A stretch of DNA of 64,000 nucleotides from the NCBI RefSeq assembly GCF_002205795.1, contig NZ_NIUY01000002.1, forward strand, positions 868,001-932,000, in the 5' to 3' direction. This DNA comes from Chryseobacterium sp. VAUSW3. Lineage in GTDB: Bacteria > Bacteroidota > Bacteroidia > Flavobacteriales > Weeksellaceae. Of the stretch, positions 1 to 64,000 are shown in pieces; position 1 is the stretch's first letter; each line of letters opens with the position of its first letter. The position numbers and the translations under genes were made by a program. The notes under the pieces are model-generated. The model was not told the DNA's origin. It made no database searches and saw only the letters and a list, made by a program, of their open reading frames with translations.

Positions 1-1
1 A

Positions 2-175
2 ATCACAAAATCAAACTATCTTTTTAATGACGACGTGAAAAATGCGGTAGATGAATTACTTACAGCAAACGATTTCAAAATTTTAAGAGAACTAGACACA
101 GACTCATATGTTAAATTTGCTTATTTAAATTCAGACGGAAAAAACAAACTCAGAATAATTCCTTTTGAAAATTAA
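2..175 (+). CDS. 3' end of an unknown gene, cut by the window edge
   Basis: An open frame runs from base 2 without a stop to the TAA at 173-175, giving the last 57 residues of a protein whose start lies outside the window. The visible tail ends in RIIPFEN and is rich in acidic and polar residues; I do not recognise a family. Its stop overlaps by two bases the stop of the minus-strand methyltransferase, so the two genes converge with no room for a terminator. Because the neighbour is a DNA methyltransferase, a restriction or phage-related role is possible, but nothing in these 57 residues shows it. Confidence 0.55.
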   Translation: MTKSNYLFNDDVKNAVDELLTANDFKILRELDTDSYVKFAYLNSDGKNKLRIIPFEN

Positions 176-762
176 TCATTAGTAAACTGCAAAGTCAAAT
201 TATTATCAATACCTATTGGTAAATCTCTCAGAGGCCTTATATCTATAACAGCTCCATACTTTAAAAAATGATTAAAGAAATCATCATATCTTTCACCCCA
301 ATAAATTAAGCAACAAGACATTGGCGCACCCTTTCCAGTATCTTTACCATCTTCCAAAAATTTAAGTCTTGTATCGTATAATAAGCAAATCGCCGATGCT
401 TTAGGGTACACATAGTTTTTCCAATGTCCAGTATTAGTAGCAACCGGCACTAATGCTATTACTTCAGACCCATGTATTTCTGAAGCATCACTACATCTTT
501 TCAACCAATTTTTTATCGTGGTCTTTCGTACCTTATCCGAACCGTATGGCGGATTGACATAGATTGTAGGAAAATTCCACGAATCAAATAAGCCATCATT
601 TTGCGGCAGAATGTATTCTACATTAGCATTTACTATCGAATATTTGTTAGAACATGGATCCAATGCAATATTCCCATTAAAAAAATCCTTCACGGCTTTA
701 ACATACTTTTTCGGTGTGCCCCAACTCTGACTTTGTGTATTTTGTGTTCTTCCTGCACTCAT
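172..762 (-). CDS. Phage-type DNA N-6-adenine methyltransferase (Dam-like)
   Basis: The protein (196 aa) resembles the small phage N-6-adenine methyltransferases (PF05869-like), which methylate adenine in DNA using S-adenosylmethionine. It carries the N-terminal WGTP motif (residues 14-17), a DPCS motif (35-38) and the catalytic NPPYG (70-74), a form of the D/N-PPY motif of amino-methyltransferases. I start it at the ATG at 762: the longer frame begins with a TTG at 789 that lies inside the promoter box at 787-794 and cannot be in the message. The gene converges on an unknown partial gene. It may be a phage or integrated-element remnant or an orphan methylase; no nuclease partner is visible in the window. 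Target sequence cannot be read from the protein. Confidence 0.8.
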   Translation of the reverse strand: MSAGRTQNTQSQSWGTPKKYVKAVKDFFNGNIALDPCSNKYSIVNANVEYILPQNDGLFDSWNFPTIYVNPPYGSDKVRKTTIKNWLKRCSDASEIHGSEVIALVPVATNTGHWKNYVYPKASAICLLYDTRLKFLEDGKDTGKGAPMSCCLIYWGERYDDFFNHFLKYGAVIDIRPLRDLPIGIDNNLTLQFTND

Positions 763-786
763 AACAAAAATGATAATTATAGTATG

Positions 787-818
787 CAAATATAATTAAA
801 ATATTCTGACAATACAAA
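787..818 (-). promoter_or_regulatory. Bacteroidota-type promoter of the methyltransferase
   Basis: On the minus strand TATATTTG (787-794) matches the -7 consensus TAnnTTTG, and TTTG (815-818) lies 20 bases upstream as the -33 element. The spacing fits the known Bacteroidota sigma factor pattern. It places transcription start a few bases before the ATG at 762. Confidence 0.55.
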
Positions 819-862
819 ATTGTTTTTAAAAGTAAATAGCAGTCAAAAGCATAGAAATCACC

Positions 863-914
863 CCCAGCTGCGCAAAGTCCCCGGTGAGCAAAGTCTCCTG
901 ACTTTTCGCCCACC
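863..914. repeat. Imperfect direct repeats and hairpin
   Basis: Two similar units, GCGCAAAGTCCCCG (near 870-883) and GAGCAAAGTCTCCTG (near 886-900), are followed by GACTTTTCGCCCACC (900-914), which pairs imperfectly with GGTGAGCAAAGTC (883-895). It sits between the divergent methyltransferase and the secreted protein gene. This may be a dispersed intergenic repeat; no coding function is seen. Confidence 0.4.
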
Positions 915-960
915 ATGTAAAACCACAGACTTTGAACCTTCTAAAAAATCATATTAGCAT

Positions 961-1416
961 ATGAAGAAAAACATAAAGTCTCTACTAAGAAAGACTTTAA
1001 TCACCTTATTGATCGTCTTTGGTTTAACCGACTTTTACTGCCAGAATACCTTACTGAAAGATATAGAGGCCGCGAAGCTTCTTTCAAGAAGTGTTACCCA
1101 GGATTTCCGGGATAATAAAATTGAAGAAGCCTTCAATATCCTCAGTCCGTATTGGCCACTGCCGGTGAATGAAATTAATAACCTGAAGACCCAAACCATA
1201 CAGTCTGTTAATCTGATTTCCGAGCGTTACGGGAAAGCGGAATCTATTGTAAAAGTTTCGGAACAAAATATTAAAGATGCAGGGTTTCGGGAAACTTACC
1301 TGGTGAAATTTGAATATACTGCCATCAGATTAATATTTACCTACTACAAAAACAGCAAAGGCTGGCTAATTAACGGTTTCAAATGGGATTCGGATTTTGA
1401 TGAGGAATTTAAATAA
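961..1416 (+). CDS. Hypothetical secreted protein
   Basis: The protein (151 aa) has a basic N-terminus (MKKNIKSLLRK) and a hydrophobic stretch at residues 12-24 ending near a Cys (LTDFYCQ), so it is probably exported; the cysteine does not form a convincing lipobox. The mature part is mixed alpha/beta, with a helical first half and a strand-rich C-terminal half ending in GWLINGFKWDSDFDEEFK. That pattern recalls small NTF2/cystatin-like periplasmic domains of unknown function, but I cannot assign a family. It is followed 36 bases later by a membrane protein gene on the same strand. Confidence 0.65.
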   Translation: MKKNIKSLLRKTLITLLIVFGLTDFYCQNTLLKDIEAAKLLSRSVTQDFRDNKIEEAFNILSPYWPLPVNEINNLKTQTIQSVNLISERYGKAESIVKVSEQNIKDAGFRETYLVKFEYTAIRLIFTYYKNSKGWLINGFKWDSDFDEEFK

Positions 1417-1452
1417 TCACGTTGGCAAACCCATCCAATCTTATTTCATTAG

Positions 1453-1809
1453 ATGAAAGATTCAAAAGAAAACACCCACACCCCCAATCATATTTCAGAA
1501 GAGGAAAGAATGAAATGCATCCTCTTTGCGGCTGCACTGCTTATATACGGCACCTACGGATGGTTTAATGATGATATTTATATTCCCGGAAAACGCGGGA
1601 GGGGCATACACTTCCACGGTGCTGCCTGCACGCTGATTTACGGTGCTTTTATTTTTGGTGCGGCTAATTTTATTTCGGTTATCGTAGATCACTACGATAA
1701 AAGGAATAACGAAACGAACTATCAGAAGTTTGCAAAAGTGACCAGAATCATTGGGCTTACCTTACTGTTCCTGGGATTTATTGTTTCGTTTGTTGCATCG
1801 TGGGATTGA
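1453..1809 (+). CDS. Hypothetical small membrane protein
   Basis: The 118-residue product has a polar N-terminus (about 20 residues) and three predicted membrane segments: about residues 22-40, 52-74 and 96-116. Between the first two is a short loop with YIPGKRGRGIHFHG. I recognise no family. Its last 32 bases overlap the 3' end of the convergent DoxX-like gene (1778-2431), so the C-terminal residues are encoded opposite another gene. It may be co-transcribed with the secreted protein gene just upstream. Confidence 0.6.
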   Translation: MKDSKENTHTPNHISEEERMKCILFAAALLIYGTYGWFNDDIYIPGKRGRGIHFHGAACTLIYGAFIFGAANFISVIVDHYDKRNNETNYQKFAKVTRIIGLTLLFLGFIVSFVASWD

Positions 1810-2431
1810 TGTTTTCAATGAACTTTCTCCCCTTTTTATATCTTTTATAGGCAATTCTATTGGAGACGACAAAGGTGATCACCACCATTACAGCGCTAAT
1901 CTTCGGAAACAGACGGTCAGCAGGAAAGGCAGACATAGCGAGAATAAATACGAAATAGATGATGCCTGCGGCCTGCCATAGGCGGTCCGGATCGGGGTAT
2001 AGGGTGATCTTTGGCGCGGTGTTGTAGGCAAAGATCCCTTTCAGCTTCTGATAATCCCAGACGAGCAATACGGTGCAGGCCAAAAGCATGAGTGACGTAA
2101 TGACCCAGGTACCTTTAAAGGACAGACTGACGGTAATCAACCAGATATTAACAATAAGGCTGTAATAGACGACTGCACCTAAGGTAGCGAATCTTTGGGT
2201 CATCAACAGTAAAGCCGCAAGAACCTGTGCTACTCCTATGAAATTATAATAGATGCCGGACTGATAAAGTCCTTCGAAAAAGAACCCGATGGGGTGATCT
2301 GTTGAAATCTGGGTAAATCTGTTGCCTACAATTTTGGTAAGCCCGGAAGGCAGGAAAGCTACGCCTAACAGATAGCGCAGATGGATAATGAGCCATTGAT
2401 TCAGCTTGTGGGTTCTCAGTTTTTCGTACAC
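1778..2431 (-). CDS. DoxX-like integral membrane protein
   Basis: The 217-residue protein has several hydrophobic segments and the N-terminal pattern of DoxX-like proteins: the first helix contains RYLLGVAFLPSGLTK, a typical DoxX signature, followed by a loop with PIGFFFEGLY and a helix near IGVAQVLAALLLM. DoxX-family proteins are inner-membrane proteins of uncertain function, some linked to quinone or thiol redox chemistry. The C-terminal tail (from about residue 195) is charged and lies in the cytoplasm or periplasm. Its 3' end overlaps the end of the convergent gene 1453-1809 by 32 bases. Confidence 0.75.
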   Translation of the reverse strand: MYEKLRTHKLNQWLIIHLRYLLGVAFLPSGLTKIVGNRFTQISTDHPIGFFFEGLYQSGIYYNFIGVAQVLAALLLMTQRFATLGAVVYYSLIVNIWLITVSLSFKGTWVITSLMLLACTVLLVWDYQKLKGIFAYNTAPKITLYPDPDRLWQAAGIIYFVFILAMSAFPADRLFPKISAVMVVITFVVSNRIAYKRYKKGRKFIENINPTMQQTKQ

Positions 2432-2536
2432 GGTTATTGTTTTTTAATCAGTAAGGGAGATTATTGTTTTGTTACACATTTGATCCGTTGATTTTTTGTT
2501 GCATTAAATGGAACAGAATTCGTTACTTTAAAGTTC

Positions 2537-2915
2537 ATGTTGCAGAAGCTCAAAGAGAACGTAAAAAAACTGAAGCAGGAAACGGTTCCCATTTACCACG
2601 CACTCTTCGACCCCCGCACACCACTTTCAGCCAAGATCGTGGCCGGTCTCACCATAGCCTATCTGCTGAGTCCCATAGATCTGATTCCGGATTTCATCCC
2701 CGTTCTCGGTCTGCTGCATGACCTCATTATTGTTCCTGCTCATTAAAACAACTTTAAGTCTGATTCCAGAATACGTAATTGCCGATATTAAAACGAAAAT
2801 CAACAGCAACCAAAAACTGCCGACAAAATGGTATTACGCCCTGCCCATTGTTCTGCTGTATGGCTATCGCCTTTTTGTGATGTTCAGGTATGCGGGGCGG
2901 TGGTTTGATTTTTAA
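2537..2915 (+). pseudogene. DUF1232 (YkvA-like) membrane protein gene, frameshifted
   Basis: The first frame encodes a DUF1232 core with the hallmark LLSPIDLIPDFIPVLG (about residues 43-58) and then runs out at LHDLIIVPAH, stopping at 2744-2746. The next frame continues the expected family sequence (LIKTTLSLIPEYVIADIKTK and a second hydrophobic segment) to a stop at 2915. Family members normally read on from DLIIVPL into a helix ending in LIPxxV. The break lies at about 2738, and losing two bases (or gaining one) there explains it: CCTCTGCTC becoming CCTGCTC would restore VPLLIKTT. It could be a real mutation or a sequencing error. DUF1232 function is unknown. Confidence 0.65.
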
Positions 2916-3027
2916 GTGACGGTTCTCAAAGCTTTCTCTATTATTTTTTTTGTTTGATCCTGTAACAAAAAAAACCGGAGGTGCTACCAATCGCTGTATA
3001 AAAACTAAAACTAATAACCATTCTTCT

Positions 3028-3948
3028 ATGATAACAAAGTACCTCCCCGCAGTATTGATTGTACTGGCGCAGTTATTCTTAGCCCAAACGATTTCTAAAA
3101 AAGCAGAAACTACTACCCCCTTTTTCACTGAAACTTCCGACGGTACCAAACTTTTTACCAAAGTTTCGGGCACTCGCGACCTTTGCATTTATGTGCACGG
3201 CGGCCCCGGCATGTGGAGCGATTCCTTCGAAAACCTGAAAGGCAACCGTTTGGAAACCCACCTCAAAATGGTGTATTACGACCAGCGCGGCAGCGGGCGT
3301 TCCGGAGCCTCAGCAACCAATGATTATTCCGTAAACCGCATGGTGGAGGATATTGAAGATATCCGTAAAAAGCTGGGCGCAGCCAAGGTATATTTTATGG
3401 CGCACTCTTTCGGCGGGATTATCGCAACCAGCTACGCAGCGAAATACGGCAGCCATCTGAAAGGTTTAATCCTGGTAAGCAGTACACTTTACCTCAACGA
3501 TTCGGTGATGAGTCAGGTTTCGTATGCCAACCAACTTACCGGAAGCAAAATTGAAATTAAGGACGGACAGTACATGCCCGCATTGGGTGAAGCCATGGGC
3601 AAACTGAATGAGAAAGGTCTGATGTACAAACTCCTGACCGACAGCCAGCAGAACATGGATACGCTGAATAAAATTGATGAGAAAAGACCGGAAGAAAACG
3701 GCTTCCGGAATAACGTATGGAACATCAGTGAATACTATGGGGATTTTACCAAACTGACACCCGGGATTAAAGTCCCTGTCTTGGTAGTGACCGGAACGCA
3801 GGATCATGCTGTAGGTCCGGAGCATTATAAACTGTTTAAATTCCCGAACCAGCGCGTGGCGAAAATCAACGGCGGGCATTTGCTCTACTACGAAAATAAT
3901 GAGGAGTTTGTGAAAAGTGTATTTTCTTTCATAAAAAAAGAACGCTAA
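3028..3948 (+). CDS. Secreted alpha/beta hydrolase, proline iminopeptidase-like (S33)
   Basis: The protein (306 aa from the ATG at 3028) begins with a signal peptide (MITKYLPAVLIVLAQLFLAQ) and continues as an alpha/beta hydrolase. It shows the HGGPG oxyanion motif and the DQRGSGRSG motif of proline iminopeptidase-type S33 enzymes. The nucleophile elbow is AHSFGG (Ser), followed by a late Asp in GTQDHAVG and a His in NGGHLLYYE. S33 enzymes cleave N-terminal proline from peptides or hydrolyse related amides and esters; the exact substrate cannot be read. I chose the ATG at 3028 because it opens directly into the signal peptide, while the longer frame adds 26 polar residues in front of it. Confidence 0.8.
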   Translation: MITKYLPAVLIVLAQLFLAQTISKKAETTTPFFTETSDGTKLFTKVSGTRDLCIYVHGGPGMWSDSFENLKGNRLETHLKMVYYDQRGSGRSGASATNDYSVNRMVEDIEDIRKKLGAAKVYFMAHSFGGIIATSYAAKYGSHLKGLILVSSTLYLNDSVMSQVSYANQLTGSKIEIKDGQYMPALGEAMGKLNEKGLMYKLLTDSQQNMDTLNKIDEKRPEENGFRNNVWNISEYYGDFTKLTPGIKVPVLVVTGTQDHAVGPEHYKLFKFPNQRVAKINGGHLLYYENNEEFVKSVFSFIKKER

Positions 3949-3990
3949 CTTTGAGCGGATTGAATAAAATGTATCAATTAAGACAATACT

Positions 3991-4374
3991 ATGAAAATGA
4001 AAAGAGCAGTGATATTTTTGATACTCATGGTTATGGGAATAGCGGTGTACAGAGCATTTTTCAGTACAGACCGATATACGGCGCTGAATCAGCAGGTTAG
4101 CAACTGCGACGGCTGCACTGTTAAAAATGAAGAAACCGCTGTTGATATCGCTGAAGAAATTTTATTCAAAACATATGGCAAATCTCACATCAAGAATCAA
4201 AGACCCTATGAGATTAAGCTTTTAGGAAATAAAGTATGGTCCCTTAAAGGAAGTTTACATCAACGTACACTGGAAAAGTTTCTCTCTGGCGGAATGCCTA
4301 AATTGGGAGGAACATTTGAGATTGATATTGATCCCCGTGACGGAAAGATTTTAAAAATCATCCATTATAAATAG
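3991..4374 (+). CDS. NTF2-fold immunity-like protein (YbbC/YhhH type)
   Basis: The protein (127 aa) has one N-terminal hydrophobic segment (residues 5-23) followed by a domain with the pattern of NTF2-fold immunity proteins (PF15631-like): ETAVDIAEEILFKTYGK, then RPYEIKLLGNKVW, a GG-containing loop and a C-terminal strand with DPRDGKILKIIH. Members of this family are found as immunity proteins of polymorphic toxins. No toxin gene is visible next to it: upstream is a hydrolase 42 bases away and downstream a terminator. It may therefore be an orphan immunity gene or a periplasmic protein reusing the fold. Confidence 0.6.
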   Translation: MKMKRAVIFLILMVMGIAVYRAFFSTDRYTALNQQVSNCDGCTVKNEETAVDIAEEILFKTYGKSHIKNQRPYEIKLLGNKVWSLKGSLHQRTLEKFLSGGMPKLGGTFEIDIDPRDGKILKIIHYK

Positions 4375-4441
4375 TCAGTAAACCACCCACTTCTGCTACT
4401 GGCAAGTGATTTATCAATACAAATATTTACAAAAAACACCC

Positions 4442-4470
4442 AACCGCACAAAAAAATGCGGTTATTTTTA
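4442..4470 (+). terminator. Rho-independent terminator
   Basis: AACCGCA (4442-4448) pairs with TGCGGTT (4457-4463) around an A-rich loop and is followed by ATTTTTA. It closes the 3991-4374 transcript. Confidence 0.7.
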
Positions 4471-4543
4471 TGAATAAGCAGCTTTAAATCCTAAATATTT
4501 ATAAATTTACCGGTTTAACCAATAATCAGAAAACCTATACTTC

Positions 4544-7522
4544 ATGTTAAAGAAATTACTCTCGGTGGTTTCGGTCGGGATTATAGTGTCAGGCTCGGCG
4601 CAGGTCGGCTTCTGGCCTAATGATACCAAAGGAAAAGACCGCAGTGTGTACGCCGTAAAAAACATTACGCTGTACCAGGATTACAGAAGAAAAGTAGATA
4701 ATGCCGTGCTGGTATTCCAGGAAGGCAAAATAGTGGCTTCCGGCAAAGTTAGCATCCCGAAAAATGCGGTGGTGATCGATGGACGCGGAGCTTTTGTATA
4801 TCCCTCATTTATCGATCCTTATGCAAACATTGGCGTAGAGAAGGCCAAACGCAACGATTACAATCCCGGCAGCACCTATCTGCCTACCGATGCTACCTCA
4901 GCAGCATATAATGATGCCGTAAAAGCTGATACCCGTGCCGTGAGCAGTTTTACCAACCAAAGCAAGGATTTTCAGGACTACCTGAAGCAGGGCTTCGGAG
5001 CGGCACTGAGTTTTAATGAAGACGGAATCGTGCGCGGTTCTGCGGTCCTGATTACCCTGGGCGAAGGGCTTTCCTCAGAAAAAGTAATTAAGGAAGATGC
5101 CGGCCTCATGCTCTCCTTCAGCAAAGGAAGTTCTCGCCAGGCCTACCCTTCTTCCCTCGTAGGATCGGTGGCACTGCTCCGCCAGCTTTATCTGGATGCC
5201 GACTGGTACGCAAAATCCGGTTATCTGGAAAACAAGAACACCAACCTCGAAGCCTTTAACCGCTACCGTAAACTCCCGACCATTATAGAAACTTCTGAAA
5301 AATGGGATGTACTGCGTGCCGATGCCATCGGTGACGAAGCGGCCACACAGTTTGTGTTTGTAGGTTCGGGAACCGAGTACCAGCGCGCAAAAGAAATGAA
5401 AGCCACCAACGGAACCTTCATCCTTCCGCTGGAATATCCTAAACCGTTCCAGAGTCAGGATCTCATGAATGTGGAGGATCTGGATGTAGCAGATTTGAAA
5501 CACTGGGAACTGGCGCCGTACAACGCCGTATATCTGGCGAAAGAAAAAGTGCCTTTTGCGCTCACCATGTCCAGACTCAAAGATAAAAATGCCTTTCTGG
5601 ACCGCATCCGTGACCTGCATAAAAAAGGGTTGAGCAAGGAAGAAATCCTGCAGTCCCTTACAGAAAAGCCTGCACAGATTCTTCAGGTCAGCTCGCTCGG
5701 AAATCTTAATAAAGGTTCTATGGCGAATTTCATCATTGTTTCTGACGACCTTTTTACGAAAGAGTCCGTCATTTATGAAAACTGGGTTTCCGGAAAGCAG
5801 AACATCATCACCCGAATGCCCGATACCGACGTACGCGGCGATTATCAGGTACAGCTTAATAACCAGACCTATGACGTGAAGATCAAAGGTAAAATCACAA
5901 AGCCTGAAGCAGAAATCATTCAGAACGACAAAAAAGGGAAAGCAAAACTGGCGGTAGCCGATTATAAAATGGCGCTCGAACTGAAACTGCCCAATGATAC
6001 CGTGCAGAATTACCGGTTGATGCTTCCGCTAACCGACTATAAAAACCGCACCACCGTGGCAACAGACAAAGACGGCAGAAGTGTTCCGCTGACCATCCGT
6101 TTTGTTAAAGCCTATGAACCTGAAGAAAAGAAAGAGGAGAAAGCCAAAAACGATGAACCGGGGAAAATCTGGTATCCGTTTTCTGCGTTCGGTGCGGAAG
6201 CGCTTCCTACCCAGCAGGATTATTTGATTAAAAATGCTACCGTATGGACCAACAGTGCAAAAGGCATCATTAAAAATGCCGATGTAAAAGTCTCCAAAGG
6301 TAAAATTGTACAGGTAGGAACCGGACTTTCTTCTGGAAACACCACAGTAATCGACGGCAGCAATCTTCACCTCACCAGCGGAATCATCGATGAACACACG
6401 CATATCGGGCTTGCACGCGGCGTAAACGAAGCCGGAACCAACAACTCCGGAGAAGTGCGCATGAGCGATGCCATAGACCCTGATGATGTAAACTTCTACC
6501 GCCAGCTTGCCGGTGGTGTTACGGCAGCACAGCAGCTTCACGGTTCAGCCAATCCGGTGGGCGGACAGTCGTCGATGGTGAAATTCAAATGGGGCGAAGA
6601 TCCAAAAGACATGCTGTTCCCCGGAGCAAAACCTTATATTAAATTCGCTTTGGGCGAAAACGTGAAGCAAAGCAACTGGGGCAATAATCCGAACCGATTC
6701 CCGCAATCGAGAGGAGGTGTGGAACAGGCCTTCGACTTCTGGTTTACCCGCGCGCTGGAATATGAAAAGGAAAAAAGCACCAATAAAAACTTCCGTAAAG
6801 ATCTCCGTTTGGAGACCATGCTCGAAATCCTGAAAAGCAACCGCTTCATTACCTGCCACTCTTATGTACAGAGCGAAATCAACATGCTGATGGATGTGGC
6901 CGACCGTTTCGATTTCCGCGTTCAGACTTTCACCCACATTCTTGAAGGCTATAAAGTAGCCGACAAAATGAAAAAGCACGGCGCCAACGCCTCTACCTTC
7001 TCCGACTGGTGGGCGTATAAGGAAGAAGTTCGCGAAGCCATCCCTTACAACGCGGCACTTCTGCTGCAGGCGGGCGTAAATGTGGCAATCAATTCTGATG
7101 ACGCGGAAATGGCAAGAAGACTCAACCAGGAAGCGGGTAAAGCAGTGAAATACGGAAATGTTCCCCAGGAAGAAGCGTGGAAAATGGTAACCTTAAATCC
7201 GGCGAAAATGCTTCAGATCGACCATAGAGTGGGAAGTATTGAACCCGGCAAAGACGCTGATCTTGTGCTCTGGACGGATAATCCTTTAAGTATTTACGCT
7301 ACCGTGGATAAAACTTTTGTAGACGGAATTCTGTATTTCGATGCCGCACAGCAGCAACGCAAAGACCAGATGGTGAAAGACGAGAAAAACAGAATCATCC
7401 AGAAAATGCTCTTCTCAGAAGATGCCGGAAAAGGCAACACCCAGAGCGCCGAGAAAAAACAGCGCATCCTCTACCACTGCGACACGCTGCAAGGTGAAGA
7501 ACATGAGTCACATTCACACTAA
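4544..7522 (+). CDS. Secreted double-domain amidohydrolase
   Basis: The 992-residue protein starts with a signal peptide (MLKKLLSVVSVGIIVSGSAQ) and contains two amidohydrolase-like modules. The first (about residues 30-420) has the usual composite beta strands but no metal site: where family members have HxH the sequence reads YPSFIDPYANIG. The second (about 565-960) is intact, with DEHTHIG (about 616-622), TFTHILEG, and INSDDAEM (about 849-856), matching the metal-binding pattern of imidazolonepropionase-like enzymes. Such enzymes hydrolyse cyclic amides or peptide-like bonds; the substrate is unknown. A second amidohydrolase gene follows after 14 bases and is probably co-transcribed. Confidence 0.85.
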   Translation: MLKKLLSVVSVGIIVSGSAQVGFWPNDTKGKDRSVYAVKNITLYQDYRRKVDNAVLVFQEGKIVASGKVSIPKNAVVIDGRGAFVYPSFIDPYANIGVEKAKRNDYNPGSTYLPTDATSAAYNDAVKADTRAVSSFTNQSKDFQDYLKQGFGAALSFNEDGIVRGSAVLITLGEGLSSEKVIKEDAGLMLSFSKGSSRQAYPSSLVGSVALLRQLYLDADWYAKSGYLENKNTNLEAFNRYRKLPTIIETSEKWDVLRADAIGDEAATQFVFVGSGTEYQRAKEMKATNGTFILPLEYPKPFQSQDLMNVEDLDVADLKHWELAPYNAVYLAKEKVPFALTMSRLKDKNAFLDRIRDLHKKGLSKEEILQSLTEKPAQILQVSSLGNLNKGSMANFIIVSDDLFTKESVIYENWVSGKQNIITRMPDTDVRGDYQVQLNNQTYDVKIKGKITKPEAEIIQNDKKGKAKLAVADYKMALELKLPNDTVQNYRLMLPLTDYKNRTTVATDKDGRSVPLTIRFVKAYEPEEKKEEKAKNDEPGKIWYPFSAFGAEALPTQQDYLIKNATVWTNSAKGIIKNADVKVSKGKIVQVGTGLSSGNTTVIDGSNLHLTSGIIDEHTHIGLARGVNEAGTNNSGEVRMSDAIDPDDVNFYRQLAGGVTAAQQLHGSANPVGGQSSMVKFKWGEDPKDMLFPGAKPYIKFALGENVKQSNWGNNPNRFPQSRGGVEQAFDFWFTRALEYEKEKSTNKNFRKDLRLETMLEILKSNRFITCHSYVQSEINMLMDVADRFDFRVQTFTHILEGYKVADKMKKHGANASTFSDWWAYKEEVREAIPYNAALLLQAGVNVAINSDDAEMARRLNQEAGKAVKYGNVPQEEAWKMVTLNPAKMLQIDHRVGSIEPGKDADLVLWTDNPLSIYATVDKTFVDGILYFDAAQQQRKDQMVKDEKNRIIQKMLFSEDAGKGNTQSAEKKQRILYHCDTLQGEEHESHSH

Positions 7523-7536
7523 ACTAAAATCAAAAC

Positions 7537-8820
7537 ATGAAAAAGTCTTTATATAAAATATTATCATTCTCCGTCTGCATTTCGGGGATGGTGGCTGCAC
7601 AGCGGCCGGCTCCGGCACCTAAGCAGTCGGCACCCATAGCGATTACAGGCGCTACAATACATACCGCGACAGGAGCCGTGCTTCCTAACGCCTCCATTAT
7701 TTTCGACAAAGGAAAAATCACAGGCATCAACACCCCGGTTCCTGCAAACGCAAAAGTCATTAACGCCACCGGAAAACATGTCTATCCGGGTTTCATCCTC
7801 GTCAATAATTCTCTCGGTTTGGTGGAAGTTTCGGCAACCAAAGCCACGGTGGATTTTGTGGAGTCTAATGGATTTGTTCCGGAAGTGCGCACCCTCATCG
7901 CTTTCAATACCGACAGCCATGTGATTCCTACCGTACGTACCAACGGAGTGCTGCTCACCCAGCCTGTTCTGGGGAACGGAATCCTTAAAGGAACCTCTTC
8001 TGTGATGCACCTCGACGGCTGGAATTGGCAGGATGCCGTAGTTGCCACCGATAACGTGCTGCACCTCACCTGGCCTGAACACCGGAAATCGACAGATGAA
8101 AAGCGCAATAAGGAAATGAAGGAACGCCGGGACGCCAATCTGAACGAACTGAAAACCCTCTTCGCGAGAGCGAAAGCCTATCAGCCCAAAACAGGAATTA
8201 AAGATTATAAACTCGAAGCGATTGCGCCCGTATTGAGCGGAGACAAGATCCTGTTTGCAGAGGTTGCAGGAGCGAATGAAGCTCTGGAAGTCATCAAATT
8301 CGTACAGGATTACAGCGTAAAGAAAACAGTACTTTTAGGAAACTCCGGTTTGGAAAGTGTTTTGGATGAAATCAAAAGAAGTGGCATGCCGCTCATCATC
8401 ACCAACCCGCACTCGCTGCCGCCTAACGAATCTACCTCGCCGCGGCTTCCTTATGAATTCGCGAAAAAAGTAGCAGACCAAGGAATTCTTCATGGCCTGG
8501 ATTACAGCGCCAGAAAAGATTTCTCCGATTCCAGAAACCTGCCTTTCCTCGCCGGAACTACCGCTGCCTACGGATTGGATAAGGAAAAAGCATTGCAGAG
8601 CATCACCCTGAATATTGCCAAAATCCTCGGCATCGACAAGGATTACGGAAGTCTGGAAGTAGGCAAAAGCGCCACCCTCTTCATCTCCGACGGCGACGCG
8701 CTGGACCAGCTGACGAATAATGTCACCGAAGCATTTATCGATGGCCGCCAGATCGACCTCAACAACCAGCAAAAGGAACTCTACAAGCGGTATAAAGAAA
8801 AATATTCCGGAGTGGAATAA
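7537..8820 (+). CDS. Secreted amidohydrolase-family protein lacking the HxH site
   Basis: The 427-residue product has a signal peptide ending near GMVAAQ and an amidohydrolase-like fold with the N-terminal composite strands (ITGATIHTATGAVLPNASI) and the C-terminal return (LEVGKSATLFISDGDAL). The position that should hold the metal-binding HxH reads YPGFILVNNSLG, and no catalytic Asp equivalent in a SDD-type motif is seen, so it is probably catalytically dead. It resembles the first module of the upstream 992-residue protein. A partner or scaffold role beside the active enzyme is an inference from adjacency and the 14-base gap. Confidence 0.8.
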   Translation: MKKSLYKILSFSVCISGMVAAQRPAPAPKQSAPIAITGATIHTATGAVLPNASIIFDKGKITGINTPVPANAKVINATGKHVYPGFILVNNSLGLVEVSATKATVDFVESNGFVPEVRTLIAFNTDSHVIPTVRTNGVLLTQPVLGNGILKGTSSVMHLDGWNWQDAVVATDNVLHLTWPEHRKSTDEKRNKEMKERRDANLNELKTLFARAKAYQPKTGIKDYKLEAIAPVLSGDKILFAEVAGANEALEVIKFVQDYSVKKTVLLGNSGLESVLDEIKRSGMPLIITNPHSLPPNESTSPRLPYEFAKKVADQGILHGLDYSARKDFSDSRNLPFLAGTTAAYGLDKEKALQSITLNIAKILGIDKDYGSLEVGKSATLFISDGDALDQLTNNVTEAFIDGRQIDLNNQQKELYKRYKEKYSGVE

Positions 8821-8848
8821 TAATCTTAAAACATACCACCGTCCTCTT

Positions 8849-8893
8849 ACTTTGCCAAAGTTTTAGTCACCATGAAAATCACTTTGGCAAAGT
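8849..8893. repeat. Perfect 13-bp inverted repeat
   Basis: ACTTTGCCAAAGT (8849-8861) and its exact reverse complement ACTTTGGCAAAGT (8881-8893) flank 19 bases in a 267-base gap that carries no gene. Each arm is itself nearly palindromic. Only a ten-codon frame (ATG at 8872) overlaps it, which I do not call a gene. Confidence 0.55.
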
Positions 8894-8955
8894 TGATAAG
8901 ATAAGCCGGATAAAGAAAATACTCAGCATAGGAATAATAGTTTTTAATTTTTCAG

Positions 8956-8993
8956 ACGCTGTCAAAGTCCACCATTTTGACAGCGTTTTTTTT
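8956..8993 (+). terminator. Strong rho-independent terminator
   Basis: ACGCTGTCAAA (8956-8966) pairs perfectly with TTTGACAGCGT (8976-8986), followed by a run of T. It ends the amidohydrolase transcript. Confidence 0.8.
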
Positions 8994-9087
8994 AAATCAG
9001 TGACAACGTTTGAATTAAAAATGAGCACAACATTCCACGTCTGGCATAATTTTTTATTGCAGTTTCATAACTTACTGAAAATGAATT

Positions 9088-9387
9088 ATGAAAAGCAAGA
9101 TCCTCATCCTCGACAATAAAATATATTCCCTCTCGAAAATTTCAAACTTTCTGAAGCAGAAGAAATTCGAGGTCGTAAAGCCTACCGAGACCCAAAGCGT
9201 CTTCAACATCTGTACTAAAGCGGATTTGGATGCCGTGATCATCGATTTGCGTCTGTTTGGTGAAAAGTCCAATAACTTCATCCAGAATCTGAAGGAAAAT
9301 GTACTGCCGGAACATGTGAAACTCATCACCATTTCCGACCGAACTTCTACCCGACAGGTCTTTGATAAAATCACCGTTAACAGTTGA
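9088..9387 (+). CDS. Degenerate response-regulator receiver-like protein
   Basis: The 99-residue protein looks like a stand-alone receiver domain: strand 1 MKSKILILDNKIYSLSKI, a central AVIIDLRLFGEKS in the place of the phospho-acceptor strand (Asp about residue 53), and VKLITISDRTS near the Thr/Ser switch position. The acidic pair after strand 1 is reduced to DN, and the C-terminal Lys loop is missing because the protein ends at about 99 residues instead of about 120. There is no output domain and no histidine kinase nearby. It may be an atypical or inactive receiver; the assignment is from pattern only. Confidence 0.5.
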   Translation: MKSKILILDNKIYSLSKISNFLKQKKFEVVKPTETQSVFNICTKADLDAVIIDLRLFGEKSNNFIQNLKENVLPEHVKLITISDRTSTRQVFDKITVNS

Positions 9388-9475
9388 TTTGAAAACTGCC
9401 TGTATTCGCTGATGCTGAGGTTAGCGTTTCAAACCTCCAACCAAAACCTGTATTCGGGACCGCTTTTAACCCCTC

Positions 9476-9483
9476 TATATTTG
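9476..9483 (+). promoter_or_regulatory. -7 promoter box upstream of tex
   Basis: TATATTTG matches TAnnTTTG and lies 46 bases before the tex ATG. No clear -33 TTG is visible. Confidence 0.45.
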
Positions 9484-9529
9484 AGTCATTCCGGGAAATC
9501 TCCCTATTTTAGCAACCTCAAAAATTGCT

Positions 9530-11653
9530 ATGACTTCTACTTCCTATATTCAGAAAACCCTTCAGATCCCCGAAAACAGCATCAGCGCAACGCTTAAACT
9601 GCTGAACGAAGACTGCACCATTCCCTTCATTTCACGCTACCGGAAAGATGCCACCGGAAATCTGGATGAGGTACAGATCGAACAAATCGCTAAACTCAAC
9701 AATCAGTTTGAAGAACTCATCAAACGGAAAGAAAGCATCCTGAAATCCATTGAAGAGCAGCATGCACTCACCCCGGATTTAAAACAGCGCATAGAAACAA
9801 GTTTCGATATTCAGGAACTTGAAGACCTTTATCTTCCTTTTAAAAAACGCAGAAAAACCAAAGCTGATGCCGCGAAAGAAAAAGGTCTGGAACCATTGGC
9901 TAAAATCATCATGAGCCAGAAAGCGGGTAATCTGGATTTTCTCGCCTCCAAATACCTCAATGACTCGGTTGCCACGGAAGAAGAAGCTTTACAGGGCGCA
10001 CGGGACATCATGGCAGAGTGGATCAACGAAAACATGTATGTAAGGAAAAACCTGCGCAGGCTCTTCCAGCGTAAAGCAGTGATTATTTCAAAAGTTGTGA
10101 AAGCGAAGAAAGAGGACGAAGCCGCACAGAAATTCGCCCAGTATTTCGACTGGGAAGAAAGCCTCAACCGTATTCCCTCCCACCGGCTTCTGGCTATGCT
10201 GCGTGCCGAAGCGGAAGGTTTCGTGAAAACCAGCGTCAATATTGATAAAGACGAAGCCCTCGACCTCATCGAAAATGCCGTCATTAAATCAAACAGCGAC
10301 TGTGCCGACCAAATCGCGCTGGCCATTAAAGACAGCTATAAAAGACTTTTGGAACCGGCCATTTCAAATGAAACTTTGCAGGAAGCCAAACAAAAAGCCG
10401 ACATTAAAGCCATTGATATCTTTTCTGAAAATCTAAGGCAGCTTTTACTCGCTCCGCCTTTGGGAGAAAAAAGAATTCTGGCAATTGATCCGGGTTACCG
10501 TAGCGGCTGTAAGGTAGTTTGTCTCGACGAAAAAGGTGACCTGCTGCACAACGAAACCATTTATCCGCACGCCCCACAGAATGAAACAGGCATGGCCATG
10601 AAGAAAATCCGCTCCATGGTCAATGCCTATAATATTCAGGCGATCTCGATTGGAAATGGCACCGCAAGCCGCGAAACCGAATTCTTTATCAAGAAAATCG
10701 CTTTCGATACGCCGCCACAGGTTTTCGTGGTGTCGGAAGCGGGTGCGTCTGTTTACTCAGCGAGTAAAATCGCAAGAGATGAGTTCCCGAATTATGATGT
10801 AACCGTTCGTGGTGCGGTTTCCATCGGCAGAAGACTCTCTGATCCGTTGGCTGAACTCGTAAAGATTGATGCGAAATCCATCGGCGTCGGACAATACCAG
10901 CACGATGTGGACCAAACTTTACTTAAAAATGAGCTGGACACTACCGTGATGAAATGTGTGAACGCAGTGGGAATCAATCTCAACACAGCAAGCAAATCCC
11001 TGTTGAGTTACGTCTCCGGAATCGGGGAAAAGATGGCAGAAAACATCTTGAATTACCGTGCAGAAAACGGCGCGTTTGAAGACCGCAAACAACTGAAAAA
11101 AGTTCCGAGACTAGGTGAAAAGGCGTATCAACAGGCAGCAGCCTTCATTAGAATTGCCAATGGAAAAAACCCGCTCGACAATTCCGCGGTACATCCGGAA
11201 GCTTATCCAATTGTTGAAAAAATGGCAAAAGATTTAGGAATTAAAACTATCGACCTCATCGCCAATAAAGAAAAAATTGCATTGATTAGTCCTGAAAAAT
11301 ATGTCACAGAAACTGTTGGAATTTTAGGAATTAAAGATATCCTGAAAGAACTTGAAAAACCCGGCTTAGATCCGAGGAAAGCTGCCAAAATCTTTGAGTT
11401 TGACCCGAGCGTTAAAAGCATTAAAGATTTGAAAACCGGAATGATCCTTCCCGGCATCGTAAACAACATCACGGCATTCGGCTGCTTTGTGGACCTTGGG
11501 ATAAAGGAAAGCGGACTGGTGCACATCTCTCAGCTGAAAGACGGTTTTGTTTCCGATGTGAATGAGGTGGTGAAACTTCATCAGCACGTTCAGGTTAGGG
11601 TGACAGAAGTGGATGAGGCAAGGAAGAGGGTGCAGCTGAGTATGATTCTTTAA
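9530..11653 (+). CDS. tex: Tex-like RNA-binding transcription accessory protein
   Basis: The 707-residue protein has the full Tex architecture. A helical N-terminal region (about 1-310) is followed by a YqgF/RNase H-like domain opening with ILAIDPGYRSGCK (about 316), then VSEAGASVYSAS. Helix-hairpin-helix repeats follow (about 490-545, SGIGEKMAENILNYR and VPRLGEKAYQQAA). The C-terminal S1 RNA-binding domain (about 635-707) contains AFGCFVDLG and GLVHISQL. Length is close to the family norm (about 710-780). Tex binds RNA and is associated with the transcription machinery. It is a single-gene unit on the plus strand with its own promoter box at 9476-9483. Confidence 0.95.
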   Translation: MTSTSYIQKTLQIPENSISATLKLLNEDCTIPFISRYRKDATGNLDEVQIEQIAKLNNQFEELIKRKESILKSIEEQHALTPDLKQRIETSFDIQELEDLYLPFKKRRKTKADAAKEKGLEPLAKIIMSQKAGNLDFLASKYLNDSVATEEEALQGARDIMAEWINENMYVRKNLRRLFQRKAVIISKVVKAKKEDEAAQKFAQYFDWEESLNRIPSHRLLAMLRAEAEGFVKTSVNIDKDEALDLIENAVIKSNSDCADQIALAIKDSYKRLLEPAISNETLQEAKQKADIKAIDIFSENLRQLLLAPPLGEKRILAIDPGYRSGCKVVCLDEKGDLLHNETIYPHAPQNETGMAMKKIRSMVNAYNIQAISIGNGTASRETEFFIKKIAFDTPPQVFVVSEAGASVYSASKIARDEFPNYDVTVRGAVSIGRRLSDPLAELVKIDAKSIGVGQYQHDVDQTLLKNELDTTVMKCVNAVGINLNTASKSLLSYVSGIGEKMAENILNYRAENGAFEDRKQLKKVPRLGEKAYQQAAAFIRIANGKNPLDNSAVHPEAYPIVEKMAKDLGIKTIDLIANKEKIALISPEKYVTETVGILGIKDILKELEKPGLDPRKAAKIFEFDPSVKSIKDLKTGMILPGIVNNITAFGCFVDLGIKESGLVHISQLKDGFVSDVNEVVKLHQHVQVRVTEVDEARKRVQLSMIL

Positions 11654-11740
11654 CAGAGGAAACGCTTCACCTCGTTCAATTCAGACCGTTCAGTGCTCAG
11701 GTAGGCATCATTTTGGCTTCAGCTGAACAAACAGTAAAAA

Positions 11741-12442
11741 ATGAATCACATGATTACCATCGACTGGTCCGCCCTGTTTCTCGGCACTGAAGACTGGTCT
11801 TTTCTCACCGAAGTTGCGCTCCGGACTTTCATTATGTTCCTGATTATCATCATCGGATTGCGGTTCATGGGGAAACGTGGGGTAAAGCAGCTGTCGGTCG
11901 TTGAACTGGTGGTGATCCTCGGTCTGGGTTCTGCAGCCGGCGATCCCATGTTTTATAAAGAGGTCGGACTTGCCTTCACGATACTCGTTTTTCTCATTAT
12001 TATTGTCCTCTACGCGGCACTCACCTACATCGTGGGAAAATCTAAAAAAGTCGAAAATCTGCTGGAAGGAAAACCGGTATGCCTTATTCAGGACGGTGTT
12101 TTTGTCCTGGAAAACTTTAAAAAAGAAAATCTCGGAAGCGACGAATTCTTTGCTGAACTCAGGTTGAAGGGTATTTCTCACCTTGGCCAGGTGGAGGCCG
12201 CCATTGAAGAGACTTCAGGCGAATTAAGCGTCTTTTATTATTCAGACGCAGAAATCAAACCCGGACTTTCTGTAATGCCCGACTCCTTGAACAACCCCCT
12301 GAAAAGAATTGATGCAGCCGGCCATTACTCATGTATTTTCTGCGCCTACACCGAACATAAAACTTCAGCATCATCGCTCGTCTGTCCCAAGTGTAAAAAA
12401 AAGGAATGGGTAAAAGCTACCAGTAAGAAAAGAATCAGTTAA
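11741..12442 (+). CDS. YetF/DUF421 membrane protein with C-terminal zinc ribbon
   Basis: The 233-residue protein has three N-terminal membrane segments (about residues 22-42, 50-70 and 76-98). A soluble YetF-type domain follows, containing KPVCLIQDGVFVLENFKKEN and LRLKGISHLGQVEAAIEETS with GELSVFYY, the usual DUF421 signature. The C-terminus adds a four-cysteine ribbon, CIFC then CPKC (about residues 198-227), which probably binds zinc. DUF421 function is not established. In position it is an isolated gene between tex and the tRNA. Confidence 0.85.
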   Translation: MNHMITIDWSALFLGTEDWSFLTEVALRTFIMFLIIIIGLRFMGKRGVKQLSVVELVVILGLGSAAGDPMFYKEVGLAFTILVFLIIIVLYAALTYIVGKSKKVENLLEGKPVCLIQDGVFVLENFKKENLGSDEFFAELRLKGISHLGQVEAAIEETSGELSVFYYSDAEIKPGLSVMPDSLNNPLKRIDAAGHYSCIFCAYTEHKTSASSLVCPKCKKKEWVKATSKKRIS

Positions 12443-12522
12443 AAAAGTGGTCACACTGAACGCCTACTGCTCCTACCATTTTCCTACACAGAGGACATTG
12501 TGCACACACTTTCTGTTCAACG

Positions 12523-12554
12523 AAAAAAAAAATTCCGCAAACAGGTTGCGGAAT
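12523..12554 (-). terminator. Terminator of the tRNA gene
   Basis: ATTCCGCAA (12532-12540) and TTGCGGAAT (12546-12554) form a hairpin. Read on the minus strand it is followed by a long T run, directly downstream of the tRNA. Confidence 0.75.
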
Positions 12555-12560
12555 TTCAAG

Positions 12561-12634
12561 TGGCCCAGCTTGGGCTCGAACCAAGGACTTGCTGATTATG
12601 AGTCAGCTACTCTAACCAGCTGAGTTACAAGGCC
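12561..12634 (-). tRNA. tRNA with CAT anticodon (elongator Met, or Ile2)
   Basis: On the minus strand a 74-nt cloverleaf can be drawn. The acceptor stem GGCCTTG/CTGGGCC has one U-U mismatch and one wobble pair. The D arm contains AGCTGGTTAGA, the anticodon arm is GCTGA-CTCATAA-TCAGC, and the T arm is CTTGG-TTCGAGC-CCAAG. The anticodon is CAT. A G1-C72 pair argues against initiator tRNA. Whether it is elongator Met or Ile2 (lysidine-modified) cannot be settled by eye. CCA is not encoded. Confidence 0.92.
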
Positions 12635-12709
12635 AGAAAACAAAAGGATCAAAACCCTCTGTTTTGCGAGTGTGCAAATGTAAATATTTTTTTGAAATTC
12701 TAAAAGTTT

Positions 12710-13108
12710 TTAAGGCTTTTCCTGACATAATTCTACCAAAACACCGTTCGTCGACTTCGGATGAAGAAAAACCACCAGTTTATTGTCGGCTCCGTCTTTG
12801 GGCTCTTCAGAAATAAAAATGAATCCTTCTTCCTTTAATCTTTCGATTTCGGTATAAATATTTTCAACTCCAAAAGCGATGTGGTGAATTCCTTCCCCTT
12901 TTTTATCGAGAAATTTGGCAATGGGACTTTCTGGATTGGTGGCTTCCAGAAGTTCAATTTTACTTTCGCCAACTTCGTAGAAAGAGGTGGTAACACCTTC
13001 GCGCTCCACCGATTCCTGCTTATAAAATCCTTTTCCTAAAAGCCGGGCAAATAGATTATCGGAGGTTTCTAAAGATTTTACGGCAATACCGAGGTGTTCA
13101 ATTTTCAT
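12710..13108 (-). CDS. mce: Methylmalonyl-CoA epimerase
   Basis: The 132-residue protein is a vicinal-oxygen-chelate enzyme with the methylmalonyl-CoA epimerase pattern. It opens with MKIEHLGIAV (His5), has GEGIHHIAFGVEN (His at about 76) and ends with GVLVELCQ (Glu at about 126). These supply the metal ligands seen in the family, and the length is normal. It interconverts (R)- and (S)-methylmalonyl-CoA in propionate and odd-chain or branched-chain catabolism. It is transcribed divergently from rbfA, with 91 bases between the starts. Confidence 0.93.
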   Translation of the reverse strand: MKIEHLGIAVKSLETSDNLFARLLGKGFYKQESVEREGVTTSFYEVGESKIELLEATNPESPIAKFLDKKGEGIHHIAFGVENIYTEIERLKEEGFIFISEEPKDGADNKLVVFLHPKSTNGVLVELCQEKP

Positions 13109-13187
13109 AATATTCTTGTTTGAGTGGCCAGCATTGATTCTTCAGATTTCCAGATTCGCTCTTCCATTTTATTTCAAACAAAAATAG

Positions 13188-13195
13188 TAAATTTG
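13188..13195 (+). promoter_or_regulatory. -7 promoter box immediately before rbfA
   Basis: TAAATTTG matches TAnnTTTG and ends only four bases before the rbfA ATG (13200), implying a message with almost no 5' leader. Confidence 0.55.
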
Positions 13196-13199
13196 CGGC

Positions 13200-13562
13200 A
13201 TGAACGAAAGTAACAGACAAAGAAAAGTAGCCCAGATTATACAGGAGGATTTCGCTGAATACTTCCGCAAACAGGCCAAGGAAAGCAAGCAGACTTTTTT
13301 GGTAACCGTTTCGGATGTGAAGGTAACGGCAGATTTAAGCATCGCTAAAATCTATCTAAGCATATTCCCGCAGGAATTCCGCACTCAGATTATGAAGGAA
13401 ATTAACGAAAACAAAGCGCAGTACAGAAATTTCATGGGGCAGAAAATGGGGAAACAGGTAAGAATTATTCCTGAAATCAATTTTTATCTGGATACCACGC
13501 TGGATGATGTGGAACGAATTGAACGCGAACTGAAAGGTGAAGGCGACAACCCGGTACTCTAA
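13200..13562 (+). CDS. rbfA: 30S ribosome-binding factor A
   Basis: The 120-residue protein matches RbfA, a KH-like cold-shock factor needed for late 30S subunit maturation and 16S rRNA 5' end processing. Recognisable features are the N-terminal RQRKVAQIIQEDFAEYF, the strand VTVSDVKVTADLSIAKIYLS, and the C-terminal RIIPEINFYLDTTLDDVERI. Length is typical. The permease gene that follows starts 25 bases after its stop, so the two are probably co-transcribed. Confidence 0.95.
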   Translation: MNESNRQRKVAQIIQEDFAEYFRKQAKESKQTFLVTVSDVKVTADLSIAKIYLSIFPQEFRTQIMKEINENKAQYRNFMGQKMGKQVRIIPEINFYLDTTLDDVERIERELKGEGDNPVL

Positions 13563-13587
13563 TTAAAATTCAGTTAAATTCTTTTCC

Positions 13588-14796
13588 TTGCGAAACACTC
13601 CCCTTTACATAGCGACACGGTATCTTCTGGCCAAAAAAGGAAGCACAGCGGTAACATTCATTACTTGGCTGGCTGCGTTGGCTATGATGGTTGCGGTAAC
13701 GGCAATGTTCATCATCATATCCGTATTCTCGGGACTTGAGGATCTTAACAGAGACCTTATTGCAAATCTTCACGCAGATATTACGGTGAAAAGCAATGAG
13801 GGGAAAACGCTCCCTTCGATCGACAAAGCCACCAAAATCCTGAGTGAAAATAAGGAAATCGCACACTTTTCGAAAGTAATTGAAGAGCGCGTGTATATCA
13901 ACTTCCGCGAAAACGGGGATATCGCAAACCTGCGTGGCGTAGATTCTGCCTATATCTTCGTAAACCCCATCGATAAGAACATTTTCTACGGCACCTATCC
14001 TAGTTTTAAATATTCCAACGAAGTATTGCTGGAAAATAAACTCGATAATCGCCTCGCCATTCCCATAGGCGAAAGTTCGGATTTTGCCAGTCTGATGATG
14101 CCCAAATCCGGCACCGGAATCATAAGCAAAGAAGAAGACATCTTCAACAAAAGGGAAATTTTTGTCTCCGGAGTTTTCCCCGGTAACGACCAGCTCGACA
14201 ATACCATTATCTCCCCCATTGAACTGACGAGAGAACTGCTTGATCTGCCAAAAAAATCGGCATATAAAATCGTAATTAAACTCAGAAACCCTGAGTTGAC
14301 GGATGCAGTAAAAGATCAGCTGAAGGAAAAACTGGGCAGAAAATATATTGTAACAACCAAATCTGAGGAAAATGCCGCTTTCTGGAAAATGATTAATACA
14401 GAGAAACTCTTTATTTACCTCATCTTCAGTCTGGTTATTTTTATTACCACCTTCAATCTGGCAGGCGCAATCATCATTCTTCAACTCGACAAAAAAGAGC
14501 AGGCAAAATCACTCATTTCTTTGGGAATGAATTTAAGATCATTGCGCAACATCTATTTCTACACCGGTCTCTTAATCGTATTTTTCGGTATTGTGAGCGG
14601 ATTGGTTCTGGGTACGGCCATCAGTTATTTCCAGATCAGCACAGGTTTCTTCAAAGCCGGCGCAGGAACCGAACTGGCTTTTCCGGTTCGCATCCGCCTG
14701 ATTAACTATCTTATTGTAGGTGCTACAGCAGCGGTTTTCGGCTTCATGGTTTCCTGGATTTTCTCAAAAATCAATAAGTCTTATTTTACTGCCTGA
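13588..14796 (+). CDS. FtsX-like ABC permease, LolC/LolE type
   Basis: The 402-residue protein has the LolC/E architecture: one N-terminal membrane helix (about residues 22-50, VTFITWLAALAMMVAVTAMF), a long periplasmic MacB-like domain (about 50-270), and three C-terminal helices (about 275-300, 325-350 and 370-395). The family releases lipoproteins from the inner membrane to LolA together with the ATPase LolD, which is not next door here. I start at a TTG (13588), since no in-frame ATG precedes the first helix and the N-terminus RNTPLYIATRYL is family-like. It follows rbfA closely. Confidence 0.85.
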   Translation: MRNTPLYIATRYLLAKKGSTAVTFITWLAALAMMVAVTAMFIIISVFSGLEDLNRDLIANLHADITVKSNEGKTLPSIDKATKILSENKEIAHFSKVIEERVYINFRENGDIANLRGVDSAYIFVNPIDKNIFYGTYPSFKYSNEVLLENKLDNRLAIPIGESSDFASLMMPKSGTGIISKEEDIFNKREIFVSGVFPGNDQLDNTIISPIELTRELLDLPKKSAYKIVIKLRNPELTDAVKDQLKEKLGRKYIVTTKSEENAAFWKMINTEKLFIYLIFSLVIFITTFNLAGAIIILQLDKKEQAKSLISLGMNLRSLRNIYFYTGLLIVFFGIVSGLVLGTAISYFQISTGFFKAGAGTELAFPVRIRLINYLIVGATAAVFGFMVSWIFSKINKSYFTA

Positions 14797-14822
14797 TAAG
14801 GATTTAGCGTTATAATTTTTTC

Positions 14823-14830
14823 TACCTTTG
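14823..14830 (+). promoter_or_regulatory. -7 promoter box of the first endonuclease I gene
   Basis: TACCTTTG matches TAnnTTTG and lies 24 bases before the ATG at 14855. Confidence 0.5.
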
Positions 14831-14854
14831 CCTCCTTAAATTTTACTTCAGCAC

Positions 14855-15937
14855 ATGAAAAATTCTACTATTTTACTCATCACGCTTTTCGCTGTGAGTT
14901 TCGGAAACGCGCAGATTCCGGCCGGATATTACGATGCAGCCACGGGATTAACCGGGTATTCTCTGAAAACAAAACTCAAGGAAATTGTAACCAACGGTCA
15001 TCAGGACAATGGTTACGGAGGCCTTTGGGAAGCTTACAAAGTTGGTGATTTGGACAAATTTTACGAAAAAGACAATACCATTCTGGACATTTATTCCGAA
15101 AAACCTGCAGGTCCCGATGCTTACAGCTATACCCCGGGAACCAACCAGTGTGGAAACTATAATGCTGAAGGGCAGTGCTACAACCGAGAACATGTTTTCC
15201 CTCAGGGATTCTTTAATGAAGGTGCGCCGATGAAGAATGATTATCTACATGTATTGCCTACAGATGGATCAGTAAACGGCATGAGAAACAATTATCCGTT
15301 CGGGACTGTAGGAACCGCTTCATATACTTCAACCAACGGATCCAAACGTGGAGTAAGCAACTTCCCAGGTTTTGCAGGAATTGTATTTGAACCGATTGAT
15401 GAATTTAAAGGTGATGTTGCCAGAAGTTTGCTCTATTTTATCACAAGATACGAAGACCAACTGCCGGAATTTAATTATAACGATGTAAACAATCCACAGG
15501 ACGGCAGCAAAAACCGTGGCTTCGACCAGTGGTATATCAATCTGCTGATGTTGTGGCACCAAAATGACCCTGTTTCGCCAAAAGAAATTGCAAGAAATAA
15601 CTACGCCTATGTATATCAGAAAAACAGAAATCCTTATATCGACCATCCGGAATATGTTGCCATGATCTGGACCTCAACCCTGGGTACCGATGAAAATACG
15701 GCGAAAAAAGACACATTGAAAATCTCCCAGAACCCCGTTCGCAACGGCGCACTTACCGTAAGTGGAGACAATATGGCGAAGATTTCTTCTGTTCAGATTA
15801 TTTCAATCTCGGGACAGGTGGTGCAAACCATCAGTGAACCTTTTAAGAATTCAAATAAAATTATTTTAAAAAGCACAGCAAAGGGTGTTTATTTCCTGAA
15901 AACTGCAGACCAGACTTTGAAGTTTATTGTAGAATAA
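14855..15937 (+). CDS. Secreted endonuclease I with T9SS sorting domain
   Basis: The 360-residue protein has a signal peptide (ending FGNAQ), an endonuclease I domain (PF04231-like, about residues 20-275) and a C-terminal type A sorting domain (about 285-360) ending in KGVYFLK and LKFIVE. The nuclease motif CYNREHVFPQ lies at about 107-117, with conserved NDYLHVLPTDG and NNYPFG further on. The family cleaves DNA without sequence preference in the periplasm or outside the cell. The sorting domain implies export through the type IX secretion system. It is the first of two tandem paralogues, with its own promoter box and terminator. Confidence 0.88.
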   Translation: MKNSTILLITLFAVSFGNAQIPAGYYDAATGLTGYSLKTKLKEIVTNGHQDNGYGGLWEAYKVGDLDKFYEKDNTILDIYSEKPAGPDAYSYTPGTNQCGNYNAEGQCYNREHVFPQGFFNEGAPMKNDYLHVLPTDGSVNGMRNNYPFGTVGTASYTSTNGSKRGVSNFPGFAGIVFEPIDEFKGDVARSLLYFITRYEDQLPEFNYNDVNNPQDGSKNRGFDQWYINLLMLWHQNDPVSPKEIARNNYAYVYQKNRNPYIDHPEYVAMIWTSTLGTDENTAKKDTLKISQNPVRNGALTVSGDNMAKISSVQIISISGQVVQTISEPFKNSNKIILKSTAKGVYFLKTADQTLKFIVE

Positions 15938-15963
15938 ATTCAGATAAAGATCACAATAATTAC

Positions 15964-15990
15964 AAACCGGCAGCATCTGCCGGTTTTTTA
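15964..15990 (+). terminator. Rho-independent terminator
   Basis: AAACCGGCAG (15964-15973) pairs with CTGCCGGTTT (15977-15986) around a 3-base loop, followed by T residues. It separates the two endonuclease genes. Confidence 0.85.
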
Positions 15991-16086
15991 TTTTGTTCAT
16001 TCATAAAGCAAGTTCTTTTAAAAATCCTTATTTAATCGCGTAAAATAGTGTGGATAACAATCTATTCTTCCGATTTGATTTTTTTA

Positions 16087-16094
16087 TAACTTTA
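16087..16094 (+). promoter_or_regulatory. Possible -7 box of the second endonuclease I gene
   Basis: TAACTTTA differs from TAnnTTTG in the last base and lies 25 bases before the ATG, the same place as in the upstream paralogue. Confidence 0.35.
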
Positions 16095-16119
16095 CCCTCC
16101 CAATTTTATTTTAATTTAC

Positions 16120-18165
16120 ATGAAAAAATTCACCACTCTTTTACTTGGCTTCATGTTTTCTCTTGCTCTCGCTCAGGCACCTGCAGGATATTACAATGGC
16201 ACCGAAGGCTTAACCGGCGCCGCACTGAAAACAAAACTCAGCGCGATTATTACTGCCGGACATAAAGACAACGGGTACGACGGTCTGTACAACGGATATC
16301 CAACAACAGATTCCGACCACTTTTATGAAAACGACGGAACCGTGCTCGATATGTATTCAGAGAATCCAGCCGGAACGGATCCTTATACGTACAGACACGG
16401 AATTAAAAAATGCGGCAACTACAGTGTGGAAGGCGACTGCTACAACCGCGAACATGTAGTTCCCCAAAGTTTCTTCAACCAGCAGGCACCTATGCGCGGC
16501 GATATCCATTTCGTACGGCCAACCGACGGAAAAGTGAATGGAATGCGAAGCAACTACCCTTTCGGGGCTGTTAACAATCCTTCTTTCACGTCGAAAAATG
16601 GGACCAAAGTAGGACCCAGCAGTTCACCGGGTTACGGAGGAACCGTTGCTGAGCCTATTGATGAATTTAAAGGTGATATCGCCCGAATGATTTTTTATTT
16701 CGTGACAAGATATGAGAGCAGGTTGTCATCTTTCTCTACCGGAAACATGCTGGGCGGTTCCGCATACCCTGGTTTACAGGCGTGGGAAAGAGATGTACTG
16801 CTTGCATGGTCTACTCAGGATCCTGTTTCACCGACAGAAATCGAGCGGAACAACGCTTCTTATATTTTCCAAAAAAACAGAAATCCGTTTATTGACCACC
16901 CGGAATGGGTTCAGCTGATTTGGGGAAGCCAGACTTTGGATACTCAGGCACCTTCTGCTCCTACAAATTTAGCAGTAGTTTCCACAACCACCGCTTCAGC
17001 TAATCTGAGCTGGACTGCTTCAACAGACAATGTAGGTGTTTCATATTATAAAATCTTTGTAAACGGAAGCTTCCACAGCAACTCCAATGTACCAACAGCT
17101 ACAGTTTCTGGACTTGCCCAGGGAACAACCTACAACTTCTACGTGATCGCAGTAGATGCAGCAAACAATGCCTCAGCGCAAAGCAATACCGCCACCGGTA
17201 CAACGTTGACTGATACACAGGCGCCAACAGCTCCGCTAAATCTAACCGTGAGTTCAGTCGGATCAAATAATATCGCAGTACAGTGGACAGCCGCTACGGA
17301 CAATGTAGGAGTAACATCTTATGATATTTATGTAAACGGAGAGCTTATGGGATCTACAAGTTCAACTTCCACGAACATTGCTAACTTAAATCCGTTAACC
17401 ACTTATTCTATTTATATTATAGCTAAAGATGCCGCAGGAAATGTTTCGCCTCAAAGTAATACGGTTACTGCTACCACTACAGCACTAAGCGCAAACTGCG
17501 GTGACGAAAACTTCGAAACCATACCTCCAAGTTCTTCCAATTACTCTACGTATAACTGGACGAGCAACGGAATTTCATGGACATCTGAAGACTCCAGAAC
17601 CGACCAGACGATTAACGGAAGAGCCATCACTATTAGAGACGGTTTTGTTACAGCACTTTCAGTTCCAAACGGAATCGGTAACCTAAAAGTAACAACTCAA
17701 CTTAAATTTTCCGGCTCAGCAGGGACTTTAAAAATCTTTGTTAACGGTACAGATACAGGTAAAACAGTTCCATACAGTTCTACAGTTACCACCACAACAG
17801 TAACAGATATTAACGTACCCGGTCCTGTAGAAATTACACTTCAGAACTCAAGCACCACAAACAGAGTGGCAATTGATGACATGAGCTGGACCTGTTATGC
17901 ACCCTCTGCCGGTGTAAACGAAAGCTCTGCAAGTAAAAATGCGATCAGCATCTATCCAAACCCTGTGAAGAACGGTGAAGTAAATGTAAGCGGTAAAAAC
18001 CTGTCTGAAATTAAAACCGCACAAATTTTTGATTTCACAGGAAAACTGGTGCAGAGCATTGCGCAGCCTTTTAAAAACTCAGGAAAGATTGCTTTAAAAA
18101 ATCTGCCGAAAGGCGTTTACATCCTGAAAGCAGGAAACAGCACTGCCAAATTTATTGTAGAGTAA
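16120..18165 (+). CDS. Secreted endonuclease I with two fibronectin III domains and T9SS tail
   Basis: The 681-residue protein has a signal peptide (MKKFTTLLLGFMFSLALAQ) and an endonuclease I domain (about 20-270) with CYNREHVVPQSFF at about 107-119 and DIHFVRPTDG. Two fibronectin type III domains follow (about 275-362 and 366-452), each beginning DTQAP and sharing TDNVGV. Then come an uncharacterised beta-rich domain of about 130 residues (460-595) and a type A sorting domain (about 608-681) ending KGVYILKAG and KFIVE. It is a paralogue of the upstream gene enlarged by binding domains, which may hold the nuclease on a surface or polymer. Confidence 0.88.
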   Translation: MKKFTTLLLGFMFSLALAQAPAGYYNGTEGLTGAALKTKLSAIITAGHKDNGYDGLYNGYPTTDSDHFYENDGTVLDMYSENPAGTDPYTYRHGIKKCGNYSVEGDCYNREHVVPQSFFNQQAPMRGDIHFVRPTDGKVNGMRSNYPFGAVNNPSFTSKNGTKVGPSSSPGYGGTVAEPIDEFKGDIARMIFYFVTRYESRLSSFSTGNMLGGSAYPGLQAWERDVLLAWSTQDPVSPTEIERNNASYIFQKNRNPFIDHPEWVQLIWGSQTLDTQAPSAPTNLAVVSTTTASANLSWTASTDNVGVSYYKIFVNGSFHSNSNVPTATVSGLAQGTTYNFYVIAVDAANNASAQSNTATGTTLTDTQAPTAPLNLTVSSVGSNNIAVQWTAATDNVGVTSYDIYVNGELMGSTSSTSTNIANLNPLTTYSIYIIAKDAAGNVSPQSNTVTATTTALSANCGDENFETIPPSSSNYSTYNWTSNGISWTSEDSRTDQTINGRAITIRDGFVTALSVPNGIGNLKVTTQLKFSGSAGTLKIFVNGTDTGKTVPYSSTVTTTTVTDINVPGPVEITLQNSSTTNRVAIDDMSWTCYAPSAGVNESSASKNAISIYPNPVKNGEVNVSGKNLSEIKTAQIFDFTGKLVQSIAQPFKNSGKIALKNLPKGVYILKAGNSTAKFIVE

Positions 18166-18193
18166 TTTTCGGAACTCCATTCAAAACTAAATG

Positions 18194-18220
18194 CCGGAAG
18201 AAAAATCTTCCGGTTTTTTT
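18194..18220 (+). terminator. Rho-independent terminator
   Basis: CCGGAAGA (18194-18201) pairs with TCTTCCGG (18206-18213) and is followed by a T run. Confidence 0.85.
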
Positions 18221-18288
18221 CAACCGGGACTGCTTAAAGTAACAATTAACCCTTATGCAATACTAATAACTGAAAAATAATTTTAAAA

Positions 18289-19071
18289 ATGAACAACCAC
18301 GAAATCGACTACAAAATTCACGGCGAAGAAATGCAGTGTGTAGAAATAGAACTGGATCCCAATGAAAGCGTAATCTCCGAACCCGGAAGTTTTATGATGA
18401 TGACTGAAGGAATTACCATGGAAACACTCTTTGGTGACGGGACAGAAAAAGGATTGATGGGCAAGCTGTTTTCTGCCGGAAAAAGAATGCTTACCGGCGA
18501 AAACCTTTTCATGACGGTTTTTACCAATACATCATCACAGAAAAGACAGGTTAATTTTGCGGCACCGTATTCTGGTAAAATCATTCCGCTGGATCTTTCC
18601 GAACTTGGCGGTAAAGTAATTTGCCAGAAAGACAGCTTCCTGTGTGCCGCAAAAGGCGTTTCTGTAGGAATTGAACTTCAGAAAAAACTCGGGACCGGCA
18701 TTTTCGGTGGTGAAGGATTCATCATGCAAAAGCTGGAAGGCGACGGGATGACTTTTGTTCACAGCGGCGGACATGTCATTGAAAAAGAACTGCAGCCCGG
18801 AGAAATCTTAAAAATCGATACCGGCTGCATCGTGGCATTCACCAAAGAAGTGCAGTATGACATTCAGTTTGTAGGAGGTATAAAAAACTCGATTTTCGGA
18901 GGCGAAGGTCTTTTCTTTGCACAGCTTCGCGGTCCAGGAAAAGTGTGGATACAGACCCTTCCAATCGCAAGACTTGCGAGCAGAATATTGCAGTTTGGCA
19001 CCACGAAAAAAGGAGAACAGGGCAGCATCCTCGGCGGTTTAGGAAACCTTCTGGACGGCGACGGATTATAA
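18289..19071 (+). CDS. AIM24/TIGR00266-family protein
   Basis: The 260-residue protein belongs to the AIM24 (TIGR00266) family of beta-rich proteins. It shows the typical opening YKIHGEEMQCVEIELDPNES with EPGSFMMMTEGI, a glycine-rich region FGGEGFIMQKLEGDG, and the second signature FGGEGLFFAQLRGPGKVW near the C-terminus. Bacterial members have no firmly established role; the yeast mitochondrial homologue affects inner-membrane organisation. The C-terminal tail is glycine-rich (GSILGGLGNLLDGDGL). It is a single gene with a terminator after it. Confidence 0.88.
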   Translation: MNNHEIDYKIHGEEMQCVEIELDPNESVISEPGSFMMMTEGITMETLFGDGTEKGLMGKLFSAGKRMLTGENLFMTVFTNTSSQKRQVNFAAPYSGKIIPLDLSELGGKVICQKDSFLCAAKGVSVGIELQKKLGTGIFGGEGFIMQKLEGDGMTFVHSGGHVIEKELQPGEILKIDTGCIVAFTKEVQYDIQFVGGIKNSIFGGEGLFFAQLRGPGKVWIQTLPIARLASRILQFGTTKKGEQGSILGGLGNLLDGDGL

Positions 19072-19102
19072 ACACTTAGAGGAAATCTGATTTCCATCAG
19101 AG

Positions 19103-19128
19103 GGCAGGAATACTCTTCCTGCCTTTTT
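19103..19128 (+). terminator. Rho-independent terminator
   Basis: GGCAGGAA (19103-19110) pairs with TTCCTGCC (19116-19123), followed by TTTTT. Confidence 0.8.
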
Positions 19129-19280
19129 GCATCCCGGTATTACCACGGGAAGAACGTTTAGATTTTATTCTTAGAAATACTTAAATAGTTGAAGAAGAAA
19201 CAACAGTGAATTTAAAAAAAACAGATATAACTCATAAATAAAATTATTCCTGAAATAGCAATTCTTCAAAGCGCATTCAT

Positions 19281-19288
19281 TATTTTTG
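19281..19288 (+). promoter_or_regulatory. -7 promoter box immediately before aroE
   Basis: TATTTTTG matches TAnnTTTG and ends four bases before the aroE ATG (19293), again predicting a nearly leaderless message. Confidence 0.45.
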
Positions 19289-19292
19289 GAGC

Positions 19293-20021
19293 ATGGAAGA
19301 GCAAAAAAAGTTTGGAATCATTGGGCGGAACATTTCCTACTCTTTTTCCAAGAAATATTTCGAAGATAAATTTCAGCGGCTGATGCTGAAGAATCATTTT
19401 TACGACGTATATGATCTGCAGGATCTGTCGGAAATCGAAACTTTATTTAAAACCCAAAACCTGGTTGGACTGAATGTTACGATTCCTTTCAAAGAAAAAA
19501 TAGTTCCCTACCTGGACGAACTCAGTGATGAGGCAGAAAAAACAGGTGCGGTAAACTGCATTTTCATTAAAGATCAGATAAAAAAAGGATTTAATACCGA
19601 TGTTTTCGGATTCGAAAAAACACTTTTGCTTCACCGTAAAGATTTTCAGGATGCGGCGCTGGTTTTAGGTAATGGCGGCGCAGCAAAAGCGGTACAGTAT
19701 GTTCTTGAAAAAAATAACATTCCTTATCAAACTGTTTCGCGAAACGGGGACTTAAATTTCGCAAATGTAACGGAAGAAATGGTTTCTAAAAACCGTCTTA
19801 TTATCCAGTGCACTCCGGTGGGTACCTTTCCGAATGTGGATGACTGCCTGGATTTTGCTTTCAATGGAATCACCGATCAGCACCTTGTTATCGACCTGAT
19901 TTACAATCCAAATTATACCAGTTTTATTAAAAAATCTTCTGAAAAAGGAGCCAAAACAGTGAACGGTTTCTATATGCTTGAACAGCAGGCAGAAAAAAAC
20001 TGGGAAATTTGGAACTTTTAA
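19293..20021 (+). CDS. aroE: Shikimate dehydrogenase
   Basis: The 242-residue protein matches AroE, which reduces 3-dehydroshikimate to shikimate with NADPH in the chorismate pathway. The substrate-binding N-terminal domain holds FGIIGRNISYSFSKKYF and GLNVTIPFKEKI with the catalytic Lys, plus AVNCI. The nucleotide-binding domain contains LVLGNGGAAKAV, and the C-terminus has QCTPVGTFPN and VNGFYMLEQQA. It is slightly shorter than the E. coli enzyme but complete. The next gene, a DUF349 protein, is on the same strand 85 bases on. Confidence 0.94.
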   Translation: MEEQKKFGIIGRNISYSFSKKYFEDKFQRLMLKNHFYDVYDLQDLSEIETLFKTQNLVGLNVTIPFKEKIVPYLDELSDEAEKTGAVNCIFIKDQIKKGFNTDVFGFEKTLLLHRKDFQDAALVLGNGGAAKAVQYVLEKNNIPYQTVSRNGDLNFANVTEEMVSKNRLIIQCTPVGTFPNVDDCLDFAFNGITDQHLVIDLIYNPNYTSFIKKSSEKGAKTVNGFYMLEQQAEKNWEIWNF

Positions 20022-20106
20022 AAAAAATAAGTTAAATTAGTGCTCTGTTTAACGTCAAAATTCCGGTAATAAAGTTTTGCCGCACAATTCTAATAACAAG
20101 TTTGCT

Positions 20107-22110
20107 ATGATCACAGAAGATTCAGTCTCTGACAACAATGAAAAAAAACCACTTCATGAAGAGGTTTCCCAGGAAAATGGTTCCGAAAACACAACAGAAG
20201 TAAACACAGATGCCCTGGCAGAAACTCCTGTAGAGCAATCGCCTGAACAACCTGCGGGTAAAAATTCAGAAATTTCGACAGAAGAAGTTTTACAGGATAA
20301 ACCGGAACACCAGGCCGATGTAGACACACAGAAATCTGCAGAAACAGCACCTGACGAAAAAGTACTCTCAGAAATCGATCCTGAAAAAGCTGATGAAGGC
20401 GAACCCCATGAAGATCATCATGAAGAAGTTTTGGAATCTGTTGCACATTTAACGTTACCCGAAATCCTTAAAGAAATGGAAGCCATCATCAATAAAGAAG
20501 ATGCTGGTGTACATTTCAGAACTTTCAATCATTTGAAAGAACAGGCAAATCACTATATTCAAGACGAAACAGAAGATCAGAAAAGCGAGTTCATCGCGGC
20601 AGGAAATGCGGCGGAAGATTTCCACTTCCAGCACCCAGATCTTTCCAGACTTGCCGGCCTCATTACAATTTTCCGCGAGAAAAACAATGAGTACAGCAAA
20701 AAACAGGAAGAACAACACACAAAAAACCTGGAAGAAAGACAGCAGATTATTGAAAAACTTAAAAATCTGTATTCCAATACCGAAGCCGGAACCAACCTCT
20801 TTAAAGCCATCCGCGAAATAAAAGAAGCCTGGAAAAATGCCGGGCAGGTCGCTAAATCCGAGTTCAAACTGCTCAACAACAATTATTTTCATCATCTGAA
20901 CCAATTCTATCAGATGTTGGATATGAATAAAGAATATATGGAGCAGGAATTTGCCCATAATCTGGAAAAACGCCAGCATATCATAGAGCGTGCAAAACAG
21001 CTGGAAACCGAACCTGCGGTACAGAAAGCACTGAATGAACTGCAGTATCTGCACAAACTCTGGAAAGAAGAAGCCGAACCGGTTGCTGAAGAATTCCGTG
21101 AAAAAACCTGGGAAGAATTCAAGGAAATTTCCAATAAAATTCATGAAAGAAAATCTGAACTTTCGGCTCAGATTGATGAAGAACAGAACGCCAACCTCGA
21201 GAAGAAAAATAAAATCATCGAGCAAATAAAAAAACTTGCTGCCCCGGAAAAAGAACCCAACCACAGCTACTGGCAAAATTCAATTAAAAAAATTGAGGAA
21301 TTAAGGAGCGAATTCCTGAAGCTTGGAAGTGTTCCGCGAAAAGTTTCCAACCAGAATTGGAACGATTTCAAACTTCATTTAAGGAATTTCAACACCGTAA
21401 AAAACGAATTTTATAAAGGACTGAAAAGTTCGCAGCATACCAATCTGGAGGAAAAACTGAAACTGATACAGACCGCCAAAGACAACAGCCTTTCTGAAGA
21501 CTGGGAAACTGCGGTGCCTCTCTTCAAAAAGCTTCAGGATGACTGGAAGAAAATCGGCCACGTCCCGCGCAGTATGACCAATAAAGTGTGGGATGAATTC
21601 CGTGAAGCCTGCAACGCTTTTTTCAATAATTATAGAGAAAAAAACAATGCAGTAAACGACAACTGGAAAGAAAACTACAAGAATAAAAAACAGCTTCTTG
21701 AGGAACTGAAAGCGATTTCTGATGAAGAAGGAAGTGTAGAAAAAATTGAACACATAAAAACAAGCTGGAATAATATAGGCAAAGTACCGCGCGAAAAATT
21801 ATCCATCAACAGCGAATTCAACAAAACACTGAGAGAAAAACTGAAACTCAACAAAATTCACGAATATGATCTGAAAGAAGAAGGTCTTTCTGAAAACCAG
21901 CTTACAGACAAAGCCCGGAAAATTAAAAACCAGATTGCAGATCTGGAAGCAGAAATCGTAAAGATGGAAAACAATGTCGGCTTTTTCAGCAATTCTTCGC
22001 GAACCAATCCTTTACTGAAGGATACTTTCGAGAAAATCGATGAGAAAAAATCTCAGCTCGAAGCCATGAAACAGAGCCTTCACAAAATCCTTTCAGGCGA
22101 AAACCAGTAA
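20107..22110 (+). CDS. DUF349 repeat protein
   Basis: The protein (667 aa from the ATG at 20107) starts with about 120 acidic, low-complexity residues rich in Glu, Ser and Thr. It continues as a chain of helical DUF349 repeats of about 70-75 residues, each with a Trp-containing motif such as IKEAWKNAGQV, LHKLWKEEAEPV, DDWKKIGHVPR and TSWNNIGKVPR. The C-terminal part (about 600-667) is a coiled coil. The product is cytoplasmic with no membrane segment. DUF349 has no established function in Bacteroidota. A TTG ten codons upstream is possible, but the ATG is preferred. The following secreted-protein gene starts three bases after its stop. Confidence 0.85.
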   Translation: MITEDSVSDNNEKKPLHEEVSQENGSENTTEVNTDALAETPVEQSPEQPAGKNSEISTEEVLQDKPEHQADVDTQKSAETAPDEKVLSEIDPEKADEGEPHEDHHEEVLESVAHLTLPEILKEMEAIINKEDAGVHFRTFNHLKEQANHYIQDETEDQKSEFIAAGNAAEDFHFQHPDLSRLAGLITIFREKNNEYSKKQEEQHTKNLEERQQIIEKLKNLYSNTEAGTNLFKAIREIKEAWKNAGQVAKSEFKLLNNNYFHHLNQFYQMLDMNKEYMEQEFAHNLEKRQHIIERAKQLETEPAVQKALNELQYLHKLWKEEAEPVAEEFREKTWEEFKEISNKIHERKSELSAQIDEEQNANLEKKNKIIEQIKKLAAPEKEPNHSYWQNSIKKIEELRSEFLKLGSVPRKVSNQNWNDFKLHLRNFNTVKNEFYKGLKSSQHTNLEEKLKLIQTAKDNSLSEDWETAVPLFKKLQDDWKKIGHVPRSMTNKVWDEFREACNAFFNNYREKNNAVNDNWKENYKNKKQLLEELKAISDEEGSVEKIEHIKTSWNNIGKVPREKLSINSEFNKTLREKLKLNKIHEYDLKEEGLSENQLTDKARKIKNQIADLEAEIVKMENNVGFFSNSSRTNPLLKDTFEKIDEKKSQLEAMKQSLHKILSGENQ

Positions 22111-22113
22111 AAA

Positions 22114-22713
22114 ATGTTTAAAAAAATATTCTTAGCACTCTTCATCAGTTCTTTCTCATTTTCCAACGCGCAGGAAAACGAAATGAGCATTCTTTCGTTT
22201 CCGAATCCGATTGAATATGACGGGACCGAATTTTATATCACCCAATCGAAACAGCGCTCCAAAACCCTTTTCCAGGAACAGTACATTCCGAGAGACGAAA
22301 ACCTGCAGAATTTCAACCAACTCCTGGATTTTTCTTTTTTCAATAAAGAAATCGAAACGGAACTTGCGGTGAGACAAAAGGTTGAATCGGTGCAGCAGCG
22401 GGAGAAAAAAGATAAATTCGCTAAAGTTAACGTGACCGAAAGTCCGGACGGCAAAGAGTTTATCGTAGATTATTTTATTTCTGAAGCTCCCGAAAACGGC
22501 GATTCTTATATTGAATATAATATTTACCGTTTCAAAAATATGGAGAATGGAGGCCAGAAAAGTTTCCTGATCATGTCGTACGCAAAAAGAATGTACGGAG
22601 ATCTGAAATCTGCCGCAAAAGCACTGGCAAAACAGCGCGACCATTTGATGGCAACAATGATCGAGTATAAAATTCCGGAAATAAAAGTTGCCCAGCCCAA
22701 TCCCGGAAAATGA
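22114..22713 (+). CDS. Hypothetical secreted protein
   Basis: The 199-residue protein has a signal peptide (MFKKIFLALFISSFSFSNAQ) and an otherwise uncharacterised mixed alpha/beta domain. Visible features are FPNPIEYDGTEFY near the start and a C-terminal helix with DLKSAAKALAKQRDHLM. I do not recognise a family. It starts three bases after the DUF349 gene and shares a terminator, so the two form an operon. A periplasmic location is expected. Confidence 0.7.
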   Translation: MFKKIFLALFISSFSFSNAQENEMSILSFPNPIEYDGTEFYITQSKQRSKTLFQEQYIPRDENLQNFNQLLDFSFFNKEIETELAVRQKVESVQQREKKDKFAKVNVTESPDGKEFIVDYFISEAPENGDSYIEYNIYRFKNMENGGQKSFLIMSYAKRMYGDLKSAAKALAKQRDHLMATMIEYKIPEIKVAQPNPGK

Positions 22714-22730
22714 ATACAACCACTACAAAT

Positions 22731-22758
22731 AAACACCCGGCAACTGTTGGGTGTTTTT
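22731..22758 (+). terminator. Rho-independent terminator
   Basis: AAACACCC (22731-22738) pairs with GGGTGTTT (22749-22756), followed by T residues. Confidence 0.75.
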
Positions 22759-22783
22759 AGTTATCAAAACTTGAAATCCAACG

Positions 22784-23806
22784 ATGACCGACGAAATATA
22801 CATGAAACGCTGCATTGACCTGGCAAAAAAAGCTGTGGGATACACTTATCCCAATCCTTTGGTAGGAAGCGTTATTGTTCATAACGGCCTTATAATTGGT
22901 GAAGGTTTTCATCAAAAGGCAGGAGAAAACCATGCAGAAATCAACGCAGTTAATTCGGTAAAAAACAAAGCATTATTAAAAGAAGCCACGATTTATGTGT
23001 CGCTGGAACCCTGCGCTCATTTCGGAAAAACACCGCCGTGTGCGAATAAAATAACCGAAACCGGATTTAAAAAAGTGGTCATCGGCACCCTGGATTCTCA
23101 TGAAAAAGTGAATGGAAAAGGAAAAATGATGATTGAAAATGCCGGAATCGAAGTGATTTCCGGAGTTTTAGAAACTGAATGCCAGGAACTGAATAAAAGA
23201 TTTTTTACGTTTCACCAGAAAAAAAGACCATTCATCATTCTGAAATGGGCAGAGTCGGGAGACGGATTTCTGGATAAAGATTTTAAACCTACCCAAATCG
23301 GAAACAGTTTGACCAAACAGTTTGTTCATCAGTTAAGAAGTGAAGAACACGCAATTTTGGTGGGAACAAATACAGCATTAACAGATAATCCCGGGCTAAC
23401 GACAAGGGAAATTACAGGAAGAAATCCCGTAAGAATTTTGATTGATTTTGATCTGAAGGTTCCTGAAAACTTTAATATTTACAATAACGAAGCGCCAACT
23501 TTAGTGTTCAATGGGGTAAAAGATTCAGAAGAAAGTAACATAAAATTAATCAAAATTAAAAAGGAAAACTTTCTTGAAAATTTAATGCAAAAACTTTATG
23601 AAAATCAAATACAGTCGGTGATTGTTGAAGGCGGAAGTTTTACACTTCAACAGTTTATCGATGCAGAGATTTGGGACGAAGCGATTATCATTAAAAATGA
23701 AAACCTGAAGTTGACCAACGGAACAAAAGCACCTGAATTTCATCACGGAGATTTCGAAACAAAAAATTTCAGAGACAATATCATTGAATTTCATAAAAAC
23801 TTCTAA
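22784..23806 (+). CDS. ribD: Riboflavin biosynthesis deaminase/reductase
   Basis: The 340-residue protein is the bifunctional RibD. The N-terminal deaminase domain (about 1-145) has the zinc site HAE (50-52) and PCAHFGKTPPC (Cys77, Cys86). The C-terminal reductase domain (about 150-340) contains KWAESGDGF, ILVGTNTALTDNP and VIVEGGSFTLQQF. It converts diaminohydroxyphosphoribosylamino-pyrimidine to 5-amino-6-ribitylamino-uracil phosphate in two steps. No other rib genes are nearby. The YigZ-like gene follows after two bases, so they are translationally close. Confidence 0.94.
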   Translation: MTDEIYMKRCIDLAKKAVGYTYPNPLVGSVIVHNGLIIGEGFHQKAGENHAEINAVNSVKNKALLKEATIYVSLEPCAHFGKTPPCANKITETGFKKVVIGTLDSHEKVNGKGKMMIENAGIEVISGVLETECQELNKRFFTFHQKKRPFIILKWAESGDGFLDKDFKPTQIGNSLTKQFVHQLRSEEHAILVGTNTALTDNPGLTTREITGRNPVRILIDFDLKVPENFNIYNNEAPTLVFNGVKDSEESNIKLIKIKKENFLENLMQKLYENQIQSVIVEGGSFTLQQFIDAEIWDEAIIIKNENLKLTNGTKAPEFHHGDFETKNFRDNIIEFHKNF

Positions 23807-23808
23807 AC

Positions 23809-24411
23809 TTGGAATTTTCTTTCAATACTATAAAATCACCTGTAGAAAACATTCTTTTAAAAGAAAAAGGAAGCAAATTCATCGGTTTTGCCTTTCCTGT
23901 TGATGATGAAGCAGAACTGAAGAAAAGTTTAGAAAAAATACGCGAAGAACACCCGAAAGCTACGCATCACTGCTACGCCTACCGGCTTGGCATAAAAGGT
24001 GAAAATTACCGCGCTAATGACGACGGCGAACCTTCCGGAAGCGCAGGCCTGCCAATTTACAATCAACTTTTGGCTCACGAAATAACGAATGTTTTAGTTA
24101 TTGTGGTTCGGTATTACGGCGGAACAAAACTTGGCGTTTCCGGTCTCGTAAAAACGTATAAAGAGTCTGCAAAAATTACATTGGAGGAAGCAGAAATCGT
24201 TAAAAAGGAACTGGAGTCTGAGATTGAAATAAGCTTCGGCTTCAGTCAACAAAACCAAATCTTTACTTTACTCAGTAAATTCGATGGAAGAATTCTGGAC
24301 TTTCTGTCCGATGAGAAATGTATCATCACCGCTAAAATAAAAACTTCCATAAAAGAAAACATCTCGGAACAACTGTCCGAGATGCAAAATATTTCTTTCC
24401 GGTTTAACTAG
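23809..24411 (+). CDS. YigZ/IMPACT-family protein
   Basis: The 200-residue protein matches the YigZ (IMPACT) family. The N-terminal signature includes ILLKEKGSKFIGFAFPV, then THHCYAYRLG, DDGEPSGSAGLPIYNQL and VVRYYGGTKLGVSGL; a short C-terminal domain follows (about 130-200). Function in bacteria is uncertain; eukaryotic IMPACT regulates GCN2. I accept the TTG start at 23809, two bases after ribD, because the family N-terminus begins exactly there (MEFSFNTIKSP). It ends one base before the convergent zinc-peptidase gene. Confidence 0.88.
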   Translation: MEFSFNTIKSPVENILLKEKGSKFIGFAFPVDDEAELKKSLEKIREEHPKATHHCYAYRLGIKGENYRANDDGEPSGSAGLPIYNQLLAHEITNVLVIVVRYYGGTKLGVSGLVKTYKESAKITLEEAEIVKKELESEIEISFGFSQQNQIFTLLSKFDGRILDFLSDEKCIITAKIKTSIKENISEQLSEMQNISFRFN

Positions 24412-24412
24412 G

Positions 24413-25120
24413 TTAATCTCTCCTGCCCATAAGCATCGATGCCCAATACAGCAGCTGTGCCAAAGAACCGAGTGCTGCAACCAGATAAGTTCTTGCTGCC
24501 CAAGTTAATGAATCCTTTACCCCAACATATTCTTCTGAAGTAACTGTTCCGGTGTCTTTCAACCATTTCATTGCTCTGTTACTTGCATCATATTCCACCG
24601 GCAAAGTCACGAAAGCGAAAAGGGTGGTAACGGCGAACATAGCAACACCAATCGCGAGCACCGTCGTATTTCCGTTCGGATTTTCTATGGTTTGCGTTGC
24701 ACTCATCAGCACAATACCCGCTATTAATACAAACTGCATGAGGTTTGAACTGATGCTTACAATCGGAACGAGTTTGGAACGAAGCTGAAGCATCGAATAT
24801 CCTACAGCATGCTGTACCGCGTGTCCGCACTCGTGTGCTGCAACTGCGGCTGCTGCGGCGTTGCGCTGCATATAAACTCCTTCTGAAAGATTCACTGTTT
24901 TGTTTACCGGATTATAATGGTCGGTAAGTTGTCCGGGTACTGAAATTACCTGTACATCGTGTATTCCGTTATCTCTCAACATTTTTTCCGCCACTTCTTT
25001 TCCGGACATTCCGTTTCTTAAATGAACCTGAGAATAGTGCTCGAATTTAGATTTCAATCTTGCTGACACCAACCAACTTACAAGCATCGAGAGTCCAATA
25101 ATTAGATAATAACCTGTCAT
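24413..25120 (-). CDS. YugP-like membrane zinc metallopeptidase
   Basis: The 235-residue protein matches the YugP family of neutral zinc peptidases (PF04298-like). It has an N-terminal membrane helix (residues 3-20), a cytosolic or periplasmic stretch with NPVNKTVNLSEGVY, and the zinc motif AAHECGHAVQHA (HExxH). Two further membrane helices follow (about 120-145 and 150-175), then PVEYDASNRAMKWL with the third zinc ligand region. Substrate unknown. It converges on the YigZ-like gene and diverges from the acetyltransferase gene. Confidence 0.87.
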   Translation of the reverse strand: MTGYYLIIGLSMLVSWLVSARLKSKFEHYSQVHLRNGMSGKEVAEKMLRDNGIHDVQVISVPGQLTDHYNPVNKTVNLSEGVYMQRNAAAAAVAAHECGHAVQHAVGYSMLQLRSKLVPIVSISSNLMQFVLIAGIVLMSATQTIENPNGNTTVLAIGVAMFAVTTLFAFVTLPVEYDASNRAMKWLKDTGTVTSEEYVGVKDSLTWAARTYLVAALGSLAQLLYWASMLMGRRD

Positions 25121-25184
25121 TTTTTCTTTTTATTTATTAAATGTTCAAACTGTAATTTGAAAGTAAAAAACGTGCCAAAGTTTT

Positions 25185-25211
25185 TATATTTGTTTTTATC
25201 CTTTATCTTTG
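25185..25211 (+). promoter_or_regulatory. Two tandem -7 boxes before the acetyltransferase
   Basis: TATATTTG (25185-25192) and TATCTTTG (25204-25211) both match TAnnTTTG, upstream of the ATG at 25231. Either may be used. Confidence 0.45.
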
Positions 25212-25230
25212 TTTTTTCAAACAAAACAGC

Positions 25231-26358
25231 ATGTCCGCAATATTAATAAAGGAAGTACAAAGTGTTCAGGATTTAAAAAAATTCATCACTTTTCCTATGG
25301 AACTTTACAAAAATAACAAAAATTATGTACCGCCTTTAATCAACGAGGAAAAAAACATCTGGAATCCCGCAGAAAATCCTGCTTTTAAGTATTCAGAAGC
25401 CAAACAGTTTCTTGCGGAACGAAACGGAAAGATTGTGGGTAGAATCGCTGTAATGATCAACCATAAGGAAGAAAAAGAATTGGGCATCAGCAAAGTACGC
25501 TTCGGTTGGCTCGATTTTATTGATGACCTGGAAGTATCTAAACTTTTAATCGATACTGCTGTGAATTATGCCAAAGAAAGAGGCATAAAAAAAATTGAAG
25601 GTCCCATGGGATTTACCAATCTTGACAAATCGGGAATGCTGACAATGGGTTTTGATAAGATTGCAACAATGATCGGCCTTTACAATTTCGAATACTACCC
25701 AAAACACATGGAAAAACTTGGGTTGGTTAAAGAAAAAGAATGGGTAGAATTTGAAATGAATTTCCCAACCGTACTGCCGGAAAAAGTTAACAAATTCAGT
25801 TCTTTGATTGCACAGAAATACAAACTGAATGTGATTGACTTCAAAAACAAAAAAGAAATTTTACCGCTGGTGGAGCCCATGTTCAAGCTTTTAGATCAGA
25901 CTTATAATTCGCTCTCCACGTACACCCCGATTTCAGAGGAGCAGATCAAAACTTACCGCGAGAAATACTTCCCTTTCATTGATAAAAATTATGTGATCTG
26001 CGTGGAAGATGAAAATCATCAGCTTGTTGCTTTTGCGATTACAATGCCGTCTTATTCCAAAGCGTTGCAGAAATCAAAAGGAAAACTTCTGCCTTTCGGG
26101 TGGTGGCATTTTCTGCAGGCAGGGAAGAAAAACGACCGCGCGAATTTTTATCTTATCGGCATCCATCCGGAATACCAGCGCCGTGGGGTTACCGCCATTA
26201 TTTTTAAAGAAATATTCTTAAGATTCAGCAAAATGGGAATTAAGTTTGCTGAAACCAATCCGGAGCTGGAAGAAAACAAAAGCGTACAGGTGCTGTGGCA
26301 GGATTATAACCCGGTAAATCACAAGCGGAGAAGAACCTATGCAATGGAAATTCAGTAA
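25231..26358 (+). CDS. GNAT-like acetyltransferase family protein
   Basis: The 375-residue protein resembles a GNAT-superfamily family found widely in Bacteroidota. The N-terminal part has FPMELYKNNKNYVPPL and a strand-rich domain with RIAVMINH. The central part contains GPMGFTNLDKSGML and GFDKIATMIGLYNFEYYP. The C-terminal GNAT-like half has YLIGIHPEYQRRGVTAIIF (the acetyl-CoA binding loop) followed by ETNPELEENKSVQ. Substrate is not known. A small membrane protein gene follows immediately on the same strand. Confidence 0.8.
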   Translation: MSAILIKEVQSVQDLKKFITFPMELYKNNKNYVPPLINEEKNIWNPAENPAFKYSEAKQFLAERNGKIVGRIAVMINHKEEKELGISKVRFGWLDFIDDLEVSKLLIDTAVNYAKERGIKKIEGPMGFTNLDKSGMLTMGFDKIATMIGLYNFEYYPKHMEKLGLVKEKEWVEFEMNFPTVLPEKVNKFSSLIAQKYKLNVIDFKNKKEILPLVEPMFKLLDQTYNSLSTYTPISEEQIKTYREKYFPFIDKNYVICVEDENHQLVAFAITMPSYSKALQKSKGKLLPFGWWHFLQAGKKNDRANFYLIGIHPEYQRRGVTAIIFKEIFLRFSKMGIKFAETNPELEENKSVQVLWQDYNPVNHKRRRTYAMEIQ

Positions 26359-26382
26359 CAATTATTGTTTAAAATCCTTAAA

Positions 26383-26571
26383 ATGAAAAAACAACTTTCC
26401 GTTTATCTGCTTCTTATTGTTGGTTTTATTGTCTACAATCAATTTTTTCAGGTTGCTGATGAGCGCACCAACAGCCTCATCAATATCCTTTTCGCAAGTT
26501 TCCTGTTTTTATACATCGGATATCTGGCTTTTCTCGTACTGAAGCGCATGAAAAACACAGGAAAGAAATAG
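26383..26571 (+). CDS. Small two-helix membrane protein
   Basis: The 62-residue product (from the ATG at 26383) has two hydrophobic segments, about residues 4-22 and 35-54, separated by a polar loop DERTNSL, and a basic C-terminus (KRMKNTGKK). I do not recognise it. A TTG six codons upstream (26365) is an alternative start. It lies 24 bases downstream of the acetyltransferase and about 120 bases upstream of nuoA. Confidence 0.6.
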   Translation: MKKQLSVYLLLIVGFIVYNQFFQVADERTNSLINILFASFLFLYIGYLAFLVLKRMKNTGKK

Positions 26572-26657
26572 TTATTTTTACTAATTCTAAATTACCGGGG
26601 ATTAATTATAAAATTATAATTCTTAGAGTTAAATTTCTTCCTTACATCTTTATTCAT

Positions 26658-26665
26658 TAAATTTG
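26658..26665 (+). promoter_or_regulatory. -7 promoter box of the nuo operon
   Basis: TAAATTTG matches TAnnTTTG and lies 23 bases before the nuoA ATG. A weak -33 candidate (TTTC) is at about 26634. It is the likely promoter for the 14-kb nuo operon. Confidence 0.55.
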
Positions 26666-26688
26666 CATATTGAGAAAATAATGTAAGC

Positions 26689-27060
26689 ATGAATATTCCA
26701 GAAAACTATCTTCCCATTATCATTCAGTTTGCTGTTGGTTTTGGTTTCGTACTACTTTGTATTTTAGGAACACACTTTTTAGGCCCGCGACAGAAGGCAA
26801 GTTCTACTAAAAAAAATGAAAGCTTCGAGTGTGGTGTGGATGTAGAAGGCAATGCCCGGACTCCTTTCTCTGTAAAATACTTTCTTACCGCAATTCTTTT
26901 TGTACTTTTCGATATCGAAATTGTATTTTTCTATCCATATGCAGTTAATCTGCGCGAATTTGGTGTAGAAGGATTTTTGGCGGTGCTTACTTTCATCTCC
27001 GTATTTTTCCTCGCTTTCATTTACGTATGGAAACGCGGAGCTTTAGACTGGGATAAATAA
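26689..27060 (+). CDS. nuoA: NADH-quinone oxidoreductase subunit A
   Basis: The 123-residue protein has three membrane helices (about 9-30, 62-85 and 93-115) and the NuoA loop with KNESFECGVDVEGNAR, followed by FSVKYFLTAILFVLFDIEIVFFYP in the second helix. It is a membrane subunit of complex I next to the quinone channel and starts the nuo operon. Confidence 0.95.
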   Translation: MNIPENYLPIIIQFAVGFGFVLLCILGTHFLGPRQKASSTKKNESFECGVDVEGNARTPFSVKYFLTAILFVLFDIEIVFFYPYAVNLREFGVEGFLAVLTFISVFFLAFIYVWKRGALDWDK

Positions 27061-27102
27061 ACCCCATTTTTCGTATTTTAATTAATCTTAAAAGAAACAA
27101 AA

Positions 27103-27660
27103 ATGTCAGATAACAAACCGATTATAAGAATGGATGCTGAACCACCTGAGGGTTTTGAGGGCGAAGGATTTTTCGCAACCAAACTCAGCAGTGTAATAGG
27201 CATGGCACGTAAATTTTCGCTATGGCCACTTCCTTTTGCCACTTCATGTTGTGGTATTGAATTTATGGCTGTACTGAACCCGACATACGACGCTTCACGA
27301 TTTGGGATGGAAAGAAACTCCTTCTCCCCAAGACAGGCAGATATGCTGATGGTTTGCGGAACTATTTCTAAAAAATTAGGACCTGTACTGAAGCAGGTTT
27401 ATACCCAGATGGCTGAGCCAAAATGGGTGATTGCTGTGGGCGCATGTGCCTCCAGCGGTGGCATTTTCGATACTTACTCTGTACTTCAGGGAATCGATAA
27501 AATTATTCCTGTAGATGTGTATGTTCCCGGCTGCCCGCCAAGACCGGAACAGATTATTGAAGGCGTAATGCAGGTACAGGCACTTTGCGAAAACGAAAGT
27601 ATCCGCAGAAGAGATCTTCCTGAATATAAAAACTTACTGGAATCCTACGGCATAAATTAA
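27103..27660 (+). CDS. nuoB: NADH-quinone oxidoreductase subunit B
   Basis: The 185-residue protein carries the 4Fe-4S cluster N2 ligands: the tandem Cys in [10 protein letters not shown], then VGACASSGG and PGCPPRPE. N2 hands electrons to ubiquinone or menaquinone at the junction of the two arms of complex I. It is 42 bases downstream of nuoA; nuoC follows within a few bases. Confidence 0.96.
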
Positions 27661-27667
27661 TTTGGCA

Positions 27668-28162
27668 ATGACAAACGAATTTGTTTTAGAAGCAATTACA
27701 AGAGAATTTCCGGATTCAGTAATCTCGCATTCAGAACCATATGATCTTCTTACTTTAGAAATAAAAAAAGAAGACATCAAAAAGGTAATTCACTATCTAA
27801 GAGATTCATCTTTAGAAATAAATTTCCTTACAGATATCTGCGGAATTCATTATCCCGAAAATCCGGCAAAAGAAATCGGCGTAATTTATCATCTTCATAA
27901 CATGATGACCAACTTCAGAATTCGTCTGAAAGCCTTTATGCCAAAAGAAAATGCCGAAGTAGATTCAATGACCGACCTCTATGCCGGTGCTAACTGGATG
28001 GAGAGAGAAACTTTCGAATTCTACGGAGTTAAATTTAAAGGCCATCCGGATCTCCGTGTCATCCTTAATATGGAAGATATTGGCTACCACCCGATGCTGA
28101 AGGAGTATCGTCTCGAAGATGGTACAAGAACAGATAAAGACGATAAAATGTTCGGAAGATAA
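27668..28162 (+). CDS. nuoC: NADH-quinone oxidoreductase subunit C
   Basis: The 164-residue subunit has the family core LTDICGIHYP and the C-terminal signature NWMERETFEFYGVKFKGHPDLRVIL, then YHPMLKEYRLED. It is a peripheral-arm subunit and, unlike in E. coli, is not fused to NuoD. I choose the ATG at 27668, seven bases after the nuoB stop; a TTG two codons upstream is also possible. Confidence 0.94.
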   Translation: MTNEFVLEAITREFPDSVISHSEPYDLLTLEIKKEDIKKVIHYLRDSSLEINFLTDICGIHYPENPAKEIGVIYHLHNMMTNFRIRLKAFMPKENAEVDSMTDLYAGANWMERETFEFYGVKFKGHPDLRVILNMEDIGYHPMLKEYRLEDGTRTDKDDKMFGR

Positions 28163-28183
28163 CCTTAGATCAACGGAAAAATT

Positions 28184-29407
28184 ATGAAAGACAACGCGCT
28201 ATCAAATATACTCAGCCATAACGACACAAAGGATAATATCGACGGGCAGTTATATACGCTGAACCTGGGGCCTACCCACCCGGCAACCCACGGTATTTTT
28301 CAGAATGTTCTAACGATGGATGGCGAAAGGATTCTGCATTCAGAACAAACCATCGGTTATATTCACCGTGCTTTTGAAAAGATTTCTGAAAGAAGAAATT
28401 TTGCACAGATTACTACCCTTACCGACAGGATGAACTACTGCTCTGCCCCAATCAATAATATGGGTTGGCACATGACGGTGGAAAAACTCATCGGCTGCGA
28501 AGTTCCCAAACGGGTAGACTACATGAGAGTCATCATGATGGAGTTGGCCAGAATTGCCGACCACATGATCTGTAACGGGGTTATCGCGATGGATGCCGGT
28601 GCAATTACAGGCTTAACTTATCTTTTCCAGGAAAGAGAAAAAATATACGAAATGTATGAGCAGATTTGTGGTGCCAGAATGACCACAAACATGGGAAGAA
28701 TCGGAGGTTTCGAAAGAGATTTCAGCCCTCAGTTCCATGAAATGCTTCAGACATGGTTAAAGAAATTCCCGAAAATCTGGGGTGAATTCTGTGCATTGAA
28801 TGAAAGAAACAGAATTTTTATGGACAGAACCATCAAGGCCGGCTCTATTTCAGCCGAAAGAGCACTAAGCTACGGTTTCACCGGTCCCAACTTACGTGCA
28901 GCGGGTGTAGATTACGATGTACGTGTGGCAAGTCCTTATTCTTCTTACAACGATTTCGATTTCATCATTCCTGTAGGAACTTCCGGCGATACTTACGACC
29001 GTTTTATGGTTCGCCAGCAGGAAGTGTGGGAAAGTCTGAAAATCATTGAGCAAGCCTATAAAAATCTCCCGGACGGACCTTTCCACGCCGATGTTCCGGA
29101 ATTTTATCTGCCGGAAAAAGCCGATGTTTACAATAATATGGAAGCACTTATCTATCACTTTAAAATCGTGATGGGCGAAACTGATGTGCCGAAAGGCGAA
29201 GTTTATCATGCTGTAGAAGGTGGAAACGGCGAATTAGGATTCTATCTCGTGAGTGATGGTGGCCGTTCTCCTTACCGACTGCACTTCAGGAGACCATGCT
29301 TTATTTACTATCAGGCTTATCCGGAAATGATCAAAGGCGGAATGATTTCCGACGCGATTGTTACCATGTGCAGCATGAACGTAATTGCCGGGGAGCTTGA
29401 TGCTTAA
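28184..29407 (+). CDS. nuoD: NADH-quinone oxidoreductase subunit D
   Basis: The 407-residue protein has the quinone-site region LGPTHPATHG near the N-terminus (the His and nearby residues line the quinone pocket), GYIHRAFEK, and RVDYMRVIMMELARIADH. The C-terminal part contains YRLHFRRPCF and ISDAIVTMCSMNVIAGELDA. It forms the quinone cavity together with NuoB. The 131-base gap after it carries a heptanucleotide repeat. Confidence 0.96.
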   Translation: MKDNALSNILSHNDTKDNIDGQLYTLNLGPTHPATHGIFQNVLTMDGERILHSEQTIGYIHRAFEKISERRNFAQITTLTDRMNYCSAPINNMGWHMTVEKLIGCEVPKRVDYMRVIMMELARIADHMICNGVIAMDAGAITGLTYLFQEREKIYEMYEQICGARMTTNMGRIGGFERDFSPQFHEMLQTWLKKFPKIWGEFCALNERNRIFMDRTIKAGSISAERALSYGFTGPNLRAAGVDYDVRVASPYSSYNDFDFIIPVGTSGDTYDRFMVRQQEVWESLKIIEQAYKNLPDGPFHADVPEFYLPEKADVYNNMEALIYHFKIVMGETDVPKGEVYHAVEGGNGELGFYLVSDGGRSPYRLHFRRPCFIYYQAYPEMIKGGMISDAIVTMCSMNVIAGELDA

Positions 29408-29504
29408 TAAAATTATTAATTTTAGGTTATAAATTTTGAATTAATCTAAAAATCAAACATAAAAATTAGATCAATGGTAAGATTTTCAGAAAACGATTTC
29501 ATCT

Positions 29505-29532
29505 GAAATCTAAAATCTAAAATCTAAAATCT
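29505..29532. repeat. Heptanucleotide tandem repeat between nuoD and nuoE
   Basis: About four copies of AAAATCT in tandem lie just before the nuoE start, within a 131-base AT-rich gap. A related TCAAATCTCAAATCTAAAC stretch lies before nuoN (39394-39412). It probably expanded by slippage and is a variable spacer. Confidence 0.6.
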
Positions 29533-29538
29533 TAAAAT

Positions 29539-30048
29539 ATGAGCGAAACTGTTGCTTTTAAACCTGAATCCTTAGAACAGGTACATAAAATTATCGCAAG
29601 ATATCCTGAAGGGAAGCAAAAATCTGCCCTCATTCCTGTGCTTCACCTTGCGCAGAAAGAATTTGGTGGCTGGCTTGATGTTCCCGTGATGGATTACGTT
29701 GCCCAAATTCTCAGCATCAAACCAATTGAAGTGTACGAAGTTGCAACGTTCTACACCATGTTCAACATGAAACCGGTGGGGAAATATGTATTGGAAGTTT
29801 GCCGAACCGGCCCTTGCCTTACCAGAGGAAGTGAAAAAATTCTCGATCATATCCGTACCAAACTGAACATTAAAGACGGCGAAACCACTGCTGACGGACT
29901 ATTCACCCTGAAACCTGCAGAATGCCTCGGTGCCTGTGGTTATGCGCCAATGATGCAGCTGGGTAAATTTTATCACGAAAATTTAACAGTGGAAAAAGTT
30001 GACGAAATCCTGGAACTCTGCAGACAGGGAGCCGTTGCACTCGACTAA
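29539..30048 (+). CDS. nuoE: NADH-quinone oxidoreductase subunit E
   Basis: The 169-residue protein is the 24-kDa-type 2Fe-2S subunit. The N-terminal helical part has IARYPEGKQKSALIPVLHLAQ and VATFYTMFN. Thioredoxin-fold ligands are CRTGPC followed by LGACGYAPMM. The 2Fe-2S cluster N1a sits near the flavin of NuoF. The gap to nuoF is 93 bases. Confidence 0.95.
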   Translation: MSETVAFKPESLEQVHKIIARYPEGKQKSALIPVLHLAQKEFGGWLDVPVMDYVAQILSIKPIEVYEVATFYTMFNMKPVGKYVLEVCRTGPCLTRGSEKILDHIRTKLNIKDGETTADGLFTLKPAECLGACGYAPMMQLGKFYHENLTVEKVDEILELCRQGAVALD

Positions 30049-30141
30049 ACTATTGATTTCAGAACCGTAAGGTTTTTATTGAATTTAAAAAAGTAATTAC
30101 AGGCAAGAAGCCAAAAGCCAATTGCAATAAGCATATAGAAA

Positions 30142-31497
30142 ATGAGTAAAAAACTTTTACTTAAAGACGCGCACATAGAAGGAATCCGTTACTTCGATGT
30201 TTACCGCAAACAGGGCGGTTACGAAGCAGTTGAAAAAGCACTGAAAATGACCCCTGACGCCATTGTGGAAGAAGTGAAAACTTCAGGACTACGAGGGCGT
30301 GGCGGCGCAGGATTCCCAACAGGCATGAAATGGAGTTTCCTCGCAAAACCCGAAGGTGTCCCAAGATATCTGGTCGTAAATGCCGACGAATCCGAACCGG
30401 GAACTTTTAAAGACCGTTACTTAATGGAATTCCTGCCCCATCTTCTGATTGAAGGAATGATTGTTTCTTCATTCGCGTTGGGCGCAAATACATCATACAT
30501 TTACATCCGTGGTGAATATTCCTGGATTCCCGACATTCTGGAAGAAGCCATTGAAGAAGCAAAGAAAAACGGATTCTTAGGAAAAAATATTTTAGGAACC
30601 GGTTACGATCTGGAGATTTACGTTCAGCGCGGTGCCGGTGCATATATCTGCGGTGAAGAAACTGCACTGCTGGAATCGCTGGAAGGTAAAAGAGGCAATC
30701 CACGCCTGAAACCGCCATTCCCGGCAGTAAAAGGTCTTTGGGAAAGCCCTACCGTAGTAAACAACGTAGAGACCATTGCAGCTGTAGTGCCTATCATCAA
30801 CATTACGGGAGCCGAATATGCCAAAATTGGCGTAGGACGTTCTACCGGAACAAAACTGATTTCTGCCTGCGGAAATATAAACAAACCTGGCGTTTACGAA
30901 ATCGACATGACCATCACCGTAGAAGAATTCATTTATTCTGATGAATACTGCGGCGGAATCCCGAACGGGAAGAAACTTAAAGCCTGTATTCCAGGCGGTT
31001 CTTCCGTGCCGATTCTTCCAGCCAATTTATTGCTGAAAACCATTAACGGTGAGCCGAGATATATGAATTATGAATCCCTCTCGGATGGCGGATTTGCAAC
31101 CGGAACAATGATGGGATCAGGCGGATTTGAAGTACTTGATGAAGACCAGTGTATCGTAGAACACACCATGACGCTGGCAAGATTCTATGCCCACGAAAGT
31201 TGCGGACAGTGTACACCATGCCGTGAAGGAACGCCGTGGATGTACAAAATCCTTAAAAAAATAGAAAGCGGAGAAGGAACCCTGGCAGACATCGACTTGC
31301 TGTGGGACATCCAGAGAAAAATAGAAGGAAATACCATTTGCCCTTTGGGTGACGCGGCTGCATGGCCTGTTGCCGCGGCAATCCGTCATTTCCGAGATGA
31401 GTTTGAATGGCATATTAACAATCCTGAAGCATTAACAAAAAATTACGGTTTAGCCAATTATGCGGATCCAATTCCGGTAGCTGCGAAAGCAGAATAA
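30142..31497 (+). CDS. nuoF: NADH-quinone oxidoreductase subunit F
   Basis: The 451-residue protein is the NADH and FMN-binding subunit. It has GLRGRGGAGFPTGMKWSF (NADH/FMN glycine-rich loop), ADESEPGTFKDR, GAGAYICGEETALLESLEG, and the 4Fe-4S ligands ESCGQCTPCREGTPWM with the last Cys in NTICPLGDAAAWP. It takes electrons from NADH and passes them to the cluster chain. The beta-barrel gene follows with a single base between stop and ATG. Confidence 0.96.
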   Translation: MSKKLLLKDAHIEGIRYFDVYRKQGGYEAVEKALKMTPDAIVEEVKTSGLRGRGGAGFPTGMKWSFLAKPEGVPRYLVVNADESEPGTFKDRYLMEFLPHLLIEGMIVSSFALGANTSYIYIRGEYSWIPDILEEAIEEAKKNGFLGKNILGTGYDLEIYVQRGAGAYICGEETALLESLEGKRGNPRLKPPFPAVKGLWESPTVVNNVETIAAVVPIINITGAEYAKIGVGRSTGTKLISACGNINKPGVYEIDMTITVEEFIYSDEYCGGIPNGKKLKACIPGGSSVPILPANLLLKTINGEPRYMNYESLSDGGFATGTMMGSGGFEVLDEDQCIVEHTMTLARFYAHESCGQCTPCREGTPWMYKILKKIESGEGTLADIDLLWDIQRKIEGNTICPLGDAAAWPVAAAIRHFRDEFEWHINNPEALTKNYGLANYADPIPVAAKAE

Positions 31498-31498
31498 G

Positions 31499-32359
31499 AT
31501 GAAGAAGTTCTTTAAAATTTTTGCATTCCTTTTTCTGGGACTGAACTTGAGTTTTGCCCAGGAAACAGATACAACTCAGGAAATATCTGACGATTTCGAC
31601 TTTAGTATTAAGCCGATGTCGAAAAAAGGACAGATGTTCGTTTTCTGGGGCTGGAACAGAGCCGCGTTTACTAACTCTGATATTCACTTTAGAGGAAACG
31701 GCTACGATTTCACTTTAGAAAATGTGGTAGCGCACGACAGACCGAGCGAATTAGACTTGGCTTACGTTGATCCGGGGCAAATTTCTAAACCGCAGTTTAA
31801 CTTCCGGTTGGGATATTTCATTAAGGATAATTTGGCGCTGGTTGTAGGTACAGACCATATGAAATATGTGATGGACCAGGAACAGACCGTAAAGTTTAAA
31901 GGAAATATTTCCGATCCGGTATATTCGGCGATGGTACAGAACGGTGAAGTTGATCTCACTGATACAAAATTCCTGACGTTTGAGCATACCGACGGACTGA
32001 ATTATGTAAATGCAGGTTTAGAAAAATATAAACCGCTTTTGAGCAAAGAAAAAATAAATGTGATGTGGAGCTACGGCGCAGGCGCAGGTGTTCTTTTTCC
32101 GAAAAGTAATGTAAAACTTTTCGACAATGAGCGAAGCGACCGTTTTCATGTTGCAGGCTTCGGCCTCGATGCCAGAGCAAATATCAACGCTGTCTTCTGG
32201 AAACACTGGATGGCAAGAGTAGAAGGAAAATTAGGCTATATCAATATGCCTGACATTAAGACAACATTAAACAATAAACCCGATAAAGCATCCCAGGATT
32301 TCTTTTTCGGACAGATCAATTTCGGGATTGGTTATACCTTTAATGCCCGTAAAATTTAA
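31499..32359 (+). CDS. Outer-membrane beta-barrel-like protein inside the nuo operon
   Basis: The 286-residue product starts with a signal peptide (MKKFFKIFAFLFLGLNLSFAQ) and continues as alternating amphipathic strands with aromatic ends: MFVFWGWNRAAF, FNFRLGYFIKDNLALVVG, MWSYGAGAGVLFP, and a last strand FGQINFGIGYTFNARKI, the typical C-terminal barrel strand. It therefore looks like an outer-membrane barrel of unknown function. It starts one base after the nuoF stop and ends 26 bases before the nuoG ATG, so it is translated from the nuo message. No complex I subunit has this shape; a role in the complex is not implied by the sequence. Confidence 0.75.
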   Translation: MKKFFKIFAFLFLGLNLSFAQETDTTQEISDDFDFSIKPMSKKGQMFVFWGWNRAAFTNSDIHFRGNGYDFTLENVVAHDRPSELDLAYVDPGQISKPQFNFRLGYFIKDNLALVVGTDHMKYVMDQEQTVKFKGNISDPVYSAMVQNGEVDLTDTKFLTFEHTDGLNYVNAGLEKYKPLLSKEKINVMWSYGAGAGVLFPKSNVKLFDNERSDRFHVAGFGLDARANINAVFWKHWMARVEGKLGYINMPDIKTTLNNKPDKASQDFFFGQINFGIGYTFNARKI

Positions 32360-32385
32360 TTAATTCATTTTTGAATTCATCTATA

Positions 32386-33387
32386 ATGAGCGAAGAAATT
32401 AAAAAATTTAAGATCACGATCGACGGACAAACCACTGAGGTTTTGCCCGGAACTTCTATTCTTGAAGCAGCCAGACAAATCGGTGGTAAATCTGTACCAC
32501 CCGCGATGTGTTACTACAAACCTCTGGAATCCAGCGGCGGAAGATGCAGAACCTGTTTGGTAGAAGTATCGAAAGGTTCAGATGCAGATTCACGGCCAAT
32601 GCCAAAACTTGTAGCAAGCTGCAGAACCGGTGTTATGGATGGTATGGAAGTAAAAAACCTTACCTCCGAAAAAACTCAGGAAGCAAGAAAAGCCGTAACC
32701 GAATTTCTGCTTATAAATCACCCTCTGGACTGCCCGGTATGTGACCAGGCCGGCGAATGCCACCTTCAGGATTTGGGTTATGAGCATGGTGTAGAAGCAA
32801 CCAGAACAGAATTTGAAAGAAGAACTTTCGAGCCTGAAGATATCGGTCCGAACATTAAACTTCACATGAATCGCTGTATCCTGTGTGCACGATGCGTTTT
32901 GGTAGCAAACCAGCTTACCGAAAACCGTGAGCACGGAATTCTCTTCAGAGGTGACCATGCAGAGATTTCAACGAATTTAAATAAAGCTCTGGACAGTGAT
33001 TTCATTGGAAACGTAATTGATGTATGTCCTGTAGGAGCATTAACCGACAGAACTGCACGTTTTGCAAGCAGAGTGTGGTTTACCAAACCAATGAACGCCA
33101 CCTGCAAATGTGATAAATGTGCCGGAAAAGCGGTTGTTTGGATGAAAGGTGAAGAAATCATCAGGGTTACTGCCAGAAAAGACCAGTACGACGAAGTACA
33201 GGATTGGATCTGTGATGAGTGCCGTTTCGAGAAAAAAGACCTGAAACACTGGACGATCGAAGGTCCGAGACATATCGACAGACACTCGGTTATCTCGCTG
33301 AACCATTACGAGAAGCCAAAAAATATGGTTAATCTCCTGAACAATCCCGATGCAAAAGAAATCGGTGAAAAAGACGAAATAATTTAA
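32386..33387 (+). CDS. nuoG: NADH-quinone oxidoreductase subunit G, short form
   Basis: The protein (333 aa from the ATG at 32386) holds the N-terminal cluster domains of NuoG. It has a 2Fe-2S site (CYYKPLESSGGRCRTC, VASCRTG), the His-Cys 4Fe-4S motif HPLDCPVCDQAGECHLQD, the CILCARC and CPVGALTDR ligands, and the four-Cys group CKCDKC with WICDECRF. It stops shortly after, so the large molybdopterin-oxidoreductase-like domain of the E. coli subunit (908 aa) is missing. All clusters needed for electron transfer from NuoF to NuoI appear present. I believe short forms exist in Bacteroidota, but that is from memory. Confidence 0.9.
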   Translation: MSEEIKKFKITIDGQTTEVLPGTSILEAARQIGGKSVPPAMCYYKPLESSGGRCRTCLVEVSKGSDADSRPMPKLVASCRTGVMDGMEVKNLTSEKTQEARKAVTEFLLINHPLDCPVCDQAGECHLQDLGYEHGVEATRTEFERRTFEPEDIGPNIKLHMNRCILCARCVLVANQLTENREHGILFRGDHAEISTNLNKALDSDFIGNVIDVCPVGALTDRTARFASRVWFTKPMNATCKCDKCAGKAVVWMKGEEIIRVTARKDQYDEVQDWICDECRFEKKDLKHWTIEGPRHIDRHSVISLNHYEKPKNMVNLLNNPDAKEIGEKDEII

Positions 33388-33450
33388 TTTGATAATGAGC
33401 TGTTTAAAACTGATTTAAAATCAATCTTTAAACCTCAAATGATATAACTT

Positions 33451-34509
33451 ATGGAATTAATTACCTTTAAACTCATTTTAGTACTTGTTCTTTTTGCCGT
33501 ATCCATGGGCGTAGCAGCCTACTCTACCTGGGGCGAGCGAAAAGTGGCAGCGGCGTTACAGGACAGAATCGGGCCGAACAGAGCCGGACCGTTCGGTCTT
33601 TTGCAGCCTTTGGCTGATGGTGGAAAACTCTTTTTTAAAGAAGGATTTGTACCCCAGAATGCCGACAGATTCCTATTTTATTTAGGACCTGGCATCACCA
33701 TGTTCGTTTCCCTGATCACGGGTGCGGTAATTCCGTGGGGAAAATCGCTGAACATCGGTGGAACTTCTTTTGATATTCAGGTAGCCAATATCGATGTTGG
33801 CGTACTGTATCTTATCGGAATGGTTTCCATCGGAGTTTACGGAATGATGATCGGTGGTTGGGCATCCAATAATAAATACTCGCTTATCGGCGCCATCCGT
33901 GCTTCGTCGCAGATGATCTCTTATGAACTCGCGATGGGTCTTTCGCTTCTTGCAATTATTTTAATGGCAGGAAGTCTGGATCTTCACTATATCACTTCTT
34001 CACAGGGAACCGGTAAAATCTGGGGCTTAATTCCGGCAGACGGCATGAACTGGAATATTTTCTACCAGCCTTTAGCATTTATCATCTTTTTCGTTGCTGC
34101 TTTGGCAGAAACCAACCGTCACCCTTTCGATTTGCCGGAATGTGAATCTGAACTAGTAAACGGTTATATGACAGAATATTCATCCATGAACTTTGGGCAA
34201 TACATGTTCGGGGAATATGTGAATATGTTCATTTCAAATGCACTGATCGCAACCCTGTTTTTCGGAGGATTCAACTATCCCGGTATAAATTGGGTATCTG
34301 AAAACTGGGGCGAAAATACGGCAGGTATTTTAAGTATCCTGGCGATGCTCTTTAAAGTGATTATCGGAATCCTGATCTTTATGTGGATCCGCTGGACGAT
34401 CCCGAGATTCAGATACGACCAGTTGATGCATCTGGGCTGGAAGAGTTTAATTCCTTTAGCCTTAGTAAATCTTGTGATTACTGCTGCTGTAATTGTTTTC
34501 TTTACCTAA
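33451..34509 (+). CDS. nuoH: NADH-quinone oxidoreductase subunit H
   Basis: The 352-residue membrane subunit has the quinone-channel signatures GERKVAAALQDRIGPNRAGPFGLLQPLADG, given here in part: ERKVAAALQDRIGPNR, then LADGGKLFFKE, and AETNRHPFDLPECESELV with the acidic channel residues. About eight membrane helices. NuoH links the quinone site to the proton-pumping modules. Confidence 0.96.
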   Translation: MELITFKLILVLVLFAVSMGVAAYSTWGERKVAAALQDRIGPNRAGPFGLLQPLADGGKLFFKEGFVPQNADRFLFYLGPGITMFVSLITGAVIPWGKSLNIGGTSFDIQVANIDVGVLYLIGMVSIGVYGMMIGGWASNNKYSLIGAIRASSQMISYELAMGLSLLAIILMAGSLDLHYITSSQGTGKIWGLIPADGMNWNIFYQPLAFIIFFVAALAETNRHPFDLPECESELVNGYMTEYSSMNFGQYMFGEYVNMFISNALIATLFFGGFNYPGINWVSENWGENTAGILSILAMLFKVIIGILIFMWIRWTIPRFRYDQLMHLGWKSLIPLALVNLVITAAVIVFFT

Positions 34510-34566
34510 TTAAAAAAGTAAAAGTTGTCATGCTCACGGCTTAGGCCAAGCTAAAACAAAATCAAT

Positions 34567-35115
34567 ATGAAACTGACCAACAGATCAAAAGTAGTCTCCA
34601 ACAAAGAGATGACTTTTATGGAAAGAATATACCTCCCCGAAATCATGAAGGGAATGGCCATTACCCTGAAACACGCTTTGGCGGGTTCCAAAGGGAAAGT
34701 TTACTCCTATCCGGAGGTGGAAAAGCCAAGGGCAAAAGTTTGGCGTGGCCTGCACGTTCTGAAACGTGACGAAGAAGGGCGTGAAAGATGTACTGCCTGC
34801 GGACTTTGTGCTGTCGCATGTCCGGCAGAAGCCATTACCATGACCGCCGCGGAAAGAACCCGGGAGGAAAAAGACCTGTACCGTGAAGAAAAATATGCAG
34901 CGGTGTACGAAATCAATATGTTGCGATGTATTTTCTGTGGGATGTGCGAAGAAGCCTGCCCGAAATCTGCGATTTACCTTACCGACCGTTTGGTGGATGT
35001 GGAAACCAACCGCGGAAGCTTCGTGTACGGAAAAGATAAACTTGTTGAAAAAATCAATGAAAGAATTGATATTACAGCGAGACAGAGCGAATTACAAAAA
35101 AAATCGGTTAAATAA
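34567..35115 (+). CDS. nuoI: NADH-quinone oxidoreductase subunit I
   Basis: The 182-residue protein has two 4Fe-4S motifs, CTACGLCAVACP (about residues 77-88) and CIFCGMCEEACPKSAIY, which carry clusters N6a and N6b between NuoG and NuoB. The N-terminus has a hydrophobic helix near residues 25-40. The nuoJ ATG follows the stop directly, with no intergenic base. Confidence 0.96.
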   Translation: MKLTNRSKVVSNKEMTFMERIYLPEIMKGMAITLKHALAGSKGKVYSYPEVEKPRAKVWRGLHVLKRDEEGRERCTACGLCAVACPAEAITMTAAERTREEKDLYREEKYAAVYEINMLRCIFCGMCEEACPKSAIYLTDRLVDVETNRGSFVYGKDKLVEKINERIDITARQSELQKKSVK

Positions 35116-35610
35116 ATGGAACAGATTATATTTTTCTTTGTGGCATTTCTTGCCATTATAAGCGCAGCCTATTTTGTGTTTGCCCGAAACCCGCTCTACT
35201 CCATTCTTTCCCTGATTGTAACGTTCTTTTCGATTGCTGCAATGTATGTTTTACTGAATGCTCAGTTTTTAGGAATTGTTCAGGTGATTGTTTACGCAGG
35301 GGCGATTATGGTTTTATTCCTCTATATCCTGATGATGCTTAACCTGAATAAAGGCGACGAAAGTAAAAAGCAGAACATCACCAAATTCATCGGGGTTTTT
35401 GCTGCAGGAATCCTTTTAATCGGAATTCTGGGTGCTTTCAAAGGACTGAACGCGACGACTTTCGGAACCGGTGCAGATTCATCCATCGGCTTGACCAAAA
35501 ACCTCGGAAGATTATTGTTTAACGAATATGTATTGCCATTTGAACTGGCTTCAATCCTTATCCTTGCAGGAATTGTTGGTGCAGTGCTGATCGGTAAAAA
35601 AGATTTATAG
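35116..35610 (+). CDS. nuoJ: NADH-quinone oxidoreductase subunit J
   Basis: The 164-residue protein has five membrane helices, including the VQVIVYAGAIMVLFLYILMML type segment with its mid-membrane pi-bulge (here IVQVIVYAGAIMVLFLY). It lies directly against nuoI (no gap) and four bases before nuoK, indicating translational coupling. Confidence 0.95.
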   Translation: MEQIIFFFVAFLAIISAAYFVFARNPLYSILSLIVTFFSIAAMYVLLNAQFLGIVQVIVYAGAIMVLFLYILMMLNLNKGDESKKQNITKFIGVFAAGILLIGILGAFKGLNATTFGTGADSSIGLTKNLGRLLFNEYVLPFELASILILAGIVGAVLIGKKDL

Positions 35611-35614
35611 TATT

Positions 35615-35944
35615 ATGGGAGAAATAAATTCATTTATACAGACCGTACCGCTCGAGTATTTTATTATACTGAGTTCTGTACTTTTCTGTCTTGGAGTTTT
35701 AGGGGTTCTAATCCGCAAAAACGCCATCATTATTTTGGGTTGTGTAGAGTTGATGCTGAATTCTGTAAATCTGCTTCTGGCTGCATTTTCAAGCTATAAA
35801 GGCGATGGAAACGGTCAAATCCTGGTGTTCTTCATCATGGTGGTTGCTGCTGCAGAAGTTGCGATCGGTTTAGCAATTATCGCAATGATTTACCGCAATA
35901 CGAAATCGGTAGACATCAGTATTTTTAATAAATTAAGAGGATAA
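35615..35944 (+). CDS. nuoK: NADH-quinone oxidoreductase subunit K
   Basis: The 109-residue protein has three membrane helices and the conserved Glu in CVELMLNSVNLLLAAFS and the second Glu in VAAAEVAIGLAI, both part of the proton path. Spacing to neighbours is four to six bases. Confidence 0.96.
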   Translation: MGEINSFIQTVPLEYFIILSSVLFCLGVLGVLIRKNAIIILGCVELMLNSVNLLLAAFSSYKGDGNGQILVFFIMVVAAAEVAIGLAIIAMIYRNTKSVDISIFNKLRG

Positions 35945-35950
35945 TATAGG

Positions 35951-37846
35951 ATGGAAAATTTAGTTTACGCAATTATACTTTTACCCTTATTCGGATTTCT
36001 GATCAACGGTCTTTTTGGAAAAAGTCTGCCGAAAATGGTGGTAGGAAGTATCGCAACTCTCGTGGTTTTTGCCTCTTTCTGTATTGCTGTCAGTTTATTT
36101 TTAAAATTTGATGCAGATTCACAGCCGGTCATTGTAAGGGCTTTTGAATGGTTCAGGGTTAACGGAATCCAGGTTAATTTCAGCTTCCAGATCGATCAGC
36201 TGTCATTAATGATGATTATGATCATTACCGGAATCGGTTCACTGATTCATCTTTACTCTATCGGCTACATGAGCCACGATAAAGGCTTTTATAAATTCTT
36301 TGCTTACCTGAATCTGTTCATCTTCTCCATGCTCCTTTTGGTGATGGGCAGCAATTATTTGATCCTTTTCATCGGTTGGGAAGGTGTCGGTCTATGTTCT
36401 TATTTACTCATCGGTTTCTGGTATACCAATAAAGAATATGGTGCGGCGGCAAGAAAAGCCTTCATCATGAACAGAATCGGTGACCTTGGGATGATTATCG
36501 GGATTTTAATGATCGCTTACCAAACCAACGCTGTAGATTTCCTTTCTGTTGCTCAAAATTCCTCAAAATTTGAACTTGATTCACCGGTAATCATCTTTAT
36601 TACAGCGAGTTTATTTATCGGAGCAATGGGTAAATCTGCACAGGTTCCGCTATTTACCTGGTTACCTGATGCGATGGCTGGTCCAACACCGGTTTCTGCG
36701 TTAATCCACGCGGCAACCATGGTTACTGCCGGTATTTATTTGGTGGTAAGATCCAATTTCCTTTTCTCGCTTGCTCCTACGACCATGGACGGAATCCTGT
36801 TTATCGGGCTTCTTACCGCTTTGGTTGCAGCGTTTATCGGTCTCAGACAAAATGATATTAAAAAAGTTTTAGCCTACTCTACGGTTTCGCAATTAGGATT
36901 TATGTTTGTTGCACTGGGAGTTGGCGCATATACTACCGCAATGTTCCACCTGATGACGCATGCGTTCTTCAAAGCGTTGCTGTTCTTAGGTGCAGGTTCT
37001 GTAATCCACGCAATGAGCGGCGAACAGGACATGCGATTTATGGGTGGTTTGAAAAGCAAAATTAAAGTTACACATATTACTTTCCTTATCGGAACACTTG
37101 CGATTTCAGGTTTCCCGTTCCTTTCAGGGATGATTTCCAAAGATGAAATCTTAACCAATGTTTACGGTAAAAACCCGGTACTTTGGGTAATCCTGTTCCT
37201 GGTAGCCACGCTTACAGCGATTTATATGTTCAGAATGTATTACCTGACCTTCCATGGAGAATTCAGAGGAACTGAAGAGCAGAAACATCACGTTCATGAA
37301 AGTCCGTCGAACATGACGATTCCTTTGATTGTTCTGGCGGTGTTATCAGTAGTTGGCGGTTTCATCAACCTACCCCACTTCATCGGTCACGGTAATTATG
37401 CAAAGCTTGATCAGTGGCTGAAATCCATCTATGTTTATGATCTTGAACTTCCGGAAGTGAATTTTGGAACCGAAATGATCCTTCTTGCATTAACTGTTCT
37501 GATGTTCTTTACCGTTTGGTTCGTTGTAAAAAACATTTACGTCAACAAGAAAAAAATGGCATTGCCAGATGAAAAATATACCGGCTGGGAAAGACTTTCG
37601 AACAGAAAACTCTTCCTGGATGAGCTGAATAATGCGACCTTCGTTAGGTTTATTGAAGGTTTAGGTGTTGGTGGAAATATGTTCGATAAAGGCGTGCTGA
37701 ACCGGTTTGTAGACTTCATCGGAAGCGGCGCTGAAGATTCAGGACGGGCAGCAAAAAGACTCCAGAACGGAAACGTGGAGAATTATGTGCTCATCATGTC
37801 TCTGGCTATCGGAATTATTTTAATTGTTAACTTTATATTACAATAG
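35951..37846 (+). CDS. nuoL: NADH-quinone oxidoreductase subunit L
   Basis: The 631-residue protein is a Mrp antiporter-like proton-pumping subunit with about 15-16 membrane helices. Conserved features: GWEGVGLCSYLLIGFWY with the key Glu, GAMGKSAQVPLFTWLPDAM with the discontinuous-helix Lys, TPVSALIHAATMVTAGIY, and IKKVLAYSTVSQLGFM. The C-terminal part (about 490-631) carries the long amphipathic helix that braces NuoM and NuoN. Confidence 0.96.
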   Translation: MENLVYAIILLPLFGFLINGLFGKSLPKMVVGSIATLVVFASFCIAVSLFLKFDADSQPVIVRAFEWFRVNGIQVNFSFQIDQLSLMMIMIITGIGSLIHLYSIGYMSHDKGFYKFFAYLNLFIFSMLLLVMGSNYLILFIGWEGVGLCSYLLIGFWYTNKEYGAAARKAFIMNRIGDLGMIIGILMIAYQTNAVDFLSVAQNSSKFELDSPVIIFITASLFIGAMGKSAQVPLFTWLPDAMAGPTPVSALIHAATMVTAGIYLVVRSNFLFSLAPTTMDGILFIGLLTALVAAFIGLRQNDIKKVLAYSTVSQLGFMFVALGVGAYTTAMFHLMTHAFFKALLFLGAGSVIHAMSGEQDMRFMGGLKSKIKVTHITFLIGTLAISGFPFLSGMISKDEILTNVYGKNPVLWVILFLVATLTAIYMFRMYYLTFHGEFRGTEEQKHHVHESPSNMTIPLIVLAVLSVVGGFINLPHFIGHGNYAKLDQWLKSIYVYDLELPEVNFGTEMILLALTVLMFFTVWFVVKNIYVNKKKMALPDEKYTGWERLSNRKLFLDELNNATFVRFIEGLGVGGNMFDKGVLNRFVDFIGSGAEDSGRAAKRLQNGNVENYVLIMSLAIGIILIVNFILQ

Positions 37847-37849
37847 TAA

Positions 37850-39343
37850 ATGTCGTATCTATTATTAACATTGTTACTATTACCTCTCGTAGGTTCTGCA
37901 GTGGTATTCGCGTGGAAAAACTCCACTAGTAAATATTTGGCATTGGGGTTTGCATTTGCCCAAATGTTTCTCTCATTTTATATGCTGGCAAATTTCAATT
38001 CCACTCCTACGGTGGACGGAGTTCTGCAGTATGAAATCAATTATCCCTGGTCACAGTTTATCAAGAGTAACCTGCATTTCGGGATCGATGGGATGAGCAT
38101 GCTGCTTGTGCTGCTTACCAATATTTTAACGCCACTCATCATTCTGTCTTCCTTTAATGAGAAACCTGGGTACAGGAATACTTTTTACGGACTTATTCTG
38201 TTGATGCAGTTCGGGTTAATCGGAGTTTTCACTGCACTTGACGGTTTGCTGTTCTATATTTTCTGGGAAGTTACCCTTATCCCAATCTGGTTAATCGCCG
38301 GAATCTGGGGTCAGGAAAACAAGAAGATTGCGTTCACAACCAGGTTCTTTGTTTACACTTTCGTAGGATCATTATTTATGCTGATCGGGCTGATTTATGT
38401 GTACACACATTCCGCGTCTTTTGCACTAACCGACCTTTACAACGCCAACCTTAACGCTTCTGAACAGACGGTTATTTTCTGGTTCATCTTCTTTGCCTTC
38501 GCAGTGAAGTTGCCTGTTTTCCCGTTCCATTCGTGGCAGCCGGATACGTACACGTACTCACCAACTCAGGGAACCATGCTTCTTTCGGGAATCATGCTGA
38601 AAATGGCAGTGTACGGACTTTTAAGATATCTGTTACCGATAACACCGGACCCAATTTTAGGAATTTCAGGACAAATTGTTTTGGTTCTTGCTATTGTAGG
38701 AATTGTTCACGGCGCACTGATTGCCATTGTGCAAAATGACGCTAAACGTCTTATCGCCTATTCATCATTATCACACGTTGGATTAATGGTAGCAGGTATT
38801 ATGGCATCAGCGATTTTAACGGTAAAAGGTACGTTGATGACTGAAGGTGGCGAAGGAGCAATGGTACAGGCTTTCGCTCACGGGATTAATGTTGTAGGTC
38901 TTTTTTACTGTGCTGATATTCTTTATAAAAGATTCAAAACAAGAGATATCCGTCAAATGGGTGGTTTAGCTAAAGTTGCACCGAAATTTGCCGTTCTTTT
39001 CCTTGTAATTTTACTTGGTTCTGTAGGACTTCCTTTAACGAATGGTTTTATCGGGGAGTTTATTCTGATTAAATCTGTTTTCGATTATAGCAAACTCGCA
39101 GCCGTATTTGCCGGACTTACCATGATTCTGTCCGCAGTTTATCTTTTAAGATTCTACGGAAAAGCGATGTTCGGTGAAGGAGATGAAAGTGTTTTGTCTT
39201 CTGCGAAAGACTTATCGGGTGTAGAATTTACGGTGCTGGCGAGTTTGGCGGTATTTGTAATTCTGCTGGGACTTTTCCCACAGCCTCTTATCGAAATGGT
39301 AAACAGTTCACTGAAGTTTATTTTCACTTCGATGATGAACTAA
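37850..39343 (+). CDS. nuoM: NADH-quinone oxidoreductase subunit M
   Basis: The 497-residue proton-pumping subunit has about 14 helices, the Glu in FYIFWEVTLIPIWLIAG, the segment KLPVFPFHSWQPDTYT, and AKRLIAYSSLSHVGLMVAG. It starts three bases after the nuoL stop. The gap to nuoN (72 bases) contains TCAAATCT repeats similar to those before nuoE. Confidence 0.96.
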   Translation: MSYLLLTLLLLPLVGSAVVFAWKNSTSKYLALGFAFAQMFLSFYMLANFNSTPTVDGVLQYEINYPWSQFIKSNLHFGIDGMSMLLVLLTNILTPLIILSSFNEKPGYRNTFYGLILLMQFGLIGVFTALDGLLFYIFWEVTLIPIWLIAGIWGQENKKIAFTTRFFVYTFVGSLFMLIGLIYVYTHSASFALTDLYNANLNASEQTVIFWFIFFAFAVKLPVFPFHSWQPDTYTYSPTQGTMLLSGIMLKMAVYGLLRYLLPITPDPILGISGQIVLVLAIVGIVHGALIAIVQNDAKRLIAYSSLSHVGLMVAGIMASAILTVKGTLMTEGGEGAMVQAFAHGINVVGLFYCADILYKRFKTRDIRQMGGLAKVAPKFAVLFLVILLGSVGLPLTNGFIGEFILIKSVFDYSKLAAVFAGLTMILSAVYLLRFYGKAMFGEGDESVLSSAKDLSGVEFTVLASLAVFVILLGLFPQPLIEMVNSSLKFIFTSMMN

Positions 39344-39415
39344 GAAAATAATTTTAATATTTAAGACAGAGAAAGAACCTCAGATCTCGAATTTCAAATC
39401 TCAAATCTAAACTAA

Positions 39416-40795
39416 ATGAGCGTTTTAATCATCATATTCCTTACTGCAGTTGTCGCATTATTTGCAGGGGTTTTTGAACAGGGAAAATTTTCAAGGTACA
39501 TCAGTATTCTTGGGCTTTTGGTGGCATTTTATGTAAGCTTTCTACCGGAAGCGGAATTCTTTAACCAATACAAATCGATGTTCGACTATACCGTAAACGC
39601 GGCTCTTTTCACCAAGATTGCTATTGTCATCACGATTCTGCTCTTCTTTTTGGGAGGTTTTTCATTCAGCAACCACCGCAGCCACCAATCAGAGCTCTAT
39701 GCGCTGATGCTGTTTGCGCTTTGTGGCGGTATTGTGCTTTTCGGATTCCAGAATTTGGTAACCTTATTTTTGGGTGTTGAGATTCTTTCTATTCCGCTTT
39801 ACGTATTGGCCGGAAGTAACAAAACAGATTTACGCTCCAATGAAGCTTCGGTTAAATATTTCCTGATGGGTGCATTTGCCACCGGATTTCTTTTATTCGG
39901 GATTGCCTTGGTTTACGGAAGCAGCGGCAGCTTCGATCTATACAAAATTCATCAGTTTTCACTTGAAAACTCCAAGGATCTGATGTTTAATGCAGGTGCA
40001 GTATTAATGTTGGTTGCCCTGGCATTTAAAGTTTCAATGGCGCCGTTCCATATGTGGAGTCCCGATGTTTACCAGGGTTCACCTTCCCTTATTACCGCGT
40101 TTATGATGTCGGTTGTAAAAATTTCTGCATTTTTTGCTTTCTTCAAAGTAATGTCGATCGGCTTTTTCGGAATCACCGGAGAATGGATTAACATCGTTGG
40201 CGTTCTCATTATCATCACCCTGTTTTTAGCCAACGTAATGGGGCTTGCCCAAAGCAATGCGAAGAGAATGCTGGCTTATTCTTCCGTTTCTCATGTAGGT
40301 TATCTTGGCCTTATTTTCTTCGGACTGAACAACCTGTCTGCTTACAACCTTGCTTTTTATCTGTTTGCCTATTCATTGGCTACAATTGGCGTAATGATGT
40401 GCTTAATCTGGGTTGAAAAACTGAAACGCGAAACTTCTTACAACGCATTCAAAGGATTGGCACATACCGAACCGCTATTGGCAGTTGCCGCAGCTATTTC
40501 GATGCTTTCTATGGCCGGAATTCCGTTAACAGCTGGTTTCATGGGAAAATTCTCCATCTTTGCACAGGCGATAGAAACCACTCCTTTCCTTGTTTTGGTG
40601 GCAGTATTGGGTTCCGCGATCTCCATTGCTTACTATTTAAGACTCATTATGGTGATGTTCTTCCCGAAAGAAAGCAGTTTCAAAACTTCAGAAAGAGTTC
40701 CGTTAACCTATAACATTGTTGCAGTGTTCATTATTTTTGCACTGTTAGCCTTAGGAATTTTCCCGGACCTCTTCGCAACACAGTTCGGAATGTAA
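39416..40795 (+). CDS. nuoN: NADH-quinone oxidoreductase subunit N
   Basis: The 459-residue subunit has about 14 helices, the Glu in LFLGVEILSIPLYVLAG, the Lys segment FKVSMAPFHMWSPDVYQG, and NAKRMLAYSSVSHVGYLGL. It is the last gene of the nuo operon, followed by a terminator at 40819. With it, all 14 core subunits (A-N) are encoded here. Confidence 0.96.
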   Translation: MSVLIIIFLTAVVALFAGVFEQGKFSRYISILGLLVAFYVSFLPEAEFFNQYKSMFDYTVNAALFTKIAIVITILLFFLGGFSFSNHRSHQSELYALMLFALCGGIVLFGFQNLVTLFLGVEILSIPLYVLAGSNKTDLRSNEASVKYFLMGAFATGFLLFGIALVYGSSGSFDLYKIHQFSLENSKDLMFNAGAVLMLVALAFKVSMAPFHMWSPDVYQGSPSLITAFMMSVVKISAFFAFFKVMSIGFFGITGEWINIVGVLIIITLFLANVMGLAQSNAKRMLAYSSVSHVGYLGLIFFGLNNLSAYNLAFYLFAYSLATIGVMMCLIWVEKLKRETSYNAFKGLAHTEPLLAVAAAISMLSMAGIPLTAGFMGKFSIFAQAIETTPFLVLVAVLGSAISIAYYLRLIMVMFFPKESSFKTSERVPLTYNIVAVFIIFALLALGIFPDLFATQFGM

Positions 40796-40818
40796 GAATT
40801 TCACACATTAAAATATAA

Positions 40819-40847
40819 AGCGCAGTTCTTTTGAGCTGCGTTTTTTT
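40819..40847 (+). terminator. Terminator of the nuo operon
   Basis: CGCAGTTC (40821-40828) pairs with GAGCTGCG (40833-40840) with one G-T pair, followed by seven T. Confidence 0.8.
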
Positions 40848-40861
40848 ATGTATAAAAATAT

Positions 40862-40920
40862 TTTAATCATTTGATTAAATCAAAATATTAATCTTAACTT
40901 TGCTAAAATAATTTAATCAT
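40862..40920 (+). promoter_or_regulatory. Promoter and candidate operator of the TetR gene
   Basis: TAACTTTG (40895-40902) matches the -7 box and TTTG (40870-40873) is a fitting -33. The -33 is embedded in a perfect palindrome, TTTAATCA-TT-TGATTAAA (40862-40879). Its left half recurs as TTTAATCAT over the start codon (40913-40921). A TetR dimer bound to the palindrome would block the promoter, so autoregulation is likely. Confidence 0.55.
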
Positions 40921-41518
40921 GGATTCCGAAAAAGACATTTCAACCGAAGAAAAAATCCTTATTTCAGCATCAAAGGTTTTTACTGAGAAAGGGTTCTCGG
41001 GAACACGGACAAGAGATATTGCAGAAGAAGCCGGAATTAATCTGGCATTACTGAATTATTATTTCCGCAGTAAGGAGAAACTTTTTGAGCAGGTCATGAA
41101 AGTAAAAATTGTTCTCCTGTTCGGTAAGATCATTCCTATTATTACCAGCGAACAAATAAGTATTGAAGAAAAAATAGATCTTGTTAGTGAAAAATATTTC
41201 GAGATTTTGTCTAAAAATCCAAATCTTCCCCTTTTCGTCCTGAGCGAAATACAGAAAAAACCTTCCAATATCACTTCGCTGATTCCTGTCGATCAGTTTC
41301 TGAAAACTTCAGTCCTCCTCCAACAGATCAGGGAAAAGAAACCCGACCTTAATCCTCTTCACTTCATTGTTAATTTCCTGAGTATGACTGCCTTCCCTTA
41401 TATCGGGAAGCCTATTCTTAAAAATTTCAACATCCTGAGCGATGAGGAATTCCAGAAATTTGTTGCGGAGCGTAGGACTTTGGTTCCGCTCTGGACCAAA
41501 ATGTTCCTTAACAGTTAA
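40919..41518 (+). CDS. TetR/AcrR-family transcriptional regulator
   Basis: The 199-residue protein has the TetR helix-turn-helix: ISASKVFTEKGFSGTRTRDI (about residues 17-36), then AEEAGINLALLNYYFRSKEKLF. The C-terminal ligand domain (about 70-199) is helical and not specific enough to name the inducer. It sits first in a cluster with TolC, HlyD and ABC exporter genes and probably represses them. The arrangement resembles cecR-ybhGFSR of E. coli. Confidence 0.9.
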   Translation: MDSEKDISTEEKILISASKVFTEKGFSGTRTRDIAEEAGINLALLNYYFRSKEKLFEQVMKVKIVLLFGKIIPIITSEQISIEEKIDLVSEKYFEILSKNPNLPLFVLSEIQKKPSNITSLIPVDQFLKTSVLLQQIREKKPDLNPLHFIVNFLSMTAFPYIGKPILKNFNILSDEEFQKFVAERRTLVPLWTKMFLNS

Positions 41519-41544
41519 CAGACTTTTCATTTAAAACCCATCAA

Positions 41545-42804
41545 ATGAAAACATTAAAATACCTGATCGTAGTCGCGCTGCTTCTAAATTTTCAGTTGAA
41601 AGCCCAGGAAACGGCGACTTTGGAGGAAGTGCAGGAGCTTGCGAAAAATAGCTATCCGCTTATCAAAAGAAATGCACTCCTTGAAAAGACACGAGATTAT
41701 ACCGTAGAAAACGTTTCAAAAGGCTGGCTGCCTCAGATTAGCGTTGTGGGCCAGGCCACCTACCAGAACGAAGTGACCCAACTGCCATTCTCACTTCCCA
41801 ACAGTTTGGTGGAACCGCTGAGCAAGGACCAGTATAAAGTTTACGCCGATATTCAACAGACGGTTTATGATGGCGGAATGATTTCTAATCAAAAGAAACT
41901 GGCAAAAATTCAGTCAGAAACCGAGATTCAGAAAAACGAAGTCGAGCTCGATAAACTTGAAGAAAGAATCAACCAGATTTATTTCGGAATTCTTCAAAGC
42001 CAGGAACAGCTGCAGCAAACTGAAATCACAAAAAACGACATCGAAAACGGCTTGAAGAAAGCTAGTGCACAGCTGGAATATGGTATCATCTTCAGAAGTC
42101 AGGTTGATGTGCTGAAAGCACAATTGATTGGGTTGGAACAGCGTGAGATCGAAGTTCAGTCACTTCGTAAAAATTTAATCGAAACCCTTTCTCTGTTTAC
42201 CAAAAAAGATTTCAGTGAAAATACAGTTTTCGAAACACCGGAAAAACTGCTGCTCACCGGAGAAAACAACCGATCCGAACTGAAACTTTTCACCCTTCAG
42301 CAACAGATGCTGGAAACTCAGAAGTCTCTTGTGGAATCTAAAAACCTTCCCAAACTTGGAGCTTTTTTCCAGGGTGGATATGGCAAGCCGGGCTTCAATA
42401 TGCTTAGCAATGAATTCGATATATTCTATATCGGCGGCCTGCGGCTGCAGTTTCCCATTTCCGGATTTTACACCAAAAAAAATGACCTGACGCTACTCAA
42501 CACCCAGCAGCAGGATCTGGAAATTCAGAAAGAAAACTTTCTCTTTAACCAAAATTTTTCCACTATCCAGAACAATGAAGAATTGGATAAACTACAGAAA
42601 CTTATTCAGAAAGATGAAGAACTCATCGCATTAAGGCAAAGCATTAAAAAAGCCAGCCTTGCGCAACTTGAAAACGGGGTCCTCAACACTAGCGACTATC
42701 TTCGTGAAGTAAATGCCGAAGAACAGGCCAGAATCCAGAAAATGACTCATGAGATTCAGTTTCTCTTAACCCAGTATAACCAAAAGGCCCAGCTTAATAA
42801 CTGA
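41545..42804 (+). CDS. TolC-family outer-membrane efflux protein
   Basis: The 419-residue protein has a signal peptide (ending QLKAQ) and the TolC/OEP pattern of long coiled-coil helices with strands SVVGQATYQNEV and LGAFFQGGYGKPGF, and the beta-barrel motif GGLRLQFPISGFYTKKND. It forms the outer-membrane duct of the exporter encoded in the same cluster. It starts 26 bases after the regulator and 39 bases before the HlyD-like gene. Confidence 0.9.
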   Translation: MKTLKYLIVVALLLNFQLKAQETATLEEVQELAKNSYPLIKRNALLEKTRDYTVENVSKGWLPQISVVGQATYQNEVTQLPFSLPNSLVEPLSKDQYKVYADIQQTVYDGGMISNQKKLAKIQSETEIQKNEVELDKLEERINQIYFGILQSQEQLQQTEITKNDIENGLKKASAQLEYGIIFRSQVDVLKAQLIGLEQREIEVQSLRKNLIETLSLFTKKDFSENTVFETPEKLLLTGENNRSELKLFTLQQQMLETQKSLVESKNLPKLGAFFQGGYGKPGFNMLSNEFDIFYIGGLRLQFPISGFYTKKNDLTLLNTQQQDLEIQKENFLFNQNFSTIQNNEELDKLQKLIQKDEELIALRQSIKKASLAQLENGVLNTSDYLREVNAEEQARIQKMTHEIQFLLTQYNQKAQLNN

Positions 42805-42843
42805 AAATTTCAGCGTTGAAAATGAACATCAAAATTTACCGTT

Positions 42844-43815
42844 ATGAATAAATATATCCTTCTACTGTTTTTGATGACTATAATGGGCTGTTCGAAGTCA
42901 GAAGCAACATACGACGCTTCCGGAACCTTTGAAGCCGAAGAAATTATCGTTACTGCCAAAGCCACCGGTACGATTCTGAAACTCGAGGTGGAGGAAGGCC
43001 AGCAACTCGCTCTTCATGAAAAAGTAGGCGAAATTGATCCAAAAAACATAGAACTTCAGAAAGAACAGGTCATCGCCAGCATAGATGCTTTGGAACAGAA
43101 AACAGGTTCCGCAGTTCCACAAATCCAGGTACTGCAGACCCAAATCTCAGCTCAGTCTGCTAATGTTTCCGTGCTTCAGGAACAGTTGCGTAACGCGGTT
43201 CGCGAACGTGACAGAACCGCCAATCTCGTCGCAAGAGATGCTGCCACCCGAAAGCAGCTGGATGACGCCAACGGACAGATCCTTGTCTTACAGAAACAGA
43301 TTTCGGCAGCACGCACTCAACTTAGTACCCTTCAACAGCAGATTTCGACGGCGAAAGAAAATGTATCCATTCAGAACCGCGCCATCTTAAGCGAAAGAAA
43401 ACCTACCCAGAAAAAAGTAGAACAAATGGATGAGCAACTAAAAAACAACACGATTGAAAGTCCGATTGCAGGAATGGTGCTCACCAAATACATGAACGAA
43501 GGCGAATTTGCCATCATCGGTAAACCTGTTTTCAAGATGGCTGATCTGGAGCTGATGATTTTAAAAATCTTTATCACGAGCGATCAGCTGGCGCAGGTAA
43601 AAACAGGTCAGCAGGTTAAAGTTTTCATCGACATGAGTGACGGAAAAACAAAAGAACTTCCCGGAACGGTGTACTGGATCAGTCCCAAAGCCGAATTCAC
43701 CCCAAAAACCATTCAGACTAAAAATGAGCGGGCCAACCTTGTATACGCCGCAAAAGTACATGTGAAAAACGACGGCCTCCTGAAAATCGGGATGTACGGT
43801 GATGTAAAATTTTAA
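42844..43815 (+). CDS. HlyD/YbhG-like periplasmic adaptor lipoprotein
   Basis: The 323-residue protein has a lipoprotein signal peptide with lipobox IMGC (Cys at about 17) and the HlyD layout. A split biotinyl-lipoyl domain (ATGTILKLEVEEGQQL ... IESPIAGMVLTKYMNEGEF) flanks a long coiled coil (about 70-190, Gln-rich). A beta-barrel domain follows (about 235-323, LAQVKTGQQVKVFIDM). It bridges the inner-membrane ABC permeases and the TolC protein. Confidence 0.9.
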   Translation: MNKYILLLFLMTIMGCSKSEATYDASGTFEAEEIIVTAKATGTILKLEVEEGQQLALHEKVGEIDPKNIELQKEQVIASIDALEQKTGSAVPQIQVLQTQISAQSANVSVLQEQLRNAVRERDRTANLVARDAATRKQLDDANGQILVLQKQISAARTQLSTLQQQISTAKENVSIQNRAILSERKPTQKKVEQMDEQLKNNTIESPIAGMVLTKYMNEGEFAIIGKPVFKMADLELMILKIFITSDQLAQVKTGQQVKVFIDMSDGKTKELPGTVYWISPKAEFTPKTIQTKNERANLVYAAKVHVKNDGLLKIGMYGDVKF

Positions 43816-43848
43816 GAGCCAGGTAAAAAGTCAAAAGAATCAGCTGAA

Positions 43849-44775
43849 ATGAAATCCATCAAAGTCAATAACCTTACAAAGATCTATGGCAAGAAAAATG
43901 AAAAGATTCTTGCAGTGGATGATGTGAGTTTTGATGTGAATCCGGGAGAAATTTTTGGGCTTATCGGTCCAGATGGTGCAGGAAAAACCACCATTTTCAG
44001 AATGCTGACGACTGTTTTGCTGCCCGATTCCGGCTCCGCTACAGTTGAGGGACTCGACATGGTGAAGGATTATAAAAAAATACGCCGGATTCTGGGTTAT
44101 ATGCCCGGAAAATTCTCTTTGTATCAGGATTTGACGGTGGAAGAAAACCTGAATTTCTTTGCCAGTATTTTCAATACAACAATCAATGAAAACTATCATC
44201 TGATCAAAGATATTTATATCCAGATTGAACCTTTTAAAGACCGGAAAGCCGGCGCTCTGTCCGGTGGAATGAAACAGAAACTGGCCCTCTGCTGTGCGCT
44301 TATTCATAAACCAAAGGTTTTATTCCTGGATGAACCCACAACGGGTGTGGATCCGGTATCGCGGAAAGAATTCTGGGAAATGCTTCAGCGTCTGAAAAAA
44401 CAGGGCATCACCATGGTAGTCGCAACACCATATATGGATGAAGCCTCACTTTGCGACCGGATCGCCTTATTCCAGCATGGAAAAATCCTCTCTATTGACA
44501 CTCCGAAGCAGATCAGTGAAAGTTTCCCCGATTTGCTTTTTGAAGTGAAAGCAGGTAGAACTTCCGCTGTATTGCGCGCACTGGAGAATTTCAAACAGAA
44601 AAAGAATGTATATGCTTATGGAGAATCGGTGCATTTGACGGTAGACCGAAATGGAGATTTCTACACCGCAATTCTAACAGACTATCTAAAAAACGAAGGG
44701 TTTACAGACATTGAGATAAAACCTGTAAAAGCAAGTATTGAGGACAGTTTTATAAGACTTCTTTCAGACAGGTGA
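43849..44775 (+). CDS. ABC exporter ATPase 1 (YbhF-like)
   Basis: The 308-residue protein has all ABC motifs: Walker A GPDGAGKTT (40-48), signature ALSGGMKQKLAL, Walker B KVLFLDEPTTGVDP, and the switch region VVATPYMDEA with a Thr-Pro in place of the usual His. The C-terminal 80 residues are an extra accessory domain. Together with the next gene it corresponds to the two halves of E. coli YbhF, here as separate genes. Confidence 0.9.
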   Translation: MKSIKVNNLTKIYGKKNEKILAVDDVSFDVNPGEIFGLIGPDGAGKTTIFRMLTTVLLPDSGSATVEGLDMVKDYKKIRRILGYMPGKFSLYQDLTVEENLNFFASIFNTTINENYHLIKDIYIQIEPFKDRKAGALSGGMKQKLALCCALIHKPKVLFLDEPTTGVDPVSRKEFWEMLQRLKKQGITMVVATPYMDEASLCDRIALFQHGKILSIDTPKQISESFPDLLFEVKAGRTSAVLRALENFKQKKNVYAYGESVHLTVDRNGDFYTAILTDYLKNEGFTDIEIKPVKASIEDSFIRLLSDR

Positions 44776-44820
44776 AAGTTATAAATGAGATTTGAACTTT
44801 CAATCGTGAAATACAAAAGA

Positions 44821-45573
44821 ATGAATTCCAAAGAAAAGCATATCGCCATAAAAGCAGAAAAAATCACCAAGGTTTTCGGAGATTTCACAGCCGTGGATCA
44901 TATCAGTTTTGAGGTGGAAAAGGGAGAAATATTCGGTTTCCTGGGAGCGAACGGTGCCGGAAAAACTACAGCGATGCGCATGTTCTGCGGACTTTCGGTC
45001 CCGACTTCGGGGACGGCAACTGTGGCAGATTTTGATGTTTATAAAGAAACCGAAAAAATCAAGAAAAACATCGGATACATGAGTCAGAAATTCTCACTTT
45101 ACGGCAACCTCACGGTAACCGAAAATCTTAATTTCTTCGGCGGCATCTACGGAATTCCACGCAAAGAACTCAAAGCAAAATGTAATGAACTGCTGCAAAA
45201 ACTCGATCTGGAACAAGAAAAAAACAAACTGGTTTCTGAACTCCCTTTAGGCTGGAAACAGAAACTTGCCTTTTCTGTCGCTGTCTTCCACAATCCGCAG
45301 ATTGTTTTTCTGGATGAACCTACCGGCGGTGTGGATCCTGTAACCAGACGCCAGTTCTGGAATCTGATTTATGAAGCTTCAGAACGTGGAATAACAGTTT
45401 TCGTAACAACACATTATATGGATGAAGCGGAATACTGCGACCGTGTTTCGATCATGGTTGACGGAAAAATTGCAGCACTTGATACACCTTCAAATCTCAA
45501 AAAACAGTTCAGCTCCCAAACGATGGATGAAGTGTTTTATGAACTGGCGCGCGGCGCAAAACGATCGGAATAA
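44821..45573 (+). CDS. ABC exporter ATPase 2 (YbhF-like)
   Basis: The protein (250 aa from the ATG at 44821; an alternative ATG at 44785 adds 12 residues) has Walker A GANGAGKTT, Walker B IVFLDEPTGGVDP, and switch His in VFVTTHYMDEA. The signature motif is degenerate: LPLGWKQKLAF instead of LSGGQ. This suggests an asymmetric heterodimer with ATPase 1, in which one composite site is weak. It is followed by the two permease genes. Confidence 0.9.
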   Translation: MNSKEKHIAIKAEKITKVFGDFTAVDHISFEVEKGEIFGFLGANGAGKTTAMRMFCGLSVPTSGTATVADFDVYKETEKIKKNIGYMSQKFSLYGNLTVTENLNFFGGIYGIPRKELKAKCNELLQKLDLEQEKNKLVSELPLGWKQKLAFSVAVFHNPQIVFLDEPTGGVDPVTRRQFWNLIYEASERGITVFVTTHYMDEAEYCDRVSIMVDGKIAALDTPSNLKKQFSSQTMDEVFYELARGAKRSE

Positions 45574-45586
45574 TTAATTAAATGAA

Positions 45587-46687
45587 GTGAAACAGTTACT
45601 AACTTTTGTCCGGAAAGAATTTTTACACGTTCTGCGTGATAAAAGGACGCTGCTCATCCTTTTCGGGATGCCGGTGGTACAGATTCTGCTCTTTGGTTTC
45701 GCTCTGAGTACTGAGGTGAAAAACACGCGGATCGGTGTTCTGGATCAGGACAAATCTCAGGCTTCTACCGAACTGGTTTCGAAAATCCACGCCAACCTTT
45801 ATTTTGATCTCGAGCAGGACCTGAAATCCATCCATGAAGCGGAAGACGCATTCAAAGGTGGACGCATTAAAATGATTATGGTAATTCCTGCGGGTTTTTC
45901 TGAAGATCTTAGCAGTGGAAAAAAAACTCAGCTTCAACTCATCACCGACGGAACCGACCTGAATCTGGCGAACCAGATTTATAATTTCATGTCGAACATC
46001 ATACTTGATTTTTATGGACAGCAAACTTTAGTTCAATCATCCGGCGTACAGCCTGAAATCCGGATGCTTTATAATCCGCAGCTTCAGGGTGCGCCCAATT
46101 TTGTACCCGGCGTTATGGCCTTTATCCTGCTCATCATCTGTGTACTGATGACTGCCATTGCGATTGTGCGCGAAAAAGAAACCGGCACCCTCGAAGTGCT
46201 GTTGGTTTCACCCATGAAACCTTATGTGATTATTCTGGCCAAAGCGATTCCTTATTTTATCCTTTCGGTTATTATACTCATTTCCATACTCATTTTAAGC
46301 GTCACGGGTCTCGATTTACCCATAAAAGGAAATCTGTTTTTACTTTTCGGAATCAGCATTATTTTTATCATCACCAATCTTTTGCTTGGGATCGTCATCT
46401 CCATTCTCACCCAGACACAGCAAACGGCGATGCTTATTTCGCTGGTCGGCACCATGCTGCCTACGCTGATGCTGAGCGGCTTTATGTTTCCGGTAGAAAA
46501 TATGCCGGTACCGCTGCAGGTTATCGGGAATGTGATTCCGGCCAAATGGTATTATGAAATCGTGAAAAATATCATGATTAAAGGCACCGGCCTGGAAGTC
46601 ATCTGGAAGCACACCGCCGTTCTTACCGGAATGATGATGATGCTCTTCCTTATCGCCGTGAGGAAGTTTAAAGTTCGGCTTGAGTAA
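45587..46687 (+). CDS. ABC-2 type exporter permease 1 (YbhS/YbhR-like)
   Basis: The 366-residue protein has one N-terminal helix (about 22-42, LLILFGMPVVQILLFGFAL), a large extracytoplasmic domain (about 45-170), and five C-terminal helices (from about 175). The ABC-2 motif VREKETGTLEVLLVSPMKP lies between the second and third helices. The start is a GTG at 45587: the ATG at 45582 is out of frame and stops at once. It probably pairs with the following permease. Confidence 0.88.
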   Translation: MKQLLTFVRKEFLHVLRDKRTLLILFGMPVVQILLFGFALSTEVKNTRIGVLDQDKSQASTELVSKIHANLYFDLEQDLKSIHEAEDAFKGGRIKMIMVIPAGFSEDLSSGKKTQLQLITDGTDLNLANQIYNFMSNIILDFYGQQTLVQSSGVQPEIRMLYNPQLQGAPNFVPGVMAFILLIICVLMTAIAIVREKETGTLEVLLVSPMKPYVIILAKAIPYFILSVIILISILILSVTGLDLPIKGNLFLLFGISIIFIITNLLLGIVISILTQTQQTAMLISLVGTMLPTLMLSGFMFPVENMPVPLQVIGNVIPAKWYYEIVKNIMIKGTGLEVIWKHTAVLTGMMMMLFLIAVRKFKVRLE

Positions 46688-46706
46688 TTTTAAAATGTTT
46701 TAAAAA

Positions 46707-47831
46707 ATGTTGAGCACCCTTCGCATATTAATCAAAAAAGAGTTCCTGCAAATCTTCAGGAACAGAGCTATTCTGGCTATAATTTTCGTGATGCCTGTTG
46801 TACAGCTGGTGGTTCTGCCGTTGGCGGCGAGTTACGAAATCAAAGACATAAAAATTGCGGTGACCGACCACGACAAATCATCTTTATCGCGGGAACTGAT
46901 CCGCAAAATTACAGCTTCAGGATATTTTAAAATGACCGCTTATGGGGAAAACTACACGCAGGCGTATCAGGAAATAGAAAAAGACCGTGCCGACCTCATC
47001 ATCGAAATTCCCAACAATTTTGAAAAAGACATTGTAAAAGAAAACCGCCAGAAAGTGCTGATCGCCATCAATGCCATCAACGGTACAAAGGCGGGACTTT
47101 CTGCAAGTTATCTTGTGCAGATTCTTCAGGATTTCAATTCGCAGATTCAACTCAAAATGTCGCCCGAACTCAAAAGTATGAGCAAAATCTCCGGTCTGGA
47201 AACCGTGCCGATGTTCTGGTTTAATGAACATTATAATTACCGTCTTGCTCTTGTTCCGGGAATTCTGGCCTTCCTTGTGACTTTAATCGGTGGATATCTT
47301 ACCGCACTGAACATCGTAGCCGAAAAAGAAACCGGAACCATTGAGCAGATAAATGTCTCCCCGATCCGAAAAGTTGATTTCATCATCGGCAAACTGTTCC
47401 CGTTCTGGATTCTGGCCATGGTTGCTTTCAGCCTTGGTTTACTGGTGACGGTTTTTGTGTATGATATCAGGATGGAAGGCAGCCTTCTTCTGCTCTACGC
47501 TTTTGTATCGGTTTATCTTATCACCATTCTTGGCGTGGGGCTTCTGGTTTCTGTTTACAGCGAAACCCAGCAGCAGGCGATGTTTGTGGTATTCTTTTTC
47601 ATGATGATTTTCGTGCTGATGAGCGGACTTTTCACGCCGGTTGAAAGCATGACCGACTGGGCAAAATACATCGCGTACCTCAATCCTGTGACTTATGGTG
47701 TTGACGGCATCCGGCTGATTATGCTTAAAAACAGCGGCTTCACCGATTTGCTGCCACATTTCGCCTTTATTGTTTCTTTAGGACTTGTAGTGATCACATG
47801 GGCAGTACTGCGCTACCGGAAAACAAATTAA
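46707..47831 (+). CDS. ABC-2 type exporter permease 2 (YbhS/YbhR-like)
   Basis: The 374-residue protein has the same layout as the previous permease: an N-terminal helix (about 19-40), an extracytoplasmic domain (about 45-180), then a C-terminal bundle with AEKETGTIEQINVSPIRK and the LMSGLFTPVESM segment. The two permeases probably form the heterodimeric channel. Family members export drugs or other amphipathic substrates; the substrate here is unknown. It is the last gene of the exporter cluster. Confidence 0.88.
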   Translation: MLSTLRILIKKEFLQIFRNRAILAIIFVMPVVQLVVLPLAASYEIKDIKIAVTDHDKSSLSRELIRKITASGYFKMTAYGENYTQAYQEIEKDRADLIIEIPNNFEKDIVKENRQKVLIAINAINGTKAGLSASYLVQILQDFNSQIQLKMSPELKSMSKISGLETVPMFWFNEHYNYRLALVPGILAFLVTLIGGYLTALNIVAEKETGTIEQINVSPIRKVDFIIGKLFPFWILAMVAFSLGLLVTVFVYDIRMEGSLLLLYAFVSVYLITILGVGLLVSVYSETQQQAMFVVFFFMMIFVLMSGLFTPVESMTDWAKYIAYLNPVTYGVDGIRLIMLKNSGFTDLLPHFAFIVSLGLVVITWAVLRYRKTN

Positions 47832-47873
47832 AAACCCTGTAATCTGAAATATAATCACTAAATTTAGAAAGCC

Positions 47874-48245
47874 ATGAAACATACCCTGTTACTTATTTTT
47901 CTGTTTCTTTTCGGTCTAGTTACCCTCTTTATGAGCAGCGCGGTTTTATTCGACTGGCTGGGCATCCGCGAAAAAGAAGGGAATTTTGTTCCTGTCGTGG
48001 TCTGGGCAAACTGGCTGTGCGGATTTCTTTATCTGGTTGCTGCTTATGCAGTCTTTAAAAACAGCCTTCGGGCAAAAATTCCATTGATTACTGCAGTCTT
48101 CATTTTGATTGCAGCATATCTCTATCTCTTTATCCACATCAGTAACGGCGGTCTGTACGAAACAAAAACAGTGGGCGCCATGGCATTTCGGGTCGGTATT
48201 ACTGCGTTATTCCTTTTTACAACCATAAAAATTTTTAAAAAATGA
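47874..48245 (+). CDS. Hypothetical four-helix membrane protein
   Basis: The 123-residue protein has four hydrophobic segments (about 5-25, 42-62, 70-90 and 102-120), with short loops and a basic C-terminus. No family is recognised. Its last four bases overlap the start of the lipoprotein gene (ATGA), so the two are co-translated. It begins 42 bases after the exporter cluster and may belong to the same transcript. Confidence 0.65.
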   Translation: MKHTLLLIFLFLFGLVTLFMSSAVLFDWLGIREKEGNFVPVVVWANWLCGFLYLVAAYAVFKNSLRAKIPLITAVFILIAAYLYLFIHISNGGLYETKTVGAMAFRVGITALFLFTTIKIFKK

Positions 48246-48742
48246 AAAAAACATTGCTTTCAGCACTTTTAGGGCTGGCCATCGTAATTTCCTGTGAAAA
48301 GAAACAGGAAACTACCGAAAATCAGGATCATACGAATCACACCGAAAATGTTGCAGCTGAAACGGAAGCCGAAGCTCCGGCAGAAGCTACCCATGACGAT
48401 CATGCCGACACCAGTGCAAATCTGGAACTCAACAATGGCAAAAAATGGAAAACCAACACCGAAATGCTGCCTTACATCCAAAAACAGGAACAGCTCATTG
48501 ATGCGTACGACGATGAAACCGGAGATTACAAAAAACTCGCAGCAGACCTTTCAACGGCCAATGAGCAGCTGATTAAAAGCTGCACCATGACCGGAAAATC
48601 TCACGATGTGCTTCACGTTTGGCTTACCGATCACATAAAAAAAATTAATCTGCTTGCCAAAGCGGCCACACAAAAGGAAGCTGAAAAAATTGCAGAAGCA
48701 CTGGAGCATTCTATGGAATCTTACCACCAGTATTTCGAATAA
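48242..48742 (+). CDS. Hypothetical His-rich lipoprotein
   Basis: The 166-residue protein has a lipoprotein signal with lipobox VISC (Cys about 18). An acidic and histidine-rich linker follows (about 20-60: DHTNHTEN, THDDHADT). The helical domain (about 65-166) contains CTMTGKSHDVLHVWL and ALEHSMESYHQYFE. The histidines and one Cys could bind metal, but that is inference. Its start overlaps the previous gene. I do not recognise a family. Confidence 0.65.
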   Translation: MKKTLLSALLGLAIVISCEKKQETTENQDHTNHTENVAAETEAEAPAEATHDDHADTSANLELNNGKKWKTNTEMLPYIQKQEQLIDAYDDETGDYKKLAADLSTANEQLIKSCTMTGKSHDVLHVWLTDHIKKINLLAKAATQKEAEKIAEALEHSMESYHQYFE

Positions 48743-48767
48743 TAACTTAAAATTAACCTCATTCATC

Positions 48768-48797
48768 AACCTTCAGAATTTTTTCTGGAGGTTTTTC
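48768..48797 (+). terminator. Rho-independent terminator
   Basis: AACCTTCAGAA (48768-48778) pairs with TTCTGGAGGTT (48783-48793) with one G-T pair, followed by TTT. Confidence 0.7.
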
Positions 48798-48926
48798 TTT
48801 AGAAATATTTTCGATTGAAATTTTCTATCGACGCCAATTATCAATTTCACATCAATTAACAGATTTTGGCTTTTTCATCCGCAAGAATAATGTTAATTTT
48901 AAAAACAATAATTAAACAATATTACA

Positions 48927-50435
48927 ATGAGTTCAAAAGTTTACGACAGAGTACAACTGAAAGAAAAGTACGACAACTACATTAACGGACAATGGACTCC
49001 ACCGGCAAGTGGAAAATATTTTGATGTAATCACCCCATTGGATGGAACAGTGATGGGCCAAGCGGCACATTCCAACGAACAAGATCTGGAAATGGCAGTA
49101 AATGCTGCGGAAGCGGCTTTTGTAACTTGGGGAAAAACTTCCGTTACCGAAAGAAGCAACATCCTCATTAAAATTGCGGATCGCATGGAAGCCAACCTGG
49201 AAAAAATTGCAGTGGTAGAAACCATGGACAATGGTAAACCAGTTCGCGAAACCCTGAATGCCGACATTCCTTTGGCGATTGACCATTTCAGATATTTCGC
49301 CGGGGTAATTCGTGCGGAAGAAGGTTCTTTAATGGAATTAGACAATGATACGGTTTCCTTAATTGTGAATGAACCTTTAGGAGTGATTGCTCAAATTATT
49401 CCTTGGAATTTCCCGATTCTGATGGCTGTTTGGAAACTTGCTCCAGCTTTGGCAGCAGGAAACTGCGTGGTACTGAAACCGGCTGAAAGTACTCCAATCT
49501 CAATTTTAGTATTGATGGAAATCATCGGCGATTTGCTTCCACCGGGAGTTGTAAATATTGTAAATGGTTTTGGTGGAGAATTAGGTCATGCCCTGGTTAC
49601 CAACAAAAAAGTGTCAAAAGCAGCATTCACGGGTTCTACCGCGACAGGAAGACTGGTGATGCAATATGCTACTGAAAACATCATTCCGGTAACTTTGGAA
49701 TTGGGAGGTAAATCACCAAACGTTTTCTTCGAATCTGTGATGGATGAAGACGATGCTTTCTTCGACAAAGCTTTGGAAGGAGCCGCATTATTTGCCTTAA
49801 ACCAAGGTGAAATCTGTACTTGTCCATCCCGATTATTGGTACAGGAAAGCATTGCTGACAAATTCATCGAAAGAGTCGTAGAACGTGTTAAAGCCATTAA
49901 AGCAGGAAATCCACTCGATACCTCTACAATGATTGGTGCGCAAGCTTCGAAAATCCAGTACGACAAAATCCTTAGCTACATCAACCTAGGTAAAGAAGAA
50001 GGTTGCAAAGTGCTAACAGGTGGCGACGCTAATGTATTGGAAGGCGAATTGAAAAACGGCTACTACATCCAGCCAACCCTACTGAAAGGCCACAATAAAA
50101 TGAGAGTTTTCCAGGAAGAAATCTTCGGACCCGTACTTGCGGTAACCACTTTCAAGGATGAAGCAGATGCAATCGCGATCGCAAACGATACCATTTATGG
50201 TCTAGGAGCCGGAGTTTGGACCAGAGATGCTCACCAATTGTACCAAGTACCAAGAGCAATCCAGTCAGGAAGAGTTTGGGTGAATCAATACCATTCTTAT
50301 CCTGCAGGTGCACCTTTCGGAGGTTACAAACTGTCGGGAATCGGTAGAGAAAATCACAAGATGATGCTCGATCATTACCGCCAAACCAAGAATATGCTCA
50401 TTTCTTACAGCAAAGAAAAATTAGGATTCTTCTAA
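48927..50435 (+). CDS. Aldehyde dehydrogenase (acetaldehyde/short-chain type)
   Basis: The 502-residue NAD(P)-dependent aldehyde dehydrogenase has [20 protein letters not shown], the cofactor motif FTGSTATG, the catalytic Glu in LELGGKSPN, and the catalytic Cys in NQGEICTC (about residue 296). It closes with the [17 protein letters not shown] signature. The family oxidises aldehydes to acids. The DUF779 protein encoded next door is the common partner of this ALDH subgroup (AldB/ExaC type), which supports acetaldehyde or alcohol metabolism. A hairpin at 50445 lies between the two genes. Confidence 0.93.
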
Positions 50436-50444
50436 ATGATAATA

Positions 50445-50476
50445 GGCGGATTTTTATTGTAAATCCGTCTTTTTTT
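50445..50476 (+). terminator. Hairpin with T run between aldehyde dehydrogenase and DUF779
   Basis: GGCGGATTT (50445-50453) pairs with AAATCCGTC (50461-50469) with one G-T pair, followed by seven T. It probably terminates or attenuates the dehydrogenase message. Confidence 0.7.
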
Positions 50477-50501
50477 CTGATTTCAATTAAAAAGTTTCAA
50501 C

Positions 50502-50921
50502 ATGGAAAAAATCCCACGTCTTTCAGTAACTCCAAAAGCCTTGGAACTCGTAAAACAACTCTCTGAAGAGTTTGGCGAACTGATGTTTTACCAGGCCGGT
50601 GGCTGCTGCGAAGGTACCCAGCCACAGTGTTTCCGTGAAGGGCATTTTTATCCGCGGACCAAAGACGTAAGTATTGGAACGGTGATGGGCTTTCATTTCT
50701 GGATCGATCATGATCTTTTTGAATACTGGAAGTACAGCCATTTCGAACTTGATGTGACGGACGGTTTCGGTGCTGGTGGATTTTCTCTTGAAACCGCTAA
50801 AAGCAAAACGTTCAAAGTGAATTACAGACTTTTCAGTAAAGACGAACTGGAGTACCTGGAGGACACCATTCTTTATCATCAGTATATGATTCAGAAAAAA
50901 GAGAATTCGCAGAAAATTTAA
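50502..50921 (+). CDS. DUF779 protein, partner of aldehyde dehydrogenase
   Basis: The 139-residue protein matches DUF779: VTPKALELVKQLSEEFGELMFYQAGGCCEG (seen here as GELMFYQAGGCCEG), then GFHFWIDHDLFEYWKYSHF and DVTDGFGAGGFSLE. DUF779 genes are typically found beside aldehyde dehydrogenases; the biochemical role is unknown. The conserved CCEG and His residues could bind a metal. Confidence 0.9.
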   Translation: MEKIPRLSVTPKALELVKQLSEEFGELMFYQAGGCCEGTQPQCFREGHFYPRTKDVSIGTVMGFHFWIDHDLFEYWKYSHFELDVTDGFGAGGFSLETAKSKTFKVNYRLFSKDELEYLEDTILYHQYMIQKKENSQKI

Positions 50922-51036
50922 ATCAGAATAAAGATATACCCGGCAAATATTATTTTTAAAAGCTGTTAATTTTTTTAATTGACAGGTTTATTATTCATAC
51001 TTTTTACTAACTTCATCATCAACTAAATATACAATT

Positions 51037-51990
51037 ATGGAAACAAAAACTACTCTTTTCAAAAAACAGGATTACCTTCCCAAAGCCCTTTCTTTGCGGC
51101 TTCTGAACAAACGTATATCTTCCGTTGTCATAGGATTTATGATGATGGCCGGATATACGACCACCAAGGCACAAACAGCTTTGGTAATACCCGATTCCAA
51201 TGAGGGCAGTGCATTCATCGGTCCTTATGGAAATGCCGCTAGACAGTTACAGATGATTATCGATGATACGCTCCTTACTTCCCTAGTCGGAAAAAACCTT
51301 ACCTCCATTTCCTTCAGGCTGCCGGCAAGTACAGCTACCAGTTGGCCACCGAACAATTTGACGATGAATGCATTTGATATTTATCTGAGTGAGAGTGTTG
51401 AACCGGCGGAGCGACAGCTTAATTTTGCCGCTAATGTGGTAGGTACACAAACTCAGGTACGCTCCGGAAGTTTACAGATTCCGGCAGGTGCGCTAACTGT
51501 AGGTTCCAATCCAAATAATTTCAGTTTTAAGATTAATTTTACAAGTGCATGGCAGTATAACGGTGGCAACCTCCTGATAGAAGTTCGACACAGCGGAACC
51601 GGAATTTCTTCAAGAAGTGTTCAGGCAGCTTCTACAAGTTCGGCGGGTTACGGGACTTTATATTCCGCACTTTGGCAATCTACAGGCGACGTTTTACAGG
51701 GCAACTTTACACAGGTAGAAATTACTGCAGATGGTCCGTTAGGTACAAATTCAGTGAAAATTGGAGCGGCTGTAAATATTTACCCAAATCCTGTAAAAGA
51801 CATGTTGTTTATAAAATCTGAACGGGAATTTACTTCTTATTCTGTTTATAATATGGCCGGACAAAAGGTTTCTTCAGATAAAATGACCGGAAAGAGCATC
51901 AATCTTTCGCGCCTGCCGGTTGGTTCTTATGTTCTGAAACTTACGGACAAGGAAGGGAATACAGAATCTACAAAATTTATGAAAAATTAA
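51037..51990 (+). CDS. Secreted protein with T9SS type A sorting domain
   Basis: The 317-residue protein has an unusually long N-terminal region before the hydrophobic signal (about residues 28-46, SSVVIGFMMMAGYTTTKAQ). A beta-rich domain follows (about 47-240), with FDIYLSESVEPAERQLNFA, and then a type A sorting domain (about 245-317) containing INIYPNPVKDMLFI-like sequence (VNIYPNPVKDMLFIKSE) and SVYNMAGQKVSSDKM. It is exported by type IX secretion. The body domain is not recognised. Confidence 0.8.
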   Translation: METKTTLFKKQDYLPKALSLRLLNKRISSVVIGFMMMAGYTTTKAQTALVIPDSNEGSAFIGPYGNAARQLQMIIDDTLLTSLVGKNLTSISFRLPASTATSWPPNNLTMNAFDIYLSESVEPAERQLNFAANVVGTQTQVRSGSLQIPAGALTVGSNPNNFSFKINFTSAWQYNGGNLLIEVRHSGTGISSRSVQAASTSSAGYGTLYSALWQSTGDVLQGNFTQVEITADGPLGTNSVKIGAAVNIYPNPVKDMLFIKSEREFTSYSVYNMAGQKVSSDKMTGKSINLSRLPVGSYVLKLTDKEGNTESTKFMKN

Positions 51991-52041
51991 AATCTGCTCA
52001 CCCCGAATTCGGAGGCACAACGTGATATGTAATCATTTTAA

Positions 52042-52075
52042 TAAAAGACATTTCTCTCGAAGTGTCTTTTATTTT
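52042..52075 (+). terminator. Rho-independent terminator
   Basis: AAAAGACA (52043-52050) pairs with TGTCTTTT (52063-52070), extended by further pairs, followed by ATTTT. Confidence 0.7.
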
Positions 52076-52188
52076 ACACTTTCAGAAATTTAGTGTTCCT
52101 TAAAAGTCCGTTTGTGGCGAAAAGCTAACGAAAATTAAAGACTAAAACAAATTATATGTTAACATACCCTCACAATAATGATGGGTCT

Positions 52189-52959
52189 TTATCGGATCAT
52201 GACTTTAGCTTCTTCCCAAAGTTTATCCATTTCCTCCAGCGAGAGGTCTTCCAGTTTTAAATTTTTATCCGATGCCAGCTGCTCCATTTTCTGGAAGCGG
52301 GAAATAAACTTGATATTGGTTCTTTCCAGCGCTGAGTCTGGATTGATGCCTGAAATTCTGGCATAATTGATCAAGGAAAAGAACACATCTCCCAGCTCCT
52401 GCTCTTTTTTGTCGGGATCGGCTTCCGCGTGAAATTCTGTAAGTTCTTCATCCACTTTCTTCCAGGCATCTTCAGCACTGGCAAATTCAAACCCGATTCC
52501 TTTTACTTTGTCCTGAATTCTGTAGGCTTTCACAATACTTGGTGTTCCTTTAGTCACGCCGGAAAGTACTGATTTGTTGCCTTCCTTTAGTTTGAGCTTT
52601 TCCCAATTCTGCTTTACTTCCTCTTCATCCTGAACCTCCACATCACCATAAATATGCGGATGACGGAAGATGAGTTTTTCATTCAGCGCGTTGATGACAT
52701 CGGCAATATCGAAACTTCCCTTTTCTGATCCAATTTTTGCGTAAAATACCAGATGCAGCAGTACATCACCCAGTTCCTTTTTAATTTCGGGCAGGTCTTC
52801 TTCCAGCAAAGCATCGGAAAGTTCGTACACTTCTTCCAGGGTAAGATGCCTCAGGGTTTGAAGTGTCTGTTTCCGGTCCCAGGGGCATTTTTCCCGAAGG
52901 TCGTCCATGATGTCGAGGAGCTTAGAAAAGGCTTCAAGTTTCTGTTGTTTGGTATTCAT
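52189..52959 (-). CDS. mazG: Nucleoside triphosphate pyrophosphohydrolase MazG
   Basis: The 256-residue protein has two MazG domains. The N-terminal one holds LREKCPWDRKQTLQTLRHLTLEEVYEL (seen as CPWDRKQT, LEEVYELSDAL) and ELGDVLLHLVFYAKI, with the EExxE...ExxD metal residues. The C-terminal one (about 150-256) holds ELTEFHAEADPDKKEQELGDVFFSL. MazG hydrolyses NTPs to NMP and pyrophosphate and helps remove aberrant nucleotides. It is the last gene of the minus-strand group ruvX-def-DUF5606-mazG. Confidence 0.94.
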   Translation of the reverse strand: MNTKQQKLEAFSKLLDIMDDLREKCPWDRKQTLQTLRHLTLEEVYELSDALLEEDLPEIKKELGDVLLHLVFYAKIGSEKGSFDIADVINALNEKLIFRHPHIYGDVEVQDEEEVKQNWEKLKLKEGNKSVLSGVTKGTPSIVKAYRIQDKVKGIGFEFASAEDAWKKVDEELTEFHAEADPDKKEQELGDVFFSLINYARISGINPDSALERTNIKFISRFQKMEQLASDKNLKLEDLSLEEMDKLWEEAKVMIR

Positions 52960-52974
52960 GTGATGGGTGATATT

Positions 52975-53015
52975 TGATGCTGGATGCTAGATGATGGATG
53001 ATGGATGGTGGATGT
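52975..53015. repeat. GGATGAT-type short tandem repeat
   Basis: A run of near-heptameric units based on GGATGAT/GGATGCT lies just upstream of mazG. It is degenerate and probably arose by slippage. Confidence 0.5.
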
Positions 53016-53048
53016 TTGGTACCGAATTACAAATTTACTTCATTTATG

Positions 53049-53079
53049 CAAAAAACCTTGCCGGTAAAGACAAGGTTTT
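53049..53079 (-). terminator. Terminator of the DUF5606 gene
   Basis: AAAACCTTG (53052-53060) pairs with CAAGGTTTT (53071-53079). Read on the minus strand it is followed by a T run. Confidence 0.65.
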
Positions 53080-53097
53080 CATTTCATTTCCTATGGT

Positions 53098-53664
53098 TTA
53101 TCCCATTTTTCTGTGGGTACTTTTGGGTGTACCTTTCGCAGAAGAAGTAGAAGCTTTTACTTTAGGAGCAGCAGTTTTCTCAGTTTTGGGTGCTGTTTTT
53201 TTCGCTGTTTTTTTCTCAGTAACTTCCGCAGGCTGCTCTTCAGTTTTTTCCTCAGCAGGAACTTCTGCTTTTACGAAGCTTTCAGGGGTGATGTATCCTG
53301 CTTTGCTCAGGATATTATACCACTGTGCCAGTTTTTTGATATCTGAAACATATACCCTTTCGGTATCGTAATCTGGCAGCGACTGGGCCATGAAATCTCT
53401 CAGTTCCGCATCCGAAGACTTGTGAGAAATGGCTTCTTTATAATCGTAGTTCTTGGCAACATTTTCGAACACTTCAAATAAAGGAACTTCTTTATCAAAG
53501 GTGAACATCGCGATATTATCGAGCAAACTTACCTGAGAAGTATTGCCGATGCTCACTTTCTTCTTAGAAACTACATCTTCGATAATGAAACCGTTTTTCA
53601 ACTGCGAAATCAGTTTGTAAAGCCCCGGCTTACCGGAAATTGAGATTATTTTTTCTAACTGCAT
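53098..53664 (-). CDS. DUF5606 protein
   Basis: The 188-residue protein matches DUF5606, found in Flavobacteriia near def and mazG. The N-terminal strand-rich domain has ISISGKPGLYKLISQLKNGF and a short helical middle part (residues 55-130). The C-terminal 50 residues are low-complexity, Lys/Ala/Thr-rich (KKTAKKTAPKTEK), likely disordered and possibly nucleic-acid or ribosome binding. Function is unknown. Confidence 0.88.
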   Translation of the reverse strand: MQLEKIISISGKPGLYKLISQLKNGFIIEDVVSKKKVSIGNTSQVSLLDNIAMFTFDKEVPLFEVFENVAKNYDYKEAISHKSSDAELRDFMAQSLPDYDTERVYVSDIKKLAQWYNILSKAGYITPESFVKAEVPAEEKTEEQPAEVTEKKTAKKTAPKTEKTAAPKVKASTSSAKGTPKSTHRKMG

Positions 53665-53698
53665 TTTTCTTATTTTTTATATTTTTAGTTCGTTCTTT

Positions 53699-54271
53699 TT
53701 ATTTCGGAAACCGCATTTTGTAGTTTACCGCCACATCGCCATGAGAAATTTTTACCAGCTTCCCTTTTACCAGTTTTTTCTTCAGTGAGCTGAGATGGTC
53801 TGTAAAAAGTATGCCTTCAATATGATCGTATTCATGCTGAATAACACGCGCTCTCATGTCGGAGAACGTGTCGGTATGTTTAACGAAATTTTCGTCATAA
53901 TATTCGATCACGATGGTTTCTTTGCGTTTAACATCTTCGCGGATATCGGGGATTGAAAGACAGCCTTCGTTGAATTTCCATTCTTCACCGGATTCTTCAA
54001 GAATCCTGGCATTGATGAATACTTTTTTAAAATCTTTGAGTTCATCAGCGATATCGGCATAATCTTCGTCCTCTGCAAGTGGCGAAAGATCTGCGATAAA
54101 AAGGCGGATATCGAGACCGATCTGCGGAGCTGCCAACCCGATACCATGCGCAGATTCCATGGTTTCGAACATATTACTGATCAGTTCGTTAAGCCCCGGA
54201 TAATCTTTGTCGATCTCGTGACAGTGTTTCCTTAAAACTGCATCGCCAAATGCACGTATAGGTAATATCAT
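53699..54271 (-). CDS. def: Peptide deformylase
   Basis: The 190-residue protein has all three deformylase motifs: GIGLAAPQIG (43-52), EGCLS (102-106, with the zinc Cys) and QHEYDHIEG (145-153, HExxH). It removes the N-formyl group from new proteins. Its start overlaps the ruvX stop by four bases (ATGA type), so the two genes are translationally coupled. Confidence 0.96.
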   Translation of the reverse strand: MILPIRAFGDAVLRKHCHEIDKDYPGLNELISNMFETMESAHGIGLAAPQIGLDIRLFIADLSPLAEDEDYADIADELKDFKKVFINARILEESGEEWKFNEGCLSIPDIREDVKRKETIVIEYYDENFVKHTDTFSDMRARVIQHEYDHIEGILFTDHLSSLKKKLVKGKLVKISHGDVAVNYKMRFPK

Positions 54272-54684
54272 TTTTGTTTCTGTTCTAAAAAATTCTGTAA
54301 AATAAGGGTGGCACTTACTTTATCAACCAACCCCTTTTCTTCTCTTTTCTTTTTGCCCTTGCCGCTTTGCGAGATATAGAAGGAGGCCATTTTCGAGGTA
54401 AAACGCTCATCAAAACGGTACACTTCAATCTCCGGAAACTGGAGTTTAAATTTCTCAATAAAGCCTGAAATTTCCTGCTCTATTTCCGAAAGGTTTCCCT
54501 TCAAATCTGTGGGAAGCCCTACTACAATTGCCTCTACCCTGTTTTGGGCAAAATAACCGGTAAGAAACGGAAAAAGTTCTACGGTTTCTACGGTCTGCAA
54601 ACCGCTGGCAATAATCTGCAGCTCATCGGTCACCGCAATGCCACAGCGTTTTTTGCCATAATCTACCGCCATAATTTTCCCCAT
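54268..54684 (-). CDS. ruvX: RuvX/YqgF Holliday-junction resolvase-like
   Basis: The protein (138 aa from the ATG at 54684) has the RNase H-like YqgF fold: IMAVDYGKKRCGIAVTD with the catalytic Asp, VVGLPTDLKG, and VYRFDERFTSKMA. A role in pre-16S rRNA processing is established for YqgF in E. coli; a nuclease role in junction resolution was inferred earlier. I chose 54684 because a -7 box lies just upstream (54691-54698) and the shorter N-terminus matches the family; the longer frame is upstream of the promoter. Confidence 0.92.
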   Translation of the reverse strand: MGKIMAVDYGKKRCGIAVTDELQIIASGLQTVETVELFPFLTGYFAQNRVEAIVVGLPTDLKGNLSEIEQEISGFIEKFKLQFPEIEVYRFDERFTSKMASFYISQSGKGKKKREEKGLVDKVSATLILQNFLEQKQK

Positions 54685-54690
54685 AGTCTG

Positions 54691-54698
54691 CAAATTTA
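54691..54698 (-). promoter_or_regulatory. -7 promoter box of ruvX
   Basis: On the minus strand TAAATTTG matches TAnnTTTG and ends six bases before the ATG (54684), predicting a very short leader. Confidence 0.5.
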
Positions 54699-54820
54699 CA
54701 AATATTTGTCGTTGCTTACAAAATTTAAAAAAAGGTGACATTTATCAATTTGAAATCCGGCACCTTTAATCTTAATCAGCCTAACTTTATTTATTATTTT
54801 AATCTAAAAACACTTTGCTG

Positions 54821-55147
54821 ATGAAAGCTTTAGTATTTAATGGACCCCAGACAAAAATCGCTGGTCGACTGCTGAAACCCGGCGGTCACCTCGCCAACGT
54901 GGGTGTACACGGCAAACCTGTAGAACTGCATATTGAGGAACTCTGGATCAGAAACGTCACTATTACCATGGGCCTGGTCTGCACCAGCACTACCAGCATG
55001 CTCCTGAAAAATGTTGAAAGCAAGAAACTGCAGCCCGAGAAACTGGTTTCGCACCGCTTCGACTTCAATGATATGATCAATGCGTATGAAGTATTCGGTA
55101 ATGCCGCTAAAGAGAAGGCCCTGAAAGTAATTATTAACTTCAACTGA
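54821..55147 (+). pseudogene. Zinc alcohol dehydrogenase remnant with large internal deletion
   Basis: The 108-residue frame opens with MKALVFNGPQTK, the usual N-terminus of zinc-dependent alcohol dehydrogenases. It jumps after about 14 residues to the family C-terminus (RLLKPGGHLANVGVHGK, SKKLQPEKLVSHRFDFND, FGNAAKEKALKVII). About 230 residues, including the catalytic zinc site and most of the cofactor domain, are missing, but the frame is intact. An in-frame deletion fused the two ends. A terminator follows. A non-functional relic is the natural reading. Confidence 0.75.
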
Positions 55148-55169
55148 CCGTAATTTTTTAATAATCAGG

Positions 55170-55198
55170 AAGAGAAGCTCACAACTTCTCTTTTTTTT
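55170..55198 (+). terminator. Rho-independent terminator
   Basis: AAGAGAAG (55170-55177) pairs with CTTCTCTT (55185-55192) and is followed by T residues. Confidence 0.7.
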
Positions 55199-55232
55199 AA
55201 CTAATTTTATTTCCCCAAAAATACAGCGCAAT

Positions 55233-55709
55233 ATGAAAACACTAATTCTTGTTCGCCATGCCAAAAGCGACTGGCCGGAAAATACGGATGATTTTGACAG
55301 ACCCCTTGCCGAAAGCGGTTTACAGGACGCCGTAAAGATGTCGAACTTTTTAAGGAATCAAAACATCGCCATTGATAAGATGGTCTCCAGCCCCGCACTG
55401 CGCGCCCTGAATACGTGTGAAATCTTCCATAAAACTTATCCGGTGGCGATGGAAACCAACCCCAAACTTTATAACGCCAACGAAAACAATTTCGAATCTG
55501 TGATTTATGAACTGACGGACGAGGTGAAGTCGGTGGCAATGTTCTCTCACAACAACGGCATTTCTAATTTTGCCAATATGATGAGCGGGGATATTTTTGC
55601 GTTCCCTACCTGCGGGGTGGCAGGTTTTCAGGTTGAGTGTGAGTCGTGGGCAGATTTTGAGGGCGCAAGAAAAAAGTTGCTCTTTTTTTATGAACCGAAG
55701 AAGATTTGA
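55233..55709 (+). CDS. SixA-like histidine phosphatase
   Basis: The 158-residue protein is a short histidine phosphatase. The RHG motif is LVRHAKSDW (6-14), with the second-site Arg in SSPALRALNT and the second His in MFSHNNGISNF. It resembles SixA, which removes phosphate from phospho-histidine in signalling proteins, but the target is not known here. Start and length fit the family. Confidence 0.88.
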   Translation: MKTLILVRHAKSDWPENTDDFDRPLAESGLQDAVKMSNFLRNQNIAIDKMVSSPALRALNTCEIFHKTYPVAMETNPKLYNANENNFESVIYELTDEVKSVAMFSHNNGISNFANMMSGDIFAFPTCGVAGFQVECESWADFEGARKKLLFFYEPKKI

Positions 55710-56062
55710 GCTTTTAGAGCCGTATTTTAAGGCCACTGATTTTAAAGAATTTCGTTTACCGCAAAAGTTAGCAAAGACTTTTGCACAATTCAAGTGCTGC
55801 TAATGAACGATAAGTGGGTTATATATCTTTTTTCTCAATTACTAAATAAGAACGCAAAGGTGTTTCACTTATCAAAGACAATAATGTAGGATAATTTAGG
55901 CTTGAGTTTTATCATCGGGAAGAACTTTTCACTGCACCTTTTTTATCTTTGCAACATCTTACCAGATCAAAACTTTTGTAACTTTTGTGGTAAATGCTAA
56001 CTAAAAAGTCACAGAGAATTTCGATTTCCTGTGACTTTTTTATTGATTATTGCTGTTTCTAA
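55710..56062. other. 353-base gap: possible promoter and shared terminator
   Basis: The gap holds no convincing gene. A -7 box TATCTTTG (55944-55951) points to the right and is followed after about 50 bases by a strong hairpin, AAAAAGTCACAG (56003-56014) with CTGTGACTTTTT (56029-56040), which also terminates the convergent serine-hydrolase gene. A small RNA of about 85 nt between the two signals is possible. Confidence 0.4.
56003..56042 (-). terminator. Bidirectional terminator after the serine hydrolase
   Basis: Twelve-base arms at 56003-56014 and 56029-56040 with A and T runs on either side; it serves the minus-strand gene ending at 56063 and any plus-strand transcript. Confidence 0.75.
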
Positions 56063-57613
56063 TTACTTGGTGCGCTGCAAATCGAGATCTTCGAAATCGA
56101 AACTGAAATCCGTAATATCTGAGATGGGTTTCATCTTTGCAGAGGTGGCTTTTCCGGCTTCATCGTAGGTGAAGATCACGAAGGCATCAGCATCGTAACT
56201 TCTGTCATCCCATTTTGCAATGAAGGTATTATTGGTGTACGGCAACAGTTCGCCTTTCAGTCGCGGGGAGTTTTTAGCCTGGATACCGTAGATTTTTCCC
56301 TGCTGCGTGATGACTACATCGCCGAACCAGGCATCAGTGTAAGTTCCGACAAACTGTTCAGGTTTTGGCTGAAGATTTTTTTCTTTACTGAAGGCCGCAG
56401 ACTTCGCGAACACCTCTTTTTTCCCTTTTTCGAAATCAGCATTCATTTTTAACATTCGGTCGCCGTAGGTTTTCAGCCAGTTGCGGTCTTCAATGCCGAG
56501 GTAGGCATCTCTAATGGTGTTGGTTACCGTGCTGAAAGCTGCCCCACTCTGCTGGTTGGTGAGTACAATGATGCCGAGCTTCATGTCGGGAATCAGGGTG
56601 AACTGGGTAACGGTACCAATCAGTCCGCCCGTATGATACACCTGCTTATGCCCTTTAACGTCGGTCAGAAACCAGCCGAGACCGTAACCACCGAAATTGG
56701 AATCATAGCTATTCTTCAAGGCTACGGGTGTTGCGATCTGCACATTCCATAACTGCTGGATCTGTTTATCGGAGACGAGTTTTTTACCGTCTTTGGTGGT
56801 GAATCCGTTCATAAGGAAATCTGCCCATATCCCCATATCGGTAATGTTGCTGATAATACCTCCCGCGGCATCCGCAGTCTCATTCCAGTCGTGTGGAACC
56901 TGAATCACTTTACCGTCAATAGGGGCGTGTGCATCGATGATATTTTTTACGCCAGCAGCTTTTGCACGGTTATAATTGCCAAAACTCGATTTCATGCCTA
57001 CCGGTTGCAGGATCCGCTGCTCGATAAATTCAGCCCAGGAAAGTCCGGAAACCCTTTTGATTACCTCACCCGCTACAATGAACATAATGTTGTTATAATC
57101 CATGGTGTTGCGGAAAGAATGCTCGGGCTTCAGATAGCGCACGTTGTGGATGATGTCGTTCACCGTAAGATTACCGCCTTCAGGAAAGAACATCAGGTCT
57201 CCCTGCCCCAAACCCAAACCGGCTCTGTGGGTAATTAAATCTTTAACGGTAACCTCCTGGGTCACATAAGGATCGTACATGCGGAATTCAGGAATGAACT
57301 TCGTGACTTTATCATCGAAATTCAGCTTACCTTCATCAGCAAGGATGGCCAGGGCAGTTCCGGTAAATCCTTTAGAATTTGAAGCGATTCCCACGAGGGT
57401 GTTTTCGTCCATTTTTTGGTTCGCGGTAAGGGAATTCACGCCAAAACCTTTGGCATAGACCATTTTGCCGTCTTTAATAATGCCGACGGACATTCCGGGA
57501 ACATCAAATGTTTTGAGGGTATTCTGAATCAGTTCATCGAGTTTTTTTTCTTCGATCTGGCCGAAAGCCATTAAAGAAACAAGGATGAATAACAGGGAAA
57601 AGTTACGTTTCAT
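56063..57613 (-). CDS. Secreted serine hydrolase, beta-lactamase/esterase family
   Basis: The 516-residue protein has a signal peptide (ending LMAFGQ) and a class C beta-lactamase-like domain (PF00144-like, about 22-370). The nucleophile motif SNSK is at 78-81 (SxxK), followed by a Tyr-containing MDYNN and HTGG, which stands for the KTG-type motif. A C-terminal DUF3471-like domain follows (about 400-516). Such proteins are usually esterases or D-aminopeptidases rather than drug-hydrolysing beta-lactamases. It is a single gene. Confidence 0.88.
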   Translation of the reverse strand: MKRNFSLLFILVSLMAFGQIEEKKLDELIQNTLKTFDVPGMSVGIIKDGKMVYAKGFGVNSLTANQKMDENTLVGIASNSKGFTGTALAILADEGKLNFDDKVTKFIPEFRMYDPYVTQEVTVKDLITHRAGLGLGQGDLMFFPEGGNLTVNDIIHNVRYLKPEHSFRNTMDYNNIMFIVAGEVIKRVSGLSWAEFIEQRILQPVGMKSSFGNYNRAKAAGVKNIIDAHAPIDGKVIQVPHDWNETADAAGGIISNITDMGIWADFLMNGFTTKDGKKLVSDKQIQQLWNVQIATPVALKNSYDSNFGGYGLGWFLTDVKGHKQVYHTGGLIGTVTQFTLIPDMKLGIIVLTNQQSGAAFSTVTNTIRDAYLGIEDRNWLKTYGDRMLKMNADFEKGKKEVFAKSAAFSKEKNLQPKPEQFVGTYTDAWFGDVVITQQGKIYGIQAKNSPRLKGELLPYTNNTFIAKWDDRSYDADAFVIFTYDEAGKATSAKMKPISDITDFSFDFEDLDLQRTK

Positions 57614-57795
57614 TATTGGAATTTTTAATTGTCACGAAGATATAAATTTTTTAACAGGCGCGCTGTACACCGGCTGCAGGTGGTGAATAAATCAGGAAGC
57701 CTGCATTACAGTTTTGTGGTTCTCACCCGTACTGTTGGGGGTTGGTTCAGGACTTCTTCGGAAAAAAGGGGTTATTCCCGAAGGAGATACGAATA

Positions 57796-57842
57796 AGACC
57801 TGAAGCATTCAGCACGAAGACCTTAAGGAGACCTTAAGCATC
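57796..57842. repeat. Three AGACCTTAAG-type units
   Basis: AGACCTGAAGCAT (57796-57808), AGACCTTAAGG (57818-57828) and AGACCTTAAGCAT (57829-57841) are near-identical direct repeats, and CCTTAAGG in the middle is a palindrome. Confidence 0.55.
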
Positions 57843-58041
57843 CTGCAGGGAGGTACGGCGCAAGTATGCGGCAACTACGGCTCAACCTCGGGAAAATGCT
57901 TATGGAAGGGGTTTAAGAAGAATTTAATTGGTGAAAAACAGGGGTTTCAGGATAAAACAAGCGTTCATAATCACCTGTTTACCAAAACTTTGTAAATATA
58001 GGGAAAAATCATAAAACATCGGTTATATGTGCTATTTTTTA

Positions 58042-58049
58042 TATATTTG
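58042..58049 (+). promoter_or_regulatory. -7 promoter box of the unknown basic-protein gene
   Basis: TATATTTG matches TAnnTTTG, 27 bases before the ATG at 58077. Confidence 0.45.
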
Positions 58050-58076
58050 AGATGGGTACATTTCTAAAGCAACAGC

Positions 58077-58724
58077 ATGGGCAAAGTGAATTCGATATTT
58101 AAAGTGAGCGGAAAACTTGGCGATTATGTTTTCTACGAGCTGAACGGGAAGCAGGTTGTGCGCAAGGCCGCCGGTAAAAAACGGGGTCCGAAATCGGAGG
58201 CTCAGAAAAAGAACGAGGTTCAGAACACCGAATTTGCAAAGGCCTCATCGGCCGGAAAATTTCTGCGTGCCGGCTTGGCAGAGGAATGCAGGCGCATGAA
58301 TGACCGCTACCTGTACCGGAAGGTAAACAAACTGATGCTGGAGCTGAAGGCTGCGGATGGTGCCGAAAAGGGCCAGCGCACCCCTGCAGGAGGATTGGGT
58401 ACTCCCGAAGGCCGCGCAATACTGCGGGATTTCCGCTTTCATAAAAAGTACGGGCATTTTCCCAAACTGAACAGTGCGGTGAGGCAGAGAGGAAAGGCCG
58501 TGCTTCACCTCTCCCCTTCCCGCCAGCCGGTTGACGGCATTACGGAGCTTCAGATTAATCTTGACAACGGAGATTTCCGAAGACAGGTGCACGCCGCGCC
58601 GGAAATAAGCGCACAGAACCGCGCGGAAGTGCCACTCGGTTTCCGGCGCAGAAAGGGTTACCATGATTTGTTGTTTATTTGGGGCGAAGGGTTTCTGCAG
58701 GGGGTGGTTGGAGCTGAGGAGTAA
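58077..58724 (+). CDS. Unknown basic protein with a G-K-L-G-D-Y-V-F-Y N-terminus
   Basis: The 215-residue protein is basic overall and rich in Arg, Lys, Gly and Ala, with higher G+C than its neighbours. The N-terminus reads FKVSGKLGDYVFYELNGKQ and is followed by a Lys/Arg-rich stretch (VVRKAAGKKRGPKSEAQKK) and FAKASSAGKFLRAGLAE. From memory, this pattern resembles a Bacteroidota family of unknown function with a similar G-x-I/L-x-D-x-x-F-Y start. There is no signal peptide or membrane segment. The gene is followed by the repeat array and lies near a tyrosine recombinase, so it may be part of an acquired element. Confidence 0.7.
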   Translation: MGKVNSIFKVSGKLGDYVFYELNGKQVVRKAAGKKRGPKSEAQKKNEVQNTEFAKASSAGKFLRAGLAEECRRMNDRYLYRKVNKLMLELKAADGAEKGQRTPAGGLGTPEGRAILRDFRFHKKYGHFPKLNSAVRQRGKAVLHLSPSRQPVDGITELQINLDNGDFRRQVHAAPEISAQNRAEVPLGFRRRKGYHDLLFIWGEGFLQGVVGAEE

Positions 58725-58774
58725 GTATTAATTTAATTTTTGCTTCATTTTTTATGTCTTTCCGTGGAATCCGC

Positions 58775-58797
58775 GATCCGCGTTGGCGGATTGTTTT
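58775..58797 (+). terminator. Hairpin terminator after the unknown basic-protein gene
   Basis: ATCCGC (58776-58781) pairs with GCGGAT (58786-58791) with a 4-base loop, followed by TGTTTT. It belongs to repeat module 1. Confidence 0.5.
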
Positions 58798-58831
58798 GAC
58801 ACAAAAAAATTATAAGGCAGATAATGTTGCA

Positions 58832-58861
58832 CTTACTTTTTGTCTTGACACAAAAAGTAAG
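58832..58861. repeat. 12-bp perfect hairpin in the repeat array
   Basis: CTTACTTTTTGT (58832-58843) and ACAAAAAGTAAG (58850-58861) pair perfectly around CTTGAC. A second interlocking pair, GTCTTGAC and GTCAAGAC, lies at 58842-58849 and 58869-58876. Confidence 0.65.
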
Positions 58862-58925
58862 CAAAAAAGTCAAGACTGGAAACTACGGCTAAAATTTTAA
58901 ATCCTTTCCTAAAATTCCCAAAATT

Positions 58926-58980
58926 GACTCCCTCTGGTCGTCGAACCGCAAGCGGTTTGACTCCCTGCGGTCGTCGAACC
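58926..58980. repeat. 22-bp direct repeat in the array
   Basis: A 22-base unit at 58926-58947 is repeated at 58959-58980 with two mismatches (both begin GACTCCCT and end GTCGTCGAACC), separated by a short AACCGC/GCGGTT hairpin. Confidence 0.65.
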
Positions 58981-59974
58981 ACTACGTTAGGTTTCGGGCG
59001 ATACAAATAGTTTTCTTCAATCATAGTTTTAGCGCGCTCAAACAGTGGGAATTTTTTTACGGAAATGCTTTAAAATTTTTTAACGCCTTCGTTCCCTAGG
59101 TCGTTTGGGTTGATAAAGAAACAATGGGAATTATATCCGGATTGGTTGAAGGGTGGGATGAGAAATAATTGTAATTTGCCTCATTTGCAGTTTTTTCATT
59201 TGAATCGGCGATCCGCTAGAAGCGGATTTTTTTAACGCGAAAATCTCCTGGGTCGTTATTAAACTGATTAAATCCGATTATCAGGGTTATCGGGAAAAAT
59301 TAGCGAGAGATTACTGTACTTACTTTTTGCTTCATTATTTATTGTTATACTTACTTTTTGCTTCATTTTTTTATGTTTTTTTCAGTGGAATCAGCGATCC
59401 GCCTTTGGCGGATTGTTTTGACACAAAAAGTAAGCAAAAAGGTCTAGACTGGATCTTTTTGCCTCATCCTTGTTTATATTTTTAATGGAATCGGCGAAAC
59501 TCCTTCGTCGGTTTGCTAAAAAATCTAAATTTCTTTTAAGAAAATCTCCAAACTTGCGCGGAAAGAAAAAGTTGTTGTTTAAGTTAAATGATTGCCGCGC
59601 TTCAAACAGTGGAAGTTTTTATGCATTGATAATAGAAAATAACAGATAGAAGAAATTAAGATTTGCCTCATTAATTTTTTATATTAGGAGTCGGCGATCC
59701 GCTAGAAGCGGATTTTTTTTTAACGCAAAAATCTCCTAGGTCGTTCACCAGTATTCAAAAGCGTTGCACTTATAGGAGACAAAAGCAGGGTTTAGGAAAT
59801 CAGCGGAATTTGTGGAATCAGCGAGGGTTTAAAGGCAGAATTTCTTTACGCAAAATCACCGAGGCTTTTCTTGCTACTGGTGAGCATCTACACCGCAGCA
59901 TGTTTTCTGCTGAAACCTCAGATAATTGCAGGGAATGAGTTGTGGTTAAGTGTTGTGCAATTCCTGGTGCAGCA

Positions 59975-61105
59975 TCAGGCCGAATCACCGGGTTTGGGTG
60001 ACATGAGTCTGTCGAGGGGCGATTCTACTTTTCCTAACTGTGTGTCGGTTACACTGGTGTAAATGAGGGTGGTTTTAATGTTATTGTGCCCGAGGAGTTT
60101 CTGGATCAGGGAAATGTCGGTGCCGGCTTCGAGGAGGTGGGTGGCGTAGCTGTGTCGCAGTCCGTGGATGCCTACTTTTTTGGTGATGCCGGCTTTGATC
60201 ATGGCATTGCGGAAGACCTGCTGCACACTTCGGGTGGTGATGTGCCCGCCATACTGTCCTTCGAAGAGGTATTCGGTGGGTCTGTACTCGCGGTAATAGG
60301 TTCGCATTTCTGTAAGGACGGACTGGGGAAGATTGACGTAGCGGTCTTTTTTGCCTTTGGCGCGCTGAATGAGGACGGTGTTGGCGACCGAATCGATATC
60401 ACTGATGCGGAGGTTTACGATTTCGCTGACGCGAAGCCCCATGCCATAACAGAGATGGAGAATGAGCTGGTGCTTGGGATTGTCTACAGCGGCGAAGAGT
60501 TTCTTTATTTCTTTGGCATTGAGTGCTTTGGGCAAGAGTATCGGTTTTTTGGGTCTGGGGATATCGAAGAGGATTTTCTCCTGATAAAGGACTTTTTCGA
60601 AATAGAATTTCACGGCGTTCATTCGGCTGTGAATCTGATTTTCTGAGAGGGCGAGTTCTTTGGTACAGTAGAGGAAATAAGATTTCAGTTTTTCGCGCGT
60701 GAGGTTCTGGACCGGATAATCTTTAATAAGGTATAGGAGTTGTGCGAATTCTACGCTATAGGTTCGGATTGTATTGGGAGAGAAACCCTTGAGGATGAGC
60801 ATCTCCTGATATTTCCTGAAAGCCTGCTGATTGACGAGAGAAATTTTAGCAATGACCTCCTTTCCCACAATATTGGGCTGTATGCCGAAGAGGTTTCGGT
60901 AAAATAGGTTATCGGTGACGTACCATTTTTTCTGTGAGGCGGACCATTTTGGGGTGGTATATTCTTTTAGCAGTGCTATGTGGTGCTGTTGATATGGAAA
61001 GCTTATCCATATGATTTCTTTGCCACGGTGGGTACCGGTGGAAAAAGAAAAAACGGCAGGATCGAAAATGATGTTCGCATTTTGCATAACTTCAGCACTT
61101 CGCAT
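59975..61105 (-). CDS. Tyrosine recombinase with an IntI-like C-terminal tail
   Basis: The protein (376 aa from the ATG at 61105) is a tyrosine recombinase. An N-terminal extension (about 1-85) precedes a SAM-like core-binding domain (about 90-175, LILKGFSPNTIRTYSVEF). The catalytic domain has Arg225 (GMGLRVSEI), Lys250 (AKGKKDRY), His314 and Arg317 (HGLRHSYATHLLEAG), His340 (LLGHNNIKTT) and the nucleophile Tyr349. After the Tyr comes KVESPLDRL (about 360-368), resembling the V-x-SPLD tail of integron integrases; the integron-specific insertion between the middle motifs is absent. The start is set by the -7 box at 61117-61124. Confidence 0.9.
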   Translation of the reverse strand: MRSAEVMQNANIIFDPAVFSFSTGTHRGKEIIWISFPYQQHHIALLKEYTTPKWSASQKKWYVTDNLFYRNLFGIQPNIVGKEVIAKISLVNQQAFRKYQEMLILKGFSPNTIRTYSVEFAQLLYLIKDYPVQNLTREKLKSYFLYCTKELALSENQIHSRMNAVKFYFEKVLYQEKILFDIPRPKKPILLPKALNAKEIKKLFAAVDNPKHQLILHLCYGMGLRVSEIVNLRISDIDSVANTVLIQRAKGKKDRYVNLPQSVLTEMRTYYREYRPTEYLFEGQYGGHITTRSVQQVFRNAMIKAGITKKVGIHGLRHSYATHLLEAGTDISLIQKLLGHNNIKTTLIYTSVTDTQLGKVESPLDRLMSPKPGDSA

Positions 61106-61116
61106 TTTGTATATCT

Positions 61117-61147
61117 CAAAGTTATAAAAATATAAAAGACTATACAA
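61117..61147 (-). promoter_or_regulatory. Promoter of the tyrosine recombinase
   Basis: On the minus strand TAACTTTG (61117-61124) matches the -7 box and TTG (61145-61147) lies 20 bases upstream. The box ends 11 bases before the ATG at 61105, excluding longer starts up to 61255. Confidence 0.6.
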
Positions 61148-61237
61148 CAAGGGTTTAAAAATTTGGTAGTCTGGAATAATCTTCGCATATTTGAGAGTTA
61201 TCTGTAAGCGTATTGCAAATCGCCTAAAAAAATATAT

Positions 61238-61714
61238 ATGAATAAAAATTTGCATTTTTCAGCAAATACTAAAAACGTTCTTAGCAGATTTTATCTAACG
61301 TATCTTTCTCTAGGAATTTTTTTTTTATTTTATGAAATTATCCACTTAAATACTGATTCTAAATATGTTATTAGTTATTCTATTTTCATCGTTTTATTTT
61401 TAAAATTTTTATGGGATTTTCTTACAGATAAATTTGTAAAAACACTACATTTTAACGACAATGAAAATAAATTAAATGTTGTAGAAAGTAATTATTTGAA
61501 CAAAGAAAAATTATATACAGTAAACTATTCTGAAATTAATTATGAATTTGAGAACTCAAATGGTTTTTGGAAAATAATTATAGGAAAAAAAATTTTGACA
61601 ATACTGAAAAATAATTTAGAATTAATGAAAATTGGAAAATCATCAGGATTCAATTATCAACAGATTTCTGAAATTGAATCAAAACTTAATGAAATAAAAA
61701 GCGCCTACAGATAA
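61238..61714 (+). CDS. AT-rich gene of unknown function, cassette-like
   Basis: The 158-residue protein has two predicted membrane segments (about 17-33 and 43-60) and a soluble C-terminal part (60-158) of mixed strands and helices with many Asn and Lys. The coding sequence is strongly AT-rich, unlike the genes around it. It is divergent from the tyrosine recombinase, with 132 bases between starts, and its stop is followed within a few bases by an attC-like inverted repeat. I do not recognise a family. A PH-like membrane-associated fold is conceivable but not shown. Confidence 0.65.
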   Translation: MNKNLHFSANTKNVLSRFYLTYLSLGIFFLFYEIIHLNTDSKYVISYSIFIVLFLKFLWDFLTDKFVKTLHFNDNENKLNVVESNYLNKEKLYTVNYSEINYEFENSNGFWKIIIGKKILTILKNNLELMKIGKSSGFNYQQISEIESKLNEIKSAYR

Positions 61715-61901
61715 CAGTGTATTGGCAAAAGACGGGGGTGCATATTGTCTTTGAAAATTCAGTTAACAATATCCGCAAAAATGCTTTTCATATTTCTTTT
61801 TTCAGTAATTTAGAAATCTGAAAAAGCATTTTGCTCAGGGCAGGTTTTCCTTTGAAACTGTCTGCAAAGTAGCCGCCCTTCGCCAATACTTTTTCCGTTG
61901 T
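61712..61901 (+). repeat. attC-like imperfect inverted repeat
   Basis: Right after the stop, GTATTGGCAAAAGACGG (61719-61735) matches the reverse complement of CCGCCCTTCGCCAATAC (61873-61889) in 14 of 17 positions, the three differences being A/G. Inside, AAAATGCTTTT (61778-61788) and AAAAGCATTTT (61822-61832) pair perfectly. Left of the outer arm is GATAAC (61710-61715) and right of it CCGTTGTGC (61895-61903), which sit where the R'' (ends AAC) and R' (starts GTT) boxes of attC lie, though neither fits the full consensus. Confidence 0.5.
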
Positions 61902-61997
61902 GCGTCACCCTAAAACAACATCCTGCACAAAAAAGTACGTTTTCAAGACAAAAAGCTTGACATTAAAACATCTAAAATATTTGCTAACCATTACCTT

Positions 61998-63005
61998 TTA
62001 GCTGTTATTAATTTCCACCATTACTTCAGCAAACAACTCAACAGATTTAACACGGTTTTCAAACCCGAAAACATTGGTAGAAACCATCAGTTCATCAACT
62101 TGGGTATCTTCCAAAAAGCTTTGTATTCCAGCTTTGACGGTTGCTTTACTGCCTACAAAAGAATATTTAAGCGTTTGCTGTACTGTTGGATGTTGAAGCA
62201 TTTGTCGCATTCCAAAATCCATCTCTACAGGCGGTTGCAAAGGTTTGGATGCACCCGTAAATATTCCGTAAAACATCTTTATTAAAGAAGTAAACAGTAT
62301 TTGTGCTTCGGCATCGGTTTCTGCAATAATCACGTTGACACCTGCAATGGTGTAAGGTTGGTTCAAAACTTCAGAGGACTGAAACTCTTGTTTATAAATA
62401 GCCAATGCAGTTTGCAAATGCGTAGGTGCAAAATGGCTACCGAAGGCATAAGGGAATCCTTTGGAAGCCGCCAAGTGGGCACTATCCGTGCTTGACCCTA
62501 AAATATAAATTGGTACTTCCATTCCTTCGGCAATGGCTACTCGCACATTACTCGATTTGTTTTGAGCATCAAAATAGTGTTGAATTTTACTGATTTCTTC
62601 TGGAAATGAACGTGCTGACTGCATAAAATCTGAACGTATAGCCAATGCAGTTGGGGTATCTGTTCCCGTGGCTCTGCCTAAACCCAAATCGATACGGTTG
62701 GGGTACAATTGTGCTAACGTTCCAAACTGTTCGGCAACAATCAAAGGCGAATGGTTAGGAAGCATAACGCCACCAGAACCCACTCTAATTGTTTCCGTAT
62801 TGTTGGCAACATAACCAACCAAAACAGATGTAGCATTACTCGCAACCGTGTCTGTATTGTGATGCTCTGCAAACCAAAATCTCGTGTAATGATTTTTCTC
62901 AGCCGCTTTGGCTAATTTCAGAGAGTTGTTCAACGTTTCTTTAAAACTCGTTCCATCCGAAATCGCTGCAATTTCTAATATCGAATACTTGATTTGATTT
63001 TTCAT
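61998..63005 (-). CDS. LLM-class flavin-dependent oxidoreductase
   Basis: The 335-residue protein is a luciferase-like monooxygenase family member (MsnO8-type subgroup). It has SILEIAAISDGTSFKETL, HYTRFWFAEHHN (the family AEHH motif), IRVGSGGVMLPNHSPL, and RIDLGLGRATGTD. It probably uses reduced flavin to oxidise a small substrate, unknown here. It lies 17 bases downstream of the alcohol dehydrogenase on the same strand, so the two are an operon. Confidence 0.9.
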   Translation of the reverse strand: MKNQIKYSILEIAAISDGTSFKETLNNSLKLAKAAEKNHYTRFWFAEHHNTDTVASNATSVLVGYVANNTETIRVGSGGVMLPNHSPLIVAEQFGTLAQLYPNRIDLGLGRATGTDTPTALAIRSDFMQSARSFPEEISKIQHYFDAQNKSSNVRVAIAEGMEVPIYILGSSTDSAHLAASKGFPYAFGSHFAPTHLQTALAIYKQEFQSSEVLNQPYTIAGVNVIIAETDAEAQILFTSLIKMFYGIFTGASKPLQPPVEMDFGMRQMLQHPTVQQTLKYSFVGSKATVKAGIQSFLEDTQVDELMVSTNVFGFENRVKSVELFAEVMVEINNS

Positions 63006-63022
63006 TTTTATAAACTGGTATT

Positions 63023-64000
63023 TTACATCTCAATGACTACTTTGCCCGTCACATTGCCACTTTGTAAGCGGTCGTATGCTTTTTGGTAGTCATCAAAGGC
63101 AAAAACACTATCAATAACAGGTTTCATTTTTACGCTTGCCATTGCGGCTAACATCGCTTCAAAATCACTGCGAGAACCCATCGTGGTAGCACCTAGTTGT
63201 ATGCCACGTGTCATAATTTCCAAAGGCGAAACGCCTCCTCCCATTCCGCTGGCAAAGCCTACCAACGCCACATTACCACCTGCTTTGGTACTGGCAACCG
63301 ATTTATTAATTGTTTTTTCGCCTGCCACTTCCACCACTTTATCTACACCTAAACCATTGGTTAATTTTAATATTTCTTTGTCCCAATCAGGATTTTCACC
63401 GTAAGCGACCACCTTTTCTGCGCCTAATTCTCGTAAAAGTTGGGCTTTGTCATCATCATCACGACTGGCAATCGCCAATACTCTTGCACCGCTTAATTTG
63501 GCTAATTGCAAAGCAAACACCGACACACCGCCTGCACCTTGTACCAATACGGTTTGCCCAGCCGTTAATGTGCCGTGTTGATGAATGGCATTCCAAGCGG
63601 TTACAGCACCACAAGCCAACGTTGCGGCTTCTGTGTAACTTAAATAATCAGGCAATTGTACCAGCGACATTTCGTGTAACACGATGTATTCCGCAAGCCA
63701 ACCATCCATATTAAACCCGATACTGGCAACATAGTATTCTGGTTTCAAAACTTTGCCATCCACCCAATTTGCCCAGCAGTTTGCCGACACTCGTGAGCCA
63801 ACACTAACACGAGAAACTTCTTCTCCCACTGCCACCACTTCGCCAGCACCATCAGACAATGGCACAACCGAATTGACTACCCCAGGATAGTTGCCACTTA
63901 AAGCTGCGTGGTCACGAAAGTTTAAAGATGCCGCTTTGACTTTAATCAAAACTTCATTTTTGCCAAGCGTAGGAATAGCTTGTTTGTTTTGGATTAATTG
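63023..64000 (-). CDS. MDR-family alcohol dehydrogenase, 5' end outside the window
   Basis: The open frame continues to the window edge, giving 325 residues; the first few (perhaps 10-20) are missing. It has the N-terminal LGKNEVLIKVKAASLNFRDH and GDGAGEVV-like sequence (SDGAGEVVAVGEEV), the cofactor motif VQGAGGVSVFALQLAK, and the C-terminal RLQSGNVTGKVVIEM. Zinc ligands of classical alcohol dehydrogenases are not evident near ANCWANW, so it may be a zinc-free quinone-reductase-like member. An internal TTG (63949) is not the start because the reading frame runs through it. It is upstream of the flavin oxidoreductase in one operon. Confidence 0.85.
   Translation of the reverse strand, partial: QLIQNKQAIPTLGKNEVLIKVKAASLNFRDHAALSGNYPGVVNSVVPLSDGAGEVVAVGEEVSRVSVGSRVSANCWANWVDGKVLKPEYYVASIGFNMDGWLAEYIVLHEMSLVQLPDYLSYTEAATLACGAVTAWNAIHQHGTLTAGQTVLVQGAGGVSVFALQLAKLSGARVLAIASRDDDDKAQLLRELGAEKVVAYGENPDWDKEILKLTNGLGVDKVVEVAGEKTINKSVASTKAGGNVALVGFASGMGGGVSPLEIMTRGIQLGATTMGSRSDFEAMLAAMASVKMKPVIDSVFAFDDYQKAYDRLQSGNVTGKVVIEM

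What the first reader, a model, noticed from the sequence alone, without database searches (positions are those of the whole stretch)
59975..61901. Integron-like module: IntI-tailed recombinase, divergent AT-rich gene, attC-like repeat
A tyrosine recombinase (minus strand) is divergent from an AT-rich unknown gene, and that gene's stop is followed almost at once by an imperfect inverted repeat. This is the geometry of an integron: integrase, attI region, cassette gene, attC. The recombinase ends in KVESPLDRL, like the SPLD tail of IntI, but lacks the IntI-specific insertion between its middle motifs. It might be a sister recombinase that uses attC-like sites in Bacteroidota. The 132-base gap (61106-61237) would hold the attI-like site. 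The recombinase may instead be an unrelated neighbour of a lone attC-like element.
Basis: partly seen in the sequence, partly recalled or inferred. Interest (0 to 1): 0.75.

Follow-up and report, generated by a model that had tools for sequence, protein, structure and literature searches.

The report
Integron with an unusual integrase
This looks like a gene-capture platform (an integron) of Bacteroidota bacteria whose integrase lacks the part held to define integron integrases; related cassettes on plasmids carry resistance genes such as tet(X).

Summary
Window 61183-61199 is the core of an attI site. Cassette 1 (61198-61897) holds the AT-rich gene and ends in a 187-nt attC-like site; the recombinase is divergent from it. 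The fetched parts of the genome (a Kaistella, by inference) hold 47 such sites in arrays. Each cassette's two ends are complementary: 272 of 360 positions, against 161 +/- 9 shuffled. A relative with a 98% identical recombinase has the same attI but another first cassette, parting at the predicted GTT. The attI motif lies upstream of 54 of 78 homologues across Bacteroidota. The recombinase is not an IntI: no I2 insertion (68 versus 110 residues), outside the IntI clade. Most attC arm pairs lack bulges and carry recurrent A.C mismatches that become G.T on the bottom strand. On plasmids tet(X), catB, ere(D), lnu(I) and aph(3')-IVb lie in such cassettes. The aph cassette (28+139 nt around the gene) fits a published unexplained integration (27+140 bp). 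Catalysis is inferred, not shown.

The parts
59975..61105 (-). I2-less tyrosine recombinase, proposed cassette integrase (376 aa from 61105; homologues' starts correspond to the ATG at 61087, 370 aa)
   Evidence: Pfam Phage_integrase 136.8 bits and SAM_4 32.5 bits; clade A 100/100 in the tree; no I2 insertion
61088..61199 (+). attI region
   Evidence: conserved to GTTA(T) in three copies (window, second array head of the same genome, G143), each followed by a different cassette
61183..61199 (+). attI core TCGCATATTTGAGAGTT; crossover between G61197 and T61198
   Evidence: motif (up to 2 substitutions) in 54 of 78 clade-A loci, 4 of 3608 control segments
61162..61165 (+). TTTG, possible -33 element of a cassette promoter
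   Evidence: TTG 18-20 nt before the -7-like box in 30 of 54 attI loci, no control run; promoter consensus recalled
61186..61193 (+). CATATTTG, possible -7 element (TAnnTTTG-like) of a cassette promoter
   Evidence: attI profile; promoter consensus recalled
61198..61897 (+). cassette 1 (700 bp)
   Evidence: start GTTATCTGTAA against own R'' complement GTTATCTGTAG, 7 of 8
61238..61714 (+). cassette-1 gene, 158-aa AT-rich protein of unknown family
   Evidence: no Pfam family over cut-off
61705..61907 (+). attC of cassette 1 (core AAC 61713 to GTT 61899, 187 nt); its last letters belong to cassette 2
   Evidence: one of 47 sites
61719..61735 (+). attC left arm GTATTGGCAAAAGACGG
   Evidence: gapless pairing with the right arm except at A/G positions
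61873..61889 (+). attC right arm CCGCCCTTCGCCAATAC
61898..64000 (+). cassette 2 (runs past the window to about 65250), with an LLM-type oxidoreductase and a quinone-reductase-like gene on the minus strand
   Evidence: start GTTGTGCGTCA against own R'' complement GTTGTGCGTTC, 6 of 8

Best explanation
This is the head of a working or recently working integron-type cassette array. The I2-less tyrosine recombinase inserts circular one-gene cassettes at attI (between G61197 and T61198), next to itself and probably under a promoter built into attI, and excises or shuffles cassettes by recombining attC sites. Shown by comparison: the crossover point, the attI motif, cassettes exchanged as units, and the association of this recombinase lineage with arrays. 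Inferred: that this recombinase catalyses it; that the attC is used as a folded single strand; and that the bottom strand is chosen by G.T/A.C asymmetry and an uneven unpaired spacer, in place of extrahelical bases docked by an I2 helix.
For: 47 attC-like sites of 105-190 nt; own-cassette end complementarity 272/360 against 160.7 +/- 9.3 (45 pairs). The same test in 80 named loci gives 355/472 against 171.4 +/- 10.5 (59 pairs). attI identical and first cassette different between the window, G143 and a second array head of the same genome. attI motif upstream of 54 of 78 homologues against 4 of 3608 control segments. attC profile hits around 80 recombinases: 68 upstream on the array strand, 0 upstream on the other, 0 downstream plus, 12 downstream minus. 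0 hits in 340 kb of control DNA. No IntI over cut-off in this genome; only 1 of 345 class genomes has one. 32 of 33 cassette ORFs run along the array. I2 absent. Arm differences 88 bottom-wobble, 20 top-wobble, 15 other.
Against: No recombination was observed. 48 of 80 named loci show no profile hit: 26 have under 1.5 kb upstream, 7 end within about 0.35 kb downstream, but 15 have sequence on both sides and still no hit. 24 of 78 loci lack the attI motif. Three genomes that look like Riemerella have the recombinase without the motif and not beside their arrays (about 470, 200 and 23 kb away). Recombinases of other clades also sit beside arrays (14 of 20 loci), so the link is not exclusive to clade A. 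7 of 47 attC arm pairs align better with a gap. A less specific attC finder gave 69 up+, 33 up-, 9 dn+, 15 dn-.
Confidence: 0.85

Rival explanations
1. The arrays are classical integron cassettes moved by a canonical IntI encoded elsewhere or on passing plasmids; the divergent recombinase is a neighbour.
For: A Riemerella plasmid with an array of such cassettes has no recombinase of this group, so an enzyme acting in trans is used at least sometimes.
Against: No IntI over cut-off in this genome and in only 1 of 345 class genomes, while the attI motif is tied to this recombinase in 54 of 78 loci. 40 of 47 attC arm pairs gain nothing from a gap, so most lack the bulged bases that I2 docks.
Confidence: 0.05
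2. Double-strand variant: the recombinase acts on attC and attI as ordinary duplex sites, Xer-like, and the attC palindrome is only a double binding site.
For: Lack of I2; Xer proteins lack I2 and do not read single strands through it (PMC7790495 passages).
Against: attC arms match within each site (641 against 407 +/- 15) and are strand-asymmetric (88 against 20), which a duplex site does not need; site length falls in two classes, about 123 and 186 nt.
Confidence: 0.12
3. The recombinase is a phage or conjugative-element integrase that landed beside a relic array.
For: Tyrosine recombinases are common cargo; another array end of this genome (contig C6) lies beside an integrase with mobile-element-like neighbours.
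Against: The attI motif and array polarity recur across Bacteroidota. Relatives in viral contigs reach only 38-40% identity over part of the protein.
Confidence: 0.02
4. Cassettes are exchanged mainly by homologous recombination between attC repeats.
For: attC copies within the genome are about 70-84% alike over most of their length.
Against: At attI the junctions fall at a GTT core with no shared sequence after it, and R''/R' ends pair by cassette rather than by neighbour.
Confidence: 0.03

Closest known systems
Integrons with IntI (class 1, Vibrio superintegron)
   Same: Divergent integrase, adjacent attI with a G|TT crossover, mostly one-gene cassettes in one orientation, imperfect palindromic attC with R''/R' ends, promoter-like sequence at attI (general features of IntI integrons recalled)
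   Different: The integrase lacks the I2 insertion (68 versus 110 residues), scores 182.6 against a 265-bit cut-off and lies outside the IntI clade. Clade A has an extra N-terminal domain. attC arms mostly lack bulges and carry recurrent A/G asymmetries.
XerA/XerC/XerD recombinases
   Different: Sits at attI of a cassette array, carries an SPLD tail and an N-terminal domain, and is separate from two other Xer-like recombinases of the genome (L002, L003)
'xerD' genes described next to tet(X)
   Same: On Acinetobacter p80-1-2-tetX3 a gene 43% identical to residues 132-367 precedes a tet(X3) that has the same cassette start GTTATGTGCCA as tet(X2)
   Different: That copy is shorter and is followed, after tet(X3), by a cut-off attC left arm; the passages seen leave the role of xerD open (PMC7473080)
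Homology-independent integration of aph(3')-IVb in Riemerella anatipestifer (PMC13148043)
   Same: The inserted piece (27 bp + gene + 140 bp) fits the cassette predicted here (28 + gene + 139) on pRCAD0416RA-1
   Different: The section read names no integrase and calls the mechanism not yet elucidated, while noting the attC-like fold of the 140 bp

Membership tests
Integron (IntI type) | Integrase with the IntI-specific I2 domain | tested here: not met
   68 residues from GKKDR to HxLRH against 110 in all 21 IntI compared; TIGR02249 182.6 bits against cut-off 265
Integron (IntI type) | Integrase falls in the IntI clade | tested here: not met
   IntI is one group at 100/99; the window is in clade A at 100/100; long branches flagged
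Integron (IntI type) | attI next to the integrase with a fixed insertion point | tested here: met
Integron (IntI type) | Array of cassettes each ending in an attC whose R'' pairs with the cassette's own start | tested here: met
   272/360 against 160.7 +/- 9.3; 355/472 against 171.4 +/- 10.5
Integron (IntI type) | Short mostly one-gene cassettes in one orientation | tested here: met
   37 of 45 delimited cassettes (match 5 or more) plus cassette 1; median 629 bp without attC; 32 of 33 ORFs along the array, 5 cassettes without an ORF of 50 aa
Integron (IntI type) | Extrahelical bases in attC | tested here: not met
   gapless arm pairing as good or better in 40 of 47 sites
Integron (IntI type) | Cassette promoter Pc at attI or intI | tested here: inconclusive
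   TTG 18-20 nt before the box in 30 of 54, no control; no expression data
Integron (IntI type) | Integrase catalyses attI x attC on the bottom strand | not testable with these tools
   needs an assay
Xer dif recombinase | Over the curated cut-off of a Xer equivalog model | tested here: not met
   NF040815 218.1/220, XerC 174.8/335.2, XerD 171/329.6
Phage or ICE integrase | Lies in a prophage or conjugative element | tested here: inconclusive
   only an ORF list of 50000-64000 and family searches of five proteins were made; partial viral-contig relatives at 38-40%

The most novel reading that the evidence does not exclude
Bacteroidota run their own kind of integron. An integrase lineage without I2 recombines hairpin attC sites that mostly lack the bulged bases I2 would dock; strand choice is set by G.T/A.C asymmetry and an uneven spacer. 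This system, not class 1 integrons, assembled and first mobilised tet(X), ere(D), catB, lnu and aph(3')-IVb cassettes, and the 'xerD' beside tet(X3) is a remnant of an integrase of this kind.
Probability: 0.62. Interest if true: 0.95.

Novelty: new variant of a known kind. Interest (0 to 1): 0.92.

Why it matters
The I2 helix is described as the acquisition that let integron integrases use folded single strands (PMC7790495 abstract and passages). A second lineage that appears to do so without it tests that view. Integron surveys use IntI genes and attC clusters as criteria (PMC9668308 passages), so these arrays are probably missed or filed as clusters without an integrase. Integrons are already listed for Bacteroidota (PMC8618304), but the IntegronFinder 2.0 passages name one complete integron within Bacteroidetes, in Salinibacter. 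The system offers a testable answer to two printed questions: whether 'XerD' moves tet(X) (PMC7473080) and how Riemerella integrates resistance genes without homology (PMC13148043).

Tried and rejected
Rfam gave no attC match (best E 0.86, unrelated families). Reading the repeat as a decayed minus-strand gene tail was considered from the letters and dropped once 30 copies with matching arms were seen. A HARP-like (SMARCAL1) origin of the N-terminal domain was a guess from memory; Pfam gave only weak DUF5710 hits, best 2.7e-4 and under cut-off, so it is not claimed. Clades C and D match the query only from about residue 86 on, or further in, and loci of both have array hits, so the N-terminal domain is probably not essential. 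The contig C6 recombinase at an array end has mobile-element-like neighbours and 24% identity. The AlphaFold model is shallow (25 sequences, pTM 0.43) and VIA covered mainly residues 90-358, so no structural claim rests on it. The generic attC finder is less strand-specific than the profile. No similar attC was found in phage records. The Klebsiella blaVEB-3 neighbour of a 41.8% relative, and the Acinetobacter tet(X3) locus, gave no complete attC with that finder. Ten paper searches (open-licence library, no preprints) listed no title or abstract start on an I2-less integron; only 8 papers were opened, as passages or one section.

Full report
WHAT IS THERE. The recombinase runs on the minus strand from 61105 (or 61087, where homologues' starts fall) to 59975; the AT-rich ORF runs on the plus strand from 61238 to 61714. 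Pfam gives Phage_integrase 136.8 bits and SAM_4 32.5 bits. The AT-rich protein has three homologues in 5.8 billion sequences, one named Chryseobacterium koreense. The element after the gene is not a lone repeat. A search of the window's own genome (2.63 Mb, 10 contigs, 99.96% complete) gave 47 DNA matches at E <= 1, the weakest of them possibly chance, the strong ones clustered. After fetching 15 stretches and iterating a profile, 30 full copies were aligned. With a short size class recognised, 47 paired sites were counted: 16 of 105-126 nt and 31 of 181-190 nt.

CASSETTES. All but a handful of the sites have AAC near the left end and GTT near the right. In an integron the letters before AAC (R'') should pair with the start of the same cassette, which is the GTT of the previous site. 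I compared the eight letters beside the core for all 45 delimited cassettes, including ones mis-segmented by unpaired arms: 272 of 360 match, against 160.7 +/- 9.3 for 2000 shuffles (maximum 194). The 14-nt inverted pair at 61197-61210 and 61702-61715 is exactly these two ends for cassette 1. For content, 37 cassettes with match 5 or more plus cassette 1 were kept (8 of 45 dropped). Median length without attC is 629 bp; 33 have an ORF of 50 aa or more and 5 do not; 32 of the 33 ORFs run along the array. The one exception is cassette 2 of this window. Of the 33 products 32 were scanned (one spans two fetched stretches): 21 Pfam families, each in one member, among them a chromate transporter, an adenylyltransferase and a glutaminase.

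attI. The genome of Chryseobacterium sp. HSC-36S06 (G143, L109) has a 98% identical recombinase. Its DNA matches the window to GTTA and then carries a different cassette. In the window's own genome a second array head (C3, about 423 kb) holds a remnant of the recombinase and the same attI, matching to GTTAT and then different again. Working back from the first detected attC of 34 loci, 24 gave a cassette start within 300 nt of the recombinase (92-229 nt) with match 5 or more, and these share a motif, T[TG]CG[TC]ATATTTGNGNG|TT. In the other 10 the best start lay farther off or matched poorly. Searched on its own with up to 2 substitutions, the motif is within 320 nt upstream in 54 of 78 clade-A loci (two more too short to test). 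Control segments on the downstream side gave 1 of 1804 on the plus strand and 3 of 1804 on the minus strand. The motif resembles the -7 box of Bacteroidota promoters (recalled consensus), and TTG lies 18-20 nt before it in 30 of 54 (no control), so attI may contain the cassette promoter.

THE RECOMBINASE AND THE ARRAYS GO TOGETHER. The attC profile made from this one genome (E <= 0.01) hit 68 times upstream on the array strand, 0 upstream on the other strand, 0 downstream plus and 12 downstream minus. 26 loci have upstream hits and 6 downstream hits. Of the 48 without, 26 have under 1.5 kb upstream, 7 end within about 0.35 kb downstream, and 15 have sequence on both sides and still no hit. The downstream-minus class is a second architecture, the array running away from the 3' side of the gene. 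In 20 loci of the family and own genome, the window's included and partly the same genomes as above, 13 have upstream hits on the array strand, 5 end within about 0.6 kb, and L103 and L107 have none upstream; two weak opposite-strand hits overlap strong ones in L100. In 20 loci of more distant clades 14 have hits: clade B 6 of 9 (all downstream minus), clade D 5 of 5 (upstream plus), the rest 3 of 6, where L226 has hits on both sides. 20 control regions of 17 kb from 11 family genomes have none. The end-pairing test on the 80 named loci with a generic attC finder gives 355 of 472 against 171.4 +/- 10.5 (59 pairs); that finder is less strand-specific, with 69 up+, 33 up-, 9 dn+, 15 dn-.

NOT AN IntI. 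TIGR02249 scores 182.6 bits against a 265-bit cut-off. Nothing in this genome passes it, and 1 of 345 genomes of the class does. In the wider phylum 105 of 395 do, and of the 108 matching genomes listed one is of the class. From GKKDR to HxLRH the window protein has 68 residues, clade A 68, B 69, D 68, the genome's two Xer-like proteins 72 and 76, and all 21 canonical IntI compared 110. In a 71-row tree (27 of 80 clade-A rows used) the window is in clade A (100/100), sister to B+D (95/88), and IntI is its own group (100/99); long branches were flagged, so the deep order is unsure. Relatives at E <= 1e-80 occur in 17 of 345 class genomes, and at E <= 1e-30 in 90 of 148 family genomes, the own genome counted in both.

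HOW IT PROBABLY WORKS. Left and right attC arms match within each site (641 against 407 +/- 15 shuffled, or 438 +/- 16 shuffled within size class). A gapped alignment was better in only 7 of 47. The recurrent differences are A on the left against G in the reversed right arm. On the top strand these are A.C mismatches; on the bottom strand they are G.T pairs. Counts are 88 bottom-wobble, 20 top-wobble and 15 other; in other sets 40/9, 9/5, 36/14 and 10/3. Those sets were found with the profile of this genome, which may favour look-alikes. In the six sites folded the bottom strand was more stable each time. The unpaired spacer is uneven, most often 3 nt left and 7 nt right (13 of 47). In canonical integrons the I2 helix docks extrahelical bases (PMC7790495 passages); here I2 is missing and so, mostly, are the bulges. 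I infer that strand choice moved to the wobble asymmetry. This is not shown.

MOBILE GENES. An attC from this genome finds 12 plasmid records, 3 of them Riemerella; regions of 7 of the 12 were opened. In pRA0511, a Bacteroides, an Empedobacter and a second Riemerella plasmid, tet(X) sits in a cassette with its own 125-nt attC, ends matching 7 of 8, behind different upstream cassettes (hypothetical gene, ere(D), catB, ere(D)). The finder's background at that threshold was 4 hits per 340 kb, both strands counted. On pRCAD0416RA-1, at a slightly lower threshold, 11 attC-like sites lie on the plus strand; 6 minus-strand hits overlap them. End pairing over 9 of 10 intervals (one longer than 6 kb left out) is 49 of 72 against 28.4 +/- 4.7 (0 of 2000 shuffles as high). 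No recombinase of this group at E <= 1e-3 is on that plasmid. The aph(3') cassette there leaves 28 nt before and 139 nt after the gene, 167 in all. The published transformants gained aph(3')-IVb with 27 and 140 bp, also 167, without homology (PMC13148043 section 11); the paper names this plasmid's strain, RCAD0416, as a plasmid carrier of the gene. Its recipient site is flanked by relE and a HTH gene; a 98% relative of the relE/HTH cassette lies twice in G052, among many attC-like matches. That G052 is the recipient strain is a guess from its length (2,164,087 bp; recalled). In G052 the only clade-A recombinase lies about 470 kb from that array, with two single attC-like hits within 6.5 kb and no attI motif, which argues for action in trans or for another enzyme there. 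In Acinetobacter, a shorter 43% relative precedes tet(X3), whose cassette start GTTATGTGCCA is that of tet(X2).

LITERATURE. Seen as passages: PMC9024848, PMC8618304, PMC7790495, PMC8352920, PMC9668308, PMC7473080, PMC11194056; PMC13148043 as passages and section 11 in full. Bacteroidota are listed among phyla with integrons. None of the passages or search listings describes an I2-less integron; preprints and most subscription journals were not searchable.

VERDICT. It behaves like an integron in most comparative tests available (attI, cassettes, paired ends, polarity). It is not a member of the IntI-integron family as that is defined by its integrase. I call it a new variant of a known kind. 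On recounting I lowered confidence slightly (0.86 to 0.85, and 0.65 to 0.62 for the boldest reading) because 15 loci with sequence on both sides show no attC hit and the probable Riemerella genomes do not have the recombinase beside their arrays.

Noticed in passing
59176-59260 and 59662-59747: Dispersed palindromic repeat (GGCGATCCGCTAGAAGCGGATT) downstream of the recombinase; the surrounding stretch has matches on contigs C1 and C6. Function unknown.
   Followed up: partly
L038:8352-8683, C7:163-494, C8, and the tail of the window's array: An ORF-less cassette of about 330 bp occurs in four places in the arrays of this genome.
   Followed up: partly
61898 to about 65250: Cassette 2 is 3.35 kb with two metabolic genes on the minus strand, the only cassette here whose longest ORF runs against the array.
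   Followed up: no
L038:15502-15546: A third, partial attI-like stretch inside the second array, ending in a GTTATCTGTAA that fits the R'' of the next attC.
   Followed up: partly
58077-58724 and L038:3815-4453: ORFs whose first residues look alike by eye lie next to both integron heads.
   Followed up: no
C3:568734-568918 (L046): A solitary attC-like site outside the arrays.
   Followed up: no
G052, G066, G077: Genomes that look like Riemerella carry the recombinase with no attI motif upstream and not beside their arrays.
   Followed up: partly
L167: A MAG labelled Phycisphaerales carries the system with attC hits and an attI motif; transfer or a mis-binned contig.
   Followed up: no
L279: A 41.8% relative of the recombinase lies about 110 bp before blaVEB-3 on a Klebsiella plasmid, without a detectable attC.
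   Followed up: partly
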